Assembly (NCBI GenBank): GCA_014192425.1
Contig: BJHK01000003.1
Span: forward strand, 1-64,000
Length of the DNA stretch: 64,000 nt
From: Planctomycetia bacterium
GTDB taxonomy: Bacteria > Planctomycetota > Planctomycetia > Pirellulales > UBA1268
Reading direction: 5' to 3'
In this document: in pieces, positions 1 through 64,000 of the stretch
Layout of the letters: each line of letters starts with the position of its first letter
Numbering within the stretch: the stretch's first letter is position 1
Program-made: the position numbers and the translations under genes
The notes under the pieces: model-generated
Seen by the model: the letters and a program-made list of their open reading frames with translations, nothing else
What the model was told of the DNA's origin: nothing
Databases searched by the model: none

Positions 1-596
1 GCCACCGAGCAGACCTGCGGCGTGAGCCCGGCCGCGATCCGGCGCTCGATGCCGCGCAGGTAGGCCGCCGCGGCCGCCAGGTACTGCTCCCGGGTGAAGA
101 GCAGCGTGACGTTCACCGGGACGCCGGCGAAGATCGCCTCCTCGATCGCCGGCAGCCCCTGCGGCGTGCCGGGAATCTTGATGAACAGGTTGGGCCGGCC
201 GGCGCGGGCATGGAGGGCCATGGCCGACTCCAACGTCTTGCCGGCGTCGTAGGCGAGCGTCGGCGAGACCTCGAGCGACACCCAGCCGTCGACGCCGCCG
301 CTGCGGTCGTGGACGTCGCGAAACAGGTCGGCGGCCCGGGACAGGTCCTCGATCGCCAGCGTAAAGAACGACTCCTCGACACCCAGCCCCTGCCGGGCCG
401 CGGCGGCGATCGCCCCGTCGTAGAACGCCGTGTTCTTCACGGCCTGGTTGTAGATCGTGGGATTGCTCGTCAGGCCGGTCACCGACAGGTCGCGGACGTA
501 GCGGGCGAGCGTGCCGTCGTCGAGCATGCCGCGGGTGATGGTGTCGAGCCAGAGGCTCTGGCCGAGATCGTGCAACTGGCGCGTGGCTTTGGTCAT
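1..596 (-). CDS. tal: Transaldolase, C-terminus cut by window edge
   Basis: Pentose-phosphate enzyme that moves a dihydroxyacetone unit between sugar phosphates in the cytosol. The N-terminal 198 residues are visible. They start MTKATRQLHDLGQSLWLD, carry the family segment VTGLTSNPTIYNQAV near residues 38-52, and carry LFIKIPGTPQG, whose Lys is the Schiff-base lysine of the family. The opening resembles the actinobacterial/cyanobacterial type rather than the short E. coli type. Whether a phosphoglucose-isomerase domain follows, as in some fused forms, cannot be seen. The start at 596 is the first ATG. It lies 53 bp from the stop of rnhA on the same strand. Confidence 0.93.
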   Translation of the reverse strand, partial: MTKATRQLHDLGQSLWLDTITRGMLDDGTLARYVRDLSVTGLTSNPTIYNQAVKNTAFYDGAIAAAARQGLGVEESFFTLAIEDLSRAADLFRDVHDRSGGVDGWVSLEVSPTLAYDAGKTLESAMALHARAGRPNLFIKIPGTPQGLPAIEEAIFAGVPVNVTLLFTREQYLAAAAAYLRGIERRIAAGLTPQVCSV

Positions 597-649
597 CGTT
601 CACCTCGCTCGATCGTGGATGCGGGCTGCAACTCGGCCGGCGGCCGCGG

Positions 650-1144
650 TCAGCGGCGCGGAGCCGTTCCCATCTCGCGTTGCAGTTGCCGGTAGGCCTC
701 GACGGCCATCCGGTCGCACTGCTCGTTCTCCGCATGGCCGCTGTGGCCGGCGACGTGCGTGAAATGGATCGTATGAGACGACGCCAGCCGGTCCAACTCC
801 CGCCACAGATCCTCGTTCTTGACGGCCACCAGCCGCCCCTTCTCCTTCCGCCTCCAGCCCTGCTGCTTCCATTTTGGCAGCCACTCCGACAGACCCGTCC
901 CCACGTAGACACTGTCGGTGACGAGCTCCACGACCGTCGGCCGCTTCAGCTGCCGCAGCCCCTCGACCACCGCCGTCAGCTCCATGCGGTTGTTGGTCGT
1001 CTCGGCCTCGGCGCCGGAGTCGCTCGCCTCGCGGCCACTGCCCGGATGGCGGAGCACGTAGGCCCAGCCGCCGGGGCCGGGATTGCCGCTGCACGCTCCG
1101 TCCGTGAACAGCACCACTTCGGAATCGTCCCTGGCCTTTGCCAT
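650..1144 (-). CDS. rnhA: Ribonuclease HI
   Basis: Cuts the RNA strand of RNA-DNA hybrids (R-loops, primers). The 164 residues cover the whole family. D15 lies in FTDGACSGNPGPGGWAYVL, E55 in NNRMELTAV, D77 in VTDSVYV, H134 and D144 in VAGHSGHAENEQCD. This gives the complete DEDD metal site plus the histidine of E. coli RNase HI. The ATG at 1144 overlaps the stop of the upstream kinase gene (TGATG), which suggests translational coupling. An in-frame ATG four codons upstream (1156) is possible but would lie inside the kinase gene. Pairing with a sensor kinase is odd and probably only positional. Confidence 0.95.
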   Translation of the reverse strand: MAKARDDSEVVLFTDGACSGNPGPGGWAYVLRHPGSGREASDSGAEAETTNNRMELTAVVEGLRQLKRPTVVELVTDSVYVGTGLSEWLPKWKQQGWRRKEKGRLVAVKNEDLWRELDRLASSHTIHFTHVAGHSGHAENEQCDRMAVEAYRQLQREMGTAPRR

Positions 1145-2919
1145 CACGCTCTCCATGCCTCGTTGTTCGCGGCCGCGCCCGCCGCCAGCCGGCCGGGCGC
1201 GGCCGCGTCCCCGGCGCCGAGCCGCCCGGGCAGCCTGACGAAGAACCGGCTGCCGCGGCCGAGCTGGCTCTCCAGCGATACGTCGCCACCGAGCAGCCGG
1301 CAGAGCTCGCGGACGATCGACAACCCCAGCCCCGTGCCCGTGTACTCCCGCGTCATCGCATCCTCGCCGCGGCCGATCCCGCCCCCCTGCCGGAACTTCT
1401 CGAAGATCGACTGCTGCTCGTCCTCCGCGATGCCGACGCCCGTGTCGATCACCTCGAGGAGAAACTCGCTGCCGTCCTCGGCGCCGGGCAGCGGCAGGCC
1501 GCGGACCTCGACGCGGCCTCCCTCGGGGGTGAACTTGACCGCGTTCGAGAGCAGGTTGGCGAGAATCTGTTGCACCTTCGCCTGGTCCTGCTCGACGGCG
1601 TCGATCTCGGGCGCCACCTCCCAGGAGAGAGCGATCCGCTTCCGCTCCGCGAGCGGCCGCACCATGTCGCACTGGGCCGAGACCACCGCCTCCAACCGGA
1701 AGGGCGTCGGCCGGACCTCCATCTTCCCGGCCTCGATCTTGGCCAGGTCGAGGATGTCGTTGATCATCTCCAGGAGCATCCGCCCCGAGGTGCGGATGTT
1801 CTCCACGTAGCGGCGTTGCTTGTCGTCGAGCGACTGGATCGAGCCGAGAACGTCGGAGAAGCCGATGATGCTGTTGAGCGGCGTCCGCAACTCGTGGCTC
1901 ATGGTGGCGAGAAAGTCCCCCTTCAGCCGGTTCATCTCGTAGAGGTTGAGGTTCGCCTGGGCGAGCTCGTCCACCTTCTCGTCGAGGGTGGAATTGGCCT
2001 TGCGCAGCTCCTCCTGCGACTCGATCAGCCCGCGCAGCATGCGGTTGATGGCCACGCCGAGATCCTCGAACTCGTCGGCGGTGTGGATATCGGCCCGGGC
2101 CTGCGTGTTGCCGCGCCGCACCTCGTCGGCCACGTTGCGCAGGTCGGCCAGCGGCTTGACGATCACGTAGCGGACGATCGCGTAGGCGGCGAGCATGGCG
2201 AGGAACATCGTCATGATCGCCGTCGCCAGGAGGATCGCCCGGTTGCGATTGATCGCCGCCTGCCGGTCCTTCGTCGGCATCACGATCTTGACCACGCCCA
2301 TCAGTTCGCCGGCGGCCAGCCGGCGCCGCGCCGGCTTGTCCGGATCCTCCGCATCACAGCCGGTCGCCACCCCGGGATGACAGTGGCAGATCAGGCACTG
2401 CTCGCGGGCCCGGACCGGCTGGTAGTAGTGGTACTCCGCCTTGTCGGTAATGTCGTACTCGCGGTACTCGGGTGCCGGCCCGGGCACGGCGTCGCCCCCC
2501 TCGGCGGTCGGCGCGGGCTGCTTGAGGAACAACTCGACGATGCGGGCGTCGAGCCGATTGATGCCCGCCATCTCCGCGGCGGTCGGATCGAGCTTCAGGA
2601 GCTGCTCGCTGGGGCCGGCGACCGACGTGCCGTCGTCGCTGACCTTCGCTTTCGTCCCGAACATCTGGTTCAGGTAGGTGATGCCCGGGCTGAGTGTTTC
2701 ATTCGGCTCGAGCTTGAGCCAGTGATACTGCCACAGGTAGGCGTCGACGAGCTGGCGGCCGGTCGACCGCGTCGTCTCGTACACGACCCGCTCGGTCAAC
2801 TTGCCGTACCACCAGAAGCTCCCGGCGATGAGCACGAACAGGCAGAGCCCGAAGAGAAACCGGCACTTCCGCTCCAGGCTCGTTTCGCCGAGGACGTCTC
2901 TGAGGGATCGATAGGCCAT
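1144..2919 (-). CDS. Membrane histidine kinase with periplasmic haem-type (DUF3365) sensor
   Basis: A 591-residue two-component sensor kinase. A membrane segment lies at about 20-38. The periplasmic region to about 225 contains CLICH at 175-179, a CxxCH motif of the kind that attaches haem c; this arrangement fits the DUF3365/Tll0287-like family. A second membrane segment lies at about 229-252, followed by HAMP (253-305), a short coiled coil, and a HisKA domain with the H-box MSHELRTPLNS (phospho-His342). The ATPase domain shows NLLSNAVKF, DTGVGI and GTGLGLSIV. The haem site implies redox or gas sensing, which is inference. No response regulator is adjacent. The ATG at 2919 is chosen because it leaves a normal short cytoplasmic N-terminus; the frame stays open further upstream. 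Confidence 0.9.
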   Translation of the reverse strand: MAYRSLRDVLGETSLERKCRFLFGLCLFVLIAGSFWWYGKLTERVVYETTRSTGRQLVDAYLWQYHWLKLEPNETLSPGITYLNQMFGTKAKVSDDGTSVAGPSEQLLKLDPTAAEMAGINRLDARIVELFLKQPAPTAEGGDAVPGPAPEYREYDITDKAEYHYYQPVRAREQCLICHCHPGVATGCDAEDPDKPARRRLAAGELMGVVKIVMPTKDRQAAINRNRAILLATAIMTMFLAMLAAYAIVRYVIVKPLADLRNVADEVRRGNTQARADIHTADEFEDLGVAINRMLRGLIESQEELRKANSTLDEKVDELAQANLNLYEMNRLKGDFLATMSHELRTPLNSIIGFSDVLGSIQSLDDKQRRYVENIRTSGRMLLEMINDILDLAKIEAGKMEVRPTPFRLEAVVSAQCDMVRPLAERKRIALSWEVAPEIDAVEQDQAKVQQILANLLSNAVKFTPEGGRVEVRGLPLPGAEDGSEFLLEVIDTGVGIAEDEQQSIFEKFRQGGGIGRGEDAMTREYTGTGLGLSIVRELCRLLGGDVSLESQLGRGSRFFVRLPGRLGAGDAAAPGRLAAGAAANNEAWRA

Positions 2920-2980
2920 GAAGGTGCTCGCGGGGAACCGCCATGGTAGCGAAACCTCGCCTCCAGCCGATGGCCTGCCC

Positions 2981-4447
2981 TCAGTCCCACCACCAGCGGT
3001 CGCCATCCGGCCGCGGTCCGATCGCCGCCCGCCGGTCCTCGAACTCGGCCGCGGGGCAGACGGCGACCCGCTCCGGGGCGGTGAGCTCCTCGGGCATGAT
3101 CGAGACTCCCCCGGCGGGCGCCAGCAGCACCCGCCCTTTCCAGACGACGTTCACGGCACAGGGCATCCGCCGTGGCGGCGGCAGCATCTCCGTGGCGACG
3201 ACCCGCTCGTCGCGGAGACCGGCTGCGTCCCAGGCAATCGCCCGCGCCCAGCCCTCCCGGCGCATGAATGCAGCCAGCACGAGCAGGTCGATGCCGTTTC
3301 GCAACTGGGCGAACACGGCACTGCGGTCGGTGATCTGCGGATACCGAGCCGTGAACGCCGCCGCAAAGGCCTCGGCCGTCGCGCCCCCCCTGCCGCCGCG
3401 ATCCACCAGACGACCGTCGGGCCCGATGGCGAGATCCTCGGTCGAGAGCCGGACGCCGCGGCCCAGCACCGCGCACGACCGGCGATCGTCGGCCACCCGG
3501 AGGCAGCGGTCGTCGGGGCGAAACCACCAGCGTTGCAGCGTGTTCGGCGGCGCGGACTGGAGGCCGCCGAGGAACGTCCGCAGCGGCACGGGCGGCGGCT
3601 CGAGGTCGATGGCGATGAGTTTCATGCGGTAGTCGGCCTCCACCAGCACGCGGGCGAGGTGCGTGGCGGCGGAGATGCCGAACACCCGCACGTCGGCATC
3701 GCCGAGGGCCGCCTGCAGGCCGCCATGGATGCGCGCGGCGACCGCCTGGCGTTCACCGTCCGCCACCGACCGCGGAACCGTCCGCTGGAACTGACGGAGC
3801 CGCTCCAGCGACTCGGGCGCCGGGTCGATGGAGCAGCCCACCGACTGCGGCCCCCGCCCGCCGGGCCAGAAAGCCCGCAGCGCCACGCACAGATCCTCGA
3901 GAAGGATCACCGGCCGCCCCGTCTGGATCGCGACGGCCCGGCCGACCGCGTCCTCGCGCCAGCCTCCCGCCTCGCCGGCGATCACGATGTCGCCACGGTC
4001 GGGAAAGAGGAACACGAACTCGATCCGCGTCAGCCCGGCGACGTGCCGCTCGATCGGATCCGGTCCGGCACCGGCCGCCGCCCGGCGCCGGATCGCGGCA
4101 TCGAGCCCGACGAGCGAGATCTTCCGCAGCGGCGCATGCCGCAGCACACCGGCCGGCAGCGCGGCCCGGGCGGCCGCGACCCGCTGCGCCGCGATCAGTC
4201 CTCCGGGATCCTCGACCGCCCGGCGCGAGACCACGCCCTCGGCGTCGATCGCCACGCCGAACTCCGGCAACTGCAGCGTCGTGCCCCCCTGGCCGCGGGC
4301 CGGGCCGAACGCCGGCATGTTCTGCGTCGTCCCCGACTGGCCGTCCGCCACGCCGCCGAGCAGGGCGGTCAGGCACGCGGCGAGCACGCCCCGGGAGGCA
4401 GGGCCACGGCGGGCCACCCGGCGGCGGTGCGTCGCGTCCAGCCGCAT
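2981..4447 (-). CDS. Secreted DUF1598 domain protein
   Basis: A 488-residue protein of unknown function. The N-terminus is basic, then hydrophobic (about residues 19-33), and ends in GGVADGQS, so it is probably exported. The C-terminal half has the planctomycete pattern RRWWFRPDDRCLRVADD followed by an 'LGRGVRLSTEDLAIGPDGR' stretch, which I recognise as DUF1598-like; this assignment is from memory of the family. It lies 10 bp downstream of the transglutaminase gene on the same strand and is probably co-transcribed with it. That suggests both act on or near the cell envelope. No catalytic motif is recognised. Confidence 0.72.
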   Translation of the reverse strand: MRLDATHRRRVARRGPASRGVLAACLTALLGGVADGQSGTTQNMPAFGPARGQGGTTLQLPEFGVAIDAEGVVSRRAVEDPGGLIAAQRVAAARAALPAGVLRHAPLRKISLVGLDAAIRRRAAAGAGPDPIERHVAGLTRIEFVFLFPDRGDIVIAGEAGGWREDAVGRAVAIQTGRPVILLEDLCVALRAFWPGGRGPQSVGCSIDPAPESLERLRQFQRTVPRSVADGERQAVAARIHGGLQAALGDADVRVFGISAATHLARVLVEADYRMKLIAIDLEPPPVPLRTFLGGLQSAPPNTLQRWWFRPDDRCLRVADDRRSCAVLGRGVRLSTEDLAIGPDGRLVDRGGRGGATAEAFAAAFTARYPQITDRSAVFAQLRNGIDLLVLAAFMRREGWARAIAWDAAGLRDERVVATEMLPPPRRMPCAVNVVWKGRVLLAPAGGVSIMPEELTAPERVAVCPAAEFEDRRAAIGPRPDGDRWWWD

Positions 4448-4457
4448 GGGTCCTCCG

Positions 4458-5600
4458 TCACTGCCGACGCAGCAGTTTGTCGAGCCGGTGGCCGGAGAGC
4501 GTCCACTCGCCCGATGGCTGCTTCACGCGGCCGCCCGGCCCGGGATCGGCTCCCTCCTCGGCGGGCAGCGGCACCAGCGCGGCCGTCCAGCGATAGGCCG
4601 GACGCGGTCCGGCGGCCTGCCCCCAGTCCTCGAGCAGCCGCTGCGCGGACCGGGCATGTGCCGGGATCACCCGGTCTCCCTTCTGGATCACCAGTTCATG
4701 CACACCGGTCCAACCGAACCACGGATAGCAGGCGGTGTGCGCCGGGATCCAGTGGCCGCCGCCCCGGTCGTCGACGAGATAAAACTCCGCCCAGTTGTGG
4801 TTGGGGACCCAGACGAGGCGGGCCGGGATCTCCGCCCGCCGGCAGAGGGCGACGAACACGCCCGCCATCTCCTCGCAGTCGCCGACGGTCTCCTCGATCG
4901 CCTTGACGACGCTCGTGTAGGGGCCAATGCGGGGTCGGATGTTCTCTCGCACCCACGTCCAGCACCGCCGCGCGAAATCCCAGGGGTGTTCGCTGCCGGG
5001 ACCGCGGAGCGTGTCGAAGAGCCGCCGCACCGGCGCGGATCCGGTCTCGATGCCGGGGCTGTTGCCGAGGTAGCGGTCGCGGATGTCCTGCGCCGGCCGC
5101 GGCTGCCGGGCGGGAAACCGGTCGCGCTCGTGGCCGAAATACTGCTTGGCGATCGAAAGCTGGTAGCGGGCGGTCGCGCGGATCACCTGACCGCCGCCGA
5201 TCGCGGCCGCCGAGACGAGCAGCTGTGCCGCGCCATCGCCCACGACCTGCACCCTGGCCTGGCAGCCCTCCGTCTCGATCTGCACGTCCTCGATCGGCTG
5301 CTCCGGATGCGGCGCCGGCACGGGCGTGCTCGCCCGCAGGTTGGTGGCGTTGCCGCGCCCCCGCATATCGATCCCGACGGTGAGTTCGAACGGCCGCCGG
5401 TCGTAATAGCCGGCCGGCTCCCGTGGAGGGGCGGCATCGATCCAGCGGCCGTCCCCGACGACGGGATTCACCGAATAGGCAGGGGGCGTCGCCTCCGCCG
5501 CCCGGCTGCCGACCGCCATGCCGCCGGCGGCGGACACTCCCCACGCCACGAAGGACCTGCGGTCGAGCGGCATCGTCGCGGCACCGGGAGGGATGGCCAT
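4458..5600 (-). CDS. Tat-exported transglutaminase-like protein
   Basis: A 380-residue protein with a twin-arginine type signal (DRRSFVAWGVSAAGGMAVG, residues about 13-31), then a beta-rich region and a transglutaminase-like core. The core shows Cys in VGDCEEMAGVF, His in VPNHNWAEFYL, and a downstream Asp in the LVDDRGGGHW region. This is the Cys-His-Asp order of bacterial transglutaminase/protease-like domains. It probably cleaves or cross-links a peptide bond outside the cytoplasm; the substrate is unknown. Start 5600 is the first ATG. A second ATG nine codons later (MPLDRRSF) would also keep the signal. It heads a two-gene unit with the DUF1598 gene. Confidence 0.82.
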   Translation of the reverse strand: MAIPPGAATMPLDRRSFVAWGVSAAGGMAVGSRAAEATPPAYSVNPVVGDGRWIDAAPPREPAGYYDRRPFELTVGIDMRGRGNATNLRASTPVPAPHPEQPIEDVQIETEGCQARVQVVGDGAAQLLVSAAAIGGGQVIRATARYQLSIAKQYFGHERDRFPARQPRPAQDIRDRYLGNSPGIETGSAPVRRLFDTLRGPGSEHPWDFARRCWTWVRENIRPRIGPYTSVVKAIEETVGDCEEMAGVFVALCRRAEIPARLVWVPNHNWAEFYLVDDRGGGHWIPAHTACYPWFGWTGVHELVIQKGDRVIPAHARSAQRLLEDWGQAAGPRPAYRWTAALVPLPAEEGADPGPGGRVKQPSGEWTLSGHRLDKLLRRQ

Positions 5601-5717
5601 CGTGGCGAGACCATGGATGCCTCGGGGACCCGGGAATCACCGAAATCATACCACGGCAGAACGGCGCCGCATCCACCTGCAGCCTCCACACGCGGCCCGC
5701 CGCGAACGACCGGCGAT

Positions 5718-5734
5718 GGGGCATGGGCAACCCC
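5718..5734. repeat. Solo copy of the right arm of the 132-bp inverted-repeat element
   Basis: This 17-bp stretch (GGGGCATGGGCAACCCC) differs at one position from the right arm of the element at 19605-19736. It lies in the 171-bp gap between priA and the transglutaminase gene. A CATGGATG string at 5612-5619 resembles the core of the full elements, but the spacing does not fit and the left arm is missing, so this looks like a degraded or partial copy. Confidence 0.4.
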
Positions 5735-5771
5735 GCCGGGCGTCACGCGCACGGTTCAATTTGAACGCGTT

Positions 5772-8039
5772 TCAGAGCATCTCGACCGGATCGACGTCCA
5801 CGATCCAGGCGACCTCGTCCGGCGTCCGCGCCGCGGCGGTCGCCCGGCGGACGAGGTCACGGAGCACGTCGCCATCGGCCCCGTGCACCTGCACGTGCCA
5901 GCGGTAGCGCTCGCGGAGCCTCGTGATCGGGGCCGGCGCCGGCCCGAGGACGCGAACCGCGGGATCCTTCGCCGCCTCGCGCAGCCGTGTCGCCAGGTGT
6001 CCGGCCCACTCCTCTGCCGCCCGCTCGGCGAGGCTCCGGACGACGAGCCGGACGACGTGCCCGAACGGCGGGTAGAGGAGTGCCTCGCGGATCGGCAGCT
6101 CGCTGCGCACGAAGGCCTCGTAGTCGTGCAGAGCGGCCGCCCGGATCGCCGGATGATCGGGCGTGCTCGTCTGCACCACGACGCGGCCGCCGAGCGGCCC
6201 GCGGCCGCTCCGGCCCGCCACCTGCGTGACCAGCTGGCAGGTCCGCTCCGCCGCGCGGAAGTCGGCGAGGTGCAGGGCGGCGTCGGCGTTGACCACGCCG
6301 ACGAGCATCACCGCCGGGAAGTCGAGCCCCTTGGCGATCATCTGCGTGCCGACGAGGATGTCGATCTGCCGGTTGCGAAAGGCGTCGAGCGTCTTCTCGT
6401 GGCTGCCGCGGGCCCGCATCGTGTCGGTGTCCATGCGGGCCACCGCGGCGTCGGGAAAGGCCCGCCGCACCTGCTCCTCGAGCCGCTGCGTGCCCGTGCC
6501 GCGCTGCACGAGTCCCGGCGCCTGGCAGGATGGGCAGGCGCCGGGCAGCCGGGTGACGAGCCCGCAGCCATGGCAGATGCCCCGGTCGCCCGGCTGGTGG
6601 AGCGTGACCGCGAGGTCGCACTGCGGGCAGCGGACCGCGGTCCCGCAGGCCTCGCACTGGACGTGCGTCGCGAAGCCGCGCCGGTTGAGGAGCAGCATCA
6701 CCTGGCCGCCCGAGTCGAGGGCCCAGCGGACGCCGGCCGCCAGCCGCGGGCTGATCACGCCCCGGCTGCGGGCGCCGCGCTCGCGGAGGTCGACGGTGAT
6801 CACGGCGGGGAGCTGCGAGCCGCCGACCCGATCGGCGAGCCGGCACATCGTCCACTCCCCCTTCAGGCAGCGGGCGAAGGTCTCGAGCGCCGGCGTGGCG
6901 GAGCCGAGGACGAGCGGCACCTTCTCCGCGCGGGCGATCCACTCGGCCACGTCGCGGGCGTGGTAGCGCGGGGCCGTGCCCTGCTTGAACGAGCTCTCGT
7001 GCTCCTCGTCGATGACGATCAGGCCGAGCCGCGGGGCGGGGGCGAAGATCGCGCTGCGGGCGCCGACGATCACGTTCACGCGGCCGGCTGCGATCTCGCG
7101 CCACTGGGCGTGCCGCTCGGCCGGGGTGAGGTGGCTGTGGAGCACGGCCACCGCGCCGAACCGGGCCCGGAAGCGGTCGCAGGTCTGCGGTGTCAGGCTG
7201 ATCTCGGGCACGAGGACGATCGCCTGCCGGCCGTAGGCGACGGTCTCCTCGACCGCCTGCAGGTAGACCTCCGTCTTGCCGCTGCCGGTGACGCCGAAGA
7301 GCACGATCGTCTCGTGCCGCGACTCCGTCATCGCCCGCCGGATCGACCCCAGGGCGGACGCCTGCGCCGGCGAGAGTTCATCCGGCCGATCGTGGCGGAT
7401 CCGCTCCCGTTCCGGGCTCCGGTTCCCGCGTGGCAGCTCGACGGCCCCCGCCTCGGCGAGGAGGCCGAGCCTGACGAGCCGGCTGATCACCGCCCGGCTG
7501 GCGTTGCTCGCCCGTGCCAAGTCGTCGGCCGTCCGCGGCTCGGTGGCGGCGGCGAGGACGCGGGCCTGCGGCGGCGTCGGCCGGCGCGGCGGGGCGGCCC
7601 CCGTCGCCACCAGGAGCGACGCGGTGCGGACGCGGGTCCGGAGCCGGACACCGGAGGGGAGCACCGCCTCCAGCACCTCCCCCCAGCGGGCCAGCCAGCG
7701 GTCGGCCATCCACTTCGTCAGTTCCAGCATCCGCTGCGAGAGGAGCGGCTTCTCGTCCTCGACGCCGCCGACACTCTTGAGGGGCGTCTGCGGCAGCTCC
7801 CCCTCGCGGACGGCGACGCAATACGCCAGCCGCTCCCGGTTCGAACGGCCCAGCGGCACGCGGACCCGCCGCCCCGGCTCGACCTGGGCGGCGAGCGACT
7901 CCGGCACGAGATAGTCGAGCGGCTTGTCGACGCCGTCGGGGAGGACGACGGTGGCGATGATGCCGCGGACGGCGTCGTCCTCGGCCCACTGCGGCCGAAC
8001 CTCGAACAGTTCGCGCTGGCTTGTGCGTTCACCCCACAT
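5772..8039 (-). CDS. priA: Primosomal replication-restart helicase PriA
   Basis: 3'-to-5' DNA helicase that reloads the replisome at stalled forks. With the start at 8039 it is 755 residues, close to E. coli PriA (732). The 3'-DNA-binding domain occupies about 20-130 (GVDKPLDYLVPE). Walker A GVTGSGKT lies at about 249-256 and the DEEH box at 344-347. A zinc cluster of four CxxC pairs (CEAC, CPQC, CHGC, CPSC) follows, then helicase motifs including VGTQMIAKGLDFP and QVAGRSGRG. An ATG two codons upstream (8045) is an equally good start; neither has a clear ribosome-binding site. It diverges from nadD, with about 64 bp between the two starts. Confidence 0.96.
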   Translation of the reverse strand: MWGERTSQRELFEVRPQWAEDDAVRGIIATVVLPDGVDKPLDYLVPESLAAQVEPGRRVRVPLGRSNRERLAYCVAVREGELPQTPLKSVGGVEDEKPLLSQRMLELTKWMADRWLARWGEVLEAVLPSGVRLRTRVRTASLLVATGAAPPRRPTPPQARVLAAATEPRTADDLARASNASRAVISRLVRLGLLAEAGAVELPRGNRSPERERIRHDRPDELSPAQASALGSIRRAMTESRHETIVLFGVTGSGKTEVYLQAVEETVAYGRQAIVLVPEISLTPQTCDRFRARFGAVAVLHSHLTPAERHAQWREIAAGRVNVIVGARSAIFAPAPRLGLIVIDEEHESSFKQGTAPRYHARDVAEWIARAEKVPLVLGSATPALETFARCLKGEWTMCRLADRVGGSQLPAVITVDLRERGARSRGVISPRLAAGVRWALDSGGQVMLLLNRRGFATHVQCEACGTAVRCPQCDLAVTLHQPGDRGICHGCGLVTRLPGACPSCQAPGLVQRGTGTQRLEEQVRRAFPDAAVARMDTDTMRARGSHEKTLDAFRNRQIDILVGTQMIAKGLDFPAVMLVGVVNADAALHLADFRAAERTCQLVTQVAGRSGRGPLGGRVVVQTSTPDHPAIRAAALHDYEAFVRSELPIREALLYPPFGHVVRLVVRSLAERAAEEWAGHLATRLREAAKDPAVRVLGPAPAPITRLRERYRWHVQVHGADGDVLRDLVRRATAAARTPDEVAWIVDVDPVEML

Positions 8040-8103
8040 GGTCATGATTAGAGCAGACGAGAGATTGCCGGAAACAGCCGGCGGCACCGGCGGAGCAAGG
8101 CAC

Positions 8104-8751
8104 ATGCGAATCGGCATCTTCGGCGGCAGTTTCAACCCGGTCCACGTCGGCCACCTGATCGCTGCCGAGTGCGCCCGCGAGCAGGCGGGCCTCGACCGCG
8201 TCCTCTTCGTCCCGGCGGCGCTGCCGCCGCACAAGCAGGACCGGACGCTGGCCCCGGCCGAGCAGCGGGTCGAGATGCTGCACCTCGCGGTCGATGGCCA
8301 CGAGGCGTTCGCCGTGTCGACGATCGAGATCGATCGCGGCGGCGTGAGCTGGACGGTGGAGACGCTCGCGGCCCTGCGGGATGCCCGGCCCGACGACGAC
8401 CTCGTGCTGCTCCTCGGGCCCGACGCCGTGGCGGATCTCCCCGGCTGGCGCGAGCCGGAGCGGATCGCGGACCGCGCCGAGCTGCGCGGCTTCGAGCGGG
8501 AAACGCTCGACGACCTCGGCCGAATCGCGCGCGACCCGCGGCTCGCGACCCTGCTCGGAGCCGATGGCGTGGCCGCGCTCCTCGCCAACCGGATCCGTCT
8601 GCCGGCGATCGGAATTCGGGCCAGCGACCTGCGGGCCGCGGTCGCCGCAGGCCGCAGCATCCGCTACCGCACGCCCCGGGCGGTGGAGCGGTACATCGCG
8701 GCCCAGGGCTTGTACCACGGCGACATTCCGGACGTGTCTGCCCGCGTCTGA
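8104..8751 (+). CDS. nadD: Nicotinate-nucleotide adenylyltransferase
   Basis: Transfers AMP from ATP to nicotinate mononucleotide, the penultimate step of NAD synthesis. The 215 residues begin with the nucleotidyltransferase signature GIFGGSFNPVHVGHL, including the HxGH-type motif, followed by VPAALPPHKQ. The end shows the ISATEIR-like segment as IGIRASDLRAAVAAGRSIRY, then a TPRAVERYIAAQGLY tail typical of NadD. No rsfS follows, although that gene often does. The next recognisable signal downstream is a hairpin with a T-rich run about 200 bp away. Confidence 0.95.
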   Translation: MRIGIFGGSFNPVHVGHLIAAECAREQAGLDRVLFVPAALPPHKQDRTLAPAEQRVEMLHLAVDGHEAFAVSTIEIDRGGVSWTVETLAALRDARPDDDLVLLLGPDAVADLPGWREPERIADRAELRGFERETLDDLGRIARDPRLATLLGADGVAALLANRIRLPAIGIRASDLRAAVAAGRSIRYRTPRAVERYIAAQGLYHGDIPDVSARV

Positions 8752-8953
8752 CCCGGGCGCCGTGGAAAACCGTCGATCCCTCTTGCCTTCACGTTTCGGG
8801 CGTGCAAAGGGTTGAACGTGAGCGGCAAGCGGAAACGGTCCCCGGGCCGGATCCGGTTCCCGCCACGCTGGGTTCGGATGACGAGTGACGCGGGCACCGC
8901 GCTGCGGGGCCCGGCCACCGCGTAGGCCGACATGAGCAGACTTTCCTTGCGGG

Positions 8954-8985
8954 AAGCCGTTCATGGCGGCCTTTTTTGTTTTTTC
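8954..8985 (+). terminator. Candidate Rho-independent terminator after nadD
   Basis: A short hairpin (AAGCCG / CGGCCTT with one bulged C) is followed at once by TTTTTTGTTTTTT. The stem is weak but the T-run is striking in this GC-rich DNA. It lies about 200 bp past the nadD stop. The rest of 8752-9086 shows no gene I can support. Confidence 0.4.
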
Positions 8986-9086
8986 ACCAGTGCCTTGGGC
9001 TTTTGTTTCCGGGCTTGCTCCCGGGTTGCGTTGCTTTCCCACTCAAGCCGCCATGGCCGGCGCACGATCGCTTGGAGATCACGGCC

Positions 9087-9460
9087 ATGTGCAGTTTTAT
9101 TCCCTCGTGTGATCGACGTTTCTCTCCTGCTTCCCTGGGCGCGACGTGTCTCGGGGCCAGCCTGTCGCTGGCCCTGCTGCTGGCCTCGACCTGCTCCGCC
9201 ACGACGATCACGTTCACCGCGGCGGGAACGTCGCCGGAAGGCACGCCGCTGCTCGTATCCGCACGGCTCGACACGGCGGGAGACGCCGGGGGCGGGCAAT
9301 CCGTCGAACCTCGTGGCCGTCAAGGACTTCAACGAGGGTTGGCAGTTCAAGACGCTCGCGCCGCCGCCGGCCTATTCCGGGCTCGGGTTCGGCACGGGCC
9401 CTGACTTGGTGCTGCTGCCGGAACCCGGCAGCCTGTCGATCGCCGCCCTCGGCGGACGAA
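9087..9460 (+). pseudogene. Relic of a PEP-CTERM secreted protein gene
   Basis: An ATG at 9087 opens a signal-peptide-like stretch (hydrophobic SLSLALLLAS, then CSATTITFTAAGTSPEG). After about residue 68 the sense-looking sequence moves to another frame (NLVAVKDFNEGWQFKTLAP) and ends in LLPEPGSLSIAALGG. That is a PEP-CTERM sorting motif without the usual following membrane segment and basic tail. Start, middle and end are therefore recognisable but split by at least one frameshift near 9285-9300, and the total length is far below normal for such exported proteins. It is most likely a gene remnant left by an internal deletion. A sequencing indel is the alternative, but it would not explain the missing middle. 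Confidence 0.55.
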
Positions 9461-9527
9461 CGTGGGCCTGCCGATGCCCGGGGCATCCGCTACAGTGCGG
9501 CTCCCGCTCGGCATCGACTCGCCCGCC

Positions 9528-11237
9528 ATGCACGACTTCGACCTCGTCCTGACGCTCACCGCCGCGCTCACGGCGGCGCTCGTGCTCGGGTACGCCACCC
9601 ACCGCCTCCGGCTGTCGCCGATCGTCGGCTACCTGCTCGCCGGCCTGGCGGTCGGCCCTGCCACCCCGGGCTACGCGGCCGATGCCGCCGTCGCCGGGCA
9701 GCTCGCCGAGGTCGGCGTCGTGCTCCTCATGTTCGGCGTCGGCCTCAACTTCCACCTCCGCGAACTGCTCGACGTGCGCCGCGTCGCCGTGCCCGGTGCC
9801 CTCGTGCAGAGCGGCGTGGCGACGGCGCTGGGCGCCGTCACTGGGCACCTGCTCGGCTGGGGCTGGGCGACCGGCCTCGTCTACGGCGGCGCGATCTCGG
9901 TGGCCAGCACCGTCGTGCTCGTCCGTGTCCTCGCCGACAACGCCGACCTGCACACCCGGACCGGCCGGATCGCCGTCGGCTGGCTCGTCGTCGAGGACCT
10001 GCTGACCGTGGCGGCGCTCGTGCTCCTGCCGGCCCTCTTCGGTCCGGACCGCGCCGGCCTCGGCGGCATCGCCGCGGCGGTCGGCGGGGCGGCGCTGAAG
10101 ATCGCGGCCCTCGTGGCGGCGACGCTCGTCGTCGGCGGCCGGCTCGTGCCCCGGCTGCTGGAGCGGGTCGCGGCCACCCGCTCGCGGGAGCTGTTCACGC
10201 TCGCCATCCTCGTGGTGGCGCTCGGCATCGCGGTCGTCGCCACGAAGGTGTTCGGCGTCTCGATGCCGCTGGGCGCGTTCCTCGCCGGAATGATCGTCGG
10301 CCGCAGCGAGTTCAGCCTCCGCGCCGCCACGGAGGCCCTGCCGATGCGCGACGCCTTCGCCGTGCTGTTCTTCGTCTCGGTGGGGATGCTCTTCGATCCC
10401 CTCACGCTCCTGCGACAGCCCGGGGCGATCGCAGCCACGCTGGCGATCGTGCTCGTGGCCAAGCCGCTGGCGGCCCTGGCGATCATGTGGACGCTCGGCC
10501 TGCCGACGCGGACGGCCCTGCCCGTGGCCGCATCGCTGGCACAGATCGGCGAGTTTTCCTTTCTCCTGGCCGCCCTCGGCGAGCAGCTGGGCGTGGTCGA
10601 TGCCGCCGTCCGTGACTCGCTCGTGGCAGCGGCCATCGTCTCGATCACGCTCAGTCCGCTCCTCTACCGGGCGAGCGACCGGCTCCTGAATCGGCTCGCC
10701 CGCACGGGACTGCTTCCGGCCGCCGACAACGCCGAGACCGATGACGAATCGGCCGGGGAGCCGGCCCGGCACCGGGCCCTGGTCGTGGGCTACGGGCCGG
10801 TGGGGCAGACGGTCACCGAACTGCTCCTCGACAACGGCATCGTGCCGACGGTCATCGAGATGAACCTCGACACCGTGCGCCGGCTGCGGGCCTTCGGCGT
10901 CCGCGCCATCTACGGCGATGCCAGTCGCCCCGAGATCCTCGTCGAGGCGGGCATCGCCGGCGCCGAGAACCTCGTGCTCACGTCAGGGTCGAGCAGCGTC
11001 GACGCGGAGATCGTCCGCCGCGCCAAGGAACTCAACCCGCGCGTCCACGTCCTCGCCCGCTCGCACTACGTCCGCGAGCTGCCCCGGCTGCGCAAGGCGG
11101 GGGCCGAGGACGTCTTCTCCGCGGAAGGGGAGGTCGCGCTGGCGTTCACGGTGCGGATCCTCGAGCGGCTCGGCGCCGGCGGCGAGCAGATCGACCGCGA
11201 GCGGGCCCGGGTCGAGAAGACGTTCCGCGAGGGCTGA
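9528..11237 (+). CDS. CPA2-family cation:proton antiporter with TrkA-N domain (YbaL/KefB-like)
   Basis: A 569-residue inner-membrane protein. Residues 1 to about 390 are a Na+/H+ exchanger domain with about 12 membrane segments (opening LRLSPIVGYLLAGLAVGPATPG; later MPLGAFLAGMIVGRSEF). From about 420 a cytoplasmic Rossmann domain begins with VVGYGPVGQTVTELLLDNG and contains YGDASRPEILVEAGI, the TrkA-N/RCK nucleotide-binding fold that gates such transporters. The whole resembles E. coli YbaL and KefB/C, which exchange K+ or Na+ for H+; ion choice cannot be read from sequence. Start 9528 (MHDFDLVLTL) is chosen because homologues begin this way; the frame stays open upstream to 9462. Confidence 0.88.
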   Translation: MHDFDLVLTLTAALTAALVLGYATHRLRLSPIVGYLLAGLAVGPATPGYAADAAVAGQLAEVGVVLLMFGVGLNFHLRELLDVRRVAVPGALVQSGVATALGAVTGHLLGWGWATGLVYGGAISVASTVVLVRVLADNADLHTRTGRIAVGWLVVEDLLTVAALVLLPALFGPDRAGLGGIAAAVGGAALKIAALVAATLVVGGRLVPRLLERVAATRSRELFTLAILVVALGIAVVATKVFGVSMPLGAFLAGMIVGRSEFSLRAATEALPMRDAFAVLFFVSVGMLFDPLTLLRQPGAIAATLAIVLVAKPLAALAIMWTLGLPTRTALPVAASLAQIGEFSFLLAALGEQLGVVDAAVRDSLVAAAIVSITLSPLLYRASDRLLNRLARTGLLPAADNAETDDESAGEPARHRALVVGYGPVGQTVTELLLDNGIVPTVIEMNLDTVRRLRAFGVRAIYGDASRPEILVEAGIAGAENLVLTSGSSSVDAEIVRRAKELNPRVHVLARSHYVRELPRLRKAGAEDVFSAEGEVALAFTVRILERLGAGGEQIDRERARVEKTFREG

Positions 11238-11257
11238 CGCGCCGCCCGCCGTCTGCT

Positions 11258-11551
11258 TCAGCCCGCGCCACCCGGCCGTGCCGGTCCGGCGCCGGCCCGC
11301 GCAGCCGCGAGCCGGGCGTCGAGGAGCCGGCTGCGCGGTTCGGCGTCGAGCCGCGGATCGGGGGCGATGGCCGCGAGCAGCCGTTCGAGCCGCGCGGCGA
11401 CGGGCTGCTCGAGGTTCAGGAGAATGACCGGACTGCCACCGACCGCGCACAGGCCACCGGCGAGATCGCCGAGCGGTTCCTCGCGGACCTCGTAGCCGAG
11501 TTCGCGGGCCAGTTGCAGCGCCTCGTGCAGGAGACCGAGCGTCTGGGACAT
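11258..11551 (-). CDS. Small conserved-looking hypothetical protein
   Basis: A 97-residue protein (MSQTLGLLHEALQLARELGYEVREEPLGD...) predicted to be mostly helical, with an Ala/Arg/Gly-rich tail. The first 60 residues look like a folded alpha/beta unit (GYEVREEPLGDLAGGLCAVGGSPVILLNLEQP). I do not recognise the family. It is the last gene of a minus-strand set of three (prepilin-like protein, one-TM protein, this one) and lies only 10 bp from its upstream neighbour. Confidence 0.6.
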   Translation of the reverse strand: MSQTLGLLHEALQLARELGYEVREEPLGDLAGGLCAVGGSPVILLNLEQPVAARLERLLAAIAPDPRLDAEPRSRLLDARLAAARAGAGPARPGGAG

Positions 11552-11561
11552 CGCGTGACCC

Positions 11562-12275
11562 TCAGCGGCTCCACGGGGAGGCGGGGAGCCCGCGCTGCTG
11601 ACGCCGCTCCTCGAGCGCCCGGCGATGCTCGACGTACCGGGCCCGCTGGGCGGGTGACGTCCGGTCGAGAATCGACTTGCGGAAACGATTGCGATCCTCC
11701 TCCGTGCCCCCGCGCCGGCCGCCGGGACCGCGGCCGCCAGCGCCGCCACCTCCTCCGCCCCCCGCGCCGCTTCCACTCCCGCCACCGCCGGCACCGCCGC
11801 CACCGGCTCCCCCGCCGCCAGTGCCGCCGCGACGCGACTCGTAGACCTTTTCCATCATCATCTCGCGGTCGATCTGCCGATCGAGTTCCGCGTCCCGCTT
11901 GTCGGGCGCAGTCGCGAAATAGCGGTCGATCGGCACCGAGAATGCCGACCGCATCCGACCGCCGCGGGCCTGCTCCTGGAGGTTCTCAGGGAGTTCGTCG
12001 ATCCGCCTTTCGATCTCCTCCATCGAGTTGAGCATCGCCGTGGCTTCGGCCGGCGTGCTCGGCCCGCCGCTGGCCTGGTACTTCTCCGCGACCTCGTCCC
12101 GCTGTTTGCGGATCTCCACGACCCGCGGGTCGACGGGACCGCGCAGCCAGCCGAACCACCACGCCGCCAGCAGCCCGATCGCGGCCACGAGGAACGCGAG
12201 CACGGCGAGCCCGATCCAACCGCCCCCCTCGGCATCGGTCGTGCTGCCACGCGTCTTGGTTCGTGTCGCTGTCAT
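11562..12275 (-). CDS. Single-pass membrane protein with Gly-rich linker
   Basis: A 237-residue protein of unknown role. One membrane segment lies at about residues 19-40 (WIGLAVLAFLVAAIGLLAAWW). A charged helical region (IRKQRDEVAEKYQAS... MEEIERRIDELPENLQEQ) follows, then a low-complexity run of Gly with a few Ala and Ser near 155-185, and a basic C-terminal helix (QRARYVEHRRALEERRQQRG). The start is the ATG at 12275; a TTG two codons upstream is possible. It sits between the prepilin-like gene and a small hypothetical gene on the same strand, so it could belong to the same envelope complex. This is inference from position only. Confidence 0.65.
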   Translation of the reverse strand: MTATRTKTRGSTTDAEGGGWIGLAVLAFLVAAIGLLAAWWFGWLRGPVDPRVVEIRKQRDEVAEKYQASGGPSTPAEATAMLNSMEEIERRIDELPENLQEQARGGRMRSAFSVPIDRYFATAPDKRDAELDRQIDREMMMEKVYESRRGGTGGGGAGGGGAGGGGSGSGAGGGGGGGAGGRGPGGRRGGTEEDRNRFRKSILDRTSPAQRARYVEHRRALEERRQQRGLPASPWSR

Positions 12276-12316
12276 TGGCAATCACTCCGCATCTGATCGC
12301 GGCCGCAGCGCCGGGC

Positions 12317-13048
12317 TCAGAGATTTTCCACGTGGCCGTCGAGGTACAGGAAGTTGCGGGCCCCGTCCGGAGGCGGCTTGTCGGCGGCGTTGAACTCCGT
12401 CTCTTCGCCCCCCGGCGCGAAGCCGGTGCCTCCGTGAAATGCCTCGAACTCGTAGAGCACCCAGAGCTTCGACGTGGCCCCAAGGTTGCCGCGGAACATG
12501 ATCGCCTGCTCCAGCGTCTTCCCCGACTTTTGGTCGGCGGCGAGCAGGCGCCGGATCGGATATTCGTAGCTCGTTCCCTCGTAGGGCCGGTCCTTGTATT
12601 CGGCCGGTCGGTCCGCCACGGGCATCGAATCAAGTTGCTGCTTGATGGCGTCGGCAGTCGTCCCAGAGCGCACGAAGTAAACGCTGTCCGAGGGGCAGCG
12701 GAAGACCTCGCGGTTCGACTCCAGATAGGGTGCCAGCGCGGCCGCGATGCTCGGACGCGGCGGCGCGGCGGGCCAGCGGTCGAGGATCTCGAAGCTCGGC
12801 AGTTGGGCAGCGACGGGAAACCGGCCGCGCTGCCCGCCGCCGCTGGCACGGTCGAGGTAGGCGGTCAGGGCGGCGCCGATCTGCTTGAGGTTCGCCTTGC
12901 ACGTGATGCGCCGGCCCGTCTCGCGAACCGACTGGACCGCGGGAATCAGCATGCCCATCAGCAACGCGATGATGGCGATGACGACGAGGAGCTCCACGAT
13001 CGTCATGGCGGCACGGCCGCGACAAGTCCGGTCAGGATGACTGCGCAT
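12317..13048 (-). CDS. Prepilin-like DUF1559-type protein
   Basis: A 243-residue protein with a type IV pilin-like N-terminus: basic leader [14 protein letters not shown], then [20 protein letters not shown] and [13 protein letters not shown]. These are the hydrophobic helix and the 'PAVQ..RE..RR' mark of the DUF1559 family that is hugely expanded in planctomycetes. The residue before the mature helix is Ala rather than the usual Gly and the first mature residue is Met, so processing by prepilin peptidase is uncertain. The C-terminus ends [11 protein letters not shown], the typical DG-H ending. The start 13048 gives a short leader; the frame is open further upstream. Confidence 0.85.
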
Positions 13049-13330
13049 GGTGTCGGTGTCTGGCAGGGTGCCGCGGCGCACCGACGGGAGGAAGCGGCAA
13101 GCCACGGCGGTCCATTCGGGTTCGCGGAGATTCAACGGTCAAAAAGCCCACAGGGTGCGGAGCTCGTGAGTGTACAGCCGCGACGTTCCCCCTGACGATA
13201 GTCCACGGAGGACCGGGAGTCCGTCCACACCGCTCATTTTTCGACACGGCGGGCGGGCTGCGGCCGGCGAGAGGTTCCGATCACGGCCCCCTGGGGGGCG
13301 GTGCGGATCCGGGAATCTGGCGAAGGAAAA

Positions 13331-14218
13331 ATGCTCGAGGGATCGTCGCAACCGACCGGCGCGGCAGCCGAATCGACGGGGGTGCAACCGCGCCGGGAAC
13401 TGATCCCGGTCCACGGTCTGCCGCCGGCGGCAGACGCTGCCGAGGCATCTCCCCGTGCCGCTGCGGCGACCGCCGCCCGGCATGCGGCCGAGGTCGCGGC
13501 CCTGCGTCGGCAGGTGCTCGAGGCCCGCAAGCAGGCCGCTCTCGGCGAACTTCTGGGCACGACCGCCCACGAGTTCAACAACGCCCTGACGACGATCCTC
13601 AACTACGCCCGGATGGGCCTCCGGCATCGCGATCAGGCGACGCGTGACAAGGCCCTGGAGCGGATTCTCTCGGCGGGCACCCGGGCTGCGCGGATCGCCT
13701 CCAGCGTGCTCTCGATGTCGCGCAGTCGCTCGCCGCGGCTCGAGCCCACCGATCTCGGCCATGTCGTCGAGGACGTGCTCGTGCTCCTCGAGCGGGAGCT
13801 GATGAAGTACCGGGTCCAGGTGGAGCGGGAGTTTGCCCCCGTGCCCCGGGTGATGGCCAATCCGGGCCAGGTGCAGCAGGTGCTGCTCAACCTGCTGGTG
13901 AACGCCCGGCAGGCGATGCCGCAGGGCGGACGGCTGATCCTGCGTCTGGCCCACGATCCGGCCGCCGGCCTCGTCGATCTGACCGTTCGCGACACCGGCT
14001 GCGGCATGACGCCCGAGGTGATGCGGCGGATCTTCGAGCCGCACTTCACCACGAAGTCTGGCCCCGACGAGACCGGCAAGGGGGGCACGGGCCTCGGCCT
14101 CGCCTCGTGCCGCGAGATCGTCGAGGCGCATCGTGGCCGGATCCGCGTGGAGAGTGCGCCGGGCCGGGGCACGGCGATCACGATCCGTCTGCCCGTTCCG
14201 CAGGCCGCTGCCGCCTGA
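13331..14218 (+). CDS. Soluble NtrB-like histidine kinase
   Basis: A 295-residue kinase with no membrane segment or recognisable sensor domain. After a low-complexity N-terminus (Ala/Pro-rich, to about 55) comes a coiled coil (HAAEVAALRRQVLEARKQAALGELL) and the H-box TAHEFNNALTTILNYAR, the HEFNN form seen in NtrB/AtoS-type kinases. The ATPase domain has NLLVNARQAMP, DTGCGM and GGTGLGLASCREIVEAHRG. The start ATG 13331 has a good site (GAAGGA) just upstream. A GTG at 13301 is less likely. No response regulator is adjacent, so it is an orphan; the coiled coil may be its signalling input. Confidence 0.88.
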   Translation: MLEGSSQPTGAAAESTGVQPRRELIPVHGLPPAADAAEASPRAAAATAARHAAEVAALRRQVLEARKQAALGELLGTTAHEFNNALTTILNYARMGLRHRDQATRDKALERILSAGTRAARIASSVLSMSRSRSPRLEPTDLGHVVEDVLVLLERELMKYRVQVEREFAPVPRVMANPGQVQQVLLNLLVNARQAMPQGGRLILRLAHDPAAGLVDLTVRDTGCGMTPEVMRRIFEPHFTTKSGPDETGKGGTGLGLASCREIVEAHRGRIRVESAPGRGTAITIRLPVPQAAAA

Positions 14219-14267
14219 CGCTTTCTGAACGGCACTGCTCGGCGCGGCCCTCACCGGCGGCGCACTC

Positions 14268-14950
14268 GCCCAAGCCGCCGGAGGACGGCAGAAGCCTCGT
14301 CGCTGAGGCAGGATAGCCTCACGCTCCTCGACTTCCGCCGATCCTCCGGCTTCGTCGCCTAGCACTGCGAGCCGGGCTCCGCCCGGCGACCGCAAGCCGG
14401 AGCAGACGCTGTGTCGGCTGCGACAGCGCGAAAACCTGCAAGCCTCACGCTCCTCGACTTCCGCCGATCCTCCGGCTTCGTCGCCTAGCACTGCGAGCCG
14501 GGCTCCGCCCGGCGACCGCAAGCCGGAGCAGACGCTGTGTCGGCTGCGACGGCGCGAAAGTCACGCATAGCCTCACGCTCCTCGACTTCCGCCGATCCTC
14601 CGGCTTCGTCGCCTAGCACTGCGAGCCGGGCTCCGCCCGGCGACCGCAAGCCGGAGCAGACGCTGTGTCGGCTGCGACAGCGCGAAAACCTGCAAGCCTC
14701 ACGCTCCTCGACTTCCGCCGATCCTCCGGCTTCGTCGCCTAGCACTGCGAGCCGGGCTCCGCCCGGCGACCGCAAGCCGGAGCAGACGCTGTGTCGGCTG
14801 CGACGGCGCGAAAGTCACTCATAGCCTCACGCTCCTCGACTTCCGCCGATCCTCCGGCTTCATCGCCTAGCACTGCGAGCCGGGCTCCGCCCGGCGACCG
14901 TAAGCCGTTGCAGACGCCGGGTCGGCTGCGACGGCGCGAAAGCCTGCAAG
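14268..14950. repeat. Tandem repeat array, five units alternating 126 and 128 bp
   Basis: The string GCCTCACGCTCCTCGACTTC starts at 14316, 14442, 14570, 14696 and 14824, giving periods 126, 128, 126, 128. Units alternate in their last 18-20 bases, so the true unit is about 254 bp made of two forms. Each unit contains the near-perfect palindrome GCCGGGCTCCGCCCGGC followed by GACCGCAAGCCG. The lead-in (14268-14345) matches modules at 38498-38577 and 39718 onwards. Because 128 is not a multiple of three the reading frame changes between units, so open frames across it are not coding. It fills most of the 873-bp gap between the kinase gene and the LRR-like gene; nothing else was seen there. Confidence 0.93.
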
Positions 14951-15091
14951 CCGGAGCAGACGCTTACCCAGGCACGCCCGAAGCGCACGACGCGTGCGCT
15001 GGGCATGCCTTTGCATCCGGCTGCGGCCGCGGTGCGAACATGTCGGACGGGAGCCCACCTTCCGTTCACCTCCACCACAACGAGGCGCGCC

Positions 15092-17260
15092 ATGAGCCAC
15101 GACGGATTCACGGTTCCGCTGATCGTAGCGCTCCTTGCGCTGCATGCGGTCGGCCCGTCTTCGGTGCCGGCCGCCGACTTGCCCGCGGATACCAACCGCT
15201 TGGAACGGCTGACACCCCAGCAGGCCCGCACGCTGGCGGCGGAGTTTCCGGGGACCAGAATCGAAATCGACGTCCGTCACGCCGATCGCTCGCTCTTGGG
15301 GGATGCCTTGCCGCCGGCGACAAGCGCAGCAAACGACGGGGCCCGGGCGGCTGTCGTTGCGGGCCTGCCGCTGAACGGACTCACGTCGATCGATGCCGAA
15401 ACGGCGGCGGCTTTGGCGACGTACGCCAGGGGACGGCTGTTGCTCAACGGCCTCACCGAAATGAACTGCGACACGGCCCGGGCCCTCGCCGGATTCAAGG
15501 GCCAGGGGCTGTACCTCGACGGTCTGTCGTCTCTCGATGCCGAATCGGCGCATGCGCTCGCCGCGTACGAGGGTCGAGCGCTTTCCGAGCTGGATGGGGC
15601 TGCGGACATCGTGGGCGGCCACTCCCTCTCCCTTTCCGGACTGACGCGGATCGATGTCGACACGGCCCGGGCCCTCGCGAGATTCGGGCCTCGTTCCTCC
15701 TTGATGCTCGAGGGCCTGACCACTCTCGACACCGACACGGCGGAGGCACTTGCCGCTTCCCGGGCTGCCCAACTGCGGCTCGACGGCCTCGAAACTCTCC
15801 CGGCAGACACGGCCCGGGCGCTGGCGGCGTTTCGGGGCCAGTCGCTGCATCTCACCGGCCTGAAGACGCTCGATGCGACCGCGGCACTGGCGCTGGCGGA
15901 CTACGCGGGTTGTCTTCGGCTCGACGGTCTGACGACGCTCGACGCCGGCACCGCTCGAGCGCTGGTAGCCGCGCGCGGATGGACGGGCAGCCTCCCGAAC
16001 GTGGCCACGCTCGATCTTGCCACCGCAAGGGTGCTACTCAGGTTCGACTCCTCGACGTCCGACGGCCTCGATCTCACAGGGCTGACGACCCTCGACGCCG
16101 AGACCGCCGAGGCGCTCGCCCAGTACCCCAGGGGGCTGGCCCTGAAGACAACGACCACGCTGGATGTCGGCGACAATCGCGGGGTGGGGCGGCTACGGTG
16201 TGATGCGTTGTCGTTTCCCACCCTGACGATGATCGACGCCGCCGAAGCCCAAAAGCTCGCGGCATTCCCGGGCCGACAGCTGGCACTCCCTGGATTGATC
16301 GCGCTCGATCCAGCCGCCGCGGATGTGCTTGTCGGCTTGCAGGCCTGGCGGATTGCTTACCTGCCGCAACTGGCCACGCTCGACGCCGCCACGGCCCGCG
16401 TCCTGGCGCGATTCCCAGGCCCGCAACTCAGCCTCGCCAACCTGACCAGTCTCAAGGCCGACACGGCCGCAGCGCTCGCGGCGTTTCCGGGTGAATCGCT
16501 GCATATCGGCGTCAAGGCACTCGATGCCGACGCCGCGCGGGCGCTCGCCGCCTCCCGGACGCGACATCTGCAACTCTCCGGCCTCTCCGTGATCGACGAC
16601 GAGACCGCCAGAGCGCTCGCCCGTTTCACGGGAACGCGACTCGACCTCCGTTACGTGGCCGGCCTGTCAGCCGACGCCGCGCGGGCGATCACCACGGCCC
16701 CCGCCTGGGATGGCCACCTCCCCGCATTGAAGACGATCGACGACGAGACCGCGGCCGTGCTGGCGGCGGCGACGAAGTGGGACGGAAGATTGTTGCATGT
16801 CTCCGCGTTGACCGTCCGCTCGGCCCGTGCGATCGCCGGGGCCAAAGGAAACACGCTCAACCTGTCCGGCCTGCGCAGGCTCGACCGCGACGTCGCCGAC
16901 GCTCTCGCGGGCTTCGCCGGCACCACACTGGCCGTTCGCGGCCTGACCGCGCTCGACGCGCCGACGGCCGACGCCCTCGTCGCGATTCCTTCATGGGATG
17001 GCCGACTCCCCTGCTTGACGGCCTTTTCGGCTCCGGACTCCGTCGCCGTGGCCAAAGCCCTCGCCACGCGCAAGGGCCAGCTCGCTCTCCCCAACCTCCA
17101 GAAGATCTCCCCCCAGACGCTCACGGCCCTGATCGCCAAGAAGGACGTCGAGATCCCGCTCATCAAGACGCTGGAGCTGATCCCCGAGCCCGACGGCAGC
17201 GCGACCGAGGACTTCGTGATTCCCGAGGACTTCGCCGAGCGGCAGAAGAAGCGCCGGTGA
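15092..17260 (+). CDS. Secreted LRR-like repeat protein
   Basis: A 722-residue protein with a signal peptide (MSHDGFTVPLIVALLALHAVGPSSVPAAD). From about residue 110 to 690 it is built from roughly 22-25 copies of a 23-24 residue repeat of the form L.L.GL..LDA.TA.ALA.F.G. The regular Leu/Gly/Asp pattern and length suit a solenoid of the leucine-rich-repeat kind. The tail (PEPDGSATEDFVIPEDFAERQKKRR) is acidic then basic. It is likely a binding or scaffold protein outside the cytoplasm; the ligand is unknown. The start ATG at 15092 has GAGG seven bases upstream. The frame is open before it, but without a signal sequence. It stands alone, behind the repeat array. Confidence 0.8.
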   Translation: MSHDGFTVPLIVALLALHAVGPSSVPAADLPADTNRLERLTPQQARTLAAEFPGTRIEIDVRHADRSLLGDALPPATSAANDGARAAVVAGLPLNGLTSIDAETAAALATYARGRLLLNGLTEMNCDTARALAGFKGQGLYLDGLSSLDAESAHALAAYEGRALSELDGAADIVGGHSLSLSGLTRIDVDTARALARFGPRSSLMLEGLTTLDTDTAEALAASRAAQLRLDGLETLPADTARALAAFRGQSLHLTGLKTLDATAALALADYAGCLRLDGLTTLDAGTARALVAARGWTGSLPNVATLDLATARVLLRFDSSTSDGLDLTGLTTLDAETAEALAQYPRGLALKTTTTLDVGDNRGVGRLRCDALSFPTLTMIDAAEAQKLAAFPGRQLALPGLIALDPAAADVLVGLQAWRIAYLPQLATLDAATARVLARFPGPQLSLANLTSLKADTAAALAAFPGESLHIGVKALDADAARALAASRTRHLQLSGLSVIDDETARALARFTGTRLDLRYVAGLSADAARAITTAPAWDGHLPALKTIDDETAAVLAAATKWDGRLLHVSALTVRSARAIAGAKGNTLNLSGLRRLDRDVADALAGFAGTTLAVRGLTALDAPTADALVAIPSWDGRLPCLTAFSAPDSVAVAKALATRKGQLALPNLQKISPQTLTALIAKKDVEIPLIKTLELIPEPDGSATEDFVIPEDFAERQKKRR

Positions 17261-17288
17261 CGTCGGCCGTCCCATGCCTCCAGCCCGC

Positions 17289-17468
17289 TCAATCGGCCGC
17301 GAGATTCTTGAGAATCTTGCGGGCCAACGGTTCCTTGACTTCGGAATGGCGCGGCACGGCCTCCACGGCGCCTGTCTTCGGGTTCAGCCACAGTGAGTGG
17401 GCACTGCCCTCTCTCTTCAGATAGCAGCCGGCGATCCGCAAACGGCGCTCGAGATCCCGCCGCTTCAT
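17289..17468 (-). CDS. hicA: HicA-family mRNA interferase toxin
   Basis: A 59-residue protein (MKRRDLERRLRIAGCYLKRE...) with the HicA/YcfA double-stranded-RNA-binding-like fold. Catalytic His24 lies in EGSAHSLW, and VPRHSEVKEPLARKILKNL is the usual C-terminal helix. The toxin cleaves mRNA and stops growth unless bound by HicB. Its ATG overlaps the hicB stop as ATGA, so the two are translationally coupled with antitoxin first. The C-terminus is convergent with the LRR-like gene, 28 bp away. Confidence 0.88.
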   Translation of the reverse strand: MKRRDLERRLRIAGCYLKREGSAHSLWLNPKTGAVEAVPRHSEVKEPLARKILKNLAAD

Positions 17469-17683
17469 TCGACGGTTACCGTCGCTTGGATGGCATCGGT
17501 GGGCAAGCCACGAAGCATGTCCTCGCGGCGATCGGCGAGGATCAATTCAATCGCCGCTTTGAGGCTCTCCTTGGCATGTTCGACAGTTTCTCCCTGTCCA
17601 TTCGCACCAGCAATCTCGGGGCACATGGCCCAGTAGCCACCTTCCGGTGCTGCTTCGATGATGGCGGTGAACTCGGCTTTCAC
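17465..17683 (-). CDS. hicB: HicB-family antitoxin (short form)
   Basis: A 72-residue protein (MKAEFTAIIEAAPEGGYWAMCPEIAGANGQGET...) with the partial RNase-H fold of HicB: a beta-hairpin start, 'GYWA.CPEI.G..GQGET' core, and a helix AKESLKAAIELIL. It lacks an obvious C-terminal DNA-binding domain, so repression of its own promoter would need another contact. The start is GTG at 17683, supported by GGAAGAGGGAC just upstream. It precedes hicA and neutralises it by binding. Confidence 0.87.
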   Translation of the reverse strand: MKAEFTAIIEAAPEGGYWAMCPEIAGANGQGETVEHAKESLKAAIELILADRREDMLRGLPTDAIQATVTVE

Positions 17684-18119
17684 GATGTCCCTCTTCCGGC
17701 GGTCTGGCGTGCGGCCACTCCGACCGCGAACACGAACCAGTATGCCCGTTACGGTGCCCGGTGTCGAACATCCGCTTGTTCCACTGGCCAGGACGACTCA
17801 CATGTGCAAGCCGGCTGCCGCGGACGTCCCTGGCAAACCACCATGACCGCGTCGTGGGCGAAACCGACGACTTCTGGAAGGCCTTCGTCAAGGCCGGACG
17901 GGATGCCCCGGCGCGGGGCAATCTCGTGCCCGAATCGTGAGACGAGCCTTGCTAGCCGGGGGTGAGCCCGGCGCCGGTAAGCCGGAGCCGACGCCGGGAC
18001 GGCGGCGACGGCGCGACAACCACCCAGGCGGCGACGGCGCGAAACGACGCCCGCACCCGCCGCGTGTCCGGCCGCCCCGGCACGCCTACAATCGGGGCAC
18101 CTTCCAGGAATCCACCCGC
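17684..18119. other. Intergenic region with possible gene remnant and repeat module
   Basis: There is no complete gene in these 436 bp. On the plus strand one frame ends [24 protein letters not shown] then a stop at about 17937-17939; it reads like the C-terminus of a protein but has no credible start and I cannot assign it. Positions 17941-18030 hold GC-rich palindromic sequence (GCCGGGGGTGAGCCCGGC and GACGGCGGCGACGGCGCGA) related to the modules in the arrays at 14.3, 38.3 and 40.4 kb. The last 90 bp would carry the promoter and leader of the AAA+ gene. Confidence 0.5.
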
Positions 18120-19547
<1,428 letters not shown>

Positions 19548-19604
19548 GACGCAACCCCTTGAGCCTTGCAAATGACCCGCATGATGCAAAAAGAGGGTAC
19601 GGGA

Positions 19605-19736
19605 GGGGTTGCCCATGCCCCGGGAACTGGCGTTGCTGACAAGCGGAGCCATGGATGGCGAAGCGCAGGCAGCATCGAGAGAGCGGAGGCCTGGAAGGCC
19701 GAAGTGAACGTCCGGCGACGGGGCGTGGGCAACCCC
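19605..19736. repeat. 132-bp element with 17-bp terminal inverted repeats (copy 1)
   Basis: The left arm GGGGTTGCCCATGCCCC (19605-19621) and the right arm GGGGCGTGGGCAACCCC (19720-19736) are inverted repeats with one mismatch. The centre carries CCATGGATG at offset 44 and a GAAGCGCAG string. A second element of exactly 132 bp with the same internal layout lies at 51936-52067. It has no coding capacity and lies between two genes of one likely operon. It could be a MITE-like non-autonomous mobile element or a transcribed hairpin that affects the mRNA; I saw no clear target-site duplication. Confidence 0.7.
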
Positions 19737-19787
19737 GACCAGCGAAACGCCTGACGATCATGTGGAATCTGCAAACGAGGTCATCCC

Positions 19788-21515
19788 ATGCCCACGCGTG
19801 ACACGCTCGGCGGCGTCCTCCACACCTACCAGAAGTACGATCCGGCCCGGATTCCACCCCCACGGCCGCCGGCGACCGACCTCGTGTCGGATGCGATGGA
19901 GCGGCTCCTCGAGTTCGGGGATCTCGACGACCCGGAGGCGCTCGGCCTGACGGAGGAGCAGCTCGCGGAGGCGGTGGAGATCACGCCCGAACAGCTGGCG
20001 ATGCTCGGCCCGTCGCTCGACTCGCTGAAGCGCCGTCTGGAGGAGGCACGGCGCCGGATCCTCGAGCGGTACGAGACCACCACGGTCCGCAAGCGGGCCC
20101 GCGTCGCCTTCCACGAGTCGGCCCGCGAGGCCCGGCCGCCGGCGCGACATGCCGAGGCGTTCGCCCGCGCGGTCCGCGAGGAGCAGCTGCGCCGGCTGGA
20201 GCGGCTCTGGTACGCCCAGGAGGACGACCAGGGACGGTTCGCCGCCTTGCTTGCCGGCCTGATCGACCTGCTCGGCGAGGTCTACCAGGTCGACGAGCTG
20301 GCCGCGACGTGGCAGTTCACGGGACGGGAGAAGCTGTCGGTCGAGGAGGCGCTGGAGGTCAAGGCCCGGCTCGAGGAGATCGAGGCCCTCCTGCGCCAGC
20401 TCGAGGAGGCGCGCCGGAACGCGAAGGTGTTCCTCATCGACATGGAGGCCCTCGGCCGCCACGTCGAGGAGGGGGAGCTCGACGACCTCGGCCGCGTTCG
20501 CGAGCAGGTCCGGGAGATGCTCGCCGATCTCGCCGCCCGGCAGGGGCTGGAGCGGACCGCCCGCGGCTACGCCCTGACGCCGCAGGCCATGCGGACGTTC
20601 CAGGGGCGGCTCCTGGAGCGGATTTTCTCCGAGTTGGCGCCGGGTCGGACCGGCCGGCACCGGTCCGACGTCAGCGGCGACGGGGCCGTCGAGCTCGTGC
20701 CGACACGGCCCTACGAGTTCGGCGACTCGGTGGCCCACATGGACATCCCCGGCTCGCTCGTCAACGCCCTGCTGCGCCGGGCGGCCGCCGGCGCGGACGC
20801 CGGGCCGCTGCGGCTCGACCCGCGGGACATCGAGGTCCACCGGACCCGCAACGCGCCGAAGTGCGCCACCTCGGTCGTGCTCGACATGAGCGGCTCGATG
20901 CGCTACGGCAACCTGCATGTCAGCGTGAAGAAGATGGCGCTCGCGCTGCAGGGCCTCGTGCAGCGCGAGTTCCCCGGCGACTTCCTCCAGTTCATCGAGA
21001 TGTCCTCCTTCGCCGTGCCGCGGCCCGCGGGGGAGATCGTCAAGATGATGCCCAAGCCGGTGACGGTGTTCGACTCCGTCGTCCGGCTGCGGGCCGACAT
21101 GGCCGACCCGCGGATCTCCGCGGCCGACGTGCCGCCGCACTTCACCAACATCCAGCATGCCCTGCAGCTCTCCCGGCAGCATCTCGCCCGCCAGGACACG
21201 CCCAACCGGCAGGTGCTCCTGATCACCGACGGCCTGCCCACGGCCCACTTCGAGGGCAGCCATCTGTATCTGCTCTATCCGCCCCACGGGCGGACGGAGG
21301 ATGCCACGCTGCGCGAGGCCCGGGCTTGCCGGCGCGAGGGGATCCGTGTCAACGTCTTCCTGCTCTCCGGCTGGTCGCAGTCCCGGGAGGACATCCGCTT
21401 CGCCTACCGGTTGGCGGAGGCGGCTGCGGGCCGGGTGTTCTTCGCCGCCGGCCGGGACCTCGACCGGTTCGTCGTCTGGGACTACGTCGCCCGGCGCCGC
21501 TCGATCATCGGCTGA
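19788..21515 (+). CDS. vWA domain protein paired with the AAA+ ATPase
   Basis: A 575-residue protein. Residues 1-320 are highly charged and helical (long Glu/Arg-rich coiled stretches such as RRLEEARRRILERYE). A vWA domain follows from about 355, with a MIDAS metal site in VVLDMSGSMRYG (D366, S368, S370) and ITDGLPTAH later. The C-terminal end is WDYVARRRSIIG. The charged-helical plus vWA layout resembles ChlD-type partners of AAA+ ATPases. With the upstream ATPase it probably forms a two-part machine. The start ATG 19788 is the first in frame after the repeat element. Its last 11 bp overlap the end of the convergent membrane-protein gene. Confidence 0.86.
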   Translation: MPTRDTLGGVLHTYQKYDPARIPPPRPPATDLVSDAMERLLEFGDLDDPEALGLTEEQLAEAVEITPEQLAMLGPSLDSLKRRLEEARRRILERYETTTVRKRARVAFHESAREARPPARHAEAFARAVREEQLRRLERLWYAQEDDQGRFAALLAGLIDLLGEVYQVDELAATWQFTGREKLSVEEALEVKARLEEIEALLRQLEEARRNAKVFLIDMEALGRHVEEGELDDLGRVREQVREMLADLAARQGLERTARGYALTPQAMRTFQGRLLERIFSELAPGRTGRHRSDVSGDGAVELVPTRPYEFGDSVAHMDIPGSLVNALLRRAAAGADAGPLRLDPRDIEVHRTRNAPKCATSVVLDMSGSMRYGNLHVSVKKMALALQGLVQREFPGDFLQFIEMSSFAVPRPAGEIVKMMPKPVTVFDSVVRLRADMADPRISAADVPPHFTNIQHALQLSRQHLARQDTPNRQVLLITDGLPTAHFEGSHLYLLYPPHGRTEDATLREARACRREGIRVNVFLLSGWSQSREDIRFAYRLAEAAAGRVFFAAGRDLDRFVVWDYVARRRSIIG

Positions 21516-21861
21516 CCGGCGGCCGGCGGCGTTCACGCCACAGCATGCAGCCGCAGCCGGCCGCGGCAGCGGCCGCGCCGCTGGCCAGCGTCCACAAGGG
21601 CACGATCCGGTCTTGCTGCACCTCGTCGCGGTCCCGCGCCCCCTCGGCGAGATCCTCGGCCGGCAGGCCCGCCGCCCGCCGGGCCCGCGCGTCGGCCGCC
21701 GCCTGCCGGCCGAGGAACCGCCCCTCCACCTGCCGCTGGCGGATGGCGAACTTGGGGGCGATCAGGCCGATGCCGGCCAGCGCCGTCAGGGAAAAGACTA
21801 GCCCCCAGAACCAGCCGCTGTCGGTGAGCGAACGGGATGGGGTGCGAACGGGCGACTCCAT
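21505..21861 (-). CDS. Small two-TM membrane protein
   Basis: A 118-residue protein with membrane segments at about 16-36 (GWFWGLVFSLTALAGIGLIAP) and 88-107 (LWTLASGAAAAAAGCGCML), separated by an Arg/Ala/Glu-rich helical loop. The ends are basic (WRERRRPPVSR). I do not recognise the family. It lies 133 bp downstream of enolase on the same strand. Many bacteria carry a small membrane division protein (FtsB) there, but the two-TM layout does not match FtsB. Confidence 0.6.
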   Translation of the reverse strand: MESPVRTPSRSLTDSGWFWGLVFSLTALAGIGLIAPKFAIRQRQVEGRFLGRQAAADARARRAAGLPAEDLAEGARDRDEVQQDRIVPLWTLASGAAAAAAGCGCMLWRERRRPPVSR

Positions 21862-21994
21862 GCCGAAATTCTACTGCAACCGTCGGCAGCGGCCCGCATT
21901 CGACCCGCCATCGCCTCCGCTGCTGCATCCGCGAGGGGTTGCCCGAACCGTCGCCGCAGCACGAGACCGCCGGCAGGAGCGCCCGCTGCCGGCG

Positions 21995-23338
<1,344 letters not shown>

Positions 23339-23436
23339 TCACCCGCCACGCAAGGCCCGTGGCTGTCCGACCGTCCGCCCCCGGGGTATCCTCGATTCGA
23401 TACAAGTCCGTCCCCGTTCGGCCCCGTCGTCACTCC

Positions 23437-24045
23437 ATGTTCACAGGCCTCGTCGAAACGCTCGGGCTCGTCGTGGCCACCATCCCCGAGCCCCCCGGCC
23501 TGCGGCTGGTGATCGAGGCGGCGGACGTGACGGCCGACGTCCGGCTCGGCGACAGCATCTGCACCGGCGGCTGCTGCCTGTCGGTGGTGCGGATCGATGG
23601 CCACCGGCTCGAGTTCCAACTCGGCCCCGAGACGCTCGCCAGGACCACGCTCGGCGGCATCGCCGCCGGGGCGACGGTCAACCTGGAGCGGTCGCTGCGG
23701 GCCACGGACCGGCTCGGCGGCCACATCGTGACCGGACACGTGGATGGGGTCGGCCGGCTCGAGTCCCGGGTTGACGACCGCGACTGGTCGACCTGCCGGT
23801 TCTCGGCCCCTCCGCCGCTGCTCGCGCAGATGGCGGCCAAGGGCTCCGTCGCCGTGGACGGCGTCAGCCTGACCGTGGTCGAGGCGCACGCTGCCTGGTT
23901 CAGCGTGGCGCTGATTCCACACACGCTGGAGCGGACGACGCTCGGCCGGCTCGCCGTCGGCGCCGCCGTCAACCTCGAGACCGACCTGCTCTTCAAGTAT
24001 GTCGCCCGGCTGGTGGAGGCCCGCGTCGCAGCGGACGGCCAATGA
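23437..24045 (+). CDS. ribE: Riboflavin synthase, alpha subunit
   Basis: Joins two lumazine molecules to give riboflavin. The 202 residues form two similar barrels. The N-terminal one begins MFTGLVETLG, with the active-site segment CTGGCCLSVV in place of the common 'vnGvCLTV'. The second has GHIVTGHVDGVG and VAVDGVSLTVV. The tail LETDLLFKYVARLVE matches the trimerising C-terminus. The stop overlaps the start of rsmA (ATGA). No FMN riboswitch is visible in the 149-bp upstream gap. Confidence 0.95.
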   Translation: MFTGLVETLGLVVATIPEPPGLRLVIEAADVTADVRLGDSICTGGCCLSVVRIDGHRLEFQLGPETLARTTLGGIAAGATVNLERSLRATDRLGGHIVTGHVDGVGRLESRVDDRDWSTCRFSAPPPLLAQMAAKGSVAVDGVSLTVVEAHAAWFSVALIPHTLERTTLGRLAVGAAVNLETDLLFKYVARLVEARVAADGQ

Positions 24046-24998
24046 ACCACGAGACGACCCACGAAACGACCGCCGACCAGCCCGCTGCTCCCGCGCCCCG
24101 GCAGACCACGGCCTACTTGAAGAAGCTGTTTTCCCAGGTCGGCTTCACGATCGACGCCCGGCGCGGCCAGAACTTCCTCGTCGACCTGAACCTCATCGAT
24201 CTCGTCGTCAGGTCCGCCGAGATCGGCCCGGACGACGTCGTGCTCGAGGTCGGCACGGGCACCGGCGTGCTCAGCGAGCGGCTGGCGGCCGCGGCCCGCC
24301 GGGTGGTGACGTGCGAGATCGACCCGCGGCTGGCGCAGCTCGCCCGCGACCGGCTCATCGACCGCGACAACGTCACGCTCGTCGAGGGGGACGCGCTTGC
24401 CGGCAAGCACCGCTTCGCTCCGGCCGTGCTGGAGGCGATCGCGGCCGGGCTCGACGCCGCGCCCGTCGGCCGCCTGCTGCTGGTGGCCAACCTGCCGTAC
24501 TGCGTGGCCACGCCCGTGATCTCCAATCTCCTCGCCCTCCCCCGGCCGTTCGACGCCGCCGTGGTCACCGTGCAGCGCGAAATGGCCGAGCGCATGACGG
24601 CCGCGGCCGGGACGCCTTCCTACAACGGTCTCTCCGTGTGGTTCGGCGCCCAGTGCCGCGGTGCCATCGTCCGCGCCCTGCCACCGAGCGTCTTCTGGCC
24701 GCGTCCCGCGGTGGAATCGGCGATCGTCCGGCTCGACCTCGAGCCGGAGCGCCGGGCCACGATCGAGGACCTGGCCCGGTTCCACACCTTCGTCCGCGCC
24801 GTCTTCTGCCACCGCCGCAAGCTCCTGCGCGGCGTGCTCACGCGACTCGCCGGAGGGGATCGGGAGCGGGCCCGACAGGCCATCGACGCGCTGTTCGCCG
24901 ACCTCGGCCTGACGGCCGAAGCCCGTGCCGAGGAGATCGACCCCGATCTGTTCGTGCGACTGGAGCGGGGCTTTGCCCACGCGTTTCCCCCCGCCTGA
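24042..24998 (+). CDS. rsmA: 16S rRNA dimethyladenosine methyltransferase
   Basis: KsgA/RsmA dimethylates two adenosines near the 3' end of 16S rRNA during small-subunit assembly, using S-adenosylmethionine. At 318 residues it carries an extra N-terminus of about 25 (rich in Thr/Pro). Then come RRGQNFLVDLNLID, motif I VLEVGTGTGVLSERL, CEIDPRL, the catalytic NLPYCVATPV, and VQREMAERM. The C-terminal helical domain (VFCHRRKLLRGVL) is typical. The ATG overlaps the ribE stop, so the pair is an operon. Confidence 0.95.
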   Translation: MNHETTHETTADQPAAPAPRQTTAYLKKLFSQVGFTIDARRGQNFLVDLNLIDLVVRSAEIGPDDVVLEVGTGTGVLSERLAAAARRVVTCEIDPRLAQLARDRLIDRDNVTLVEGDALAGKHRFAPAVLEAIAAGLDAAPVGRLLLVANLPYCVATPVISNLLALPRPFDAAVVTVQREMAERMTAAAGTPSYNGLSVWFGAQCRGAIVRALPPSVFWPRPAVESAIVRLDLEPERRATIEDLARFHTFVRAVFCHRRKLLRGVLTRLAGGDRERARQAIDALFADLGLTAEARAEEIDPDLFVRLERGFAHAFPPA

Positions 24999-25061
24999 CC
25001 GGCGCCACCCGGACGATCCCGGCGGCTCTCCTCCGCCGACCCGTTCGGTTCCTCGGAACCT

Positions 25062-25147
25062 GGTTGTCCCGCCGGCAGCGGGCAAAATCCCGGCAAAAAC
25101 CGGCTTTCGCGTGGCTGCTCCGAAACTTCCGGTTGTCCCGTCGGGAC
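25062..25147 (+). promoter_or_regulatory. Repeated palindromic motif upstream of the FAAL-ACP-oxoamine synthase gene
   Basis: GGTTGTCCCG occurs at 25062 and again at 25131, 69 bp apart. Each copy continues into a short inverted repeat: CCCGC-CGGCA-GCGGG in the first, and GTCCCG-T-CGGGAC (25135-25147, perfect) in the second. Both are followed by GGGCAAAA or GGGTAAAC. They lie in the 202-bp gap before the large gene. Two related palindromes in front of one gene suggest operator sites for a repressor or activator. No confident -35/-10 pair was seen. Confidence 0.4.
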
Positions 25148-25200
25148 GGGTAAACTGTGGCGTTTCCGGGACATTCCTGCCGAATCCCTTGCGGGACAGG

Positions 25201-28200
25201 ATGCCTCCGTCGGCCGCGTCTTCGCGCCGGCCACGGCCCGGTCCCAAGGAAGAATTGGAGAGAGCGGAGGCTTCCCAGGCAGTGAATCCGAATCCCGCGA
25301 GCGAAGCCTCTTTCGCCCCCACGATCGTCGATCTGCTCCGGCAGCGGGCCGCCTACCGGCCGCATGACCGGGCGTTCACGTTCCTCGTCGATGGCGAGAA
25401 CGAGGAACTCAACATCACCTACGCCGAGCTCGACCGGAAGGCCCGGGCGCTCGGGGCCTGGCTTCTGGACCGGGGCATGGTCGGCAAGCGGGTGCTGCTC
25501 CTCTACCCATCCGGTCTCGATTTCATCGCCGCCTTCATGGGCTGCCTGTACGGCGGGGCAATCGCCGTGCCCGCCTACCCGCCGCGGAAGAACCGCTCCG
25601 TGGAGCGGATCGAGGCGATCGCCGCCGATGCCGACGCCGCCGTGGCCCTGACGACCCGCGACGTCCTCGACCGCTTCGACGGGCTGCGGGCCGCGGCCCC
25701 GAGCCTCGAGCACCTCGTCTGGCAGGTCGATTCCGAGCTCGATCCGGGCTGGGCCGACCGCTGGGAGCGGCCCGACATCGCCGGCGAGACGCTCGCCTTC
25801 CTGCAGTACACGAGCGGCTCGACCGGCATGCCCAAGGGGGTGATGCTGTCGCACGAAAACCTGCTCCACAACTCGCTGCGGATCATGCAGGCCTTCGAGA
25901 TCACCCGCAGCCAGTCGGGCGTCTTCTGGCTGCCGAGCTTCCACGACATGGGGCTGATCGGCGGCATCCTCGTGCCGCTGTATGGTGGTAAGTTCAACGT
26001 CCTCATGTCGCCCGTCGCCTTCCTGCAGAAGCCGCTGCGCTGGCTGCAGGCGATCGCCAAGTACCGGGCCACGATCAGCGGCGGCCCGAACTTCGCCTAC
26101 GAACTCTGTGTGCGCAAGACCACGCCCGAACAGCGGGCGGCCCTCGACCTCTCCAGCTGGTCGCTGGCCTTCAACGGTGCCGAGCCGGTCCGCGCCGAGA
26201 CGATCGACGCCTTCTGCGAGGCCTTCGCACCGAGCGGCTTCCGCCGGCAGGCGTTCTATCCCTGCTACGGGCTCGCCGAGAGCACTCTGATGGTGACCGG
26301 CGGCATGAAGTTCGAGGCCCCCGTGATCCGCAGCTTCGACACCGTCGCCCTCGAGGCCGGCGCGGCACTGGCCAAGACCGACGCCGAAGCCGAAGCCGGG
26401 GCCCGCCGGCTCGTCGGCAGCGGCCGCGAGCTCGACGGGCAGGATGTGCTGATCGTCGATCCGCAGACATGCGAGGCCCTGCCGCCGGGACGCGTCGGGG
26501 AGATCTGGGTCAGCGGCCCGAGCGTGGCCCAGGGCTACTGGAACCGGCCCGAGGAGACGCAGGCCACCTTCGGGGCGATGCTCGCCCAGGGGGAGCCGGT
26601 GGCAACGCAGCAGTCGGTGAGCAAGTGGCGGCCGAACCCCGGCCCCTACCTGCGGACCGGCGATCTCGGCTTCTTCGACGACGGCGAACTGTTCGTCACC
26701 GGCCGGCTCAAGGATCTGATCATCATCCGCGGCCGCAACCACTACCCGCAGGACATCGAGCGGTCGGTGGAGGAGGCCAGCGGCCTGATCCGCGCCGGCT
26801 CGGTGGCCGCCTTCGCCGTCGACGTGGAGGAGCGCGAGCGGGTCGTGGTCGTCGCCGAGGTGGAGCGGGGCCGCCGCGACGCGGCCGACCTGGCCGATGC
26901 CTTCGACGCCATCCGCCGCCGCCTCGCCACCGGCCACGAGTTGGCCGTCGAGGCGATCGTGCTCGTGCGGCCCAACAGCATCCCCAAGACGTCGAGCGGC
27001 AAGATCCAGCGGCACGCCGCCCGGCGGCAGTTCCTCGACGGCAGTCTCGAAGTGATCGAGCAGCACGTCGCCTGGCTCGCACCGGCGCAGCCCGCCGCCG
27101 CGGCCCCGTCCGCACCCGACCAGCCCCGCCTGGCGCGGATGCGGCCCGTCGGCGAAGCAGCCCGATCGCACCGGCCCGACCGCGAGCTGCCACAGGAAAT
27201 CGTGCAGACGGTCTTCGAGCACGTCCGGCGGATCGCCAAGGAGCGGGCCGGCAGTCTGACGCTCGACACCAACATCGTCGAGCTGGGCCTCGACTCGCTG
27301 GAGCGGATGGAGATCGTGGCCAGCCTGGAGGAGGCCTTCGGGGCCCGCTTCCCGGAGCAGGTGCTGCCGCAGATCGAGACCTGCCGCGAGGTCACCGAGG
27401 CGATCATCGACCACATGCCGGTCGACGGCCTCGCCAAGGTGCAGTCGGCCCGGGTCGTCGCCGAGATCGCCCCTGATGCCTACCGCATCGAGGAGTTCCC
27501 CGAGGTCCGGGCGCTGGAACAGAACTTCGCCATGGTCCGGGATGCCGGCCTCGACAATCCCTACTTCAGCGTCCACGAGGGGCTGACCAACGACCGGACC
27601 GTGATCGGCGGCCGGGAGATGATCAGCTGGGCCACCTACAACTACCTCGGCATGTCCGGGGAGCCGGCGGTGGCGACGGCGGCCAAGGCCGCGATCGACC
27701 GCTACGGGACGAGCGTGTCCGCCAGCCGGCTGGTGTCCGGGGAGAAGACGATCCACCAGGAACTGGAACGCGAGATCAGCCGGCTGATCGGCACCGAGGA
27801 CGCGATCACGTTCGTCGGCGGCCACGCCACCAACGAGACGGTCATCGGCCACGTCGTCGGCCCCGGCGACCTCGTCCTCCACGACGCGCTGGCCCACAAC
27901 AGCCTGCTCCAGGGAGCGGTGCTCTCCGGCGCCCGGCGCCGACCGTTCCCGCACAACGACTTCGCCGCCGCCGAGACGATCCTCGGGCAGATCCGCGGCC
28001 AGTACCGGCGGGTGCTCCTCGTCATCGAGGGCATCTACAGCATGGACGGCGACTTCGCCGACCTGCCGAAGTTCATCGGCGTGGCCAAGCGGCACAAGGC
28101 GCTGCTGCTGGTGGACGAGGCCCATTCGCTCGGCGTGATGGGGCGGCGCGGCCGGGGCATCGGCGAGCACTTCGGAGTCCAGCCCGGCGACGTCGACCTG

Positions 28201-28701
28201 TGGATGGGCACGCTCTCCAAGGCGCTGGGGAGCTGCGGCGGCTACATCACCGGCAGCCGCACGCTCGTCCGCTGGCTCAAGTACACGGTTCCCGGCTTCG
28301 TCTACAGCGTCGGCCTGCCCCCGGCGGCGGCCGGGGCGGCCCTCGGTGCCATCCGACTCCTCGACCAGGAGCCGGAGCGGGTGGAGAAGCTCAATACCAA
28401 CGCCCGGCTGTTCCTCCAGTTCGCCCGCGAGGCCGGCCTCGACACCGGCCCGTCCGGCGGTTCGGCGATCGTGCCGATCATCCTCGGCAACTCGATGAAC
28501 AGCCTGCGACTGTCGCGGGCGCTCTTTGCCCGGGGGATCAGCGTGCAGCCGATCCTCTACCCGGCGGTGGAGGAGCGGGCCGCGCGGCTGCGGTTCTTCA
28601 TCACCTCGCGGCACACACCCGACCAGATCCGGCGCACGATCACGGCACTGCAGGAGGAACTGGCGAAGATCGATCCGGGCTACGCCCGCCGGTCGGCCTA
28701 G
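25201..28701 (+). CDS. Fatty acyl-AMP ligase / acyl carrier protein / alpha-oxoamine synthase fusion
   Basis: A 1166-residue three-part enzyme. About 40-610 is an acyl-AMP ligase with LQYTSGSTGMPKGVMLSHEN (near residue 200), YGLAESTLMV, LRTGDLGFFDDGELFVTGR and the ending SIPKTSSGKIQR, close to the fatty acyl-AMP ligase group. About 660-740 is an acyl carrier protein with Ser699 in ELGLDSLERMEI for phosphopantetheine. About 770-1166 is a PLP enzyme of the 8-amino-7-oxononanoate/serine palmitoyltransferase family: NYLGMSG, HDALAHNSLL, DEAHSLGVMG, and Lys1007 in GTLSKALGSCGGY. Such parts could activate a fatty acid, load it on the carrier and condense it with an amino acid, releasing CO2; the product is inference. 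The start 25201 follows GGGACAGG. GTG 25282 is possible. Confidence 0.9.
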   Translation: MPPSAASSRRPRPGPKEELERAEASQAVNPNPASEASFAPTIVDLLRQRAAYRPHDRAFTFLVDGENEELNITYAELDRKARALGAWLLDRGMVGKRVLLLYPSGLDFIAAFMGCLYGGAIAVPAYPPRKNRSVERIEAIAADADAAVALTTRDVLDRFDGLRAAAPSLEHLVWQVDSELDPGWADRWERPDIAGETLAFLQYTSGSTGMPKGVMLSHENLLHNSLRIMQAFEITRSQSGVFWLPSFHDMGLIGGILVPLYGGKFNVLMSPVAFLQKPLRWLQAIAKYRATISGGPNFAYELCVRKTTPEQRAALDLSSWSLAFNGAEPVRAETIDAFCEAFAPSGFRRQAFYPCYGLAESTLMVTGGMKFEAPVIRSFDTVALEAGAALAKTDAEAEAGARRLVGSGRELDGQDVLIVDPQTCEALPPGRVGEIWVSGPSVAQGYWNRPEETQATFGAMLAQGEPVATQQSVSKWRPNPGPYLRTGDLGFFDDGELFVTGRLKDLIIIRGRNHYPQDIERSVEEASGLIRAGSVAAFAVDVEERERVVVVAEVERGRRDAADLADAFDAIRRRLATGHELAVEAIVLVRPNSIPKTSSGKIQRHAARRQFLDGSLEVIEQHVAWLAPAQPAAAAPSAPDQPRLARMRPVGEAARSHRPDRELPQEIVQTVFEHVRRIAKERAGSLTLDTNIVELGLDSLERMEIVASLEEAFGARFPEQVLPQIETCREVTEAIIDHMPVDGLAKVQSARVVAEIAPDAYRIEEFPEVRALEQNFAMVRDAGLDNPYFSVHEGLTNDRTVIGGREMISWATYNYLGMSGEPAVATAAKAAIDRYGTSVSASRLVSGEKTIHQELEREISRLIGTEDAITFVGGHATNETVIGHVVGPGDLVLHDALAHNSLLQGAVLSGARRRPFPHNDFAAAETILGQIRGQYRRVLLVIEGIYSMDGDFADLPKFIGVAKRHKALLLVDEAHSLGVMGRRGRGIGEHFGVQPGDVDLWMGTLSKALGSCGGYITGSRTLVRWLKYTVPGFVYSVGLPPAAAGAALGAIRLLDQEPERVEKLNTNARLFLQFAREAGLDTGPSGGSAIVPIILGNSMNSLRLSRALFARGISVQPILYPAVEERAARLRFFITSRHTPDQIRRTITALQEELAKIDPGYARRSA

Positions 28702-28774
28702 GAAACCGGGACGGAAACCGGGGCCGAGGGCGAATCGCTTCGACGAAATCAGCGGTCCTGCCTATAACGGCCGC

Positions 28775-29254
28775 ATGTCCGCCCCTGAAACGACCAGTCA
28801 CCGGCTCGTCCTCCCGGCCGACGCCAATCATCATGGCACGCTCTACGCCGGCAGCCTGCTCCGCTACGCGCTGGAGGCCGCCTACGCATCCGCCTGTCGC
28901 GGCGTGGGGGCGGGCGCGAACCTGATGCTGCGCCGGGTGCTGTCGATGGAATGCCGCCGGGCCGTGCCGGTGGGAGCGTTGGTCGAGATTCGCGGCGCGG
29001 TGCTGCAGGTGCGGCAGGGCTACCTGGTGGTGGGCGTGGTGGGGATGCCGCTGGCGGGCCAGACGCTGCCCTGGATGGACGGACTGCTGGGCTTCGCGCA
29101 GGTCGATGCGACCGGCCTGCCGGTCGATTTGCCGGAGCCGATCGATCCGGTCACCGCGTCCCCGCTTTGGCAGCCGCTGCTTGTGCGGCTTGAGAAGCTC
29201 GCCGACGTGCGTGGCACCACCGCCGACTGGCTCTCTGCCGGCTTCGACCGCTGA
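28775..29254 (+). CDS. Hotdog-fold acyl thioesterase
   Basis: A 159-residue protein of the acyl-CoA thioesterase (YciA/BFIT-like) group. The key segment is NHHGTLYAGSLLRYALEAAYASA, the 'N..GTL.GG.L' helix with the catalytic Asn/Asp region; here the Asp of many homologues reads Glu (ALEAA). RRAVPVGALVEIRGAVLQV is the matching strand pair. It hydrolyses acyl-CoA or acyl-ACP. It begins 73 bp after the large acyl-ligase/oxoamine synthase gene on the same strand and may release or edit its acyl chain; this is inference from position. Confidence 0.78.
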   Translation: MSAPETTSHRLVLPADANHHGTLYAGSLLRYALEAAYASACRGVGAGANLMLRRVLSMECRRAVPVGALVEIRGAVLQVRQGYLVVGVVGMPLAGQTLPWMDGLLGFAQVDATGLPVDLPEPIDPVTASPLWQPLLVRLEKLADVRGTTADWLSAGFDR

Positions 29255-29278
29255 CCACTGCACCGCTATGAGCAAGAG

Positions 29279-29317
29279 CCGGCGGCCAGGTGGGCGGGAC
29301 TCGCCCACCGCCGCCGG
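29279..29317 (+). terminator. Strong hairpin after the thioesterase gene
   Basis: Nested perfect arms: outer CCGGCGGC (29279-29286) with GCCGCCGG (29310-29317), inner GGTGGGCG (29289-29296) with CGCCCACC (29302-29309), loop GGACT. It lies 24 bp past the stop. There is no T-run, so it may act as a non-canonical terminator or mRNA-end stabiliser. Confidence 0.45.
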
Positions 29318-29577
29318 TCGGAGGCATGCTCGTCGCCGGGGGACTTTGCCGGCATGGCCTTCTGCGGCATGGTTCGTCCTGCGGTGCAGGCAAAGCACCC
29401 CGGACTCCTGCGCGTGCCTCCGACCGGCTGCGTGTATTCGCATCGCACCATCGCCACGCAGGCAGCCGGCGGCCACGGTCGCTGGGAGGGCGACCGCACG
29501 CAGGTCGAGGCACACCTTGGCTGTGCCTCCGACCTGCCAAGGCTGCGAAGGCCATGGATGGCTTCGCAGCCGTACAA
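29318..29577. other. Non-coding gap between convergent genes
   Basis: No gene is supported. It holds several copies of short strings (GTGCCTCCGACC, CGGCATGG) and a hairpin GGCTGCGAAG/GCTTCGCAGC at 29541-29570 around CCATGGATG, just before the stop of the BBP7-like gene. That hairpin may terminate the BBP7-like transcript only if read through; on the minus strand it lies directly after that gene's stop. Confidence 0.4.
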
Positions 29578-31197
29578 TCAGTAATTCACTTCGAGCCCGA
29601 AGTCGACGCCGTTCACGAACATGTAGCCGAGGTCATTGCCCGCCCGCGGGCCGACACTGTTGTAGACGCGGACCTGGTTGTTGCCAGTGCCCCGGGGATC
29701 GATCGGCGGCGGCGTCCAGGTGTTCAACGTTTGGTCGATGAACTGGGGATTATCCGGGCTGGCCGGCTGGTTCGGGTTGTACTGCGGATTCGGAATCGTG
29801 ATCGTCGTCGGCGGCCCGTTCTGGGTCGCGAGCAGCACCGGCTTCTGGTCGGCCTTGAATTCGGTGTTGGTGCTGGCCCGTGTGATGCCGGCCAGCCACA
29901 TGCCGGTGTAGCCGACGTTGAGCGAGATCGCCTGGCTGACGCGGTAGCGGCCACGGAGCCGCCACTCGCCGAGCGGGCTGAAGACGAAGTTGTGCTCCGC
30001 CGCGTTCGTGGCGTTCGTCTGCCCGACGCCGTAGATCTGCACGAACAGCGGCGGCGCACCGACGCCGACGTTCTGCGTCGTATTGGAACTGCCACCCGTC
30101 GTCGAACTGTTGGCAAACGTGTACGTGGTGCGGAAGTAGTCGGCCCCGAGGGCGGCAGGGAAGTTCGAGCCCCGATACAGGGTGTTCTGCCAGTTCATGC
30201 CGGCCACGAACCGGAGGTCGGTCTCGAACGTCCAGCGACCGCGCTCCACCTGGTAGTTCAGGCCGAACTCCGGCCCCACGATGTTGTTGTAGGCCGACGT
30301 GTCCCAGCCGCCGTTCTGCAGCGGGCAGAAGTCCCCCTGCGGGCAGCCGTTGATGAAACTCTCCTGCTGGCTGGTGTAGGTGATGCTGTAGCGGTCGGCG
30401 ACCGACATCCACTTCGGGCCGAACGAAAAGCGGAGCAGGTTGAGCTGGCCCGAGCCGGCCGAGGACAGATTCCTGCGCACGATCCACGAGAAGCCGCCGC
30501 TCTGCAACTCGGTGAGATTCCTCTGCGTCAGGTTCTGATGGATGATGTGGTCGGGCGGAGGACTCGTGGACGTGATCGTGGTGATGACGATCGGGTTGCC
30601 GCCGCCGACGAGCCCGACGCCGCCCTGGGCCACCTGCTGTGTGAAGGTCGTAAACGGTGAGTTGACGGCAAACGAGTTCGTCGTCTGAAAGTCCTGCGAC
30701 TGGAGACCGGAGTTGTAATAGTTGAACATCATCCCGTAGTCGTCATACAGCCAGCCACCCTCGAAGCGGTTGCCCCACGACATGTTGGTCCGCATCCAGT
30801 TGGTGTTGAGGTCGAGCCGCAGCGGGTCGGATCCGAAGATGAACAGGCCCGAGGACGGGTAGCCGGACTGGATCAGGTTGTTGTTCTGCTGGGCCACCGC
30901 GAACGGCGACAGCGGCTGCACCGGGATGAAGAAGTCGTTGAGGATCGGCCGCGACTGGGCCGGCGTCAGGCCCCAGTAGGTGCGGTCGTACGTGAAGAAG
31001 ATCCCCTCGCGCGGATCGGGCCGGACGGCGTAATCTTGAAGGTCCGGCGGGGCGAAGAGCTGGAAGTCGTGGAAGTCCGTGCTCGGCAGGAGCGGCATCC
31101 AGTTCTGGCCTGCATGGGAGGGCACAACCACCGCCCATGTCGCTGCCGCGGCGAGAATCAGTCCCAGAAGACGCCGGAAACGCTGTGTCGTAGCCAT
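29578..31197 (-). CDS. BBP7-like outer-membrane beta-barrel protein
   Basis: A 539-residue exported protein. The signal peptide is MATTQRFRRLLGLILAAAATWAVVVPSHAG. The body has many amphipathic strands rich in Asn, Gln, Tyr, Phe and Gly (e.g. NRFEGGWLYDDYGMMFNYYN, GPEFGLNYQVERGRWTFETD) and ends in DFGLEVNY, a hydrophobic/aromatic C-terminal strand as in outer-membrane barrels. This fits the planctomycete BBP7 family, assigned from the general look. Its amino acid usage (Asn, Thr, Gln) is unlike the Ala/Arg-rich neighbours. It probably serves as a channel or surface protein. Start 31197 is chosen for the signal peptide; the frame is open upstream. Confidence 0.78.
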   Translation of the reverse strand: MATTQRFRRLLGLILAAAATWAVVVPSHAGQNWMPLLPSTDFHDFQLFAPPDLQDYAVRPDPREGIFFTYDRTYWGLTPAQSRPILNDFFIPVQPLSPFAVAQQNNNLIQSGYPSSGLFIFGSDPLRLDLNTNWMRTNMSWGNRFEGGWLYDDYGMMFNYYNSGLQSQDFQTTNSFAVNSPFTTFTQQVAQGGVGLVGGGNPIVITTITSTSPPPDHIIHQNLTQRNLTELQSGGFSWIVRRNLSSAGSGQLNLLRFSFGPKWMSVADRYSITYTSQQESFINGCPQGDFCPLQNGGWDTSAYNNIVGPEFGLNYQVERGRWTFETDLRFVAGMNWQNTLYRGSNFPAALGADYFRTTYTFANSSTTGGSSNTTQNVGVGAPPLFVQIYGVGQTNATNAAEHNFVFSPLGEWRLRGRYRVSQAISLNVGYTGMWLAGITRASTNTEFKADQKPVLLATQNGPPTTITIPNPQYNPNQPASPDNPQFIDQTLNTWTPPPIDPRGTGNNQVRVYNSVGPRAGNDLGYMFVNGVDFGLEVNY

Positions 31198-31423
31198 CGC
31201 GTGTGTGTCCTGTGAAGCAGGATCGATGCCTCCGCCGATGCGGATCGCACTCGTGATATCGGTTGCACGGGTCGTTCGGATTGACGAAACCTGGCAGACC
31301 CTGACGGTTTTGGGGGTGAGAGCCGGCCACGGCCCGAAACGTGGCCGGCCTGGGGAATTCGGGTATTCTGCGAGCGGGTCCCGGCAGAGCGTCTGCGCCC
31401 CGTTCTTCGCGCAAGGAGCATCG

Positions 31424-32413
31424 ATGCGTCGTCTTCCGATTCGCCAGCCTGCCCTGCTTGCCAGCCTGCTTGTCGCCCTTGGAACGGCCGTGGCGCCAGC
31501 GGGGGGCGACGAGATCCGCGGACAGGAAGAGGACCCGGGCCGGATCGAATTCCTGCGTCTTGTCAGGGACGACGCCGATCGGCCGCTGTCGCTGGACACG
31601 GCGATCGTGCCCTACGTGCGGCCCCCCGAGCCGGGACAGCGGGAACCGCTGCGTGTCGATCTGGTGGCTGCCGTCCACATCGGCAGCAAAGCCTACTACG
31701 CCAGCCTCAACGAGACCTTCGCGGGGTACGACGCCGTCCTCTACGAGCTGGTGGCACCGCCGCAAGCCCGGGTGCCGAAGCCGGGCAAGACCGCGGCCGG
31801 CGCCACCACCGTGATCGGTTCGGCCCAACATGGCGGGGCCCGGCTGCTCGGCCTGGAACACCAACTCGACACCATCGACTATGCGGCGGCGAATTTCGTC
31901 CACGCCGATCTCTCGCCCCGAGAATTCCAGGCCGCCATGCAGAACCGGAGCGAGACGTTCTGGACCATGTTTTCCAAAGTCGCGGCGGAGGCCGCTGCCC
32001 GTGATGCCCGGAGCGACAAGCCGGCGGCGAACGCCGTGGCGATCGGCGACGTGTTCGGCCTGCTGTTCGCTTCCGTGCCCGCCCGGCAACTCACGCTGCG
32101 CCGACTGATGGCCGAGCAATTCCTGGACATGGAAGTTCTAACGAGGGCGTTCGGCGGCGAGGAAGGCTCGGCGATCATCACCGATCGCAACAAGGCCGCC
32201 GTCGGCGTGCTGAAAAACGAGATCGCCAAGGGGCGGCGCCGGATCGCCATCTTCTATGGCGCCGCTCACATGGAGGACTTCGACCGTCGGCTGCGGGAGC
32301 AGTTCGGCCTTCAGCCGCGACCGCGGGACACGGTCTGGCTGGCGGCCTGGGGACTGCGCGACCCGGAGCCGGCGACGAAGAAGCCAGCCCCGGTTCCCGC
32401 AGGGCGGGAATGA
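31424..32413 (+). CDS. TraB/GumN-family secreted protein
   Basis: A 329-residue protein with a signal peptide (RQPALLASLLVALGTAVAPAGG). The conserved TraB pattern is visible: VAAVHIGSKAYYASLNE (the 'H.G...Y' helix), DAVLYELVAPP (acidic motif), and near the end KGRRRIAIFYGAAHMEDF (GAAH motif). The family includes pheromone-inhibitor TraB and metalloprotease-like TIKI proteins, so it may be a metal-dependent peptidase. The start 31424 has AAGGAG seven bases upstream. Its 3' end overlaps the convergent sugar-isomerase gene by 103 bp. Confidence 0.82.
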   Translation: MRRLPIRQPALLASLLVALGTAVAPAGGDEIRGQEEDPGRIEFLRLVRDDADRPLSLDTAIVPYVRPPEPGQREPLRVDLVAAVHIGSKAYYASLNETFAGYDAVLYELVAPPQARVPKPGKTAAGATTVIGSAQHGGARLLGLEHQLDTIDYAAANFVHADLSPREFQAAMQNRSETFWTMFSKVAAEAAARDARSDKPAANAVAIGDVFGLLFASVPARQLTLRRLMAEQFLDMEVLTRAFGGEEGSAIITDRNKAAVGVLKNEIAKGRRRIAIFYGAAHMEDFDRRLREQFGLQPRPRDTVWLAAWGLRDPEPATKKPAPVPAGRE

Positions 32414-33282
32414 AGGCCGCGAAGCTGGACGTGGGCCGGTCCCAGGCCGCGGACCGCGGGTGACCGATCGTCGTGCCAGCCGGCCGCCCAGCCATCGGCG
32501 AAACCACGTGTTTCCCGGTAGACGGCCTCGTAACCCGCCGCCTCGACCGCCTCCCCCACAGGATCGAATTCCAGGTATCCCCGGTAGCCCTGCTCCACGA
32601 GCGCGGCGACGGTCGATTCCAGCGGCAGCCCGCCGCGACCGGCGGGGAGCCGGTCCTGGTCCGGAGCAGGGCCTCCCTGCCGGTCGGCGACCTGCACGAC
32701 GGCCGCCGCGGCCGCCAGCCGGGGAAGGGTGTCGACCAGGCCGGCGTCGTCGGCGAACTGCCAGAGGTCGAGGGCGAGCCGCACCGCCGGATCGTCGTAC
32801 GACTCGACCAGATCGAGCGCGGGCTCGAGTCGATCGAGGAAACTGCAGCCGGGGGCGGTGCGGGCATGGATCGGGCGCACGGCGAGGCTCACGCCGGCGG
32901 CCCGGGCCCGCGGCGCGAGCCGATCGATCGCATCGTGAAGCAGCCGCGTCGCATGGGCCAGCGTATGCCCCCCGCGGCAGCCGCTGTGCAGCACGAGCAC
33001 GGGGGAGCCGAGCAGGGCCGCGGCGTCGATCGCCTCCAGCCCATCGGCGAGGCTCTCGGCGAACGTCCGGCCGTCACCGCCGGTGAAGCCGCCGGTCCAT
33101 TGCAGGCTGGAAACGCGAACGCCGGCGCAGGCGAGGCGGGCGGCCACGTGCCCCAGGCCGGCATCGGTGATTTTTGGCCGCCAGAGCGAGACGGCATCGA
33201 ATCCGCAGGCCACCATGCGGTCGAGTTCCTGCCCCAGATCCCACCGCGGTGTCGTCAACTGGCTGACGGCGACGTCGATCAT
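32311..33282 (-). CDS. Xylose-isomerase-like TIM-barrel protein (sugar phosphate isomerase/epimerase)
   Basis: A 323-residue protein of the AP-endonuclease-2 / xylose isomerase-like superfamily. It begins MIDVAVSQLTTPRWDLGQELDRMVACGFDAVSLW, has the strand/helix alternation of a TIM barrel, and carries probable metal ligands in VLVLHSG, RLALDLWQF and YLEFDPVG. The last 60 or so residues are Arg/Ser/Gly-rich and look like run-on sequence, and they lie opposite the TraB gene. The true protein may once have ended near residue 265. Substrate unknown. Confidence 0.8.
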   Translation of the reverse strand: MIDVAVSQLTTPRWDLGQELDRMVACGFDAVSLWRPKITDAGLGHVAARLACAGVRVSSLQWTGGFTGGDGRTFAESLADGLEAIDAAALLGSPVLVLHSGCRGGHTLAHATRLLHDAIDRLAPRARAAGVSLAVRPIHARTAPGCSFLDRLEPALDLVESYDDPAVRLALDLWQFADDAGLVDTLPRLAAAAAVVQVADRQGGPAPDQDRLPAGRGGLPLESTVAALVEQGYRGYLEFDPVGEAVEAAGYEAVYRETRGFADGWAAGWHDDRSPAVRGLGPAHVQLRGLHSRPAGTGAGFFVAGSGSRSPQAASQTVSRGRG

Positions 33283-33491
33283 GGTCTTTGCTTCTCATCC
33301 CACGTCACGACGCCGCGATCCGTCCCGCGGCGCGAGGAACCCGCCTGAAGGGGCAGAGTATGGAGGCCCAGCGCGCGGACTGTCCAGAGAACCCGGCAAA
33401 GCCGCGCAGCAGCGGGGCCGGATCGGTTCCGAGCGCCGGCGGGCGATGACAGCACGCCGCGCCGATTCGACCTTGACAATTCGCCCGGAAC

Positions 33492-34958
33492 TTATTTTCC
33501 CTGCGCCGGGGCCGGCCGGCCGCCGAGGTCGAGGCACACGAGCCGATCCTGGCCGCGGACGTACCACCGGCCGCGGGCGATCACCGGCGCAGCCCAGCAC
33601 GGCGGCGCGAGCAATTCCTGGCGCCGGGCGCCGTCGACCGTCACGAGCCGGGCCCGCGACACCTCCGTGTACCGCTCGGGCGTCGCCTTGACCAGCACGA
33701 GGTCGCCGAACTCGCCGAGGACGAGCAGGTGGCCGTCCACGAGCACCATGCTCGCCCGGCCGAGCCCCCCCTCGGCCCACGTCACGGTGCCCGTCTTCCA
33801 CTCTACGCAGGCGACGACGGCGTCCCCCGCGTGCCGGCCGCTCGCCCCATACACGTGGCCGTCGTGCAACACCGGCGTCCCCCAGTGGGCCTTGAGCGCC
33901 TGCGCCGGCCGGGCCCGCGGCGGGTCCCGCCGCAGGGGCCGGGGAGCACCTCGTGACAGGTCGAGGAGCACGCTGCCGGGCCCGTAACACTCCGTGAGCA
34001 GGACCTCGTCTCCGGCGGCGACGGGGCTGGCGCAGACGGCGGTGAAGACGTCGTCGGCCCGCCAGCGAAACCGCCCCACGAGTTCGCCGCTGGCCGGATC
34101 GACCACGAGAAAATCGTCGCGCATCCAGGCGAGCAGCCGCGGACGGCCGGCGATCGTGGCCAGCACCGGGGCGCTGTAACTGGCGAGCTGGTCCGAGCAC
34201 CGCCAGCGCTCACGGCCGGTGGCGAAGTCGAAGGCGACGAGGCCGCTGTCGAACCCCTTGACGAGATCGAGCCGCTCCCGCGCCGGCGGCGCCGTCCCCT
34301 TGCGGCTGCCCCCGACCTGCACGATCACGACCGGGCCGCCTTCGACGTCGACCACGAGCGGCGCGGTGCCGACACCGAAGAAGTTCTGCACCACGTGGTA
34401 CGCGGCCGCCGTGTCGACCTGCCAGATGCTGCTGCCGTCGGCGAGCGACCGGCATTCGAGCCGGCCCTCGGGGCCGAAGGTGATCACGCGGTCGCCGGCG
34501 ATGACCGGCGCCGCGCGGGGGCCGCCGTCGTAGCCGATGATGTCGTCGTAGTCGGTCGGGGACCGCTCCTCCCAGAGTTTGGCCCCCGTTTCGGCGTCCA
34601 GGCAGCGCAGCCGGATGTGCTGCCCGATGCGGTCGAAGGCCAGCAGCCTGCCGAGGGCGACCGCCGGCGCGCAGTACCCCAGCCCCATCTCGCAGTGCCA
34701 CTCGACCCGCGGCCCGGTGGCAGGCCAGGGAGCCGTGATGCCGCGGGCGGCGCTGCGGCCGTTGCCGGTCGGCCCGAGAAACGCGGCCCAGTCCTCGCCG
34801 GGCACGGTGGCCAAGTCGGGCACACGGCTTGAAGCGGCGGCGGGGAGCGGGCCGAGGGGCCGGTGCGACGGCTGCTCCGCCAGCGCCGCCACGGACAGGC
34901 CGACCGCCAGCGAGAAGACAGCGATAGGGCGTGGCAGCGGACCCAAGCGGCGTGTCAT
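33492..34958 (-). CDS. Secreted PQQ-like beta-propeller protein
   Basis: A 488-residue protein with a signal peptide (RPIAVFSLAVGLSVAALAEQ). It opens with DWAAFLGPTGNGRSAARGITAPWP, the entry motif of planctomycete PQQ-binding-like repeat proteins. It then shows repeated blades with 'A.TG...W' patterns: LDAETGAKLWEE, LADGSSIWQVD, FATGRERWRC, VDPASGELVGRF, VEWKTGTVTWAE. No PQQ dehydrogenase active-site motif is seen, so it may be a structural or sensory propeller such as BamB-like proteins. Standing alone; the start is ATG 34958. Confidence 0.85.
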   Translation of the reverse strand: MTRRLGPLPRPIAVFSLAVGLSVAALAEQPSHRPLGPLPAAASSRVPDLATVPGEDWAAFLGPTGNGRSAARGITAPWPATGPRVEWHCEMGLGYCAPAVALGRLLAFDRIGQHIRLRCLDAETGAKLWEERSPTDYDDIIGYDGGPRAAPVIAGDRVITFGPEGRLECRSLADGSSIWQVDTAAAYHVVQNFFGVGTAPLVVDVEGGPVVIVQVGGSRKGTAPPARERLDLVKGFDSGLVAFDFATGRERWRCSDQLASYSAPVLATIAGRPRLLAWMRDDFLVVDPASGELVGRFRWRADDVFTAVCASPVAAGDEVLLTECYGPGSVLLDLSRGAPRPLRRDPPRARPAQALKAHWGTPVLHDGHVYGASGRHAGDAVVACVEWKTGTVTWAEGGLGRASMVLVDGHLLVLGEFGDLVLVKATPERYTEVSRARLVTVDGARRQELLAPPCWAAPVIARGRWYVRGQDRLVCLDLGGRPAPAQGK

Positions 34959-35075
34959 GGCGTGCTCCGGGCTTCCGGCGGATGCGGCGCAGGCGTTTCA
35001 CACCCCGAACCGGGTAACAGGATACATTGACGCGGACGGTTCCGGGGGATCGCCTCCGGTGACGGAGGCACGCGG

Positions 35076-35579
35076 ATGGCGAAGGCGCGCGGAATTCGGG
35101 TCGCTGATGCGGTGCGGGAGATCGTCATCCCGGGCGACGCCCTGGAATGGCAGTTCGTCCGTTCCAGCGGCCCGGGTGGCCAGCACGTCAACCGCACGAG
35201 CAGCAAGGCGATCCTCCGCTTCGACGCGGCCGGTTCGCCGCACCTGCCCCCAGACGTGCGGCGCAGGCTGCTGGCACGGGAACGATCCCGGCTCACCGAC
35301 GCGGGCTGCCTCGTCATCGTCAGCCAGGCGCACCGCGAGCAGCCGCGGAACGCCGCCGACTGCCTCGCCAAATTGTCGCAGATGATCGAGCGGGCGCTTG
35401 TGCCGCCCAAAGTCCGCCGGCGCACGAAAACGCCCCGCGCGGCCGTGGCCCGCCGCTTGGAGGCGAAGCAGCGACGTTCCCGGACGAAGCAGATGCGATC
35501 CCGCCCCGAGGGCCGGCGCCATTGGTATAATCGAGTCGCACGGGCCTTTCCGCCCGCACGTGTCTGGAGCAAGGATTGA
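35076..35579 (+). CDS. arfB: Peptidyl-tRNA hydrolase ArfB (ribosome rescue factor)
   Basis: Frees ribosomes stalled on mRNAs without a stop codon by hydrolysing the peptidyl-tRNA. The GGQ loop is in SSGPGGQHVNRTSSKAIL. The C-terminal tail is strongly basic (KVRRRTKTPRAAVARRLEAKQRRSRTKQMRS), as needed to sit in the empty mRNA channel. At 167 residues it is longer than E. coli ArfB (140), with about 20 extra residues after the tail. Start ATG 35076 has GGAGG upstream. The next gene starts 3 bp after the stop, so the two form an operon. Confidence 0.94.
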   Translation: MAKARGIRVADAVREIVIPGDALEWQFVRSSGPGGQHVNRTSSKAILRFDAAGSPHLPPDVRRRLLARERSRLTDAGCLVIVSQAHREQPRNAADCLAKLSQMIERALVPPKVRRRTKTPRAAVARRLEAKQRRSRTKQMRSRPEGRRHWYNRVARAFPPARVWSKD

Positions 35580-35582
35580 TCC

Positions 35583-36401
35583 ATGGCTTCCCGCGATCTC
35601 GATTCGGTTCTCAAGAAGTGGGACTTCCGCCCGGGCGAGGTGAACGCCCGGCTCATCAAGGCCCGCAATGGCCGCGAAGTCCTGCAGATGCGGGTGGATA
35701 TGGGCGTTCTGCAGATGGAGACCGACCTGCGGCCTGACGGCCTGCGGCCCAACGGCGCCGAGACGTACTACGACTACCTCGTCGGCGAAGTGATCCGGGA
35801 GGGTGACGCCTTCCGCCTGTCGCAGGAACAGTGCGCCGAGGCCGACCGGGAGTTCGTGCAGTTTTATCATCGCCGGCTCTGCTGGCTGTCGCTGCGGGAA
35901 TACCGGCGGGCGGCCCGTGATGCGGATCACAGCCTGGCGTTCATGGATTTCGTGCGCGAGCACTCGCCCACCGAGGAATGGACGATCTCCCACGAGCAGT
36001 ACCGGCCGTTCGTGCTCTTTCACCGCGTGCAGGCCGGCGCCCTGGCCGCCCTCGAGGAGCGCGGTCCAGAAGCGGCGATCGCCGAGCTCAACGCCGGCCT
36101 CGGCCGATTTCGCGACCTGTTCGTCCGCTACGACGCCGAGGAACAGTTCGACGAGGACGACCTCGTTCGCAGACTGCGGGAGATGCGGGAGAGCCTGCGG
36201 CACCGCTACGAGGTCGGCTCCACGCTCGACGAGCAGCTCGCCGAGGCCGTGAAGAGCGAGAACTACGAACTGGCCGCCCGGCTGCGGGACCAGATTCGGG
36301 CGGGGCTGCGCGGCCGCCGCAAGGGAAAGGGCACGGCTGTGAATGCGGAGCCGTCCGCCTCCGACCGCGGCGTCGACGACATGCCCGGTCAGGCCGGTTG
36401 A
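35583..36401 (+). CDS. UVR-motif protein in operon with arfB
   Basis: A 272-residue soluble protein. Residues 10-70 (KKWDFRPGEVNARLIKARNGREVLQMRVDMGVLQMETD) form a beta-rich start. The middle is helical, with TPR-like segments (EYRRAARDADHSLAFMDFVREHSP). Near 225-250 lies a UVR motif, LDEQLAEAVKSENYELAARLRDQI, as in UvrB, UvrC, ClpC and McsA, where it mediates protein contacts. The tail is basic and then low complexity. No zinc fingers of McsA are present. The 3-bp spacing to arfB suggests a linked role, perhaps in handling stalled ribosomes or damaged protein; this is inference. Confidence 0.82.
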   Translation: MASRDLDSVLKKWDFRPGEVNARLIKARNGREVLQMRVDMGVLQMETDLRPDGLRPNGAETYYDYLVGEVIREGDAFRLSQEQCAEADREFVQFYHRRLCWLSLREYRRAARDADHSLAFMDFVREHSPTEEWTISHEQYRPFVLFHRVQAGALAALEERGPEAAIAELNAGLGRFRDLFVRYDAEEQFDEDDLVRRLREMRESLRHRYEVGSTLDEQLAEAVKSENYELAARLRDQIRAGLRGRRKGKGTAVNAEPSASDRGVDDMPGQAG

Positions 36402-36613
36402 AAAATTTCCAACCGCGCATGTGGCAGGGTTTCGCCAGCCTGCCTGCGTTTCCTGCCCGCCGGCCCGTCTTCGGCAAGCTGCAACGGCGAGGCGAATTGC
36501 GCCGGGAACCGAACGTTCTTTCCTGCATGGCACGGCATGTGCATCTGGGATGGGCAGCGATTGGAACCGACTCCCCGTTCTTCGGCGGGGAGCAGCCTGA
36601 CGGAGATCGACCC

Positions 36614-36910
36614 ATGCCAGCCCTGCCCGCCAAAGCCTGCAGTCGGACCGCCCCGATCGGAGCCCGCTATGTCGCGACGGTAGGCACGGAGTCGTGCCCT
36701 GTCCGAGCGATGAGCGTCTGGCCGATCGAGGAGGTTCTCGGTCTCGAGGTCGAGTCGGTGTTGATGGCCTCGATCGAGGAGGATGCGGCGGTCGGTCCTG
36801 TGGTGAGCGACCTGCTCGAGTCGCGGATGATCGTGCCGCTTCGTCCCCGGCGCAGGCGCGAGCGGGCCGTCAGTTCACGGGCGCATTTTTACGCGGGCAA
36901 CGAGGGCTGA
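36614..36910 (+). CDS. Possible small hypothetical protein
   Basis: A 98-residue open frame. The central part (MSVWPIEEVLGLEVESVLMASIEEDAAVGPVVSDLLESRMIVPL) has an ordered amphipathic look, followed by an Arg-rich stretch. A GGAG lies nine bases before ATG 36614, and a hairpin CTCCCC/GGGGAG lies at about 36572-36593. A shorter version could start at the ATG near 36710. It could be a real small gene or chance; nothing similar comes to mind. The 36402-36613 gap before it is otherwise empty. Confidence 0.35.
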   Translation: MPALPAKACSRTAPIGARYVATVGTESCPVRAMSVWPIEEVLGLEVESVLMASIEEDAAVGPVVSDLLESRMIVPLRPRRRRERAVSSRAHFYAGNEG

Positions 36911-37066
36911 ACCGCGGCGGCCCATGCGCCCAAGCCGCCGTCCCCCGGCGGCGACGGCGCGGAAGCAATCGCCAAAGCAGCCCCCCGGCTCCGGCCAAGC
37001 CACGTCGCATGCCCGTGCTACACTCCGCGAGCGGCGGACTTCGATGCCTGCCCGGACGCGCGGTTC

Positions 37067-38185
37067 ATGAACGGCTCTGCCCCCCTCCTCGACCTCGATG
37101 CCTGCCGGATGCGGCAGCACAGGCTTCGTGCCTGGATGGCAGCCGAGCGGGTGGACGTCGCGATCCTCGTGGCGGCCGAACAGGTTCAATACTTCACCGG
37201 CCACCGCTGGGATGGCCGGTTCGCACCGCTGGCCGCCATCCGGGCCGATGGTCCGGCGCTGCTCGTCTGCCCTGACAAGCCGGTGGAGCAGGCGGCGGCG
37301 ACGGAGGTGCGAACCTACGAGGCGAAGTGGCGGTCCACGCTCCGCAACGACCAGCGGCAGGCGGCGGCGCAGGTCCTCGGCGACTGGCTGCGCGGCACGG
37401 GCTCCATCGATCGGGCCGCGGTCGAGTTCTCGGCCTGCCCGCCGCACGTGGGGGTCCTGCTCGGCGACGCGCGGATCGTCGATCTCGAGCCGGAGGTGCT
37501 GCGGATGCGCCGGCGCAAGGATCCCGATGAACTCGCCCTCCTCCGGCGGGCGATCGCGGCGACGGGGGCGATGTACGAGACCGCCCGCGGCATCGTGCGG
37601 CCTGGAGCGGACGAACTGGAAGTCTTCTCCGCGCTCCAGGCGGCCGCGGTGGCATCGTGCGGCGAGATGCTGACCGGCACGGGAAACGACTACGCCTGCG
37701 GCGCCCGCGGCGGGCCGCCCCGGAGCCGGCCCTGCGCGGCAGGTGACCTTTTCATTCTCGACCTCGGCCCAGCCTATCGGGGCTACTTCGCCGACACGTC
37801 GCGAACGCTCGCCGTGGACGGCCGGCCGACCGACGCCCAGCTCCGGGCCTGCGAGCGGGTCTGCGCGGCGCTGGCGCTCGTCGAGCGGATCGCCCGGCCC
37901 GGCGTCCGCTGCCGCGACATCTACGCGGAGGTCCAGGCCTGGCTCGCCGAGGCGGTGGTCGGCAGCTGGTCGAGCCATCTCGGCCACGGCATCGGCCTGT
38001 CCGTGCACGAGACGCCGCACCTCAACCCGCACTGGGACGACGTGCTCGAGGCCGGTGACGTGATCGCCGTGGAGCCGGCGCTCTACGACCCGGCCTTGCG
38101 GATCGGCATGCGGATCGAGAACGATTACCTCGTCACCGACTCCGGCCTCGAACTCCTCAGCCCATTCCCGCTCGGGCTTGTGTAG
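37067..38185 (+). CDS. M24-family Xaa-Pro aminopeptidase-like metalloprotein
   Basis: A 372-residue cytosolic peptidase. The N-terminal creatinase-like domain (about 1-150) is followed by the pita-bread fold with all five metal ligands: D232 in ILDLGPAYRG, D243 in ADTSRT, H307 in GHGIGLSVHETP, E336 in AVEPALY and E351 in RIENDYLV. The HETPHL segment supplies the second conserved His. It removes N-terminal residues next to proline, or a related small substrate. The start ATG 37067 follows a non-coding gap. It is followed by palindromic repeats rather than a gene. Confidence 0.9.
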   Translation: MNGSAPLLDLDACRMRQHRLRAWMAAERVDVAILVAAEQVQYFTGHRWDGRFAPLAAIRADGPALLVCPDKPVEQAAATEVRTYEAKWRSTLRNDQRQAAAQVLGDWLRGTGSIDRAAVEFSACPPHVGVLLGDARIVDLEPEVLRMRRRKDPDELALLRRAIAATGAMYETARGIVRPGADELEVFSALQAAAVASCGEMLTGTGNDYACGARGGPPRSRPCAAGDLFILDLGPAYRGYFADTSRTLAVDGRPTDAQLRACERVCAALALVERIARPGVRCRDIYAEVQAWLAEAVVGSWSSHLGHGIGLSVHETPHLNPHWDDVLEAGDVIAVEPALYDPALRIGMRIENDYLVTDSGLELLSPFPLGLV

Positions 38186-38223
38186 TTTGCGCGCTGTCGC
38201 AGCCGACACGGCGGCTGCGACAG

Positions 38224-38577
38224 CTTACGGTCGCCGGGCAGAGCCCGGCTCCAGCGTCGGGCTCCGCCCGACGCGGTGTGCGGCGAAACGTGGGCGGTGA
38301 GGTGCAGGCACCGTCGCCGCCGTCCCGGCGTCGGCGACGGCTTACGGTCGCCGGGCAGAGCCCGGCTCCAGCGTCGGGCGCCGCCCGACGCGGTGTGCGG
38401 CGAAACGTGGGCGGTGAGGTGCCGTCACCGTCGGATCAGCCGACACGGCGTCGGCGACAGCTTACGGTCGCTGGGCGCTGGTATGGCTGCAGCCGGAGGA
38501 TCGGCGGAGGTCGAGGAGCGTGAGGCTATCCTGCCTCAGCGACGAAACCTCTGCCGGCCTCCGGCGGGTTGGGCGGG
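38224..38577. repeat. Three-copy repeat (117/120 bp) plus inverted module before bioB
   Basis: CTTACGGTCGC starts at 38224, 38341 and 38461 (periods 117 and 120). Units contain two adjacent palindromes (GCCGGGCAGAGCCCGGC and GTCGGGCTCCGCCCGAC) and a GGCGAAACGTGGGCGGTGAGGTG string. 38498-38577 is the reverse complement of the module that leads the arrays at 14268 and 39718. The palindrome block is the reverse complement of 40440-40490. The region fills nearly all of the 459-bp gap between the M24 peptidase gene and bioB; nothing else was seen there except the bioB leader. Confidence 0.88.
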
Positions 38578-38644
38578 AACACGCTCTTTGGCAGCCAGGC
38601 AGGCTGTCGCGTACATTCTTCCCAATCCCACCCCGGAGCACCGC

Positions 38645-39706
38645 ATGTCCACCGCCGCCCCTGTTGCCCCCGCTACGCACCGCCTCGCCTCCCCTGGCCG
38701 CTGGCACACGCTCGCCGAACGGGTGCTCGACGGCGGTGCGATCACGCGGGACGAGGCCCGGGCAATCCTCGCCTCGCCGGACGTCGAACTGCTCGACCTG
38801 CTCGCCGCGGCCTACCGGGTCCGGCACCGCCATTTCGGCAACACGGTGCAGCTGTTTTTCCTGATGAACGCCAAGAGCGGCCTCTGCCCGGAAGACTGCG
38901 GCTACTGCTCGCAGTCGAAGGTCTCCGAGGCGGAGATCCCACGGTACAACCTGCTCTCGGCTCCGAAGCTCCTCGAGGCGGCCCGGCTGGCGGCGGAGCG
39001 GCAGTCGAAGACGTTCTGCATCGTGATCTCGGCCCGCGGGCCGACGCAGCGCGAGATCGACTTCGTCTGCACGATTACGCCGCAGATCAAGAGCCGCTTC
39101 GGCCTCAACGTCTGCGCCTGTCTCGGGCTGCTCACGCCCGAGCAGGCGAAGCAACTGGCGGCGGCGGGCGTGGACAAGGTGAACCACAACCTCAACACGA
39201 GCGAGCGACACTACGGCGAGGTCTGCTCCACGCACACCTACGCAGACCGCGTGGCGACACTGGAGGCCTGCCGCACGGCCGGCCTCGCCCTGTGCAGCGG
39301 CGGGATCATGGGGATGGGGGAGACGCACGACGATCTCGTCGACATGGCACTGGCGCTGTGCGAGATGCGGGTCGAGTCGATCCCGCTCAACTTTTTGAAC
39401 GCCATCGACGGCACGCCGCTGGAGGGGTCGAGCCGGCTGACGCCGCGGGACTGTCTCCGCGGTCTGGCGCTGATGCGGCTCACGAACCCGGCGGCTGAGA
39501 TTCGCATCGCGGGCGGCCGCGAGCTGCACCTTGGCAGTCTCCAGGCGCTCGGCCTGTACGCCGCCAACTCGATCTTCGTGGGCGACTATTTGACGACCAA
39601 GGGCCAGCTTCCCGAGGCCGATTACAAGATGATCGCGGAGCTGGGCTTCGAGATCACCCGCGGCGCCGAGGCCGCCGAGCCCGTGCCCGTCACGGAACGA
39701 GCCTGA
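38645..39706 (+). CDS. bioB: Biotin synthase
   Basis: Radical SAM enzyme that inserts sulfur into dethiobiotin. The 353 residues have the SAM cluster cysteines C81, C85 and C88 in GLCPEDCGYCSQS. Further family segments are FCIVISARGPT, VCACLGLL, HNLNTSERHY, SGGIMGMGET, PLNFLNAIDGTPLEG and AGGRELHLG, so both iron-sulfur sites are intact. Start ATG 38645 gives a 20-residue leader before the first helix. No other bio gene is adjacent, though the oxoamine synthase domain at 27-28.7 kb is a BioF relative. The stop codon forms part of the first copy of the 217-bp repeat. Confidence 0.96.
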   Translation: MSTAAPVAPATHRLASPGRWHTLAERVLDGGAITRDEARAILASPDVELLDLLAAAYRVRHRHFGNTVQLFFLMNAKSGLCPEDCGYCSQSKVSEAEIPRYNLLSAPKLLEAARLAAERQSKTFCIVISARGPTQREIDFVCTITPQIKSRFGLNVCACLGLLTPEQAKQLAAAGVDKVNHNLNTSERHYGEVCSTHTYADRVATLEACRTAGLALCSGGIMGMGETHDDLVDMALALCEMRVESIPLNFLNAIDGTPLEGSSRLTPRDCLRGLALMRLTNPAAEIRIAGGRELHLGSLQALGLYAANSIFVGDYLTTKGQLPEADYKMIAELGFEITRGAEAAEPVPVTERA

Positions 39707-40354
39707 CCGCGTCATCCCGCCCAAGCCGCCGGGGGACGGCAGAGGTTTCGTCGCTGAGACAGGATAGCCTCACGCTCCTCGACCTCCGCCGATCCCCCGA
39801 CTCCGGTCAACTCAACGACGCCATCCCCTGCTCGTCCATGCACCGCCGCGCGTCAGAACGGCGAGCCAACCACCTCTGGTCCGCCCTGCCATGCGTCGGG
39901 CGGAGCCCGACGCCGGAGCCTGACTGCGTCATCCCGCCCAAGCCGCCGGGGGACGGCAGAGGTTTCGTCGCTGAGACAGGATAGCCTCACGCTCCTCGAC
40001 CTCCGCCGATCCCCCGACTCCGGCCAACTCAACGACGCCATCCCCTGCTCGTCCATGCACCGCCGCGCGTCAGAACGGCGAGCCAACCACCCCTGGTCTG
40101 CCCTGCCATGCGTCGGGCGGGGCCCGACGCCGGAGCCTGACTGCGTCATCCCGCCCAAGCCGCCGGGGGACGGCAGAGGTTTCGTCGCTGAGGCAGGATA
40201 GCCTCACGCTCCTCGACCTCCGCCGATCCCCCGACTTCCGTCAACTCAACGACGCCATCCCCTGCTCGTCCATGCACCGCCGCGCGTCAGAACGGCGAGC
40301 CAACCACCTCTGGTCTGCCCTGCCATGCGTCGGGCGGAGCCCGACGCCGGAGCC
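39701..40354. repeat. Three tandem copies of a 217-bp repeat, starting at the bioB stop
   Basis: GCCTGAC(C/T)GCGTCATCCCGCC begins at 39701, 39918 and 40135, exactly 217 bp apart each time. The copies are nearly identical, with only a few base differences. Each unit contains the module seen at 14268 and (inverted) 38498, a spacer with CATCCCCTGCTCGTCCATGC, and ends CGTCGGGCGGAGCCCGACGC, a palindrome. 217 is not a multiple of three, so the array is not coding. The last unit runs into further palindromes. Confidence 0.95.
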
Positions 40355-40530
40355 GGGCTCCGCCCGGCGACCGTAAGCCGACGCCGGGACGGCGATCCGA
40401 CGCGAACGGCCCCTCACCACCCACGCCCGGCGCACGCGGCGTCGGGCGGAGCCCGACGCCGGAGCCGGGCTCCGCCCGGCGACCGTAAGCCGTCGCCGAC
40501 GCCGGGACGGCGGCGACGGCGCGAAAGAAC
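40340..40530. repeat. Two further copies of the GCCGGGCTCCGCCCGGC palindrome module
   Basis: GGAGCCGGGCTCCGCCCGGC followed by GACCGTAAGCCG occurs at about 40350-40381 and again at about 40461-40492. Each is followed by a GACGCCGGGACGGCG string. This is the same module as in the 14.3-kb array and, inverted, in the 38.2-kb array. With the 217-bp array it fills the 896-bp gap between bioB and amt. Confidence 0.85.
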
Positions 40531-40592
40531 AAAGGATGCCCCGGCCTGGGCGAGCGAGGCGGAGTGCCCACCCAAGCCGTTGGGGCATCCTT
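40524..40592 (-). terminator. Rho-independent terminator of amt
   Basis: On the minus strand AAGGATGCCCC (from 40592) pairs with GGGGCATCCTT (to 40532), and an inner GGCTTGGG/CCCAGGCC pair extends the stem. The sequence then reads TTTGTTCTTT. It starts 10 bp after the amt stop. The long perfect base and T-run make this the clearest terminator in the window. Confidence 0.8.
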
Positions 40593-40602
40593 CTGGACGT
40601 TG

Positions 40603-42183
40603 CTACTCGGTTCGCATCATCACGAAGCCGTGGTAGGCCTCGTTGCCGTGCTCGCCGATGTCGAGGCCCTCGATCTCCTCCTGCGGCGAGACGCGGAGGC
40701 CGACGAGCGCCTTGATGATGAGCCAGCAGATCGCCGACACCGGCACGACGTAGGCCCCGACGGCCAGCACGCCGACGATCTGGATCCACAGCTGGTCGAA
40801 GCCACCGCCGTAGAACAGACCGGCCTTCGGTCCGCCAACGGCCATCGTGCCGAACGGCCCGGCCGCGGTCGATCCCGAAAGGTCCGCCGACGTGAACAGG
40901 CCCACGCACAGCGTGCCGAAGATCCCGCACACGAGGTGCACGCTCGTCGCACCGACCGGATCGTCAACCCGAATCTTGTCGAAGAACAGCACCGAGAACA
41001 CGACGAGCACGCCGGCGATCGCCCCGATCAGGACCGACGCCGGAGCCGTCACGTACGCCGCGCTCGCCGTGATGCCCACGAGCCCCGCCAGGCAGCCGTT
41101 GAGGGTCATGCCGATGTCCGGCTTGCCCAGCAGCAGCCACGCCGTCAGCGTGGCCGTGAGCGTGGCTGCGGCGGCGGCGAAATTCGTGTTCACGGCCACC
41201 GCGGCGGCAGCCGCACCACCATCACCCGCCACGCCCATCGTGCTCCCGGGATTGAACCCGAACCAGCCGAACCAGAGCACGAGACAGCCGATGAAGGCCG
41301 CCGTCATGTTGTGGCCGGGAAGGGCCCGCGGCTTGCCGTCGGGACCGTACTTCCCGATCCGGGCCCCGAGAATGATGGCTCCCGTGAGGGCCGCCCAGCC
41401 GCCGACCGAATGCACGGCCGTGCAGCCTGCAAAATCCCAGAAGCCCTTCTGCCCGAGGAAGCCGCCACCCCAGACCCAGTGCCCGGTGACCGGGTAAATC
41501 ACCAAGGCCATCAGGAAGCTGAAGATGATGAAGGAGTGGTACTTGATCCGCTCGGCAACCGCCCCCGACACGATCGTGGCCGCGGTTCCGGCGAACACAA
41601 GCTGAAAAAAGAACTTGGCCCACAGCGGGACGCTGGTCCAACTGATGGCACCGTAGGCTCCCGAGTAGTCGCCGCCAATCGCCGGGCTGTTATCGAGCCC
41701 CCCGACCATCCAGGCGCCGGACTTGCCGATCCAGCCGCCCGCATCGGTGCCGAACATCAAATCCCAGCCGATGAGCCAGAATCCGATGACCGTCGCGGCG
41801 AACACCACGAAATTCTTGGAGAGGATGTTGACGCAATTCTTCGCCCGTGCGAACCCGGACTCGACGCAGCCGAAGCCGAGGTTCATGAAGAACACGAGCA
41901 TGCCGCAGACCAGCACCCACACCGTGTCGGCTGCAAGCCAGAGTTTTTTCACCATCTCTTCGCTCGAGGGGACGGCAATCGCTGGGGCAGCAGCGGCGGC
42001 CGGCTCACTGACCGCGGCCGCGGCCGCGTCCTCGGCATGCACGGGGACAGGCGCTGAGCAGGCCAGCGCCGAGCAGGCGACCGCGAGCACGAACAGGCTG
42101 CGACCGACCGCGGGAAGAAAACCGGACCACGTGGGCAAAACGTGCCCATGGACCCCGAACGGGGCCCCAGAGAGTGAACGCAT
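40603..42183 (-). CDS. amt: Ammonium transporter
   Basis: A 526-residue inner-membrane ammonium channel of the Amt/Rh family. The N-terminal 95 residues include a signal-like segment (AVGRSLFVLAVACSALACS) and an Ala/Pro linker. About 11 membrane helices follow, with ADTVWVLVCGMLVFFMNLGFGCVESGFARAKN, GWDLMFG, the DFAGCTAVHSVGGWAAL block with the first pore histidine, and FGWFGFNPGS. The second pore histidine lies in TSVHLVCGIFGTL. The C-terminal tail ends DIGEHGNEAYHGF, the part contacted by PII proteins; no glnB is adjacent. Start 42183 has CTGGAG seven bases upstream. A sigma-54-type promoter lies about 110 bp upstream. Confidence 0.95.
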   Translation of the reverse strand: MRSLSGAPFGVHGHVLPTWSGFLPAVGRSLFVLAVACSALACSAPVPVHAEDAAAAAVSEPAAAAAPAIAVPSSEEMVKKLWLAADTVWVLVCGMLVFFMNLGFGCVESGFARAKNCVNILSKNFVVFAATVIGFWLIGWDLMFGTDAGGWIGKSGAWMVGGLDNSPAIGGDYSGAYGAISWTSVPLWAKFFFQLVFAGTAATIVSGAVAERIKYHSFIIFSFLMALVIYPVTGHWVWGGGFLGQKGFWDFAGCTAVHSVGGWAALTGAIILGARIGKYGPDGKPRALPGHNMTAAFIGCLVLWFGWFGFNPGSTMGVAGDGGAAAAAVAVNTNFAAAAATLTATLTAWLLLGKPDIGMTLNGCLAGLVGITASAAYVTAPASVLIGAIAGVLVVFSVLFFDKIRVDDPVGATSVHLVCGIFGTLCVGLFTSADLSGSTAAGPFGTMAVGGPKAGLFYGGGFDQLWIQIVGVLAVGAYVVPVSAICWLIIKALVGLRVSPQEEIEGLDIGEHGNEAYHGFVMMRTE

Positions 42184-42289
42184 CGTGCGACTCCAGAAGG
42201 AAGGAACATGGCCGGACGGGACCGCCTCCGCAGCGGGGAACCGTCCGGGTGGCAGGACACTGCCTGCACACACCTCATGCTTGCGGGAA

Positions 42290-42305
42290 GGCAAAGCGTG
42301 TGCCA
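42290..42305 (-). promoter_or_regulatory. Sigma-54 (RpoN) type promoter for amt
   Basis: Read on the minus strand the 16 bases are TGGCACACGCTTTGCC. They match the RpoN consensus TGGCAC-N5-TTGC at every fixed position, with GG and GC correctly spaced. Transcription would start near 42279, leaving a leader of about 95 bases before the amt ATG at 42183. Nitrogen-controlled RpoN promoters are common for amt. No convincing NtrC-type enhancer was found in 42306-42573, which otherwise only holds the start region of the divergent photolyase-like gene. Confidence 0.7.
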
Positions 42306-42573
42306 CAAGCCCGACGCCCGCTCCTCGCCCACCCTTCCCAACCCGCGCAAACCGCAGGAAAAACATCCTTTTTACCCGGCACCACCGGTTTTTCGGCCGC
42401 GTGGAGAATTTCGCGATCCTGCCGGGCAGAATGTTCTCCCCTGGATCAACTCGCTCGCTTTCGATGCACTGGATGCCCACGAACGAGGCATCGGCCCTGA
42501 CTCGTTCCGCAGCGGCCGCGCCTCCGGCGGTCAATGCCCGACGCCCCGCCCCAACCTGGACGCCAACCGCCCG

Positions 42574-43914
42574 ATGCATCCACCCGCTTCGCTCGATCTC
42601 GGGCCGCTGAGCCGGCGGCCCCGCGACGAACTCGCAGGCACGCTTGCGGAACTGTTTCCCCGCGCGATCGCCACGGAGACCGGTCGCACCTCCAGCGCCT
42701 CGATCGGCGCCGTTGCCCGTGGTGGACGTGCCGCCGCGGTCGCCATGCTCGCCGCCGTCGATCCGGTCGCCTATGCACGCTCGCGCAACCACGTGGCCGG
42801 CGCCGTCACGATGCTCTCCCCGTGGATCCGCCACGGCGTCCTGTCCCTCGCCGAGGTGCGGGATGCAGCGCTTTCACGGGTGGCCCGCCCCGAGCAGGCG
42901 GACAAACTCGTCTCGGAACTCGGCTGGCGCGACTACTGGCGGCAGGTGCACGCGGTCCTCGGGGACGGAATCCTTTCCGACATCGAGCCGCCGGCGGTGG
43001 TGCGGCGGACGCCTGCACTCGACCGGATGCCGGAGGACGTGCTCGCCGCCAACACCGGCATGGCCTGCATCGATGCCTTCGTCCACCGGCTCAACGACAC
43101 CGGCTGGCTGCACAACCATGAGCGGATGTGGCTCGCCTCGTGGCTCGTGCACGTCCGCGGCGTCCACTGGCGGGTGGGGGCGGACTGGTTCCTGCGGCAT
43201 CTCCTCGACGGCGATCCGGCCAGCAACCATCTTTCCTGGCAGTGGGTCGCCGGCACGTTCGCCGCCCGTCCCTACCTCTTCAATCGCGAGAACCTGGAGA
43301 CGTTCACCAGCGGCATCCACTGCCGCGAATGCCCTCTGCTCGGCCGCTGCGACGTGGAAGGATCGTACGAGGATCTTTCCCTGCGGCTGTTCGACCCGAC
43401 GTCCCCCCCCCTCCCCCGACCCTCGCTGCGGCTCCGCCCCGTGCCTCCCTGGCGGCCCGGCGCATGCAGCGCCGCGCCAGCGCCGACCCGGCCGCTCGTC
43501 TGGCTGACACTCGACTCCGCCGCGCCGACGAGTCCGGCGGCAGTCGAGTTTGCGTCAGCGCCACGGCTGTTCGTCATCGATCCGGCATGGCTCGACGAGG
43601 AACGCCCGTCGCTGGCCCGGCTCGTCTTTCTCTTCGAGTGCCTGGCCGACGTGCCGGGTGCCGAGATACGCGTCGGCCCGCCGGCCGAGATCCTGCCCGC
43701 GCGGGTCGCCGCACTCGGCTGCGACGGCGTCGCGGTCGCCGACTCGCCGTGCCCGCGGACGAGGCGGGCCGGCGCGGTGATCGCGGCCTCCATGCCGGTC
43801 GTCACCCGCGACTGGCCGACGTTTTGCGACCGCTCGCGGGTCAAGGATCTGGGCCGCTTCTCGCGCTACTGGCAAGCGGCCGGCCGGTCGGCCCTCGCTC
43901 CCACGCCGGCGTGA
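42574..43914 (+). CDS. Photolyase/cryptochrome-like FAD-binding protein with reversed domain order
   Basis: A 446-residue protein. The N-terminal 290 residues are the helical FAD-binding domain of photolyases: NHVAGAVTMLSPWIRHGVLSL, LGWRDYWRQVH, TGMACIDAFVHRLNDTGWLHNHERMWLASWLVH, and DPASNHLSWQWVAGTF. After a Cys cluster (CRECPLLGRC) and a Pro-rich linker, residues about 305-440 look like the Rossmann domain that normally comes first: LFVIDPAWLDEERPSLARLVFLFECL, then GPPAEILPARVAALGCDGVAV. It may repair UV photoproducts or act as a blue-light sensor. Start 42574 is chosen because the frame upstream looks non-protein; it is open to 42208. Confidence 0.8.
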   Translation: MHPPASLDLGPLSRRPRDELAGTLAELFPRAIATETGRTSSASIGAVARGGRAAAVAMLAAVDPVAYARSRNHVAGAVTMLSPWIRHGVLSLAEVRDAALSRVARPEQADKLVSELGWRDYWRQVHAVLGDGILSDIEPPAVVRRTPALDRMPEDVLAANTGMACIDAFVHRLNDTGWLHNHERMWLASWLVHVRGVHWRVGADWFLRHLLDGDPASNHLSWQWVAGTFAARPYLFNRENLETFTSGIHCRECPLLGRCDVEGSYEDLSLRLFDPTSPPLPRPSLRLRPVPPWRPGACSAAPAPTRPLVWLTLDSAAPTSPAAVEFASAPRLFVIDPAWLDEERPSLARLVFLFECLADVPGAEIRVGPPAEILPARVAALGCDGVAVADSPCPRTRRAGAVIAASMPVVTRDWPTFCDRSRVKDLGRFSRYWQAAGRSALAPTPA

Positions 43915-44590
43915 GGTGCCGGACGGGAAACCAGTCCCACGGCTCGCCGCAGGGGGCAGCGGTGAACTCCACCTCGCGATCGTCGGCCGGATGCGGAAAG
44001 CGGATTCCCGCCGCATGCAGGGCGAGCCGGCCAGGGTCGGCGTGCTCACCATACAGTCGGTCGCCGAGCAGCGGACAGCCGAGCCAGGCCATGTGAACCC
44101 GCAACTGGTGCGATCGACCGGTGAGCGGCTCGAGTGCCACGAGCGAAAACCCCTCCGCCGGCGTGCCCGGCGCTCCCCGGGCACGCAGCAACCAGCGGGT
44201 CGCCGCCCGCCGGCCATGGATCGGATCGACCCGCTGCCGCGGCGGCCGGTCGGGATCGGGGGCGAGCGGCAGGTGCATCTCCCCGTCGTCCACCGGCGGC
44301 GTTCCACGCACCACCGCGACGTAGCGCTTGCCGACGAGGCCGTTCTCGAAGGCCCGGCCGAGCGCGGCCCGGGCCTCCGCTGAGCGGGCCAGCACGAGCA
44401 GACCCGACGTGTCCCGGTCGAGACGGTGCACCGCCTCGACGGCGCCGAGCGCGGGTGCGAGCCGCGCGGCCACGCAGGGCGGGTCGAGCGGCGTTCGCGC
44501 GGGCACGCTCGGCATCCCCGTCGGCTTGTCCACGACCACGATCGCGTCGTCGCAATGGACGACCCGCGGCGGAGCGAGCGCCGCGGTCAC
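43841..44590 (-). CDS. RluA-family pseudouridine synthase
   Basis: Isomerises uridine to pseudouridine in rRNA or tRNA. The 249 residues have the opening VVVDKPTGMPSVPA, the catalytic Asp in VHRLDRDTSGLLVLA, KRYVAVVRG, and LEPLTGRSHQLRVHMAWLGCPLLGDRLYG. It has no S4 domain. The start is GTG 44590, overlapping the stop of the upstream gene (GTGA), so it is the last gene of the HtrA operon. Its 3' end overlaps the convergent photolyase-like gene by 74 bp; the last 15-20 residues are probably unstructured. Confidence 0.9.
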   Translation of the reverse strand: MTAALAPPRVVHCDDAIVVVDKPTGMPSVPARTPLDPPCVAARLAPALGAVEAVHRLDRDTSGLLVLARSAEARAALGRAFENGLVGKRYVAVVRGTPPVDDGEMHLPLAPDPDRPPRQRVDPIHGRRAATRWLLRARGAPGTPAEGFSLVALEPLTGRSHQLRVHMAWLGCPLLGDRLYGEHADPGRLALHAAGIRFPHPADDREVEFTAAPCGEPWDWFPVRHLTPAWERGPTGRPLASSARSGPDP

Positions 44591-46671
44591 AACAGCCCCA
44601 GCAGCGCCGCACAGCGGCAGAGCGGATCGGCCGGCGGGCCGGCAGCGCCGCCGGGCAAGTCCCCGACCGGGTAGCCCGCCTCGGTCAGCCGGCGCCGATC
44701 GAGATCGACCCGCGATGGCCGCTCGGCTCCCGCCGCGACCCCGAACAGCACCCACTTCCAGCGCGCCGGGTCGACCGGCTCGATCGACGCCTGGCGCGGC
44801 AGCGGCGCGTCGATGATCGCCACGCCCCGCGCCTGGGGGCCGAACCGCTCCGCCACCAGCCAGGCGAACGTGCCCCCTGCCTTGCTGCCCGCGATCACGA
44901 TCCGCGACCGATCGATCGGTCGCCGTGCATCGAGGGCGATGATGCCGCGGCCGATCGCGGCGATGTCGGCCGGCCCCCAGCGCTGCGGATCGAGCGACCC
45001 GGGAAGGAGCACGGCGACGCCATGGCGGGCCACCGCCCCCTTCCAGGCCGCGGCCGCAGCCTCGTCGAGCGGCCCGCGCGGTGGGCCGCAGTACACGACC
45101 AGCGGCAGCGGTGCCGTGCCGCGGGCGGCCGGCACCACGGCAATCTGCCGTTGCCGCTCGTCGGGCAACTCCAGCGTCATGACCGTCGCCGCATCGGTCG
45201 CACCATCGGGCCGGGTGTCAGCCGCAGCGGGCGCATCATCGGCAGCGGGCCCGAGCACGGCGGCCGGATCGACAGGCAGATCCGCGGTGACGAGATCGAC
45301 GGCGGCAGCCTTGCCCTGCCGCACGTAGCCGATCGTGACCGAGGCGCCGGGCTCGACGCCGGCGAGCGCGCCGACGAGATCCGCCACCGTGGCGACCGGC
45401 ATCGTGGCGGCATCCGCCGAGCGGATCGACGTGATCCTGTCACCGGCGCGGATGCCCGCCTTCTCCGCCGCAGCGCCGGCAAGCAGGCGATCGACGCCGA
45501 CTCCGCGCGCGGCCGGGTCGTTGTCGGCAGACAGCGGCTTTCCCTGCACCGCCGCCCGCGGCAGCAGGCCGATCGTGGCCCGCTTCCAGGGAGGGAGCCG
45601 ATCGGTGAGCACGACCCGCGCCGCAATCCTTTTCCCGTCCGCACCGGCCCCGCGCTCGACCGCCACGTCGACCTCGTCACCGGCGTACCGGGGCACCAAT
45701 TGGTGTCGGGCATCGGCGACCCGCCGCACCTCCCGGCCGGCGATCTCCACGATCCGGTCGCCGCCGCGCAGGCCGGCCCGCGCCGCCGGTGAGCCGCTGC
45801 GGCAGGAGCCGATGAGCGGCGGTCCGTTGATCGGGTCGGAGCCGTGCCACGTGATCCCGAGGATGCCGGGCAGGAGCGGCTCGCCCCGCTTCAGTCGGGG
45901 CAGCACGCGGAGCACGTCCTCCAGCGGCACGGCGAAGCCGATGCCGGCATCGTACAGTTCCGTGCCCTGGTTCATGCCGGCGGTGTCGGCGGGCAGCGGC
46001 GCGAGCAGGCCGATCACGCGGCCCGATATGTCGAGCAGGGGGCCGCCATAGTTGGCGGGCGACACGGCGGCGTCGGTCTGGACTGCTCGACCCCAGCACC
46101 GATCGGTGGCCGACACGATTCCCACCGAGACGCCAGGCGCGGCCTGATTCCACCCCCGGCCCACGGCGATCGCCCACTGGCCCGGCTCCAGTTCGCTCCG
46201 CGGCACCGCCTCCAGCCGAGGCCCGGCATCGAGGCGTTCCGTCTCCAGGAGCACGAGGGCACGGGTCCGATCACGCCCCGTCACCCGGCCCACGCCCCGT
46301 GCGCCATCGGGGCGAACGACGACGACCCTGTCGACGTCGTCCGGCACCGTCAGCGACGTCGTCACGATCCACGACGTTCCCGCCACCGCGTCGTCATCGA
46401 CGACGAGACCGGTCGCCGGTCCGGCCACGGTGACGCCGTCGGCCGCGGCGCTGAGTCCGGCGACCGACGCCCCCGGCTCGAGCCGGACAACGGCTCCGGC
46501 CACGCGGGCGACCGCGGCGCGGAATGCCTGCTCCTCGGCGAGCGTGGTGTCGTCGGCCCGCACGACCGCTGCCGCGAGCGATCCGAGCACGCACAACGTG
46601 CCGGCGATGGCCCGTCCACGCGGGCCGCCGTCCGTCGCAAGCCGCCACGTTCGCCACATGCATGCGTTCAT
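44587..46671 (-). CDS. Degenerate HtrA-like protein with two PDZ domains and a degenerate hydrolase domain
   Basis: A 694-residue exported protein (signal segment GRAIAGTLCVLGSLAAAVVRA). Residues 60-255 follow the trypsin-like fold of HtrA but have lost the triad: the His position reads Leu107 (WIVTTSLTV), the Asp position Thr136, and the Ser position Tyr208 in AAVSPANYGGPLLD. PDZ domains lie at about 262-355 (SPAARAGLRGGDRIVEIAGREV) and 365-465 (KAGIRAGDRITSI). A C-terminal alpha/beta-hydrolase-like part (about 500-690) has AGSKAGGTFAW, where the nucleophile Ser is Lys597. It is probably a binding or scaffold protein, not an enzyme. ATGA overlap with the upstream paralogue and GTGA with the RluA gene. 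Confidence 0.82.
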   Translation of the reverse strand: MNACMWRTWRLATDGGPRGRAIAGTLCVLGSLAAAVVRADDTTLAEEQAFRAAVARVAGAVVRLEPGASVAGLSAAADGVTVAGPATGLVVDDDAVAGTSWIVTTSLTVPDDVDRVVVVRPDGARGVGRVTGRDRTRALVLLETERLDAGPRLEAVPRSELEPGQWAIAVGRGWNQAAPGVSVGIVSATDRCWGRAVQTDAAVSPANYGGPLLDISGRVIGLLAPLPADTAGMNQGTELYDAGIGFAVPLEDVLRVLPRLKRGEPLLPGILGITWHGSDPINGPPLIGSCRSGSPAARAGLRGGDRIVEIAGREVRRVADARHQLVPRYAGDEVDVAVERGAGADGKRIAARVVLTDRLPPWKRATIGLLPRAAVQGKPLSADNDPAARGVGVDRLLAGAAAEKAGIRAGDRITSIRSADAATMPVATVADLVGALAGVEPGASVTIGYVRQGKAAAVDLVTADLPVDPAAVLGPAADDAPAAADTRPDGATDAATVMTLELPDERQRQIAVVPAARGTAPLPLVVYCGPPRGPLDEAAAAAWKGAVARHGVAVLLPGSLDPQRWGPADIAAIGRGIIALDARRPIDRSRIVIAGSKAGGTFAWLVAERFGPQARGVAIIDAPLPRQASIEPVDPARWKWVLFGVAAGAERPSRVDLDRRRLTEAGYPVGDLPGGAAGPPADPLCRCAALLGLL

Positions 46672-47678
46672 CGTCGCCCCTCGACGCGTGGCAAGGGGCC
46701 GAGATCGCAGGGCACGGCCTCGTCCCCCCTGATGACCGTCACGGCGACGGGATCGCCCGGCGCCAGCCCGCCCAGCACCCGGCGCACGGCGACGCGGGAC
46801 GTGACCGGCCGGCCGTTGACGGCGATCAGCAGGTCGTCGGGCCGGAGTCCGCCACGGAACGCGGCCGACTCCGCGACGAGCGACTCGACGAACGGCGGTG
46901 TGCCGTCGAGCAGGTCGGGGACGAGCACGATGCCGAGCACGCGCGGATCGACCTCCGCCCCGCGGGCCGCGGCGACCGGTGCCGGCCCGCCGGCCTCGAT
47001 CGCCTTGCATCCGGCACTGATCTCGTCGAGCGGCAGGGCATGGTTCAGCCACACGCCCGTCGCCGCCGACCGCAGTTCCTTGCCCAGCATGCCGACGAGC
47101 CGCCCGCGTGAGTCGACGACCGCTCCCCCGGCAGAACCGGGATTGTTGGTGGTGAAGTCGAGCAGGTAAGAGTCTCCCTTGTAGAGCGACTCGGCGGCGC
47201 CGCGCCGGGCCTCCAGGGGCACGACCGCCGCGATCACGCCGCGCTGCACGGTCACCCGCTCGTCCCCCACCGCCACGCCGAACAGGTTCGCCAGCGCCAT
47301 CACGCGGGTGCCGGCCGTCGCCCGCTCCCCGGCTGCGAGCGTGAAGCAGGACAGCCCTTCGGCATCAATCGACAGCAGCGCCAGATCGCGGCCCGGGTCG
47401 ATGCCGACGACCGTGGCCGCGAACCGGCGGCCATCGTCGAGCACGCAGTCGATCTCCGGCGAGTCGAGCACCGTGCTCGCCGCGGTCACGATCCTGCCCG
47501 CGGGCGAGACGAGAATCCCGGACTGGTAGGACTCGAGACCGCGCAGCCCCCCTGCCCCGTAGAGTTTGACCACCTTGCGGGCCGCGCCGGCGATCGTCTG
47601 CCGCGGCGAATCGGCCGCGCCTGCGGCGCACGCGCAGGAGACCAGGGCGAGGAGGAGGACAGCGCCGTGCAGGTTCAT
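46668..47678 (-). CDS. Degenerate HtrA-like protein with PDZ domain
   Basis: A 336-residue exported protein. The signal peptide MNLHGAVLLLALVSCACAAG could be a lipoprotein signal (LVSC). The trypsin-like domain lies at about 28-230: the His position is Ser68 (GRIVTAASTV), Asp98 remains in GRDLALL, and the catalytic Ser is Ala183 in NNPGSAGGAVVDSRG. A PDZ domain follows at about 255-330 (ESAAFRGGLRPDDLLIAVNGRPV). The fold looks intact while the chemistry is gone. ATGA overlaps join it to the active HtrA gene upstream and to the second degenerate paralogue downstream. Confidence 0.85.
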   Translation of the reverse strand: MNLHGAVLLLALVSCACAAGAADSPRQTIAGAARKVVKLYGAGGLRGLESYQSGILVSPAGRIVTAASTVLDSPEIDCVLDDGRRFAATVVGIDPGRDLALLSIDAEGLSCFTLAAGERATAGTRVMALANLFGVAVGDERVTVQRGVIAAVVPLEARRGAAESLYKGDSYLLDFTTNNPGSAGGAVVDSRGRLVGMLGKELRSAATGVWLNHALPLDEISAGCKAIEAGGPAPVAAARGAEVDPRVLGIVLVPDLLDGTPPFVESLVAESAAFRGGLRPDDLLIAVNGRPVTSRVAVRRVLGGLAPGDPVAVTVIRGDEAVPCDLGPLPRVEGRR

Positions 47679-49438
47679 GGCTTCGCCTCCGCCGGGGGCC
47701 CGGGCAGCACCGTAAACGTCTCGAACGGCTCCGTGCCCAGCCGGGCGTCGATCACGTCCCGCCCCTCCGGCGTGCGGCCGAACCGCAGTTCGCACGGATC
47801 GGCATCGGGCTCCGTCCACAGGTCGATCCCCGTCAGCGTGCCATCCCCGGCCACGTGGAACCGGGCCTCGACGCCGGCCACGGCCGCCTCGAGGACATCC
47901 ACGAGTTCGGGAATCGTGAACACGGCCATGGCCCGCGGGTCGCGCGGGGCGGTGCCGAGGTACGTCGTCCGGCCGAGCGCCGCCGGTCCCTCGCGGACGA
48001 GCCGCCGATAGAGCACCAGCGCGGCGAGGAGCCCGCCGCTTCCCGGCGGCTCCGGGCTCGTGTCGAGCTCGGCACGCGGGTCGATCCGCGACGTGCCGGT
48101 CGGCAGTTCGATGACCGCGGCATCGTCGCCGATGACGATGCGGAAGTCACCGCCGCGGCCCGTCCGGCCCGCCAGCGTCCACGCGCCGGCGCCGGCGGCT
48201 GATCCGCGGCCCACGACGGCCTTGGCGACGCGATCCCGCTCGACGACGTTGAAGTGATGGTTGGCGAAGCCGCGTCGCGTCTCGTACAGGCCGCGGACCG
48301 CGACGGGAAGCGCGGCCGCCGGCCGCTTCGGCGCCGGCTCCGCATCCGGATCAGCGGGCCGGGGACCGCTGCGGGCGGGCCGCTCCTCCCCAGCGGCGAC
48401 CGCGGCGAGTTCCGCGGCCGTGTGCACCCCTGTCAGTCTGACCAGTTTCTCCACGCGGCGCCCGCCACGACGGACCACGATCGGCACCTGCCAGCCCGCC
48501 GGGAGCGTCCCGAGGATGTTCTTGAAGCCGTTGACCGTCCGCACCGGCCGGCCGGCGAGGGCCACCACCTCGTCGTCGTGGCGGATGCCGCGCCGCCAGG
48601 CATCCGACGACTCGAGGATGTCGGAGATGAACACCGAGCCGTCGGCTGCCGAGGCGACGACCGCGCCGAGCGTCGCATGGTCGACGATCCGGCCGCCGCG
48701 CAGGCTGCCGAGGAAGTTCCGCACCTGGTTCGCCGAGATCGCGTAGCCGACGCCGACGTTCACCCGGCCGCGCTTGTCGAACGACGCCCGGCCGTTGACG
48801 CCGATCAGCCTGCCCGCGGCATCGAACAGGCCGCCCCCCGAGTTACCGGGGTTGATCGCCGCATCCACCTGGATGCAGTCGGCGTACTCGAGGATCGTGC
48901 CGCTGGGAAACTGGTAGCGATGGACGCCGGAGACGATGCCGGCGCTGATCGAGGGGCGCAGGTCGGTCGCCAGCAGGAACGGATTGCCCGCCACGAAGCA
49001 GGGATCCCCCGGCTCGACGAGATCACTGTCAGCGAGCGGCACATGGGGGAAGTCGTCGCGGCCGAGCAGCTTGACGAGCGCCACGTCGCCGGTGGGATCG
49101 ATGCCGACGATGACCGCGTCGTACAGCCGGCCGTCCGCCAGGCCGCAGGCCATCGCCACGCCTGCCGGCTGCGTGACGTGGAAGTTCGAGACCGCGTAGC
49201 CGGCGGGATCGACGAGCACCCCAGATCCGCCGCCGGCACCGGCGGCGAAGATCGAAACGGCGGCGGGCGCGGCCCGGCGAATCGCCTCGATCCGCTGCCG
49301 CTCGGCCGCCAGCACGTCCGCCGGCACATCGCCGGCGACGGCGGCCGCCAGGGATGCCAGCGTGCCGACGACGAGGGGCGCGACCGCCACAAGCCGGCGG
49401 TGCGTTTCGTTCGTCATCCAGCGGCGCTCGCGGCTCAT
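47675..49438 (-). CDS. HtrA/DegP-like serine protease with intact catalytic triad
   Basis: A 587-residue periplasmic protease (signal-like segment LVAVAPLVVGTLASLAAAVAG). The triad is complete: H87 in AVSNFHVTQ, D118 in PTGDVALVKL, S200 in AAINPGNSGGGLFD. A PDZ domain occupies about 275-370 (SDAWRRGIRHDDEVVALAGRPV). A C-terminal region of about 170 residues (VRGLYETRRGFANHHFNVVERDRV...) has no family I recognise; it is predicted to be beta-rich. Start 49438 leaves a 10-bp gap to the upstream gene; ATG 49417 is an alternative. It is the only catalytically complete member of the three. Confidence 0.9.
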   Translation of the reverse strand: MSRERRWMTNETHRRLVAVAPLVVGTLASLAAAVAGDVPADVLAAERQRIEAIRRAAPAAVSIFAAGAGGGSGVLVDPAGYAVSNFHVTQPAGVAMACGLADGRLYDAVIVGIDPTGDVALVKLLGRDDFPHVPLADSDLVEPGDPCFVAGNPFLLATDLRPSISAGIVSGVHRYQFPSGTILEYADCIQVDAAINPGNSGGGLFDAAGRLIGVNGRASFDKRGRVNVGVGYAISANQVRNFLGSLRGGRIVDHATLGAVVASAADGSVFISDILESSDAWRRGIRHDDEVVALAGRPVRTVNGFKNILGTLPAGWQVPIVVRRGGRRVEKLVRLTGVHTAAELAAVAAGEERPARSGPRPADPDAEPAPKRPAAALPVAVRGLYETRRGFANHHFNVVERDRVAKAVVGRGSAAGAGAWTLAGRTGRGGDFRIVIGDDAAVIELPTGTSRIDPRAELDTSPEPPGSGGLLAALVLYRRLVREGPAALGRTTYLGTAPRDPRAMAVFTIPELVDVLEAAVAGVEARFHVAGDGTLTGIDLWTEPDADPCELRFGRTPEGRDVIDARLGTEPFETFTVLPGPPAEAKP

Positions 49439-49448
49439 CGGGGCGGAT

Positions 49449-50687
49449 TCACTTTTCGAAGACCGGGTCATGGAACAGCACGGGCCCGCCCGGCCCGCCG
49501 CCGGCGGCATCGACCGTGATCGTCAGCCGCCGGGCATCGGCCACATCGACGTCGATCGGCAGGTCGGCCGCAGGCTCCTTCTCCGCTGCCGGCCGGTCGG
49601 CTGCCGGGCTGCGGAACACCTCCCGATCGTCCGCCTGGATCGTCACCGTCGCAACGCGGCCCGCGCCGCTCGCCGGGCCCGCGAGGCGGGCACGAAACCG
49701 CCGACTGTCGGCCGGCACGCGCCACACGATCTCCGTTCGTGGCCGGACGACCAGGCCGCCCGCCGCCACCGCCCCGGCGGGAAGAAACCGCGGGGCGAAG
49801 AACTCTCCGACCCGCCCGGCCGCCGTGAGCCCGCCGAAGAATGGCTCCACGCTCTTCCGCTCCGGCTCCAGCGTGGCCAGCCGGACGGTGCGGCCGGCCG
49901 CATAGTCGATCGATCGCAGCAATCGACCGGGAAGTTTGACCACGCCGTCGATCTCGAGGGCCTCGGGCGTCCACGTGACCGACGCTCCGCGCAGCGATCC
50001 GCCACCCACCTCGACGGCCATTCCCCCCGCCTCCCCCGGGGTGGCCCGCAGCCAGTGAAGCCCGACGACCTTCCCGCGATTGACGCGAATCGTTTCCTCG
50101 TCCAGAACCACGGCCACCTGCTCCGCTTCCACGGCGCTGATCGCGCACTCGACCAGTTCGAAGCCGGGCTCCTCCGTGTCACGCTGACGTGCGACCACGA
50201 CGAGGTCGGATGCCGGCTTTTCGGGGAGCGCCCCCAGCCACGCCGGCTCCGTGTCGCCGCCCCGGACGGGGCCGAAGGCCACCGTCCAGACGCGGTCGAT
50301 CGGCAGTTCGATCCGTCCGTCGTCCCGGAGAATGGCCGCGCGTCCATCCTGCCAGAGGAAATCATTTCCCGTCAGCCGCAGTCCCGCACCGCCCATGACC
50401 GTCACCCGCGGCGGCGGCTCCCGGTTGGCACCGCCTTCGGCGGCGACGACGACCCGGCGGATGGCGGCGACGGCGAGCACGGGCTGCGCGGCGAGCCGCA
50501 GTTCCCGCGGGCCGATCCCCTCCAGGACGCCCGCCACGACGGTGCCGTCCGTCTTCTCGACCCGCACGTCGAGCGCCGCGGCCGGCGCGACACAGGCTGC
50601 CGCCAGGCCGGCGACGAGCGCCCGCGTGGCGTTGCCTACCGCGCCCGCCAGGCGGGCCGACCCATCATGGCCCGCGCGTGCGTTCAC
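49449..50687 (-). CDS. Secreted NPCBM-like carbohydrate-binding fold protein
   Basis: A 412-residue exported protein (signal ATRALVAGLAAACVAPAAAL). The N-terminal part (to about 280) is beta-rich with an SH3-like opening DVRVEKTDGTVVAGVLEGIGP. The C-terminal 130 residues read like an NPCBM domain: RTEIVWRVPADSRRFRARLAG, VTIQADDREVFRSPAA, IDVDVADARRLTITVDAAGGG, FHDPVFEK. Such domains bind glycans. The GTG start 50687 has an excellent site (GGAGGAGAAGAGG) and lies inside the 3' end of the upstream gene, a 23-bp overlap. It precedes the HtrA gene by 10 bp. Confidence 0.75.
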   Translation of the reverse strand: MNARAGHDGSARLAGAVGNATRALVAGLAAACVAPAAALDVRVEKTDGTVVAGVLEGIGPRELRLAAQPVLAVAAIRRVVVAAEGGANREPPPRVTVMGGAGLRLTGNDFLWQDGRAAILRDDGRIELPIDRVWTVAFGPVRGGDTEPAWLGALPEKPASDLVVVARQRDTEEPGFELVECAISAVEAEQVAVVLDEETIRVNRGKVVGLHWLRATPGEAGGMAVEVGGGSLRGASVTWTPEALEIDGVVKLPGRLLRSIDYAAGRTVRLATLEPERKSVEPFFGGLTAAGRVGEFFAPRFLPAGAVAAGGLVVRPRTEIVWRVPADSRRFRARLAGPASGAGRVATVTIQADDREVFRSPAADRPAAEKEPAADLPIDVDVADARRLTITVDAAGGGPGGPVLFHDPVFEK

Positions 50688-51774
50688 CCTCTTCTCCTCC
50701 GCTGGCCAGCCGCTTGAAGTACTGCTCGATTGCCTCCCGATAATGCGGCGGGAACTCACGGCCGATCTGCTGCAGGGATGCCTCGCGCCGATGCGGCGGC
50801 AGGCTCCCCCAGGCGTCGCCGGCCTGGATCTCGCGCTTCTGCACGTCACCCCGTCCCTTGCCGTCGGCGAGCCGGCTGTCGTCGAGCGGCGTGGCCTGTC
50901 CACCCTGCCGGCCTCCGCCCCCCGCCCCGCCGCCACCGGCGCCCGCGCCCGCCGACTGCTGCTCCTTTTCCAGCGACTCGATCAGCTTGTCGAGCGATTC
51001 CACGACGCCGTCCTGCACCTTCCTGGTGGCCGGACCCGCGCCGCCCAGATCGAGCCGGCGCCGGCTGTCCCGCATCCGCCGCGCGATGTGGTCGAGCGAT
51101 CCGGCCTCGAGCGCCAGCGCATCGGCACGCAGGAGCCGGGCGACCCGTTCGTACCGCAGCGGAATCTGTCCCTGGCGCTCGAGCAGCAGGTCGATCGTCT
51201 CGACCGCCGCGGCCGTGTCGAGCAGCCAGTGCTGGCAGGCCGCGCGACAGAACAGGAGCGCTGCCGGATCGACCGCCGTGGCCGGGTCGAGGCCGGCCAG
51301 GAACGGCAGCGCCTCGTCGAACCGGTCGGCCCGCACCAACTCCCGACCGGCCCACAGGGCGACGGCCTCGCCGGCGAACGTCGAGAGCGGTCCGTCCTTC
51401 AGCCACGTGGGCGGCCCGGCCATCTGCCCACGACCGGCGAGCGACTGCCTCAGGTCGGCTGCCTGGCGATCGACGGCGGCGACGGTCTCCATGATCCGAT
51501 CGAGTGGATCAACTCTGGCCGCAGCGGGACGATTCCATGCCGCCCGGGCCCGCGACACCACGTCCGGAGCGGCGCTCGTGGCCAGCCCGTCGAGCCAGGC
51601 GCCGGCCCGGGCTTCGATCTCGGCCTGTGTCGGGATCGACCAGGACGGCTCGCGGTCGAACTCCGCATCACGGGCCGGCAGCGCCGGCGCACCGGCGATC
51701 GCAGGCAGAGGCAGACCGATGATCAGGATGCCGACGAGGGTCGCCGCCGTTCCGCATCGCCGCGACTCGCTCAT
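50665..51774 (-). CDS. Exported helical protein with C-terminal 'HYR' motif, head of the HtrA operon
   Basis: A 369-residue protein with a signal peptide (GTAATLVGILIIGLPLPAIAG). The body is helical with TPR-like pairs (ALWAGRELVRADRFDEALPFLAGLDP) and a coiled coil (VVESLDKLIESLEKEQQ), then a Gly-rich linker. It ends WGSLPPHRREASLQQIGREFPPHYREAIEQYFKRLASG, an ending I associate with planctomycete proteins near Bat operons (from memory). Function unknown; a scaffold role is likely. The start 51774 is chosen because it gives a clean signal peptide. Confidence 0.75.
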   Translation of the reverse strand: MSESRRCGTAATLVGILIIGLPLPAIAGAPALPARDAEFDREPSWSIPTQAEIEARAGAWLDGLATSAAPDVVSRARAAWNRPAAARVDPLDRIMETVAAVDRQAADLRQSLAGRGQMAGPPTWLKDGPLSTFAGEAVALWAGRELVRADRFDEALPFLAGLDPATAVDPAALLFCRAACQHWLLDTAAAVETIDLLLERQGQIPLRYERVARLLRADALALEAGSLDHIARRMRDSRRRLDLGGAGPATRKVQDGVVESLDKLIESLEKEQQSAGAGAGGGGAGGGGRQGGQATPLDDSRLADGKGRGDVQKREIQAGDAWGSLPPHRREASLQQIGREFPPHYREAIEQYFKRLASGGEEGERTRGP

Positions 51775-51935
51775 CGTCTGGCACCCCGGATGCACCCGCC
51801 CGGGGCCGCTGCGGACTCCCGGACCGACATTTCCAATCATACCCGCACACCGGCCCCGCGTGCAGGGACGCTGCCGCGGGGCCGATGCACGGGCCGCTGG
51901 TCCGTGCGGCAACTGTATGGGTCACGAGCCCAGAA

Positions 51936-52067
51936 GGGGTTGTTCCTGCCATGTCGCCGGGCTGTGGAAGCAAGCGCCGGCATGGATGCCGAAGCGCAGC
52001 GGACATGCAGTGAACGGAGGGCCGGAGGCCCGCAGAGCACGGCCGGTGACGTGGCAGGGACACCCAC
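51936..52067. repeat. 132-bp element with 18-bp terminal inverted repeats (copy 2)
   Basis: The left arm GGGGTTGTTCCTGCCATG (51936-51953) and right arm CGTGGCAGGGACACCCAC (52050-52067) match as inverted repeats at 14 of 18 positions. GCATGGATG lies at offset 44 and a GAAGCGCAG string follows, exactly as in the 19605-19736 copy, and the total length is the same. The changes in the arms look partly compensatory, which favours conserved hairpin pairing. The rest of 51775-52098 (324 bp) shows no gene. Confidence 0.7.
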
Positions 52068-52098
52068 GACCCACGGAACATTCCGATGGACCGGGCCG

Positions 52099-52926
52099 CT
52101 AGGCGAGGGCCGCGAGGCCTTGCATCGCCGCGTCGCGGACGTGGAGTTCGGCCTTGGTCGTCCGGGTGCGACGCAGGTGGCCGTAGATGCTTCGGGCTGC
52201 CGGCTTGTTTCCCGAGGCCGCGAGTTTTTCCGCCAACACCAGACATGCCTTTGTCATCTGCGTCCGTTCCCAGCCCTGCGCCCCATCTGCCGCGGCGATG
52301 AGCAGCGCGGCCGATTCCGGCCTGCCGAGCCGGCCGAGGCCGTCGGCGGCCGCGAGCCGCACCTCGCGGTCCATGTCGCCGAGCGCCTGCGTGAACGCCT
52401 CAGCGCTCCTGGCATCGGCGAGCACCGCCAGGGCACCGAGCACGTTGAGCCGCGGCCGGCCCGTCGCCTTCGGCAGGGCAGCACGAAACTGTACGATCGC
52501 CCGTTCGCCGCCGATCGCCACGAGCGCCGCCGTCGCGGCGTCGGTCACAGCCTCGTCGAGCAGCACCCGGCCCAGGGGCTCACACGCCTCGTCACGCCCC
52601 GCCCATTGCAGCTCCTGACAGAGGTATGCCCGGTTCTCCGGGAGCAAGGCATTGTTCTCCAACTGCGACGCGATCGCCTGGCAGATTTCCTTCCGCAGCG
52701 CCTCGTCGCGAACGACGAGCGGATAATTCACGACGCAGTGCAGGGCGAAATGCGGCTTCGCATCGGCGGCACCGCCCGGCTCGGCGAGCAACGAAATCAG
52801 CCCCAGCACGCTCTGCTTGCCCCCCTTGGCGATGCCGGCAGTCGCGGCCTCGACCTTCTCCTTGTCCCTGGCGATCTCGGCCGGAAACTCGTCTACGATT
52901 TTCTTCAGTTCCTCGGTTGCCGACAT
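52099..52926 (-). CDS. HEAT-repeat protein
   Basis: A 275-residue cytosolic all-helical protein. The N-terminal half (MSATEELKKIVDEFPAEIARDKEKVEAATAGIAKGG) is followed by HEAT/PBS-lyase-like repeats: DAATAALVAIGGERAIVQFRAAL, RLNVLGALAVLADARSAEAFTQAL, REVRLAAADGLGRLGRPESAALLI. Such proteins act as binding surfaces. The start 52926 has GAGGAG seven bases upstream. It lies 54 bp downstream of the Gfo/Idh/MocA gene on the same strand; I have no evidence that they share a function, though such pairs are common in planctomycetes. Confidence 0.85.
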   Translation of the reverse strand: MSATEELKKIVDEFPAEIARDKEKVEAATAGIAKGGKQSVLGLISLLAEPGGAADAKPHFALHCVVNYPLVVRDEALRKEICQAIASQLENNALLPENRAYLCQELQWAGRDEACEPLGRVLLDEAVTDAATAALVAIGGERAIVQFRAALPKATGRPRLNVLGALAVLADARSAEAFTQALGDMDREVRLAAADGLGRLGRPESAALLIAAADGAQGWERTQMTKACLVLAEKLAASGNKPAARSIYGHLRRTRTTKAELHVRDAAMQGLAALA

Positions 52927-52980
52927 GGCTGAACTCCTCACGGGTGTCGAAGGATGGAGACGGGCGGCAGACGCGGCGGC

Positions 52981-54213
52981 TCAGAGCCGCCACGGCGATC
53001 GCATCGGCTGATTGACGAGGCGGTTGGCCTCCTCGTCGCCGACGATCTGCTCCGTGACCGGATCGAACTTCAGCGGCCGGCCGCAGCGGAACGCGCAGTT
53101 GGCAAGGTGGAACACCGCCGCCACGTGGTGAGACCGCTCCGCATTGCTGCCGGTCGGCTGGCGGGTGCGGATCGCCTCGGCGAACATCGGCAGCGGAGCC
53201 AACTCGGGCAGTTCCTTCAGTTGTCGACGCCCCTCCTCGCCGAGCTTCTCGAGGAAGTACGCGTCGTCGGTGTGCCGCGGCTGAAGCCGGTCGTACTCCG
53301 GCCCCCACTCCCCGCTGGCGAGCACCCACGTAAACCCGTCGGCGTACTTCAGTTCGCACCAACCCCACATGCCGGCTGCCTCGGGATGAACGGGTGGAGC
53401 GTAGGGGATGATCTCGACTGGATGGGTCAGGTCGCGGCCGTACGCCAGGGCGGGGGTGTGGATGTGATGCGTCGCCATGTCGCCAAGGCCGCCGCCGTCG
53501 TAGTCCCAGTAGCCACGGTGCGAACCACCGTTCCGGTTTGGATTGAACGGCCGCAGGGGCGCGGGGCCGCAGTACATGTCCCAGTCGAGGTTCGCCGGCA
53601 CCGGCTGGACCGGGTACATGGTCCTGCCGCTCCACTGGGCGAGCTTGAATCCGCCGCGGGTGATCAGGACGCTGTCGCACTGCTTGAGGAGGCCGTTTGC
53701 AAAAATCTTCCGTGCCGTGGTCCGAACGTCGCCCTTCCTTTCGATCTGGAAGACGCGGCCGTACCGCTTCTCGGCCGCGGCGACGGCCCGCCCCTCGGAG
53801 ATGAACCGGCACATCGGTTTTTCACAGACCACGTCCTTGCCCGACTCCATTGCCGCGATCGAGATCAGGGCGTGCCAGCCGGGGTGCGTGGCGATGGCGA
53901 CGACGTCGATATCATCCCGCTCCAAGACCCTGCGAAAGTCGGTGTAGAACTCCTTGTCGTCGGCCTTGTCCCTGAATCTCACGTCGCACTGGGCGACCAT
54001 CTTCACGTCCTTGCCGAGATTCCCGAAGGATTGCCGCCCCTGCCCTCCGCATCCGATCAGCGCCCCGCGAATCTCCTCGCTCGGGGGCGTGTGCTCGGGC
54101 CCACCGAGTACGTGCCGAGGCACGATCGTGAACGTCGCGGCAGCCGCCGCCGATCGGGACAGACAGGCACGACGCGAGATACCCTTCCGCCCGCGGGAAC
54201 CCTGCTTCGTCAT
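52981..54213 (-). CDS. Tat-exported Gfo/Idh/MocA-family oxidoreductase
   Basis: A 410-residue protein with a twin-arginine-type signal (GISRRACLSRSAAAAATFTIV). The Rossmann part shows GALIGCGGQGRQSFGN, DVVAIATHPGWHALISIAAMESGKDVVCEKPM (the EKP catalytic motif region), and later GGGLGDMATHHIHTPALAYG. This is the planctomycete-type export form, related to GH109-like and sugar dehydrogenase enzymes. It probably uses tightly bound NAD(P) on a sugar substrate outside the cytoplasm. Start 54213 is ATG. The HEAT-repeat gene follows 54 bp downstream. Confidence 0.92.
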   Translation of the reverse strand: MTKQGSRGRKGISRRACLSRSAAAAATFTIVPRHVLGGPEHTPPSEEIRGALIGCGGQGRQSFGNLGKDVKMVAQCDVRFRDKADDKEFYTDFRRVLERDDIDVVAIATHPGWHALISIAAMESGKDVVCEKPMCRFISEGRAVAAAEKRYGRVFQIERKGDVRTTARKIFANGLLKQCDSVLITRGGFKLAQWSGRTMYPVQPVPANLDWDMYCGPAPLRPFNPNRNGGSHRGYWDYDGGGLGDMATHHIHTPALAYGRDLTHPVEIIPYAPPVHPEAAGMWGWCELKYADGFTWVLASGEWGPEYDRLQPRHTDDAYFLEKLGEEGRRQLKELPELAPLPMFAEAIRTRQPTGSNAERSHHVAAVFHLANCAFRCGRPLKFDPVTEQIVGDEEANRLVNQPMRSPWRL

Positions 54214-54318
54214 CGGAACCTCCGCACGATGCTGATTGGTCGGCCCGCTGCCGCGGCCGCGTCAGGCCTCGAATGAAAAAGGGATACCACGTCGCCGCAA
54301 CGCCGTCACAACCTGCCG

Positions 54319-55992
54319 TCAGGGCTCCGTCCGGCCGCTGACGATGTCCTGCGCCGCCCGCTCGATGCTGCGCTGCCGCTCTGCGAGCCGCCCGAGGGCG
54401 TCGACGAGTTCCGGCTCCTCGACCCGCTCCGCGCCGTCGGCGAGGAGTTGCGCGTATTTCTTCGTCCGCGTGTTCACCTTCACCTGCAGGCTGCGGAGCA
54501 TCTTCAGTTCGGCGAGCTTGTCGACGAGCGGCTGCTCCTGCCGCTGGCCATCGCCTCCCCCTTGCATGCCGCCGGCCTGCTTGCCCTGCTTGTCCGCCGC
54601 CGCCGCCTTCTCGACGGCTGCCAGCAGTTCCTCGAGGCCGGTCACGAGGTCCTGGCACAGCCCCCGGGTCGTGCCGTCGACGGCAGCCCGCGCCAGCCGC
54701 GCGGCGGCCTGCGCGGCATCGTCGCGAATTCCCTCCAGGGCCTGCGGGATCGCCACCGCGGAGCCGTCGTCGCGCACCAGCGTCACGGCCATCGTCGCCT
54801 CGGCGCCGACGGCGGCTTGCTCGCGGCCGAGGCGGGCCGATTCCAGTTCCCGTTCACGGGCCGCGGCCGGCGCCGCGACGAGTCGCTCGACGCCGGCGAG
54901 CACCTCGCGTTCGACGCGGAGCATCTCGCGAAGCCGCGCCCCGAGCTGCACGAGCAGCCGCTCGACCTCCTGCTCGCGCATCTGCCGGAGGATCTCCTCC
55001 AAGGCGGAGCGGGCCGTCTCCAGTTCCTCGACAGCCTGCTCCTGCGCCCGCCGTGCCTCCCCGCGACCGGCGGCGGCGAGACGTTCCCTGGCCGCCTGCA
55101 TCCGCTTCTCCGCTGCCGCGAGCCGCCGGGCCGTCCGGCGGCCCCGCGCCGCATCGTCGTCGCCGGCGTCGTCATCGGCAGCATCGGGATCGCCGCCCGC
55201 GTCCCCGCCGCCCTCCGCGGCCGGCGCAGGCTCGCTCCCGGGGGGCGTCTGCTGCCCGCGGCCCTTTCCCCCCGGCGCGCCTTGTGCTTCAGCGCCGTCG
55301 TCCGCGCCGTCGTCCGCACCGGGCTTCGGTGCAGCGCCGGCTCCGGCCTCGCGGTCATCGACGCGGCGGGCGAACCGCCCGACATCGTCGGCCAGCGACC
55401 GCACGTCCGCCGCCAGGGCCCCCTGGCGATCGGCCAGCTCCGCGGCTCGGCCTCCCGCCTCGGTGGAGCCCTCGATGTCCCGCTGCCTGGCGATCGCCTT
55501 CCCAAGCCGGGCGAGGAACGCCCGCACCTCCTCCTTGGCGCTGGCCGCCCGCCGCTCCGAGTCGCCCGATTCGAGCAGTTCCAGCAGGCCGCGCATCTGG
55601 TCGATCGCCTCCTGCTGGCTGCTCCCCGCCTTGAGGAACTGCCGCTTCTCGAGGAGCGCGACGATCGTCGTCAGCCGCTCGTCGAGCCTGCTCTCCCGGG
55701 CCTTCTCGAAGGCCGCCCGCAGCGCCGCCGAGCGGCGCGGATCGGTTGTCGAGAGCAGATCGGCGAGGCGGAGAAACGACCGCTCCAGATCCGCATACTG
55801 CCGGCGCAGATCCTCCTCCCGCTGCCGGAGCACGGCCGCCGCATCGACCGCATCCGCCGCACCTGCCGACTGCCAGGGGCCGCGGCCGGCCACGACCGCC
55901 GCCACGATCGTCAGGCAGCCCAGCAGCAGGCGGCGGGCCCGACCGGCCTTCACCCAGCGCCGACACGCTACACCACCGCCGGCTCGACTCAT
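54319..55992 (-). CDS. Exported coiled-coil protein of the Bat operon
   Basis: A 557-residue protein with a signal segment (RRLLLGCLTIVAAVVAG). Long charged helices fill most of it (REEDLRRQYADLERSFLRLADLL, RTARRLAAAEKRMQAARERLAAA, REQEVERLLVQLGARLREML). An acidic Gly/Asp/Ala-rich linker lies at about 215-275. The start overlaps the stop of the upstream membrane protein (ATGA). This position and layout suggest a periplasmic partner of the upstream vWA/membrane proteins. No enzymatic motif is seen. Confidence 0.72.
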   Translation of the reverse strand: MSRAGGGVACRRWVKAGRARRLLLGCLTIVAAVVAGRGPWQSAGAADAVDAAAVLRQREEDLRRQYADLERSFLRLADLLSTTDPRRSAALRAAFEKARESRLDERLTTIVALLEKRQFLKAGSSQQEAIDQMRGLLELLESGDSERRAASAKEEVRAFLARLGKAIARQRDIEGSTEAGGRAAELADRQGALAADVRSLADDVGRFARRVDDREAGAGAAPKPGADDGADDGAEAQGAPGGKGRGQQTPPGSEPAPAAEGGGDAGGDPDAADDDAGDDDAARGRRTARRLAAAEKRMQAARERLAAAGRGEARRAQEQAVEELETARSALEEILRQMREQEVERLLVQLGARLREMLRVEREVLAGVERLVAAPAAARERELESARLGREQAAVGAEATMAVTLVRDDGSAVAIPQALEGIRDDAAQAAARLARAAVDGTTRGLCQDLVTGLEELLAAVEKAAAADKQGKQAGGMQGGGDGQRQEQPLVDKLAELKMLRSLQVKVNTRTKKYAQLLADGAERVEEPELVDALGRLAERQRSIERAAQDIVSGRTEP

Positions 55993-58211
55993 GGTCGCTC
56001 CAGTGCCTCGCGGGCCTGCCGCTTCTGCGTTTCGATGGTCTCGGCCCGGATCTGTTCCTGCGTCCGGAGCACGCCGCGCAGCCGCTCGATGATCTCGTTG
56101 ATCGATTCCGCCTCCAACATCGTAGCCAGCACCTGCCGCATCCGCGCGATCACGGCGTCGGCCTGCCGGCCGACGGCCAGCGGGTCGGGAGCCGGCCCTC
56201 CCGGGGCCTGGCGGCAGGCCTTGGCGAGGTCCGGCAGGTCCGCCGCGGCGATTCCCGCCAGCGGCCTGGCGATTCCGCCCACGACCCGCGCGTCCAGGTC
56301 CGGGGAAAGCAGGAAATTGTTGGCTAGTTCGAGCCCGATGCCGCGAAACGCGCCGGCAATCTCGCCGGTTTCCCCCGCGGCCCGCAGCGCTGCCTCTCCG
56401 CAGCGCGTCACCGTGGAGATGGCCAACTCCGCGCCGTCCGCCTGCTGGCTGCCGAGCCGCTCCCGCGCCCGCGTCACGTCGTCGATCGCCCCCTCGAGCC
56501 GCCGGCGCAGGAGAATCTCCCGCGCCTCGAGCAGCGCCCGCAGTTCGTCGGGCGTGACGATGTCCAGCGTCCATGGGTCGCTCGTGCCGATGTTCGGCCC
56601 GCCGGCGAGCGTGCAGCCGTCGCGGGCCTCGATCGCGACGAGCAGCCGGCCGCCGGTGCCGAGTCGCAGGGAATCGATCGGCACGGCCAGCGGTTCGTCG
56701 GCGGCGATGTCGACCCTCGTCTCCCCGCCGCGCACGCGGTCGATCGGCTGCGACGCCCGCGCGGCGTCGGCAGCGGGAGCGACGGCGGACCGGAGCAGGA
56801 TCGCGGCCGCGGCCAGCCCGTGATCGTCGCTGATCGCCCCCTCGACCATGATCCGGCCCCGCGGGGTCAGCGCCGTCGGCCCACCGACGAGCCGCAGGCC
56901 GACCCGCGGCGGCTCGTCGGCGACGGCCACGAGGGTGAACGCGACGCCATCCCGGTTCACGAGGCCGTCAGTGTCCTCGAGCCTGACCAGCACCGCGGTG
57001 TCGGCGAGCACCTCGTCGAGCGTGCCGCTGATCGTGCGGGTTCCCGGCGGGGCGGAGTCGAGCGTCGCCAGCGGGATGTCCGCCGCGGGCTCGTCCGCGC
57101 CCACCGACGCGGTGTTCGTCGAACGTGACGCCCCGCCAGCGCTCGAGCGCTGCACGATCCGCGCCGACCGCAGCGGCTTCGTCGCCGTGCACTCGATCTC
57201 GACCCGCGACCCGCGTGGGATCGGGATCGTCCGGGCGGCCCGCAGTTCACGGCTGCCGCCGCCGAGGTAGGCCGGAAGGACGCAGCGGATGGCGAGCCCA
57301 TCGACCGCCGGCGGATCGACCGCCCGCAGCCGCAGATCGCGCATCCGCGCATCGCCGCCGCGAATCTCCAGTGCGACGTCGCGCGAGACATTCTTGAGGA
57401 CGTGGACGAACGTCTGCACGCCGCCGACCACGGCGCCGCGGGTGCCCATCCGCGCAGTCGTCCAGCCGCCGGGCCCGGCCAGCCTGACGTCCACCTCGGC
57501 GGGAGGCCGGTCGCTGCCGCGGGCGTGCACGACCAGCTCCACGTCGGCTCCCCGGGCCACCGTGCGGCTGCCGTCCCGAAACCCTTCCACCTCGAGCGTC
57601 ACCCGGCGCGGCCACGGCGCGGGGGAGAGGCGGAGCATGCGTTGCGCCCAGGTCATGCCGATGGCGGGCCGGACAGCCACCAGGAGGCCGACCGTGGCGG
57701 CGGCGAGCCCGGCCAGCAAGGCCAGCGACACGAGCCGGCGGCGGCGGAAGATCCGCGCCACATCGACATCGCCGAGCAGCGCCGCGGCTTCGGCCGCCGT
57801 CCGGGCGAGCAGTCGGCCGTCGATCCCCGCTTGATCGGCTGCCGCCAGCGCGATGGTGGTCGAGAGGCTGTCGCGAAATCCGGGGTGGCCGCGCTCGACG
57901 GCGATGGCGAGCGACTCGTCGGCGAGCGGCACGGCCAGCCGGGCGACGAGCTTCGTCGTCACGATCCAGCCCAGTCCGCAGAGGGCCGCGGCGCCGACGA
58001 TGCCGCGCACCCAGCCCGGGGGCTCGACGCTCCAGTCGAAGGCGAGCGATCCCCAGAAGACCGCGGCCGAGCCGATCACGAGCCAGGCGAGCGACTCGAT
58101 CCAGATCCACTTCCGGGCCTCGCGGCGTATGCCGTCCAGCAGCCGGCGGATGGCGATCACGGCGGCCCCGGTGTCGGTCGCGGCGGCGGGCTGGTCGATG
58201 ACGATTGCCAT
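55989..58211 (-). CDS. Large membrane-anchored protein (DUF4175-like)
   Basis: A 740-residue protein. Three membrane segments lie in the N-terminal 180 residues (WIWIESLAWLVIGSAAVFWGSLAF; VRGIVGAAALCGLGWIVTT; LVSLALLAGLAAATVGLLVAV). The remainder is extracytoplasmic, beta-rich with Ig-like repeats (VEVEGF-type strands, GLAIRCVLPAYLGGGSREL), and then helical at the end. The N-terminal pattern 'AVERGHPGFRDSLSTTIAL' matches what I remember of DUF4175-like proteins in Bat-type operons. It lies 23 bp from its upstream neighbour and overlaps the next gene by four bases. Confidence 0.72.
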   Translation of the reverse strand: MAIVIDQPAAATDTGAAVIAIRRLLDGIRREARKWIWIESLAWLVIGSAAVFWGSLAFDWSVEPPGWVRGIVGAAALCGLGWIVTTKLVARLAVPLADESLAIAVERGHPGFRDSLSTTIALAAADQAGIDGRLLARTAAEAAALLGDVDVARIFRRRRLVSLALLAGLAAATVGLLVAVRPAIGMTWAQRMLRLSPAPWPRRVTLEVEGFRDGSRTVARGADVELVVHARGSDRPPAEVDVRLAGPGGWTTARMGTRGAVVGGVQTFVHVLKNVSRDVALEIRGGDARMRDLRLRAVDPPAVDGLAIRCVLPAYLGGGSRELRAARTIPIPRGSRVEIECTATKPLRSARIVQRSSAGGASRSTNTASVGADEPAADIPLATLDSAPPGTRTISGTLDEVLADTAVLVRLEDTDGLVNRDGVAFTLVAVADEPPRVGLRLVGGPTALTPRGRIMVEGAISDDHGLAAAAILLRSAVAPAADAARASQPIDRVRGGETRVDIAADEPLAVPIDSLRLGTGGRLLVAIEARDGCTLAGGPNIGTSDPWTLDIVTPDELRALLEAREILLRRRLEGAIDDVTRARERLGSQQADGAELAISTVTRCGEAALRAAGETGEIAGAFRGIGLELANNFLLSPDLDARVVGGIARPLAGIAAADLPDLAKACRQAPGGPAPDPLAVGRQADAVIARMRQVLATMLEAESINEIIERLRGVLRTQEQIRAETIETQKRQAREALERP

Positions 58212-58234
58212 GGCAACGGTGCGGAGGAGCGGGT

Positions 58235-60727
58235 TCAGGCGAGCCGGAGCAGCCGCCGGGTGATCCATTCGAGGCACAACATGCCGACCCCCGCCGCGAG
58301 CAGGATGGTGTTCAGCCTGCGTTTGAAGGCGTTGTCGGCGGACGCGGTCTCGTACTCGCGCCGCGACCGGTCGGGAATCGTGGCGGCGACCCGGGCCGAG
58401 TCGGCGGCCGTCCACGATGCCGACGTTGGGTACTCCGGCTCCCTGCCCGACGCCCGCGCGACCTGTTCCAGCAGGCCGCGGTCGAGCTGCGGGCGGGCGA
58501 GTTCGCGGTCGGGCAGTTGCGCCTGGACCCGGCGGGTCAGGCGGGCGTCGTCGCCGGGACCGAGATCGCACTCGATCTGCCACGATCCCTCGCGCGACGC
58601 CACGAATCCGCCGCGGAGCATGTCCGGCCGCGACGGCTCGGCCTCCAGCGGCACCGGCACGGTGCTGCCGTCGGGGGCGATCACCCGGCAGCGCGGCCGC
58701 GGTTCGGCCGCCGCGGGCTCCGCGAGCACGAGCCGCACCGCCACCGAGCCGCCGACGGGAAACCGGTCACGGTCCACCAGCAGCCGGCCGCGGCCGGAGC
58801 CCCGGAGCAGACGCCCCTGGGCCACGTGGCGGACGAGCTGCGTCACGATCCGCTCGTACGCGGCATCGCCGATGCCGCGCAGGCGCCACAGTTCGCCGCT
58901 GGCGACGACGACCGTGCTGCCCGAACCGTAATACTGACCGGCGATGAAGATCGGACGGGCATCGGCACCGGCGGCGCCCGCGGGGGGAACCACGCGGGCG
59001 TAGACCGTGGCGCCCGGCTTGGCGGCGCCGCTGCCGATACAGGCATGGACGCCGCGAAACTCCTCCCAGATCGTCTGGCTCGCGGCCGCCGTCGGCGCCA
59101 GCCAGAGAAACTCCGCCTCCTGTCCCGCGCGGGTGAATTCCAGCCGCATCGGCTCCGCGGAAACGATTGCCTGACCCGCCCCCAGCCGTCCGGCCCCCTC
59201 CACCGGGAGCAGGCCCCGGACGGTCAGCGCCTCGACCGCTCCCTGCCAGCGTTCGGTGCCGACGGCCCCCGAGAAGAAGATCATGCCTCCCGACTCACGG
59301 GCGACCCAGCGCTCGAGCCGGGCCTGCGCCGCGGCGTCGAGCAGCCGCCAGTCGAAGTCGAAGGCCACGATCGCATCGTAGCCGCCGAGGGCCGCATCGC
59401 TGTCCGGAAACTGGTCGAGCATCCGCCGGGCATCCTGCGAGATGCCGGGCAGGGCCGTGCCGAGCAGGACGTCGACGGCGAAGCTCTTGTCACGATGCAG
59501 CACGCTGCGGGCGAACTGGTATTCCCGGGTCGGGCCCCCGGCGACGAGCAGCACCTGCGTGACCTGTTCGACCACGTCGACCTCGATCTGCTGCGCGTCG
59601 TCGGCGGGGGTCCTGTCCTGCGCCGGCGGCCGCACCCGCACCGTGAGCGCGCGCCGGCCGGGCGTCGCGAGCCCGGGAACGTCGAACCGCACGGGAACGA
59701 GGTCGCCGTCCGGGCCGAGCACGACGTCGCGAATGGCGATGCTGCGGGCCGGTGCGGTCGCCGCCGCCCCGGGCTGACCGGCGGCCGCCTCGAGGAGCTC
59801 GACCGTCGCGGCCGAGCGATCCAGGCCCTGAGCCTGCAGGTAGGCGACGACCGCGAAGCCGTCGCCGGGCACGGCCCGGGACGGCGCCACCACGTCGGCG
59901 ACGCGCACGTTCGCCGGCAGCCGATCCGAGCCGAAGCCGAGAGGATGGATCGACACCTCAGCCGTCGCGCAGGCGCCGGCGACGGCGACCGGATCGGTCC
60001 CGGCGTTGCTCGCCCCGTCCGTGAGCACGACGATGCCGGCGAGCAGCCCGCGCGGCTCCCGGTCGAGCACTGCAGCCAACGCCTCGCCGAGGCGGGTCTC
60101 ATAGCCCGCCGGCCGGAGCCGGTCGCGCCAGCCGGCGCTCGACGCCCCGTCCCCGGACGCGTCCGCCGCACCATCCTCACGCCCCGCCTCCCCGGGTTCG
60201 GTCACCCCGCGCTGCGGCAGCGTCACGAGCCGCTCCGCATCGGCCTCGAACCGCCACACGGAAACCTCGTGCCGCTCCGCCAGCGCGCCGAGCAGTCCGG
60301 CCGCGTCGAGCACGGCGGCCGCGGCCCCCGCGCGGCTTGCAGCACCGGCAGGCGCACTGCCCGGCGCGCCGTCGGCCGCGGACCGCGCCGCGGGCAGCGA
60401 CATGCTCGCGCTCGCATCGACGAGCACGGCCACGCGGCTCGGCAGCACCAGTTCCCGCTCCGTCGTGCGTTGCAGATCGAGCAGGGCGATCCCCACCACC
60501 GTGATCGCACCGAGCCGCAGGCCGGCCAGCAGCAGCCGCGCCGGCCAGGGCAGGTCGGCCGCATCGCGACGGTAGGTCCAGATGACGAGGGCGATCAGCG
60601 TGAGCGCCGCCAGCGCCAGCAGCGGCATCTGCCACCACTCGGAGAAGCCGTCGACGAGCGTGCTCACGATCCGCTCGCGGACGGCGCGGGCGGCGGGGGG
60701 AACCGGTGACTGACCGACGCTGGGCAT
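58235..60727 (-). CDS. Membrane-bound vWA domain protein (Bat operon)
   Basis: An 830-residue protein. Membrane segments near 38-55 and 67-87 precede a vWA domain with the metal site VAVLVDASASMSLP (DxSxS) and VLTDGASNAGTDP. After that come beta-sandwich parts and a glutamine amidotransferase-like stretch (VLLVAGGPTREYQFARSVL, YDAIVAFDFDWRLLDAAAQARLERWV). The C-terminal membrane anchor ends CLEWITRRLLRLA. The layout is that of vWA proteins in aerotolerance-type operons. A long Gly/Ala/Asp insertion lies near 185-205. Confidence 0.82.
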   Translation of the reverse strand: MPSVGQSPVPPAARAVRERIVSTLVDGFSEWWQMPLLALAALTLIALVIWTYRRDAADLPWPARLLLAGLRLGAITVVGIALLDLQRTTERELVLPSRVAVLVDASASMSLPAARSAADGAPGSAPAGAASRAGAAAAVLDAAGLLGALAERHEVSVWRFEADAERLVTLPQRGVTEPGEAGREDGAADASGDGASSAGWRDRLRPAGYETRLGEALAAVLDREPRGLLAGIVVLTDGASNAGTDPVAVAGACATAEVSIHPLGFGSDRLPANVRVADVVAPSRAVPGDGFAVVAYLQAQGLDRSAATVELLEAAAGQPGAAATAPARSIAIRDVVLGPDGDLVPVRFDVPGLATPGRRALTVRVRPPAQDRTPADDAQQIEVDVVEQVTQVLLVAGGPTREYQFARSVLHRDKSFAVDVLLGTALPGISQDARRMLDQFPDSDAALGGYDAIVAFDFDWRLLDAAAQARLERWVARESGGMIFFSGAVGTERWQGAVEALTVRGLLPVEGAGRLGAGQAIVSAEPMRLEFTRAGQEAEFLWLAPTAAASQTIWEEFRGVHACIGSGAAKPGATVYARVVPPAGAAGADARPIFIAGQYYGSGSTVVVASGELWRLRGIGDAAYERIVTQLVRHVAQGRLLRGSGRGRLLVDRDRFPVGGSVAVRLVLAEPAAAEPRPRCRVIAPDGSTVPVPLEAEPSRPDMLRGGFVASREGSWQIECDLGPGDDARLTRRVQAQLPDRELARPQLDRGLLEQVARASGREPEYPTSASWTAADSARVAATIPDRSRREYETASADNAFKRRLNTILLAAGVGMLCLEWITRRLLRLA

Positions 60728-60753
60728 GGGACCGGAGATCGCGAGAAAGGAGG

Positions 60754-63021
60754 TCAGCCGAACACCGGCCGCCGGCGGGCCGTCGGGGCATGGTATCCGG
60801 CCGCGCGGGCGAGCAGTTGTTCCCCCACCAGCAGAGCGAGCAGAAGGGCGAGCAGCGGCTTCACCAGGGGCATGCCGGCTGGCGCCGCGGCGGCCGCCCG
60901 CGGCGACTCGGCAGCCTCGAACCGAAACGGGATGCCCGGCAGCGCCCGGGCCAGAGCCGGGCGGTCGATGCGGCGCAGCCGGCCCTCGTCGGCGACCACG
61001 TTGACGGCGAACAGTCGCTCCCGCTCGGTGCCGTCGAGCCTGCGCCAACGGGCCGCGTAGCCCCCCGGTTCACGCGGGCGACGCAGCCGCGCCTCGAGCG
61101 GACCGGTGGCGGCGGCCACGGCCGTCTGGCGGACGACGGTGCCCTGCGGCGGAACGATGAAGTCGACCTCGATCTCGTCCACGCCCTGCTCCAGTTGCAC
61201 GGCGAGATCGTCGCCTACGACCATCTCCGTCGCCCGGCGCCGGCCGCGGGCGAGCCGGCCCTCCAGTTCCAGGAGCACCACGACCCAGCTCGGATTGCCG
61301 CGGGCCCAGTTGTTCCAGGTCGGCGCCGCCGTCGTCAGCACGGCCACCGCCATGCCGGCGCCGAACGGCCGCTCCACGGCGAGCGGCATGCCGTTGCGGA
61401 GCGAGAGCAGGCGCCGGAATCCCGACCCGGGCGCCGGCGCGAACGTCCGCTCCACGGCCGTGAACCGTTCGACCCGCACCGCATCGAGCAGTGGATTCCG
61501 CTGGCCGCTGAGCACGGCGACCGCCGGATGCTCCTCCGCGACGAGGTCTGGTGCACCGGCACCGGCCGGATCGGGAAGCAGGTCCACGCTGCCCGCCAGC
61601 GGGGCGGGAAACACGCCGGCGCCGGCGCGGTACAGGGTCTGGTTGACGACCTCGGCCCGCGTCCGCGGGCCGGTGAAGAACACGACGCCGCCGCCGGCGC
61701 GGACATAGTCCTCGACCGCCGCCACCTCGGAGGCGTCGAGCCGCTCCACGTCGAGCATGAAGATGCAGTCGAAGGTGGCGAGGTCGAGGCTGGCGAGCGC
61801 CCGCGGCTGCTCGATCCGCGGCCGGATGCCGGTCGGCGCGGCCCCGCCGGGCGCCACAGCCGTCGCCACGTAGAAGGCGTCGCCGTCACGGCCGCCGCGC
61901 GGATCACCGTCGATCACGAGCACGTCCACCCGTTCGACGACGTCGACGACCGCCGATCGCGCGTCGTCGGGCAGGAGCACGTCGGGGGGCAGCCGGGCCG
62001 CCACGAGGTGCGGACCGGCCGCGGTGAAACGGGCGTCGAAGCGGCGGCTCGCCGTGCCGCCAGCCACGATCTCCGTGATCGTCAGGCCGGGCCGCGGCAC
62101 ACCGTCTTCGGCGAGGTCGATCGCCACGTCCCGGGCCGGACCGGTCCCGTCGTTTCGCACCGTGACCTCGAAGGGCACGCTCACGCCCACGGCGGGCACG
62201 CCTCCCGCCATCTCCAACCGCTCCAGCGTCAGGTTGCCGGCTGCCGGTCGCTCTGGCGAGGCGCGATTCGCATCCCCGTCGAGGCCGCAATCGACGAACC
62301 GGAGCTCGGCGCCCGCGGCCACCAGCCGCTGCAGCGCCGCCTGCATCTCGTCGTCACCCTGCCAGTCGCGGGCCCGAAAGTCGCTCACCAGCCAGACGAT
62401 CCGGGCCGCGTCTCCCCCCTCGACGAACCCCGCGACCGCGGCCAGCGGCTGGGCCGGCGACGTCGCGAACGCCCCTGGCAGCCAGCCGGCGATGGCGGAC
62501 CGGACCTCTTGGAGAAGCAGCCGGTCGAGCGGCCGGCGCTGCAGGTCGAAACCGGCCCCGCCGGGAGCGACCGCCGAGAAGCGTCCGCAGGTGAACTCTC
62601 CCGCCCCTCCCTCGGCGACGGCATCCTCCACGAGCCGCTCCACGAACCGCCGACCGCGATCGAACGCCCGCCCCGCATCCCCCGCCGGCGCGCCGGTCGT
62701 GTCGGCCATCGAGACGGTGTCGTCGAGGAGGACGACGTGCGCGGTGCGGCCGGCGCCGAGGAGCCCGCCGATCGCCTGCCGCCAGCGCGGCTGCGCCAGG
62801 GCGAGGACGAGCCCGAGGACGATCGCCGTCCGCAGGGCGAGGAGGAGAATCTGCCGGAGCAGGACCCGCGTCCGGTACCGTCGCTGGCTGGCGAGCAGGA
62901 ACTCCAGGGCGGCGAACTTCACGCGGCGCTGCCGGAGCAGGTTGATGAGGTGGATCACCAGCGGTGCCGCCACCACGGGCAGGCCCCACCAGAACAGCGT
63001 TGGAAAGTCGAACGTCGGCAT
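60754..63021 (-). CDS. BatA-like membrane protein with vWA-like and CARDB-like domains
   Basis: A 755-residue protein. It begins FPTLFWWGLPVVAAPLVIHLINLLRQRRVKFAALEFL, the aerotolerance-regulator N-terminal signature, with a second membrane helix at 58-78. A vWA-like domain follows, whose metal site is reduced to VVLLDDTVSMADT. A CARDB-like beta domain (FEVTVRNDGTGPARDV) comes next, then an amidotransferase-like fold (VDVLVIDGDPRGG). The C-terminal helix PLLALLLALLVGEQLLARAAG anchors it. Its function is thought to be envelope stress tolerance. The start 63021 follows a 32-bp gap after the DUF58 gene. Confidence 0.85.
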   Translation of the reverse strand: MPTFDFPTLFWWGLPVVAAPLVIHLINLLRQRRVKFAALEFLLASQRRYRTRVLLRQILLLALRTAIVLGLVLALAQPRWRQAIGGLLGAGRTAHVVLLDDTVSMADTTGAPAGDAGRAFDRGRRFVERLVEDAVAEGGAGEFTCGRFSAVAPGGAGFDLQRRPLDRLLLQEVRSAIAGWLPGAFATSPAQPLAAVAGFVEGGDAARIVWLVSDFRARDWQGDDEMQAALQRLVAAGAELRFVDCGLDGDANRASPERPAAGNLTLERLEMAGGVPAVGVSVPFEVTVRNDGTGPARDVAIDLAEDGVPRPGLTITEIVAGGTASRRFDARFTAAGPHLVAARLPPDVLLPDDARSAVVDVVERVDVLVIDGDPRGGRDGDAFYVATAVAPGGAAPTGIRPRIEQPRALASLDLATFDCIFMLDVERLDASEVAAVEDYVRAGGGVVFFTGPRTRAEVVNQTLYRAGAGVFPAPLAGSVDLLPDPAGAGAPDLVAEEHPAVAVLSGQRNPLLDAVRVERFTAVERTFAPAPGSGFRRLLSLRNGMPLAVERPFGAGMAVAVLTTAAPTWNNWARGNPSWVVVLLELEGRLARGRRRATEMVVGDDLAVQLEQGVDEIEVDFIVPPQGTVVRQTAVAAATGPLEARLRRPREPGGYAARWRRLDGTERERLFAVNVVADEGRLRRIDRPALARALPGIPFRFEAAESPRAAAAAPAGMPLVKPLLALLLALLVGEQLLARAAGYHAPTARRRPVFG

Positions 63022-63053
63022 GGTGATCCCGTCAGCGGCTGCCCATCTCGCAC

Positions 63054-63956
63054 CTACAACGCCAGGCCCGCCCTGCGGGACAGCAGCCGCACGAGGGCGC
63101 CGGCCACGGGCTCGCCGGTGCGGACGAGGGCGTAGTCGCACTGCGCGGCCGCTGCCGCGCCCCGCACCTCCGCCAGGAACGCGGCGAAGGCCTCCAGGTA
63201 GCCGGCCCGCAGGGCGCGCGGATTGCAGGCCAGCCACTCGGGCAGTTCCAGCCCTTCGAACCGGGTCGGGCCCTCGAACGGGAAGTCGATCTCGTCGTCG
63301 TCGAGGACGTGGAGGAGGAGCGGATCGTGTCCCTGCTGGCGGAGCAGCCGGAGGCCGGCGAAGAGCCCGGTCCGATCGCCGAGCACGTCGGAGATGATCG
63401 CCACCATGCCGCGTCGCGGCAGGGTTTCCGCGAGCCGACGCAGCACCGGTAGGAAGGCGGTCGACCGGCCGCCGCGCGGGGCCTCGAGCACGTCGCAGAT
63501 GCCGCCGAGGTGCGACCGGCGCGTCCGCGCCGGCACGCTCGCCCGGACCGCGTCGTCGAAGACCGTGCAGCCGACCGCGTCGCCGTGCGACAGCGCCAGC
63601 CAGGCGAGGCACGCCGCCAGCGTGGCGGCGACGTCGTACTTCGTGGGCCGGTCGGCGCCGACGTAGTCCATGCTCGCCGACCCGTCGACGAGGAGCGTGA
63701 GCCGGAGGTTGCTCTCCTCCTCGTACTCCTTGACGTACAGCCGGTCCTGCCGCCCCCAGACCTTCCAGTCGACGCGGCGCAGGTCGTCGCCGCGAACGTA
63801 CTCCCGGTGCTGCAGGAACTCGACGCTCTGCCCCTTGAACGGGCTCTTGTGGAGGCCGACGAGGGCGCCCTCGACGGCGTCTCGGGCGCGCAGTTCGAGC
63901 CGGGCGATACGGGCGATCGCCTCAGGACGCAAATATCGTCTGGAACCGCGGGTCAC
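63054..63956 (-). CDS. DUF58 (vWA-like) protein
   Basis: A 300-residue soluble protein. The DUF58 core VEFLQHREYVRGDDLRRVDWKVWGR is clear, followed by VKEYEEESNLRLTLLVDGSASMDYV (metal site D91, S93, S95) and later MVAIISDVLGDRTGL. DUF58 proteins pair with MoxR ATPases in aerotolerance/stress operons. The start is GTG 63956, overlapping the 3' end of the MoxR gene by 35 bp; no better start is visible. Confidence 0.92.
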   Translation of the reverse strand: MTRGSRRYLRPEAIARIARLELRARDAVEGALVGLHKSPFKGQSVEFLQHREYVRGDDLRRVDWKVWGRQDRLYVKEYEEESNLRLTLLVDGSASMDYVGADRPTKYDVAATLAACLAWLALSHGDAVGCTVFDDAVRASVPARTRRSHLGGICDVLEAPRGGRSTAFLPVLRRLAETLPRRGMVAIISDVLGDRTGLFAGLRLLRQQGHDPLLLHVLDDDEIDFPFEGPTRFEGLELPEWLACNPRALRAGYLEAFAAFLAEVRGAAAAAQCDYALVRTGEPVAGALVRLLSRRAGLAL

Positions 63957-64000
63957 GCGTCAGCTCATCCTCGTTGGCCGGTGTGTTCTCGACGATGCGG
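63922..64000 (-). CDS. C-terminus of a MoxR-family ATPase (partial)
   Basis: The last 26 codons of a gene entering from the right edge: RIVENTPANEDELTRDPRFQTIFAS, then a stop at 63922. The frame differs from DUF58 and overlaps its start by 35 bp. Its position directly before a DUF58 gene is what identifies it as the MoxR ATPase of the Bat operon; the visible residues alone would not. Confidence 0.6.
   Translation of the reverse strand, partial: RIVENTPANEDELTRDPRFQTIFAS

Follow-up and report, generated by a model that had tools for sequence, protein, structure and literature searches.

Among the dispersed palindromes described in bacteria, REP, BIME and REPIN elements are intergenic, occur in tens to hundreds of copies, cluster, avoid promoter-type gaps and in some cases abut stop codons; PMC3733652 sets out this intergenic, clustered, promoter-gap-avoiding and stop-abutting pattern for REPs and cites the frequency of G-T pairing in their stems. 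The same paper deals with TIRtrons and TIRYT genes, and PMC6006769 with class 3 TnpA-Y1 of Planctomycetes and its atypical, high-copy flanking secondary structures. For ISY100 and IS630, PMC2170065 describes insertion into, and duplication of, TA. The repeats reported here are like REP, BIME and REPIN elements in copy number, clustering and position, and some of them likewise abut stop codons. They are unlike them in that their main hairpin measures about 75 nt instead of 20-40, in that no association with a RAYT gene accompanies them, and in that G.U pairs are nearly absent and the units in our window lack a GTAG tag at the hairpin foot, CGAG being the sequence that precedes the palindromes there. 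The best reading of the two modules concerned, termed A and BC, is that they are non-coding, REP-like repeats which derive from a MITE and were amplified locally at the ends of genes. A published description of the hairpin A/BC repeat was not found in the open-licence literature searched.

The window, i.e., the whole stretch of 64,000 nucleotides that was analysed, carries its array in a tandem gap. On one side is a sensor histidine kinase gene (HisKA and HATPase_c domains by Pfam, 13301..14218 of the open reading frame list, + strand), whose stop codon is separated from the array region by 49 bp; on the other side the next gene begins. The array comprises five units of 126, 128, 126, 128 and 126 bp (14315-14952), all on the + strand, and Tandem Repeats Finder (TRF; 14313-14952) returned both a period of 126 (5.0 copies, 94% matches) and one of 254 (2.5 copies, 97% matches, score 1217). 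Since GCCTCACGCTCCTCGAC begins exactly at 14316, 14442, 14570, 14696 and 14824, the five starts with alternating periods proposed in the initial annotation are borne out, as is its proposal that whole unit pairs were duplicated: the 254-bp pair at 14313-14566 recurs at 14567-14820 with 100% identity. Two unit types are thus real, as that annotation had it, although they do not differ throughout their last 18-20 bases, but by one substitution and the final 9-11 bases, with unit 1 (14315..14441, 126 bp) ending in AAACCTGCA and unit 2 (14442..14569, 128 bp) in AAGTCACGCAT. By TRF and self-comparison, unit 3 (14570..14695) is a copy of unit 1 and unit 4 (14696..14823) a copy of unit 2; unit 5 (14824..14949, 126 bp), defined by BLAST and the motif starts, has diverged and is 94% identical.

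Each unit begins at the loop of hairpin A and is opened by the 3' arm of that hairpin. The complete imperfect palindrome with its loop AGGATA is present only once in the array (14268..14352, +), its 5' arm (14268-14315) preceding unit 1 only, and the later units repeat the 3' half. Module BC of unit 1 (14369..14437, +) consists of the palindrome GCCGGGC-tcc-GCCCGGC followed by a second dyad, and the palindrome returns at 14497, 14625, 14751 and 14879. After the last unit a residual BC fragment remains (14950..14975, +; AGCCGGAGCAGACGC), whose AGCC corresponds to the beginning of the unit that is repeated. The motif GCCGGGCtccGCCCGGC is common to all units, and its 22-base extension occurs nine times in the window with three mismatches or fewer, against 0.03 expected. 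The initial annotation attributed to each unit a strong GC palindrome that would fold as a hairpin. The palindromes are there, and at 14267-14356 the hairpin has a better fold than any of 200 shuffles (z -3.4), whereas a complete internal unit is not distinct from its shuffles (z -1.6). Coding repeats were rejected, because units of 126 and 128 bp break the frame, and open reading frames across the array were taken as spurious. Beyond the array, the window holds a 751-aa open reading frame (15005-17260) made up of repeats of about 24 aa (LxGLTxIDAxTAxALAxF-like), with no Pfam family above cut-off, and DUF1559 with an N-methylation motif is among its Pfam gene content.

When one unit was searched against its own genome (G000; 3.98 Mb in 70 contigs), as the initial annotation had suggested, at least 144 BLAST matches were obtained with the best 40 of 114 candidates scored. 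The array turned out to be a composite of two dispersed palindromic modules: A, the imperfect hairpin, which measures about 75 nt and whose AGGATA loop is conserved, and BC, in which palindrome B (GCCGGGC-NNN-GCCCGGC) and the dyad C that follows it make up a double palindrome. A 29-nt core of hairpin A occurs 43 times in the genome with three mismatches or fewer (34 exact) and 0 times as a reversed-pattern control, and palindrome B 105 times against 2 in the control. About 30 sites combine A and BC, the window array being one of them. A second site within the window, an array of period 117 with hairpin A, lies upstream of bioB (38189..38580, - strand), and a third, with three 217-bp units that each hold a complete hairpin A, downstream of it (39713..40526, +). 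For closer study, 32 stretches were sampled, 30 of them centred on candidate sites, which together with the window gave 32 motif clusters, including one B-like match inside a gene and one B-only site; stretches L038, L052 and L054 contained no motif cluster. Some arrays lie at contig ends of this draft assembly, so that copy numbers may be collapsed. In a pattern scan of genome contigs the only match was one short record of Planctomycetota bacterium isolate REEB424, in which the B palindrome is present and hairpin A was not found. This record and the DUF1559 gene content point to the phylum of the window's genome. Carriage of the array by plasmids or phages was also considered and rejected, a distant-match search with the array giving no match in either collection.

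Hairpin A is a family-wide, high-copy element. When 396 genomes of the order were searched with a covariance model of it (R1), 50 were matched at E<=0.001, and every one of them belongs to the organism's own family (f1). With the best 150 candidates scored in each genome, it gave 60 matches in G000 and 148, 135, 111, 48, 33, 27, 24, 23 and 11 in nine relatives. In an alignment of 34 of the 46 G000 copies (A1), from which near-identical tandem copies were dropped, RNAalifold found 19 pairs, eight of them with double changes. A second alignment (A2) held 40 matches at E<=0.01 from 47 loci of other genomes, and 93.3% of its cells pair compared with 79.7% after shuffling, a figure that leans towards structure because A2 was fitted to R1, the slid controls being far lower. 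Double changes affect 12 of the 19 pairs in A2 (84 such cells), and its 25 further pair types were reached by 0 of 500 shuffles. The loop and bulges are conserved as well, so the structural conservation that the initial annotation proposed to look for is found both across the copies and in relatives. At L110, L112 and L113 (in G017, G015 and G021), hairpin A apparently occupies one and the same position, upstream of a gene resembling an oxidoreductase, and some insertions would therefore predate these species.

In two sister species hairpin A is carried by a Tc1/mariner/IS630-type MITE. The near-identical copies of G014 and G015 lie within a unit with ends (C)TAGAGCGCGTCTGAG and CGGAGATGCGCTCTA(G), the form in G015 being AGGAGATGCGCTCTA; terminal inverted repeats are present on the copies of both, and the flanks of the elements are unrelated. 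All 11 distinct complete elements of G014 are 160 bp long including a TA at both ends, and all 11 have a TA duplication and no longer one; the preceding base is C in nine and T in two, and the following base G in nine and A in two. In G015 the two ends were seen on separate copies, since contigs break there: those of L237-L242 and L244 end within or just past MITE copies, meaning that the element broke the assembly and that its copy number is underestimated. The inverted ends (TAGAGCGCRTCTSMG), the TA duplications, the CTAG-type targets in G014 and a length without coding room make up the signature of such MITEs, with the differences that the body here is a strongly conserved, covarying hairpin, and that A also exists without ends, in its own and other genomes, and has been amplified in tandem. 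A preference for CTAG targets is reportedly known in the IS630/ISY100 context. The transposon link suspected in the initial annotation is thus present, in the sister species. Paired ends 1-3 kb apart, as for an autonomous partner, were absent from the G014/G015 listing, in which many ends lie at contig edges.

One G014 copy lacks the left end, bare hairpins occur in G014 and G015 themselves (L235, L236, L243), and in G018, G044, G012 and G017 some copies of A have degenerate versions of the ends on their flanks. In the G000 arrays, MITE ends are not above chance (eight matches against 27 in the control), and one degenerate pair of ends only was found in that genome (L267), so that it is by inference that we derive the G000 form from the MITE. 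Near bioB, A was found at 2 of 18 loci of the genus (G004 and G010; complete or partial orthologues), in both cases in the orientation opposite to that in G000, which indicates that the insertion is polymorphic.

The G000 composite sits at gene ends and strongly favours convergent gaps. According to a home-made codon-usage gene caller, the 30 sites with both neighbours called comprise 19 convergent, 11 tandem and 0 divergent gaps, compared with 9, 50 and 35, respectively, among 94 other gaps of at least 80 nt at the same loci (Fisher p 1.2e-8); the B-like match inside a gene is counted among the 30, and without it 19 of 29 are convergent. At 7 of 32 sites exactly 3 nt separate the end of BC (GGCGCGA or alike) from the stop codon, in reverse complement, of the gene that follows. 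The bias is weaker in relatives, whose 41 hairpins were found in 24 tandem, 10 convergent and 4 divergent gaps, with 3 at an edge, and with the same orientation in 19 of the 24 tandem cases.

Arrays with a period of at least 60 were seen at 24 of 32 own sites and at 7 of 42 foreign hairpin loci, a comparison that is biased because the own sites were found with the array unit. Their periods (77-374 in G000) are private to each site, and nested periods occur at several other sites of the genome; the 126/128 pair is therefore not exceptional, and the view in the initial annotation that such higher-order arrays are unusual does not hold. Hairpin-A 3' arms with the standard type of loop number 68: 42 are part of a complete hairpin, and the other 26 are half-hairpins, spread over 13 sites (one of which, L032, has a partial half only). 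All 26 start at the AG of the loop (AG, then CCTCACGC) in a search that required CCTCACGCTC and so would have missed breaks further 3', and orphan 5' halves numbered 0. The half-hairpins come after GCGCGA-type BC ends and a filler; 10 of the 16 distinct fillers measure 9 nt, so some half-copies may share one origin and have dispersed later. At three sites (the window array, L042 and L044) the filler resembles the sequence that flanks the array on its right, and it has AGCC or CAGG in common with the loop. Several arrays have endpoints other than the hairpin-A loop. Given the loop-start of truncated units at 13 sites, array birth seems tied to the hairpin tip, probably as a microhomology-joined duplication with one end at the loop. 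At L047 (3907-4942), four 261-bp tandem units each include the last codons of the upstream gene, which we take to be pepA-like, together with A and BC; the inclusion of this gene end shows that the array arose in place.

A further long hairpin, D (GGGGTTGCCCGTGCCCC...GGGGCACGGGCAACCCC-like), is dispersed at gene ends in G000 and other genomes, for instance at L046 (~3800), L047 (~5860), L101 (~1640), L171, L173, L174 and L180. Its 8 matches in the window, where 2.5 are expected, do not clearly exceed chance, 1 of 100 shuffles having reached that number. In G005, G006 and G017, BC-like modules lie inside D near its tip (L010, L011, L018-L020, L023, L024), so that palindromes are nested in palindromes in family f1.

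Position at gene ends, with a convergent excess and no divergent gap, together with a conserved loop and bulges, is what would be expected if A were a structured RNA (a 3'-UTR stabiliser, terminator or attenuator) selected on the transcripts of flanking genes. The pairing itself speaks against it. With the SRP RNA of the same family as control (29 of 35 matches used, 23 distinct), chosen because tRNAs from the sampled loci were too few, G.U makes up 17.9% of paired cells in SRP RNA but 1.3% in A1 and 0.6% in A2, with 9, 44 and 66 (A2 realigned) doubly changed cells, respectively, and when each sequence is folded alone 16.3% against 1.6% and 3.0% for hairpin A, all of these G.U counts being of sequences and not of events. 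Watson-Crick swaps almost without wobble intermediates are suggestive of pairing maintained at the DNA level. Moreover, convergent gaps hold only 10 of 38 classified hairpins of relatives, A stands in a mobile-element context, and neither a U-run terminator nor an Rfam match at gathering score accompanies it: an intrinsic terminator was rejected, none being found, the whole window gave 0 Rfam matches at gathering score, and the two within the array fell far below it. Selection as RNA is thus unlikely. The same landscape of intergenic, high-copy palindromes in tandem clusters favouring convergent gaps, as PMC3733652 gives it for REPs, would also fit a REP/BIME system spread by a RAYT (Y1 HUH) transposase, and the single Y1_Tnp (IS200-like) gene found in G000 reaches 73.7 bits against the NCBIfam REP_Tyr_transpos model (cut-off 80). 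However, this gene (L009 1138-1944; G000:C4:109798-110604) has its own perfect inverted repeat of 30 bp, AAAAGGTGCCAGCCACCAAATCTGGGTAAT, at its boundaries, which lacks A and BC. With such ends it resembles a TIRtron or TIRYT unit as treated in PMC3733652, but these inverted repeats are unrelated to the array. Y1_Tnp genes, present in 26 of 72 family genomes, do not track hairpin A: G012 and G018, with 148 and 135 A copies, gave no Y1_Tnp match, and Y1 without any hairpin match was seen in several g25 genomes. Hairpin A at E<=0.01 was absent from 31 loci around Y1_Tnp genes, among which no RAYT/TnpA-REP gene flanked by the array repeat was found; in this A also departs from class 3 TnpA-Y1, with which it has in common the occurrence in Planctomycetes and atypical secondary structures in high copy number. 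Together with the TA duplications of complete G014 copies, these results largely refute a REP/RAYT origin of A; the RAYT-like transposase that the initial annotation proposed to look for is rejected as a partner, and the reading as a whole is quite improbable.

Growth of the array as an ordinary minisatellite, by slippage and without any underlying element, would account for the identity of the 254-bp copies and for periods that vary from site to site. It is refuted as a complete explanation by the dispersed modules, which recur in the same order at ~30 sites and in other species with their structure conserved, and is accordingly very improbable in that role, while slippage is a likely cause of growth within a site. 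A more far-reaching proposal, and at present a tentative and rather doubtful one, is that hairpin A forms a self-contained DNA device in which the exposed loop serves as a preferred cut or template-switch point, seeding loop-start arrays at gene ends, the family spreading by transposition as well as by tip-initiated local duplication. Cleavage of the tip by an SbcCD-like nuclease may be involved.

The explanation that we consider reasonably probable is that the array came about when a composite of the dispersed non-coding palindromic repeats A and BC was amplified locally, A having spread as a MITE and the arrays having been seeded at the hairpin loop. A would have spread in family f1 as a non-autonomous transposon, moved in trans by a putative DDE transposase, and in G000 the MITE ends would have decayed, leaving A as a bare hairpin joined to BC. 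Replication or repair would then copy a stretch reaching from the single-stranded loop of hairpin A to just past BC, the copy being joined through a short shared sequence of about 4 bp (AGCC or CAGG). Arrays so formed would lengthen through slippage, or through unequal exchange among units that are nearly identical, and the 254-bp period would represent a second-round duplication of the 126 and 128 pair. Most likely, A and BC have no function beyond being tolerated at gene ends.

MITEs and REP-like repeats are known kinds of element, and a family-specific, DNA-level hairpin with local amplification is a variant of them whose mechanism is in part inferred. Recurrent loop starts at 13 sites of one genome make the birth of bacterial minisatellites testable, and G.U content relative to the SRP RNA of the same genomes offers a simple means of telling DNA-level from RNA-level hairpins. 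Finally, the high-copy, REP-like palindrome family of these bacteria does not go with a RAYT gene and, in the sister species, takes the shape of a MITE inserting at TA; REP-like landscapes can thus arise from a class of transposon other than RAYT.

Follow-up and report, generated by a model that had tools for sequence, protein, structure and literature searches.

An HtrA-type protease gene and two paralogues without a catalytic triad at the end of a conserved planctomycete MoxR/vWA operon

Introduction

In the MamE/MamO system of the Magnetospirillum magnetosome island, an active HtrA protein is encoded with a degenerate HtrA paralogue in which the trypsin fold is kept and the active site is lost. 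MamO activates MamE non-catalytically and binds transition metals, and contact between the two proteins went undetected (PMC4794232); encoding in one operon is therefore no proof that two proteins bind. The CspB-CspA-CspC proteins of Clostridioides difficile comprise one active and two dead proteases, include an active-dead fusion, and rely on the dead pair to integrate the signals that lead to activation; the two dead partners bind each other and not the active protease (PMC12880746). MoxR/vWA pairs, for their part, remodel partner complexes (PMC9976466), and in MoxR-vWA ternary conflict systems, including those of planctomycetes, many trypsin domains are inactive (PMC7159879).

Here we analyze a window of 64,000 nucleotides from a member of the Pirellulales (assembly GCA_014192425.1, contig BJHK01000003.1, positions 1 to 64,000), in which three consecutive genes, referred to as A, B, and C, encode one HtrA-type protein with a complete triad and two paralogues without it. 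Like mamE and mamO, these genes place an active-type HtrA next to degenerate relatives. By contrast, MamO, which stands alone as a pseudoprotease, has a TauE transporter domain and functions in biomineralisation, whereas the present locus holds 2 separately evolved, apparently dead paralogues with PDZ domains, within a MoxR/vWA operon found phylum-wide. A, B, and C score at most 102 bits against the NCBIfam MamE and MamO equivalogs (cut-off 800), and are thus not members of these families, although MamE and MamO belong to the same superfamily. The cspBA-cspC locus likewise has one live and two dead paralogues, with the live one fused to one of the dead. It differs in its subtilisin fold, its function in spore germination, and a loss of catalysis that occurred within one family, making the two cases analogous, not homologous.

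Upstream, the operon has a MoxR-DUF58-BatA-vWA set, which relates it to the MoxR AAA+/vWA systems NorQ/NorD and RavA/ViaA (PMC9976466, PMC10585395) and to Bat operons, but the described MoxR/vWA pairs come without an HtrA trio. The ternary conflict systems also combine MoxR/vWA with trypsin domains that in many cases lack catalytic activity; in those systems, however, trypsin is fused to VMAP or vWA proteins and the distribution is patchy and variable, whereas the proteins described here are separate, secreted HtrA proteins from a conserved cluster that tracks species groups. No VMAP, iSTAND, FtsH, or beta-propeller domain was seen in the subset of neighbors scanned with Pfam. We found no description of the block in the literature searched, which included few subscription papers, and these genes go unmentioned in the main text of the transposon study of Planctopirus limnophila.

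Results

Gene A retains a complete catalytic triad

Gene A (47675..49438, minus strand) encodes 587 aa with a signal peptide, a trypsin domain (residues 71-214), and a PDZ-like stretch (residues 257-330). The trypsin domain matches Pfam Trypsin_2 at 99.4 bits (cut-off 27.6, E 4e-28). As the first-pass annotation of this DNA had noted, the protein keeps His87 (49180-49178), Asp118 (49087-49085), and Ser200 (48841-48839), and the alignment of protease domains agrees with these assignments. The triad is intact (His-Asp-Ser) in all 68 rows of the phylum-wide set. We thus consider A to be most likely a secreted HtrA-type serine protease, its location and proteolytic activity being predicted from these features.

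The PDZ-like stretch, which lies where a PDZ domain would be expected in an HtrA protein, scores 20.1 bits against PDZ_2, below the cut-off of 27, and 26.0 bits in the orthologue of Blastopirellula marina. The C-terminal domain (about residues 340-587, some 245 residues; 47678-48421, minus strand) has a fold without assignment and no confident Pfam or PDB match. Weak matches of single members to LolA_like (E 0.013) and DUF4292 (E 0.005) are a mere lead. Against TIGR02037 (DegP/Do), A, B, and C reach 178, 104, and 136 bits, respectively; since all three fall under the curated cut-off of 416.2 bits, their sequences class them as HtrA-like, yet outside the Do subfamily.

Genes B and C keep the HtrA fold without the triad

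Gene B (46668..47678, minus strand; 336 aa) and gene C (44587..46671, minus strand; 694 aa) follow A through ATGA overlaps. Coordinates, order, and Pfam matches agree with the earlier description of three consecutive trypsin/PDZ genes, with A's PDZ match remaining below cut-off. B has a trypsin domain (residues 53-197; Trypsin_2, E 3e-22) and a single PDZ domain (residues 263-321), both above cut-off; C has a trypsin domain (E 3e-16) and 2 PDZ domains, all above cut-off. AlphaFold models built from orthologue alignments have a mean pLDDT of 88.0 for B and 88.5 for C. When compared with solved structures (VIA-align), both have DegQ, DegP, and DegS as their best matches, with Z scores to DegQ of 26.2 and 26.1, respectively, bearing out the proposal that the HtrA folds are kept.

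Triad positions in all three proteins come from aligned sequences rather than from superposed models. In B, Ser68 (47477-47475) and Ala183 (47132-47130) occupy the His and Ser positions, as first reported, and Asp98 is kept. In C, the earlier reading of Leu107 (46353-46351) and Tyr208 (46050-46048) stands, while Thr136 is not the residue at the Asp position; this is Ala138 (46260-46258), two residues away, so C still lacks the Asp.

These losses extend across the phylum. Not one of 69 B orthologues has the full triad: the His position is occupied by Ser (50), Asn (8), or Gly (6), the Asp position by Glu (32) or Asp (17), and the Ser position by Ala (33), Pro (14), or Gln (8). In C, 65 of 66 rows (one misassigned row having been removed) carry Tyr in place of the Ser, the His position is mostly Phe, and the motif SPxNYGGPL is found where NPGNSGGPL would be. 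Because the same residues recur in dozens of species, the pattern is more than chance. Three apparent C rows with an intact triad (L061, L062, and L041) were rejected, as they are ordinary HtrA genes or gene A from loci without C. For B, the lipobox of the window's protein (LVSC) is kept in only 1 of 55 orthologues, and lipoprotein status was dropped for want of this conservation.

One could argue that B or C still cuts peptide bonds through other residues, given that 2 B proteins have a Ser as nucleophile (NPGASGG) and that the window's B retains its Asp. In these two proteins, however, Thr or Gly replaces the His, and C retains none of the three residues and has a bulky Tyr instead of the Ser, so residual cleavage appears very improbable.

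Conservation of Tyr in C and Ser in B at former catalytic positions, instead of drift, could also mean that the dead folds were repurposed for a small ligand or metal, unrelated to proteolysis. MamO offers a precedent (PMC4794232), and NorQ/NorD-type MoxR/vWA pairs insert metal cofactors (PMC9976466). Against this, we identified no conserved ligand site, and the retained PDZ domains are a better fit for peptide binding; we rate this explanation as distinctly improbable.

C has a second degenerate domain at its C terminus (about residues 490-694), which a profile search relates to esterases of the PHB depolymerase family (E 2e-7). The first-pass annotation had placed Lys597 (44883-44881) where the nucleophile of this alpha/beta-hydrolase-like domain belongs, and both the alignment and the esterase profile match agree: Lys597 is at the nucleophile-elbow position, and the Ser of GxSxG is absent. 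None of the 59 domain-bearing orthologues has a nucleophile Ser. Since this residue is never Ser and the trypsin triad is also lost, C is, judged from its residues, doubly dead in class Planctomycetia. Outside this class, C usually stops short of the hydrolase domain. In the window, C is followed by an RluA-type pseudouridine synthase gene (43841-44587, minus strand), which was found as a neighbor in the window's own family only.

The trio lies at the 3' end of a MoxR/vWA operon

Two secreted proteins are encoded directly upstream of A, and conserved synteny supports placing both in the set, as the first-pass annotation had supposed. N4 (49449..50687, minus strand) has an NPCBM-like domain that scores 21.8 bits in the window, under cut-off, and 52.3 bits, above cut-off, in the B. 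marina orthologue. E5 (50665..51774, minus strand) is a helical protein with weak similarity to TPR proteins (SRP72, E 0.003) and a conserved C-terminal motif, WG.LPP.ERE.ALQQIG..FP.HYR..IEQYF..L.

What that annotation missed is that E5-N4-A-B-C forms the 3' end of a MoxR-DUF58-BatA-vWA operon (Pfam AAA_3, DUF58, BatA). Proceeding upstream on the minus strand, with coordinates that are ORF ranges for the first four, this comprises U6, a coiled-coil/low-complexity protein (54319..56574, true start probably near 56000); a large membrane protein without Pfam match (55989..58583), which we take to be DUF4175-like; a membrane protein with a weak vWA match (58235..61048); a BatA-type protein (60754..63612; Pfam BatA, E 3e-12); and a DUF58/vWA protein (63054..63956; Pfam, E 3e-42). 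The MoxR AAA+ gene lies just past the window (L243:9923-11053, minus strand; Pfam AAA_3).

Of 12 genomes drawn from several families, 11 have the upstream MoxR, DUF58, BatA-type, vWA, large membrane protein, and U6 genes; the 15 kb read from the twelfth (L252) showed no MoxR or DUF58. U6 is directly upstream of E5 in most relatives. In the window, the two are separated by 2 inserted genes, a Gfo/Idh/MocA oxidoreductase and a HEAT-repeat gene (52099-54213, minus strand), which interrupt the operon. Immediately upstream of MoxR is a gene of prenyltransferase/terpene-cyclase-like appearance (L243:11025-12092, minus strand), seen at 7 of 12 loci.

The block is widespread in Planctomycetota and can be lost as a whole

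A search for the same operon in other planctomycetes, as suggested at the outset, recovered E5-NPCBM-A-B-C across Pirellulales, the class, and other classes. Among 60 relatives searched, all have some HtrA match to B, 55 have a strong B orthologue, 55 have E5, and 56 have C. Four genomes (G009, G010, G013, and G052) are without B, C, and E5 together, and the gaps in G003 (E5) and G011 (B) are probably due to broken contigs. Locus maps reveal that the order E5-N4-A-B-C is constant over about 20 families of Pirellulales; in B. marina, for example, U6, E5, N4, A, B, and C form a contiguous series with touching or overlapping ends.

Within the class set of 248 genomes, E5 is present in 236, with a weak match in family f21. 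In other families of the class, A, B, and C follow E5 in 16 of the 20 loci fetched, and A and B do so in a seventeenth. Beyond the class, E5-like genes flag the block in several additional families, and it is found in several other classes of Planctomycetota. The best 80 matches of a genome-contig scan all have planctomycete names except one titled "bacterium", and Blastopirellula marina and MAGs of Pirellula or Rhodopirellula are among the named matches to the block. In several records titled Candidatus Kuenenia stuttgartiensis or Planctomicrobium piriforme, the block shares about 60% identity or more with the window, and these names look wrong for the sequence. The plasmid collection contained nothing but ordinary DegQ-like matches.

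B is missing from family f21 and from G009, G013, G052, and G226, and E5 is absent or weak in most of these. It follows that the block can be lost as a whole and, as f21 and a few other genomes live without B, that it is not indispensable for planctomycete life.

The degenerate paralogues are probably old and are under purifying selection

A tree of 129 protease domains resolves A, B, and C into one clade each (SH-aLRT 99, 93, and 100, respectively). Because each paralogue is a single clade, the duplications are most likely older than the split of the sampled classes. Catalysis was, most simply, lost once in B and once in C, and the alignments and tree suggest that both have most likely been dead since before the classes of Planctomycetota separated.

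Median dN/dS (Nei-Gojobori, 18 matched pairs, many of which have genomes in common and are hence not independent) is 0.123 for A, 0.122 for B, and 0.162 for C. One C outlier (0.943, L047 vs L180) is probably a reading-frame artefact, and the L047 gene is intact. The degenerate members thus have values below 1, as had been anticipated. Loss of the catalytic residues, and nothing else, would favor the view that B and C are decaying pseudogenes. The comparative data refute this view, to which we give practically no credence: reading frames are intact phylum-wide, each paralogue is one clade, and dN/dS near 0.12-0.16 rules out decay or relaxed selection. Together with the conserved trio and its conserved dead sites, the single origins, and the joint absences, these values uphold the earlier claim that B and C are maintained.

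A and B are fused in several lineages

One ORF spans both A and B in family f92 (three genera; L219, L222, and L224), in family f61 (L213:8701-11835), and in one genome of the window's own family (G030, L092:5033-7987). In f92 and f61, no signal peptide of B is visible between the domains, so these fusions look real and not like missed stops. The L092 ORF keeps a hydrophobic stretch between the domains, and its fusion is less certain. At the level of gene structure, the fusions are suggestive of contact between A and B, and they strengthen the earlier proposal, which we find plausible, that B and C act on A as regulators, chaperones, or adaptors.

HtrA proteins such as DegP have chaperone activity without proteolysis. 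It is conceivable on these grounds that B and C work independently, as chaperones or peptide sensors of the envelope whose trypsin and PDZ grooves bind unfolded proteins, with no action on A, and that co-transcription merely co-ordinates their expression with the MoxR/vWA machine. The retained PDZ domains, the extra domain of C that is absent from A, and the undetected MamE-MamO contact (PMC4794232) are all in keeping with this. However, the fusion of A with B in several lineages, the strictly adjacent and translationally coupled arrangement of the three genes, and the fact that B, C, and E5 are missing together from certain genomes speak against independence, and we see it as unlikely.

Discussion

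We think that B and C probably act as partners of A without catalysis of their own, in a protease complex of the envelope that would serve the MoxR/vWA machine. The undetected MamE-MamO contact (PMC4794232), the binding of the dead C. difficile partners to each other (PMC12880746), and the existence of planctomycete genomes without B count against this model. Under this model, B and C would have arisen from the same fold before the classes split, lost catalysis, and then been kept as partners of A. The three proteins would work jointly in the periplasm or envelope, where B may dock directly on A, as the A-B fusions suggest. Through their PDZ domains and closed active sites, B and C could sense a signal or bring substrates, with the dead esterase-like domain of C joining in sensing or substrate delivery in class Planctomycetia, and they may either switch A on or hold it off. 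The complex would be functionally tied to the upstream MoxR-DUF58-BatA-vWA machine, perhaps as a quality-control or processing arm. A more specific version, which we put forward only tentatively and think doubtful, is a phylum-wide envelope protease of novel composition, a hetero-oligomeric HtrA with one catalytic and two obligate dead subunits, of which one has Tyr in its active site and is dead twice over in class Planctomycetia, gated by a signal and coupled to the MoxR AAA+/vWA proteins across the inner membrane.

Most known pseudoproteases are, to our knowledge, isolated examples confined to one lineage. At this locus, two appear to have stayed beside an active protease since a time before the planctomycete classes diverged, and the reproducible signature NYGGPL (for GNSGGPL) makes such dead paralogues easy to find. 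The locus also raises a well-defined question, namely how a live HtrA subunit is affected by a dead one, in genetically tractable species, P. limnophila among them. The strong selection on B and C points to a dedicated, seemingly undescribed protease with built-in regulatory partners, and the block may offer a way into the MoxR/BatA/vWA operons, which are poorly understood, and into the biology of the planctomycete envelope.
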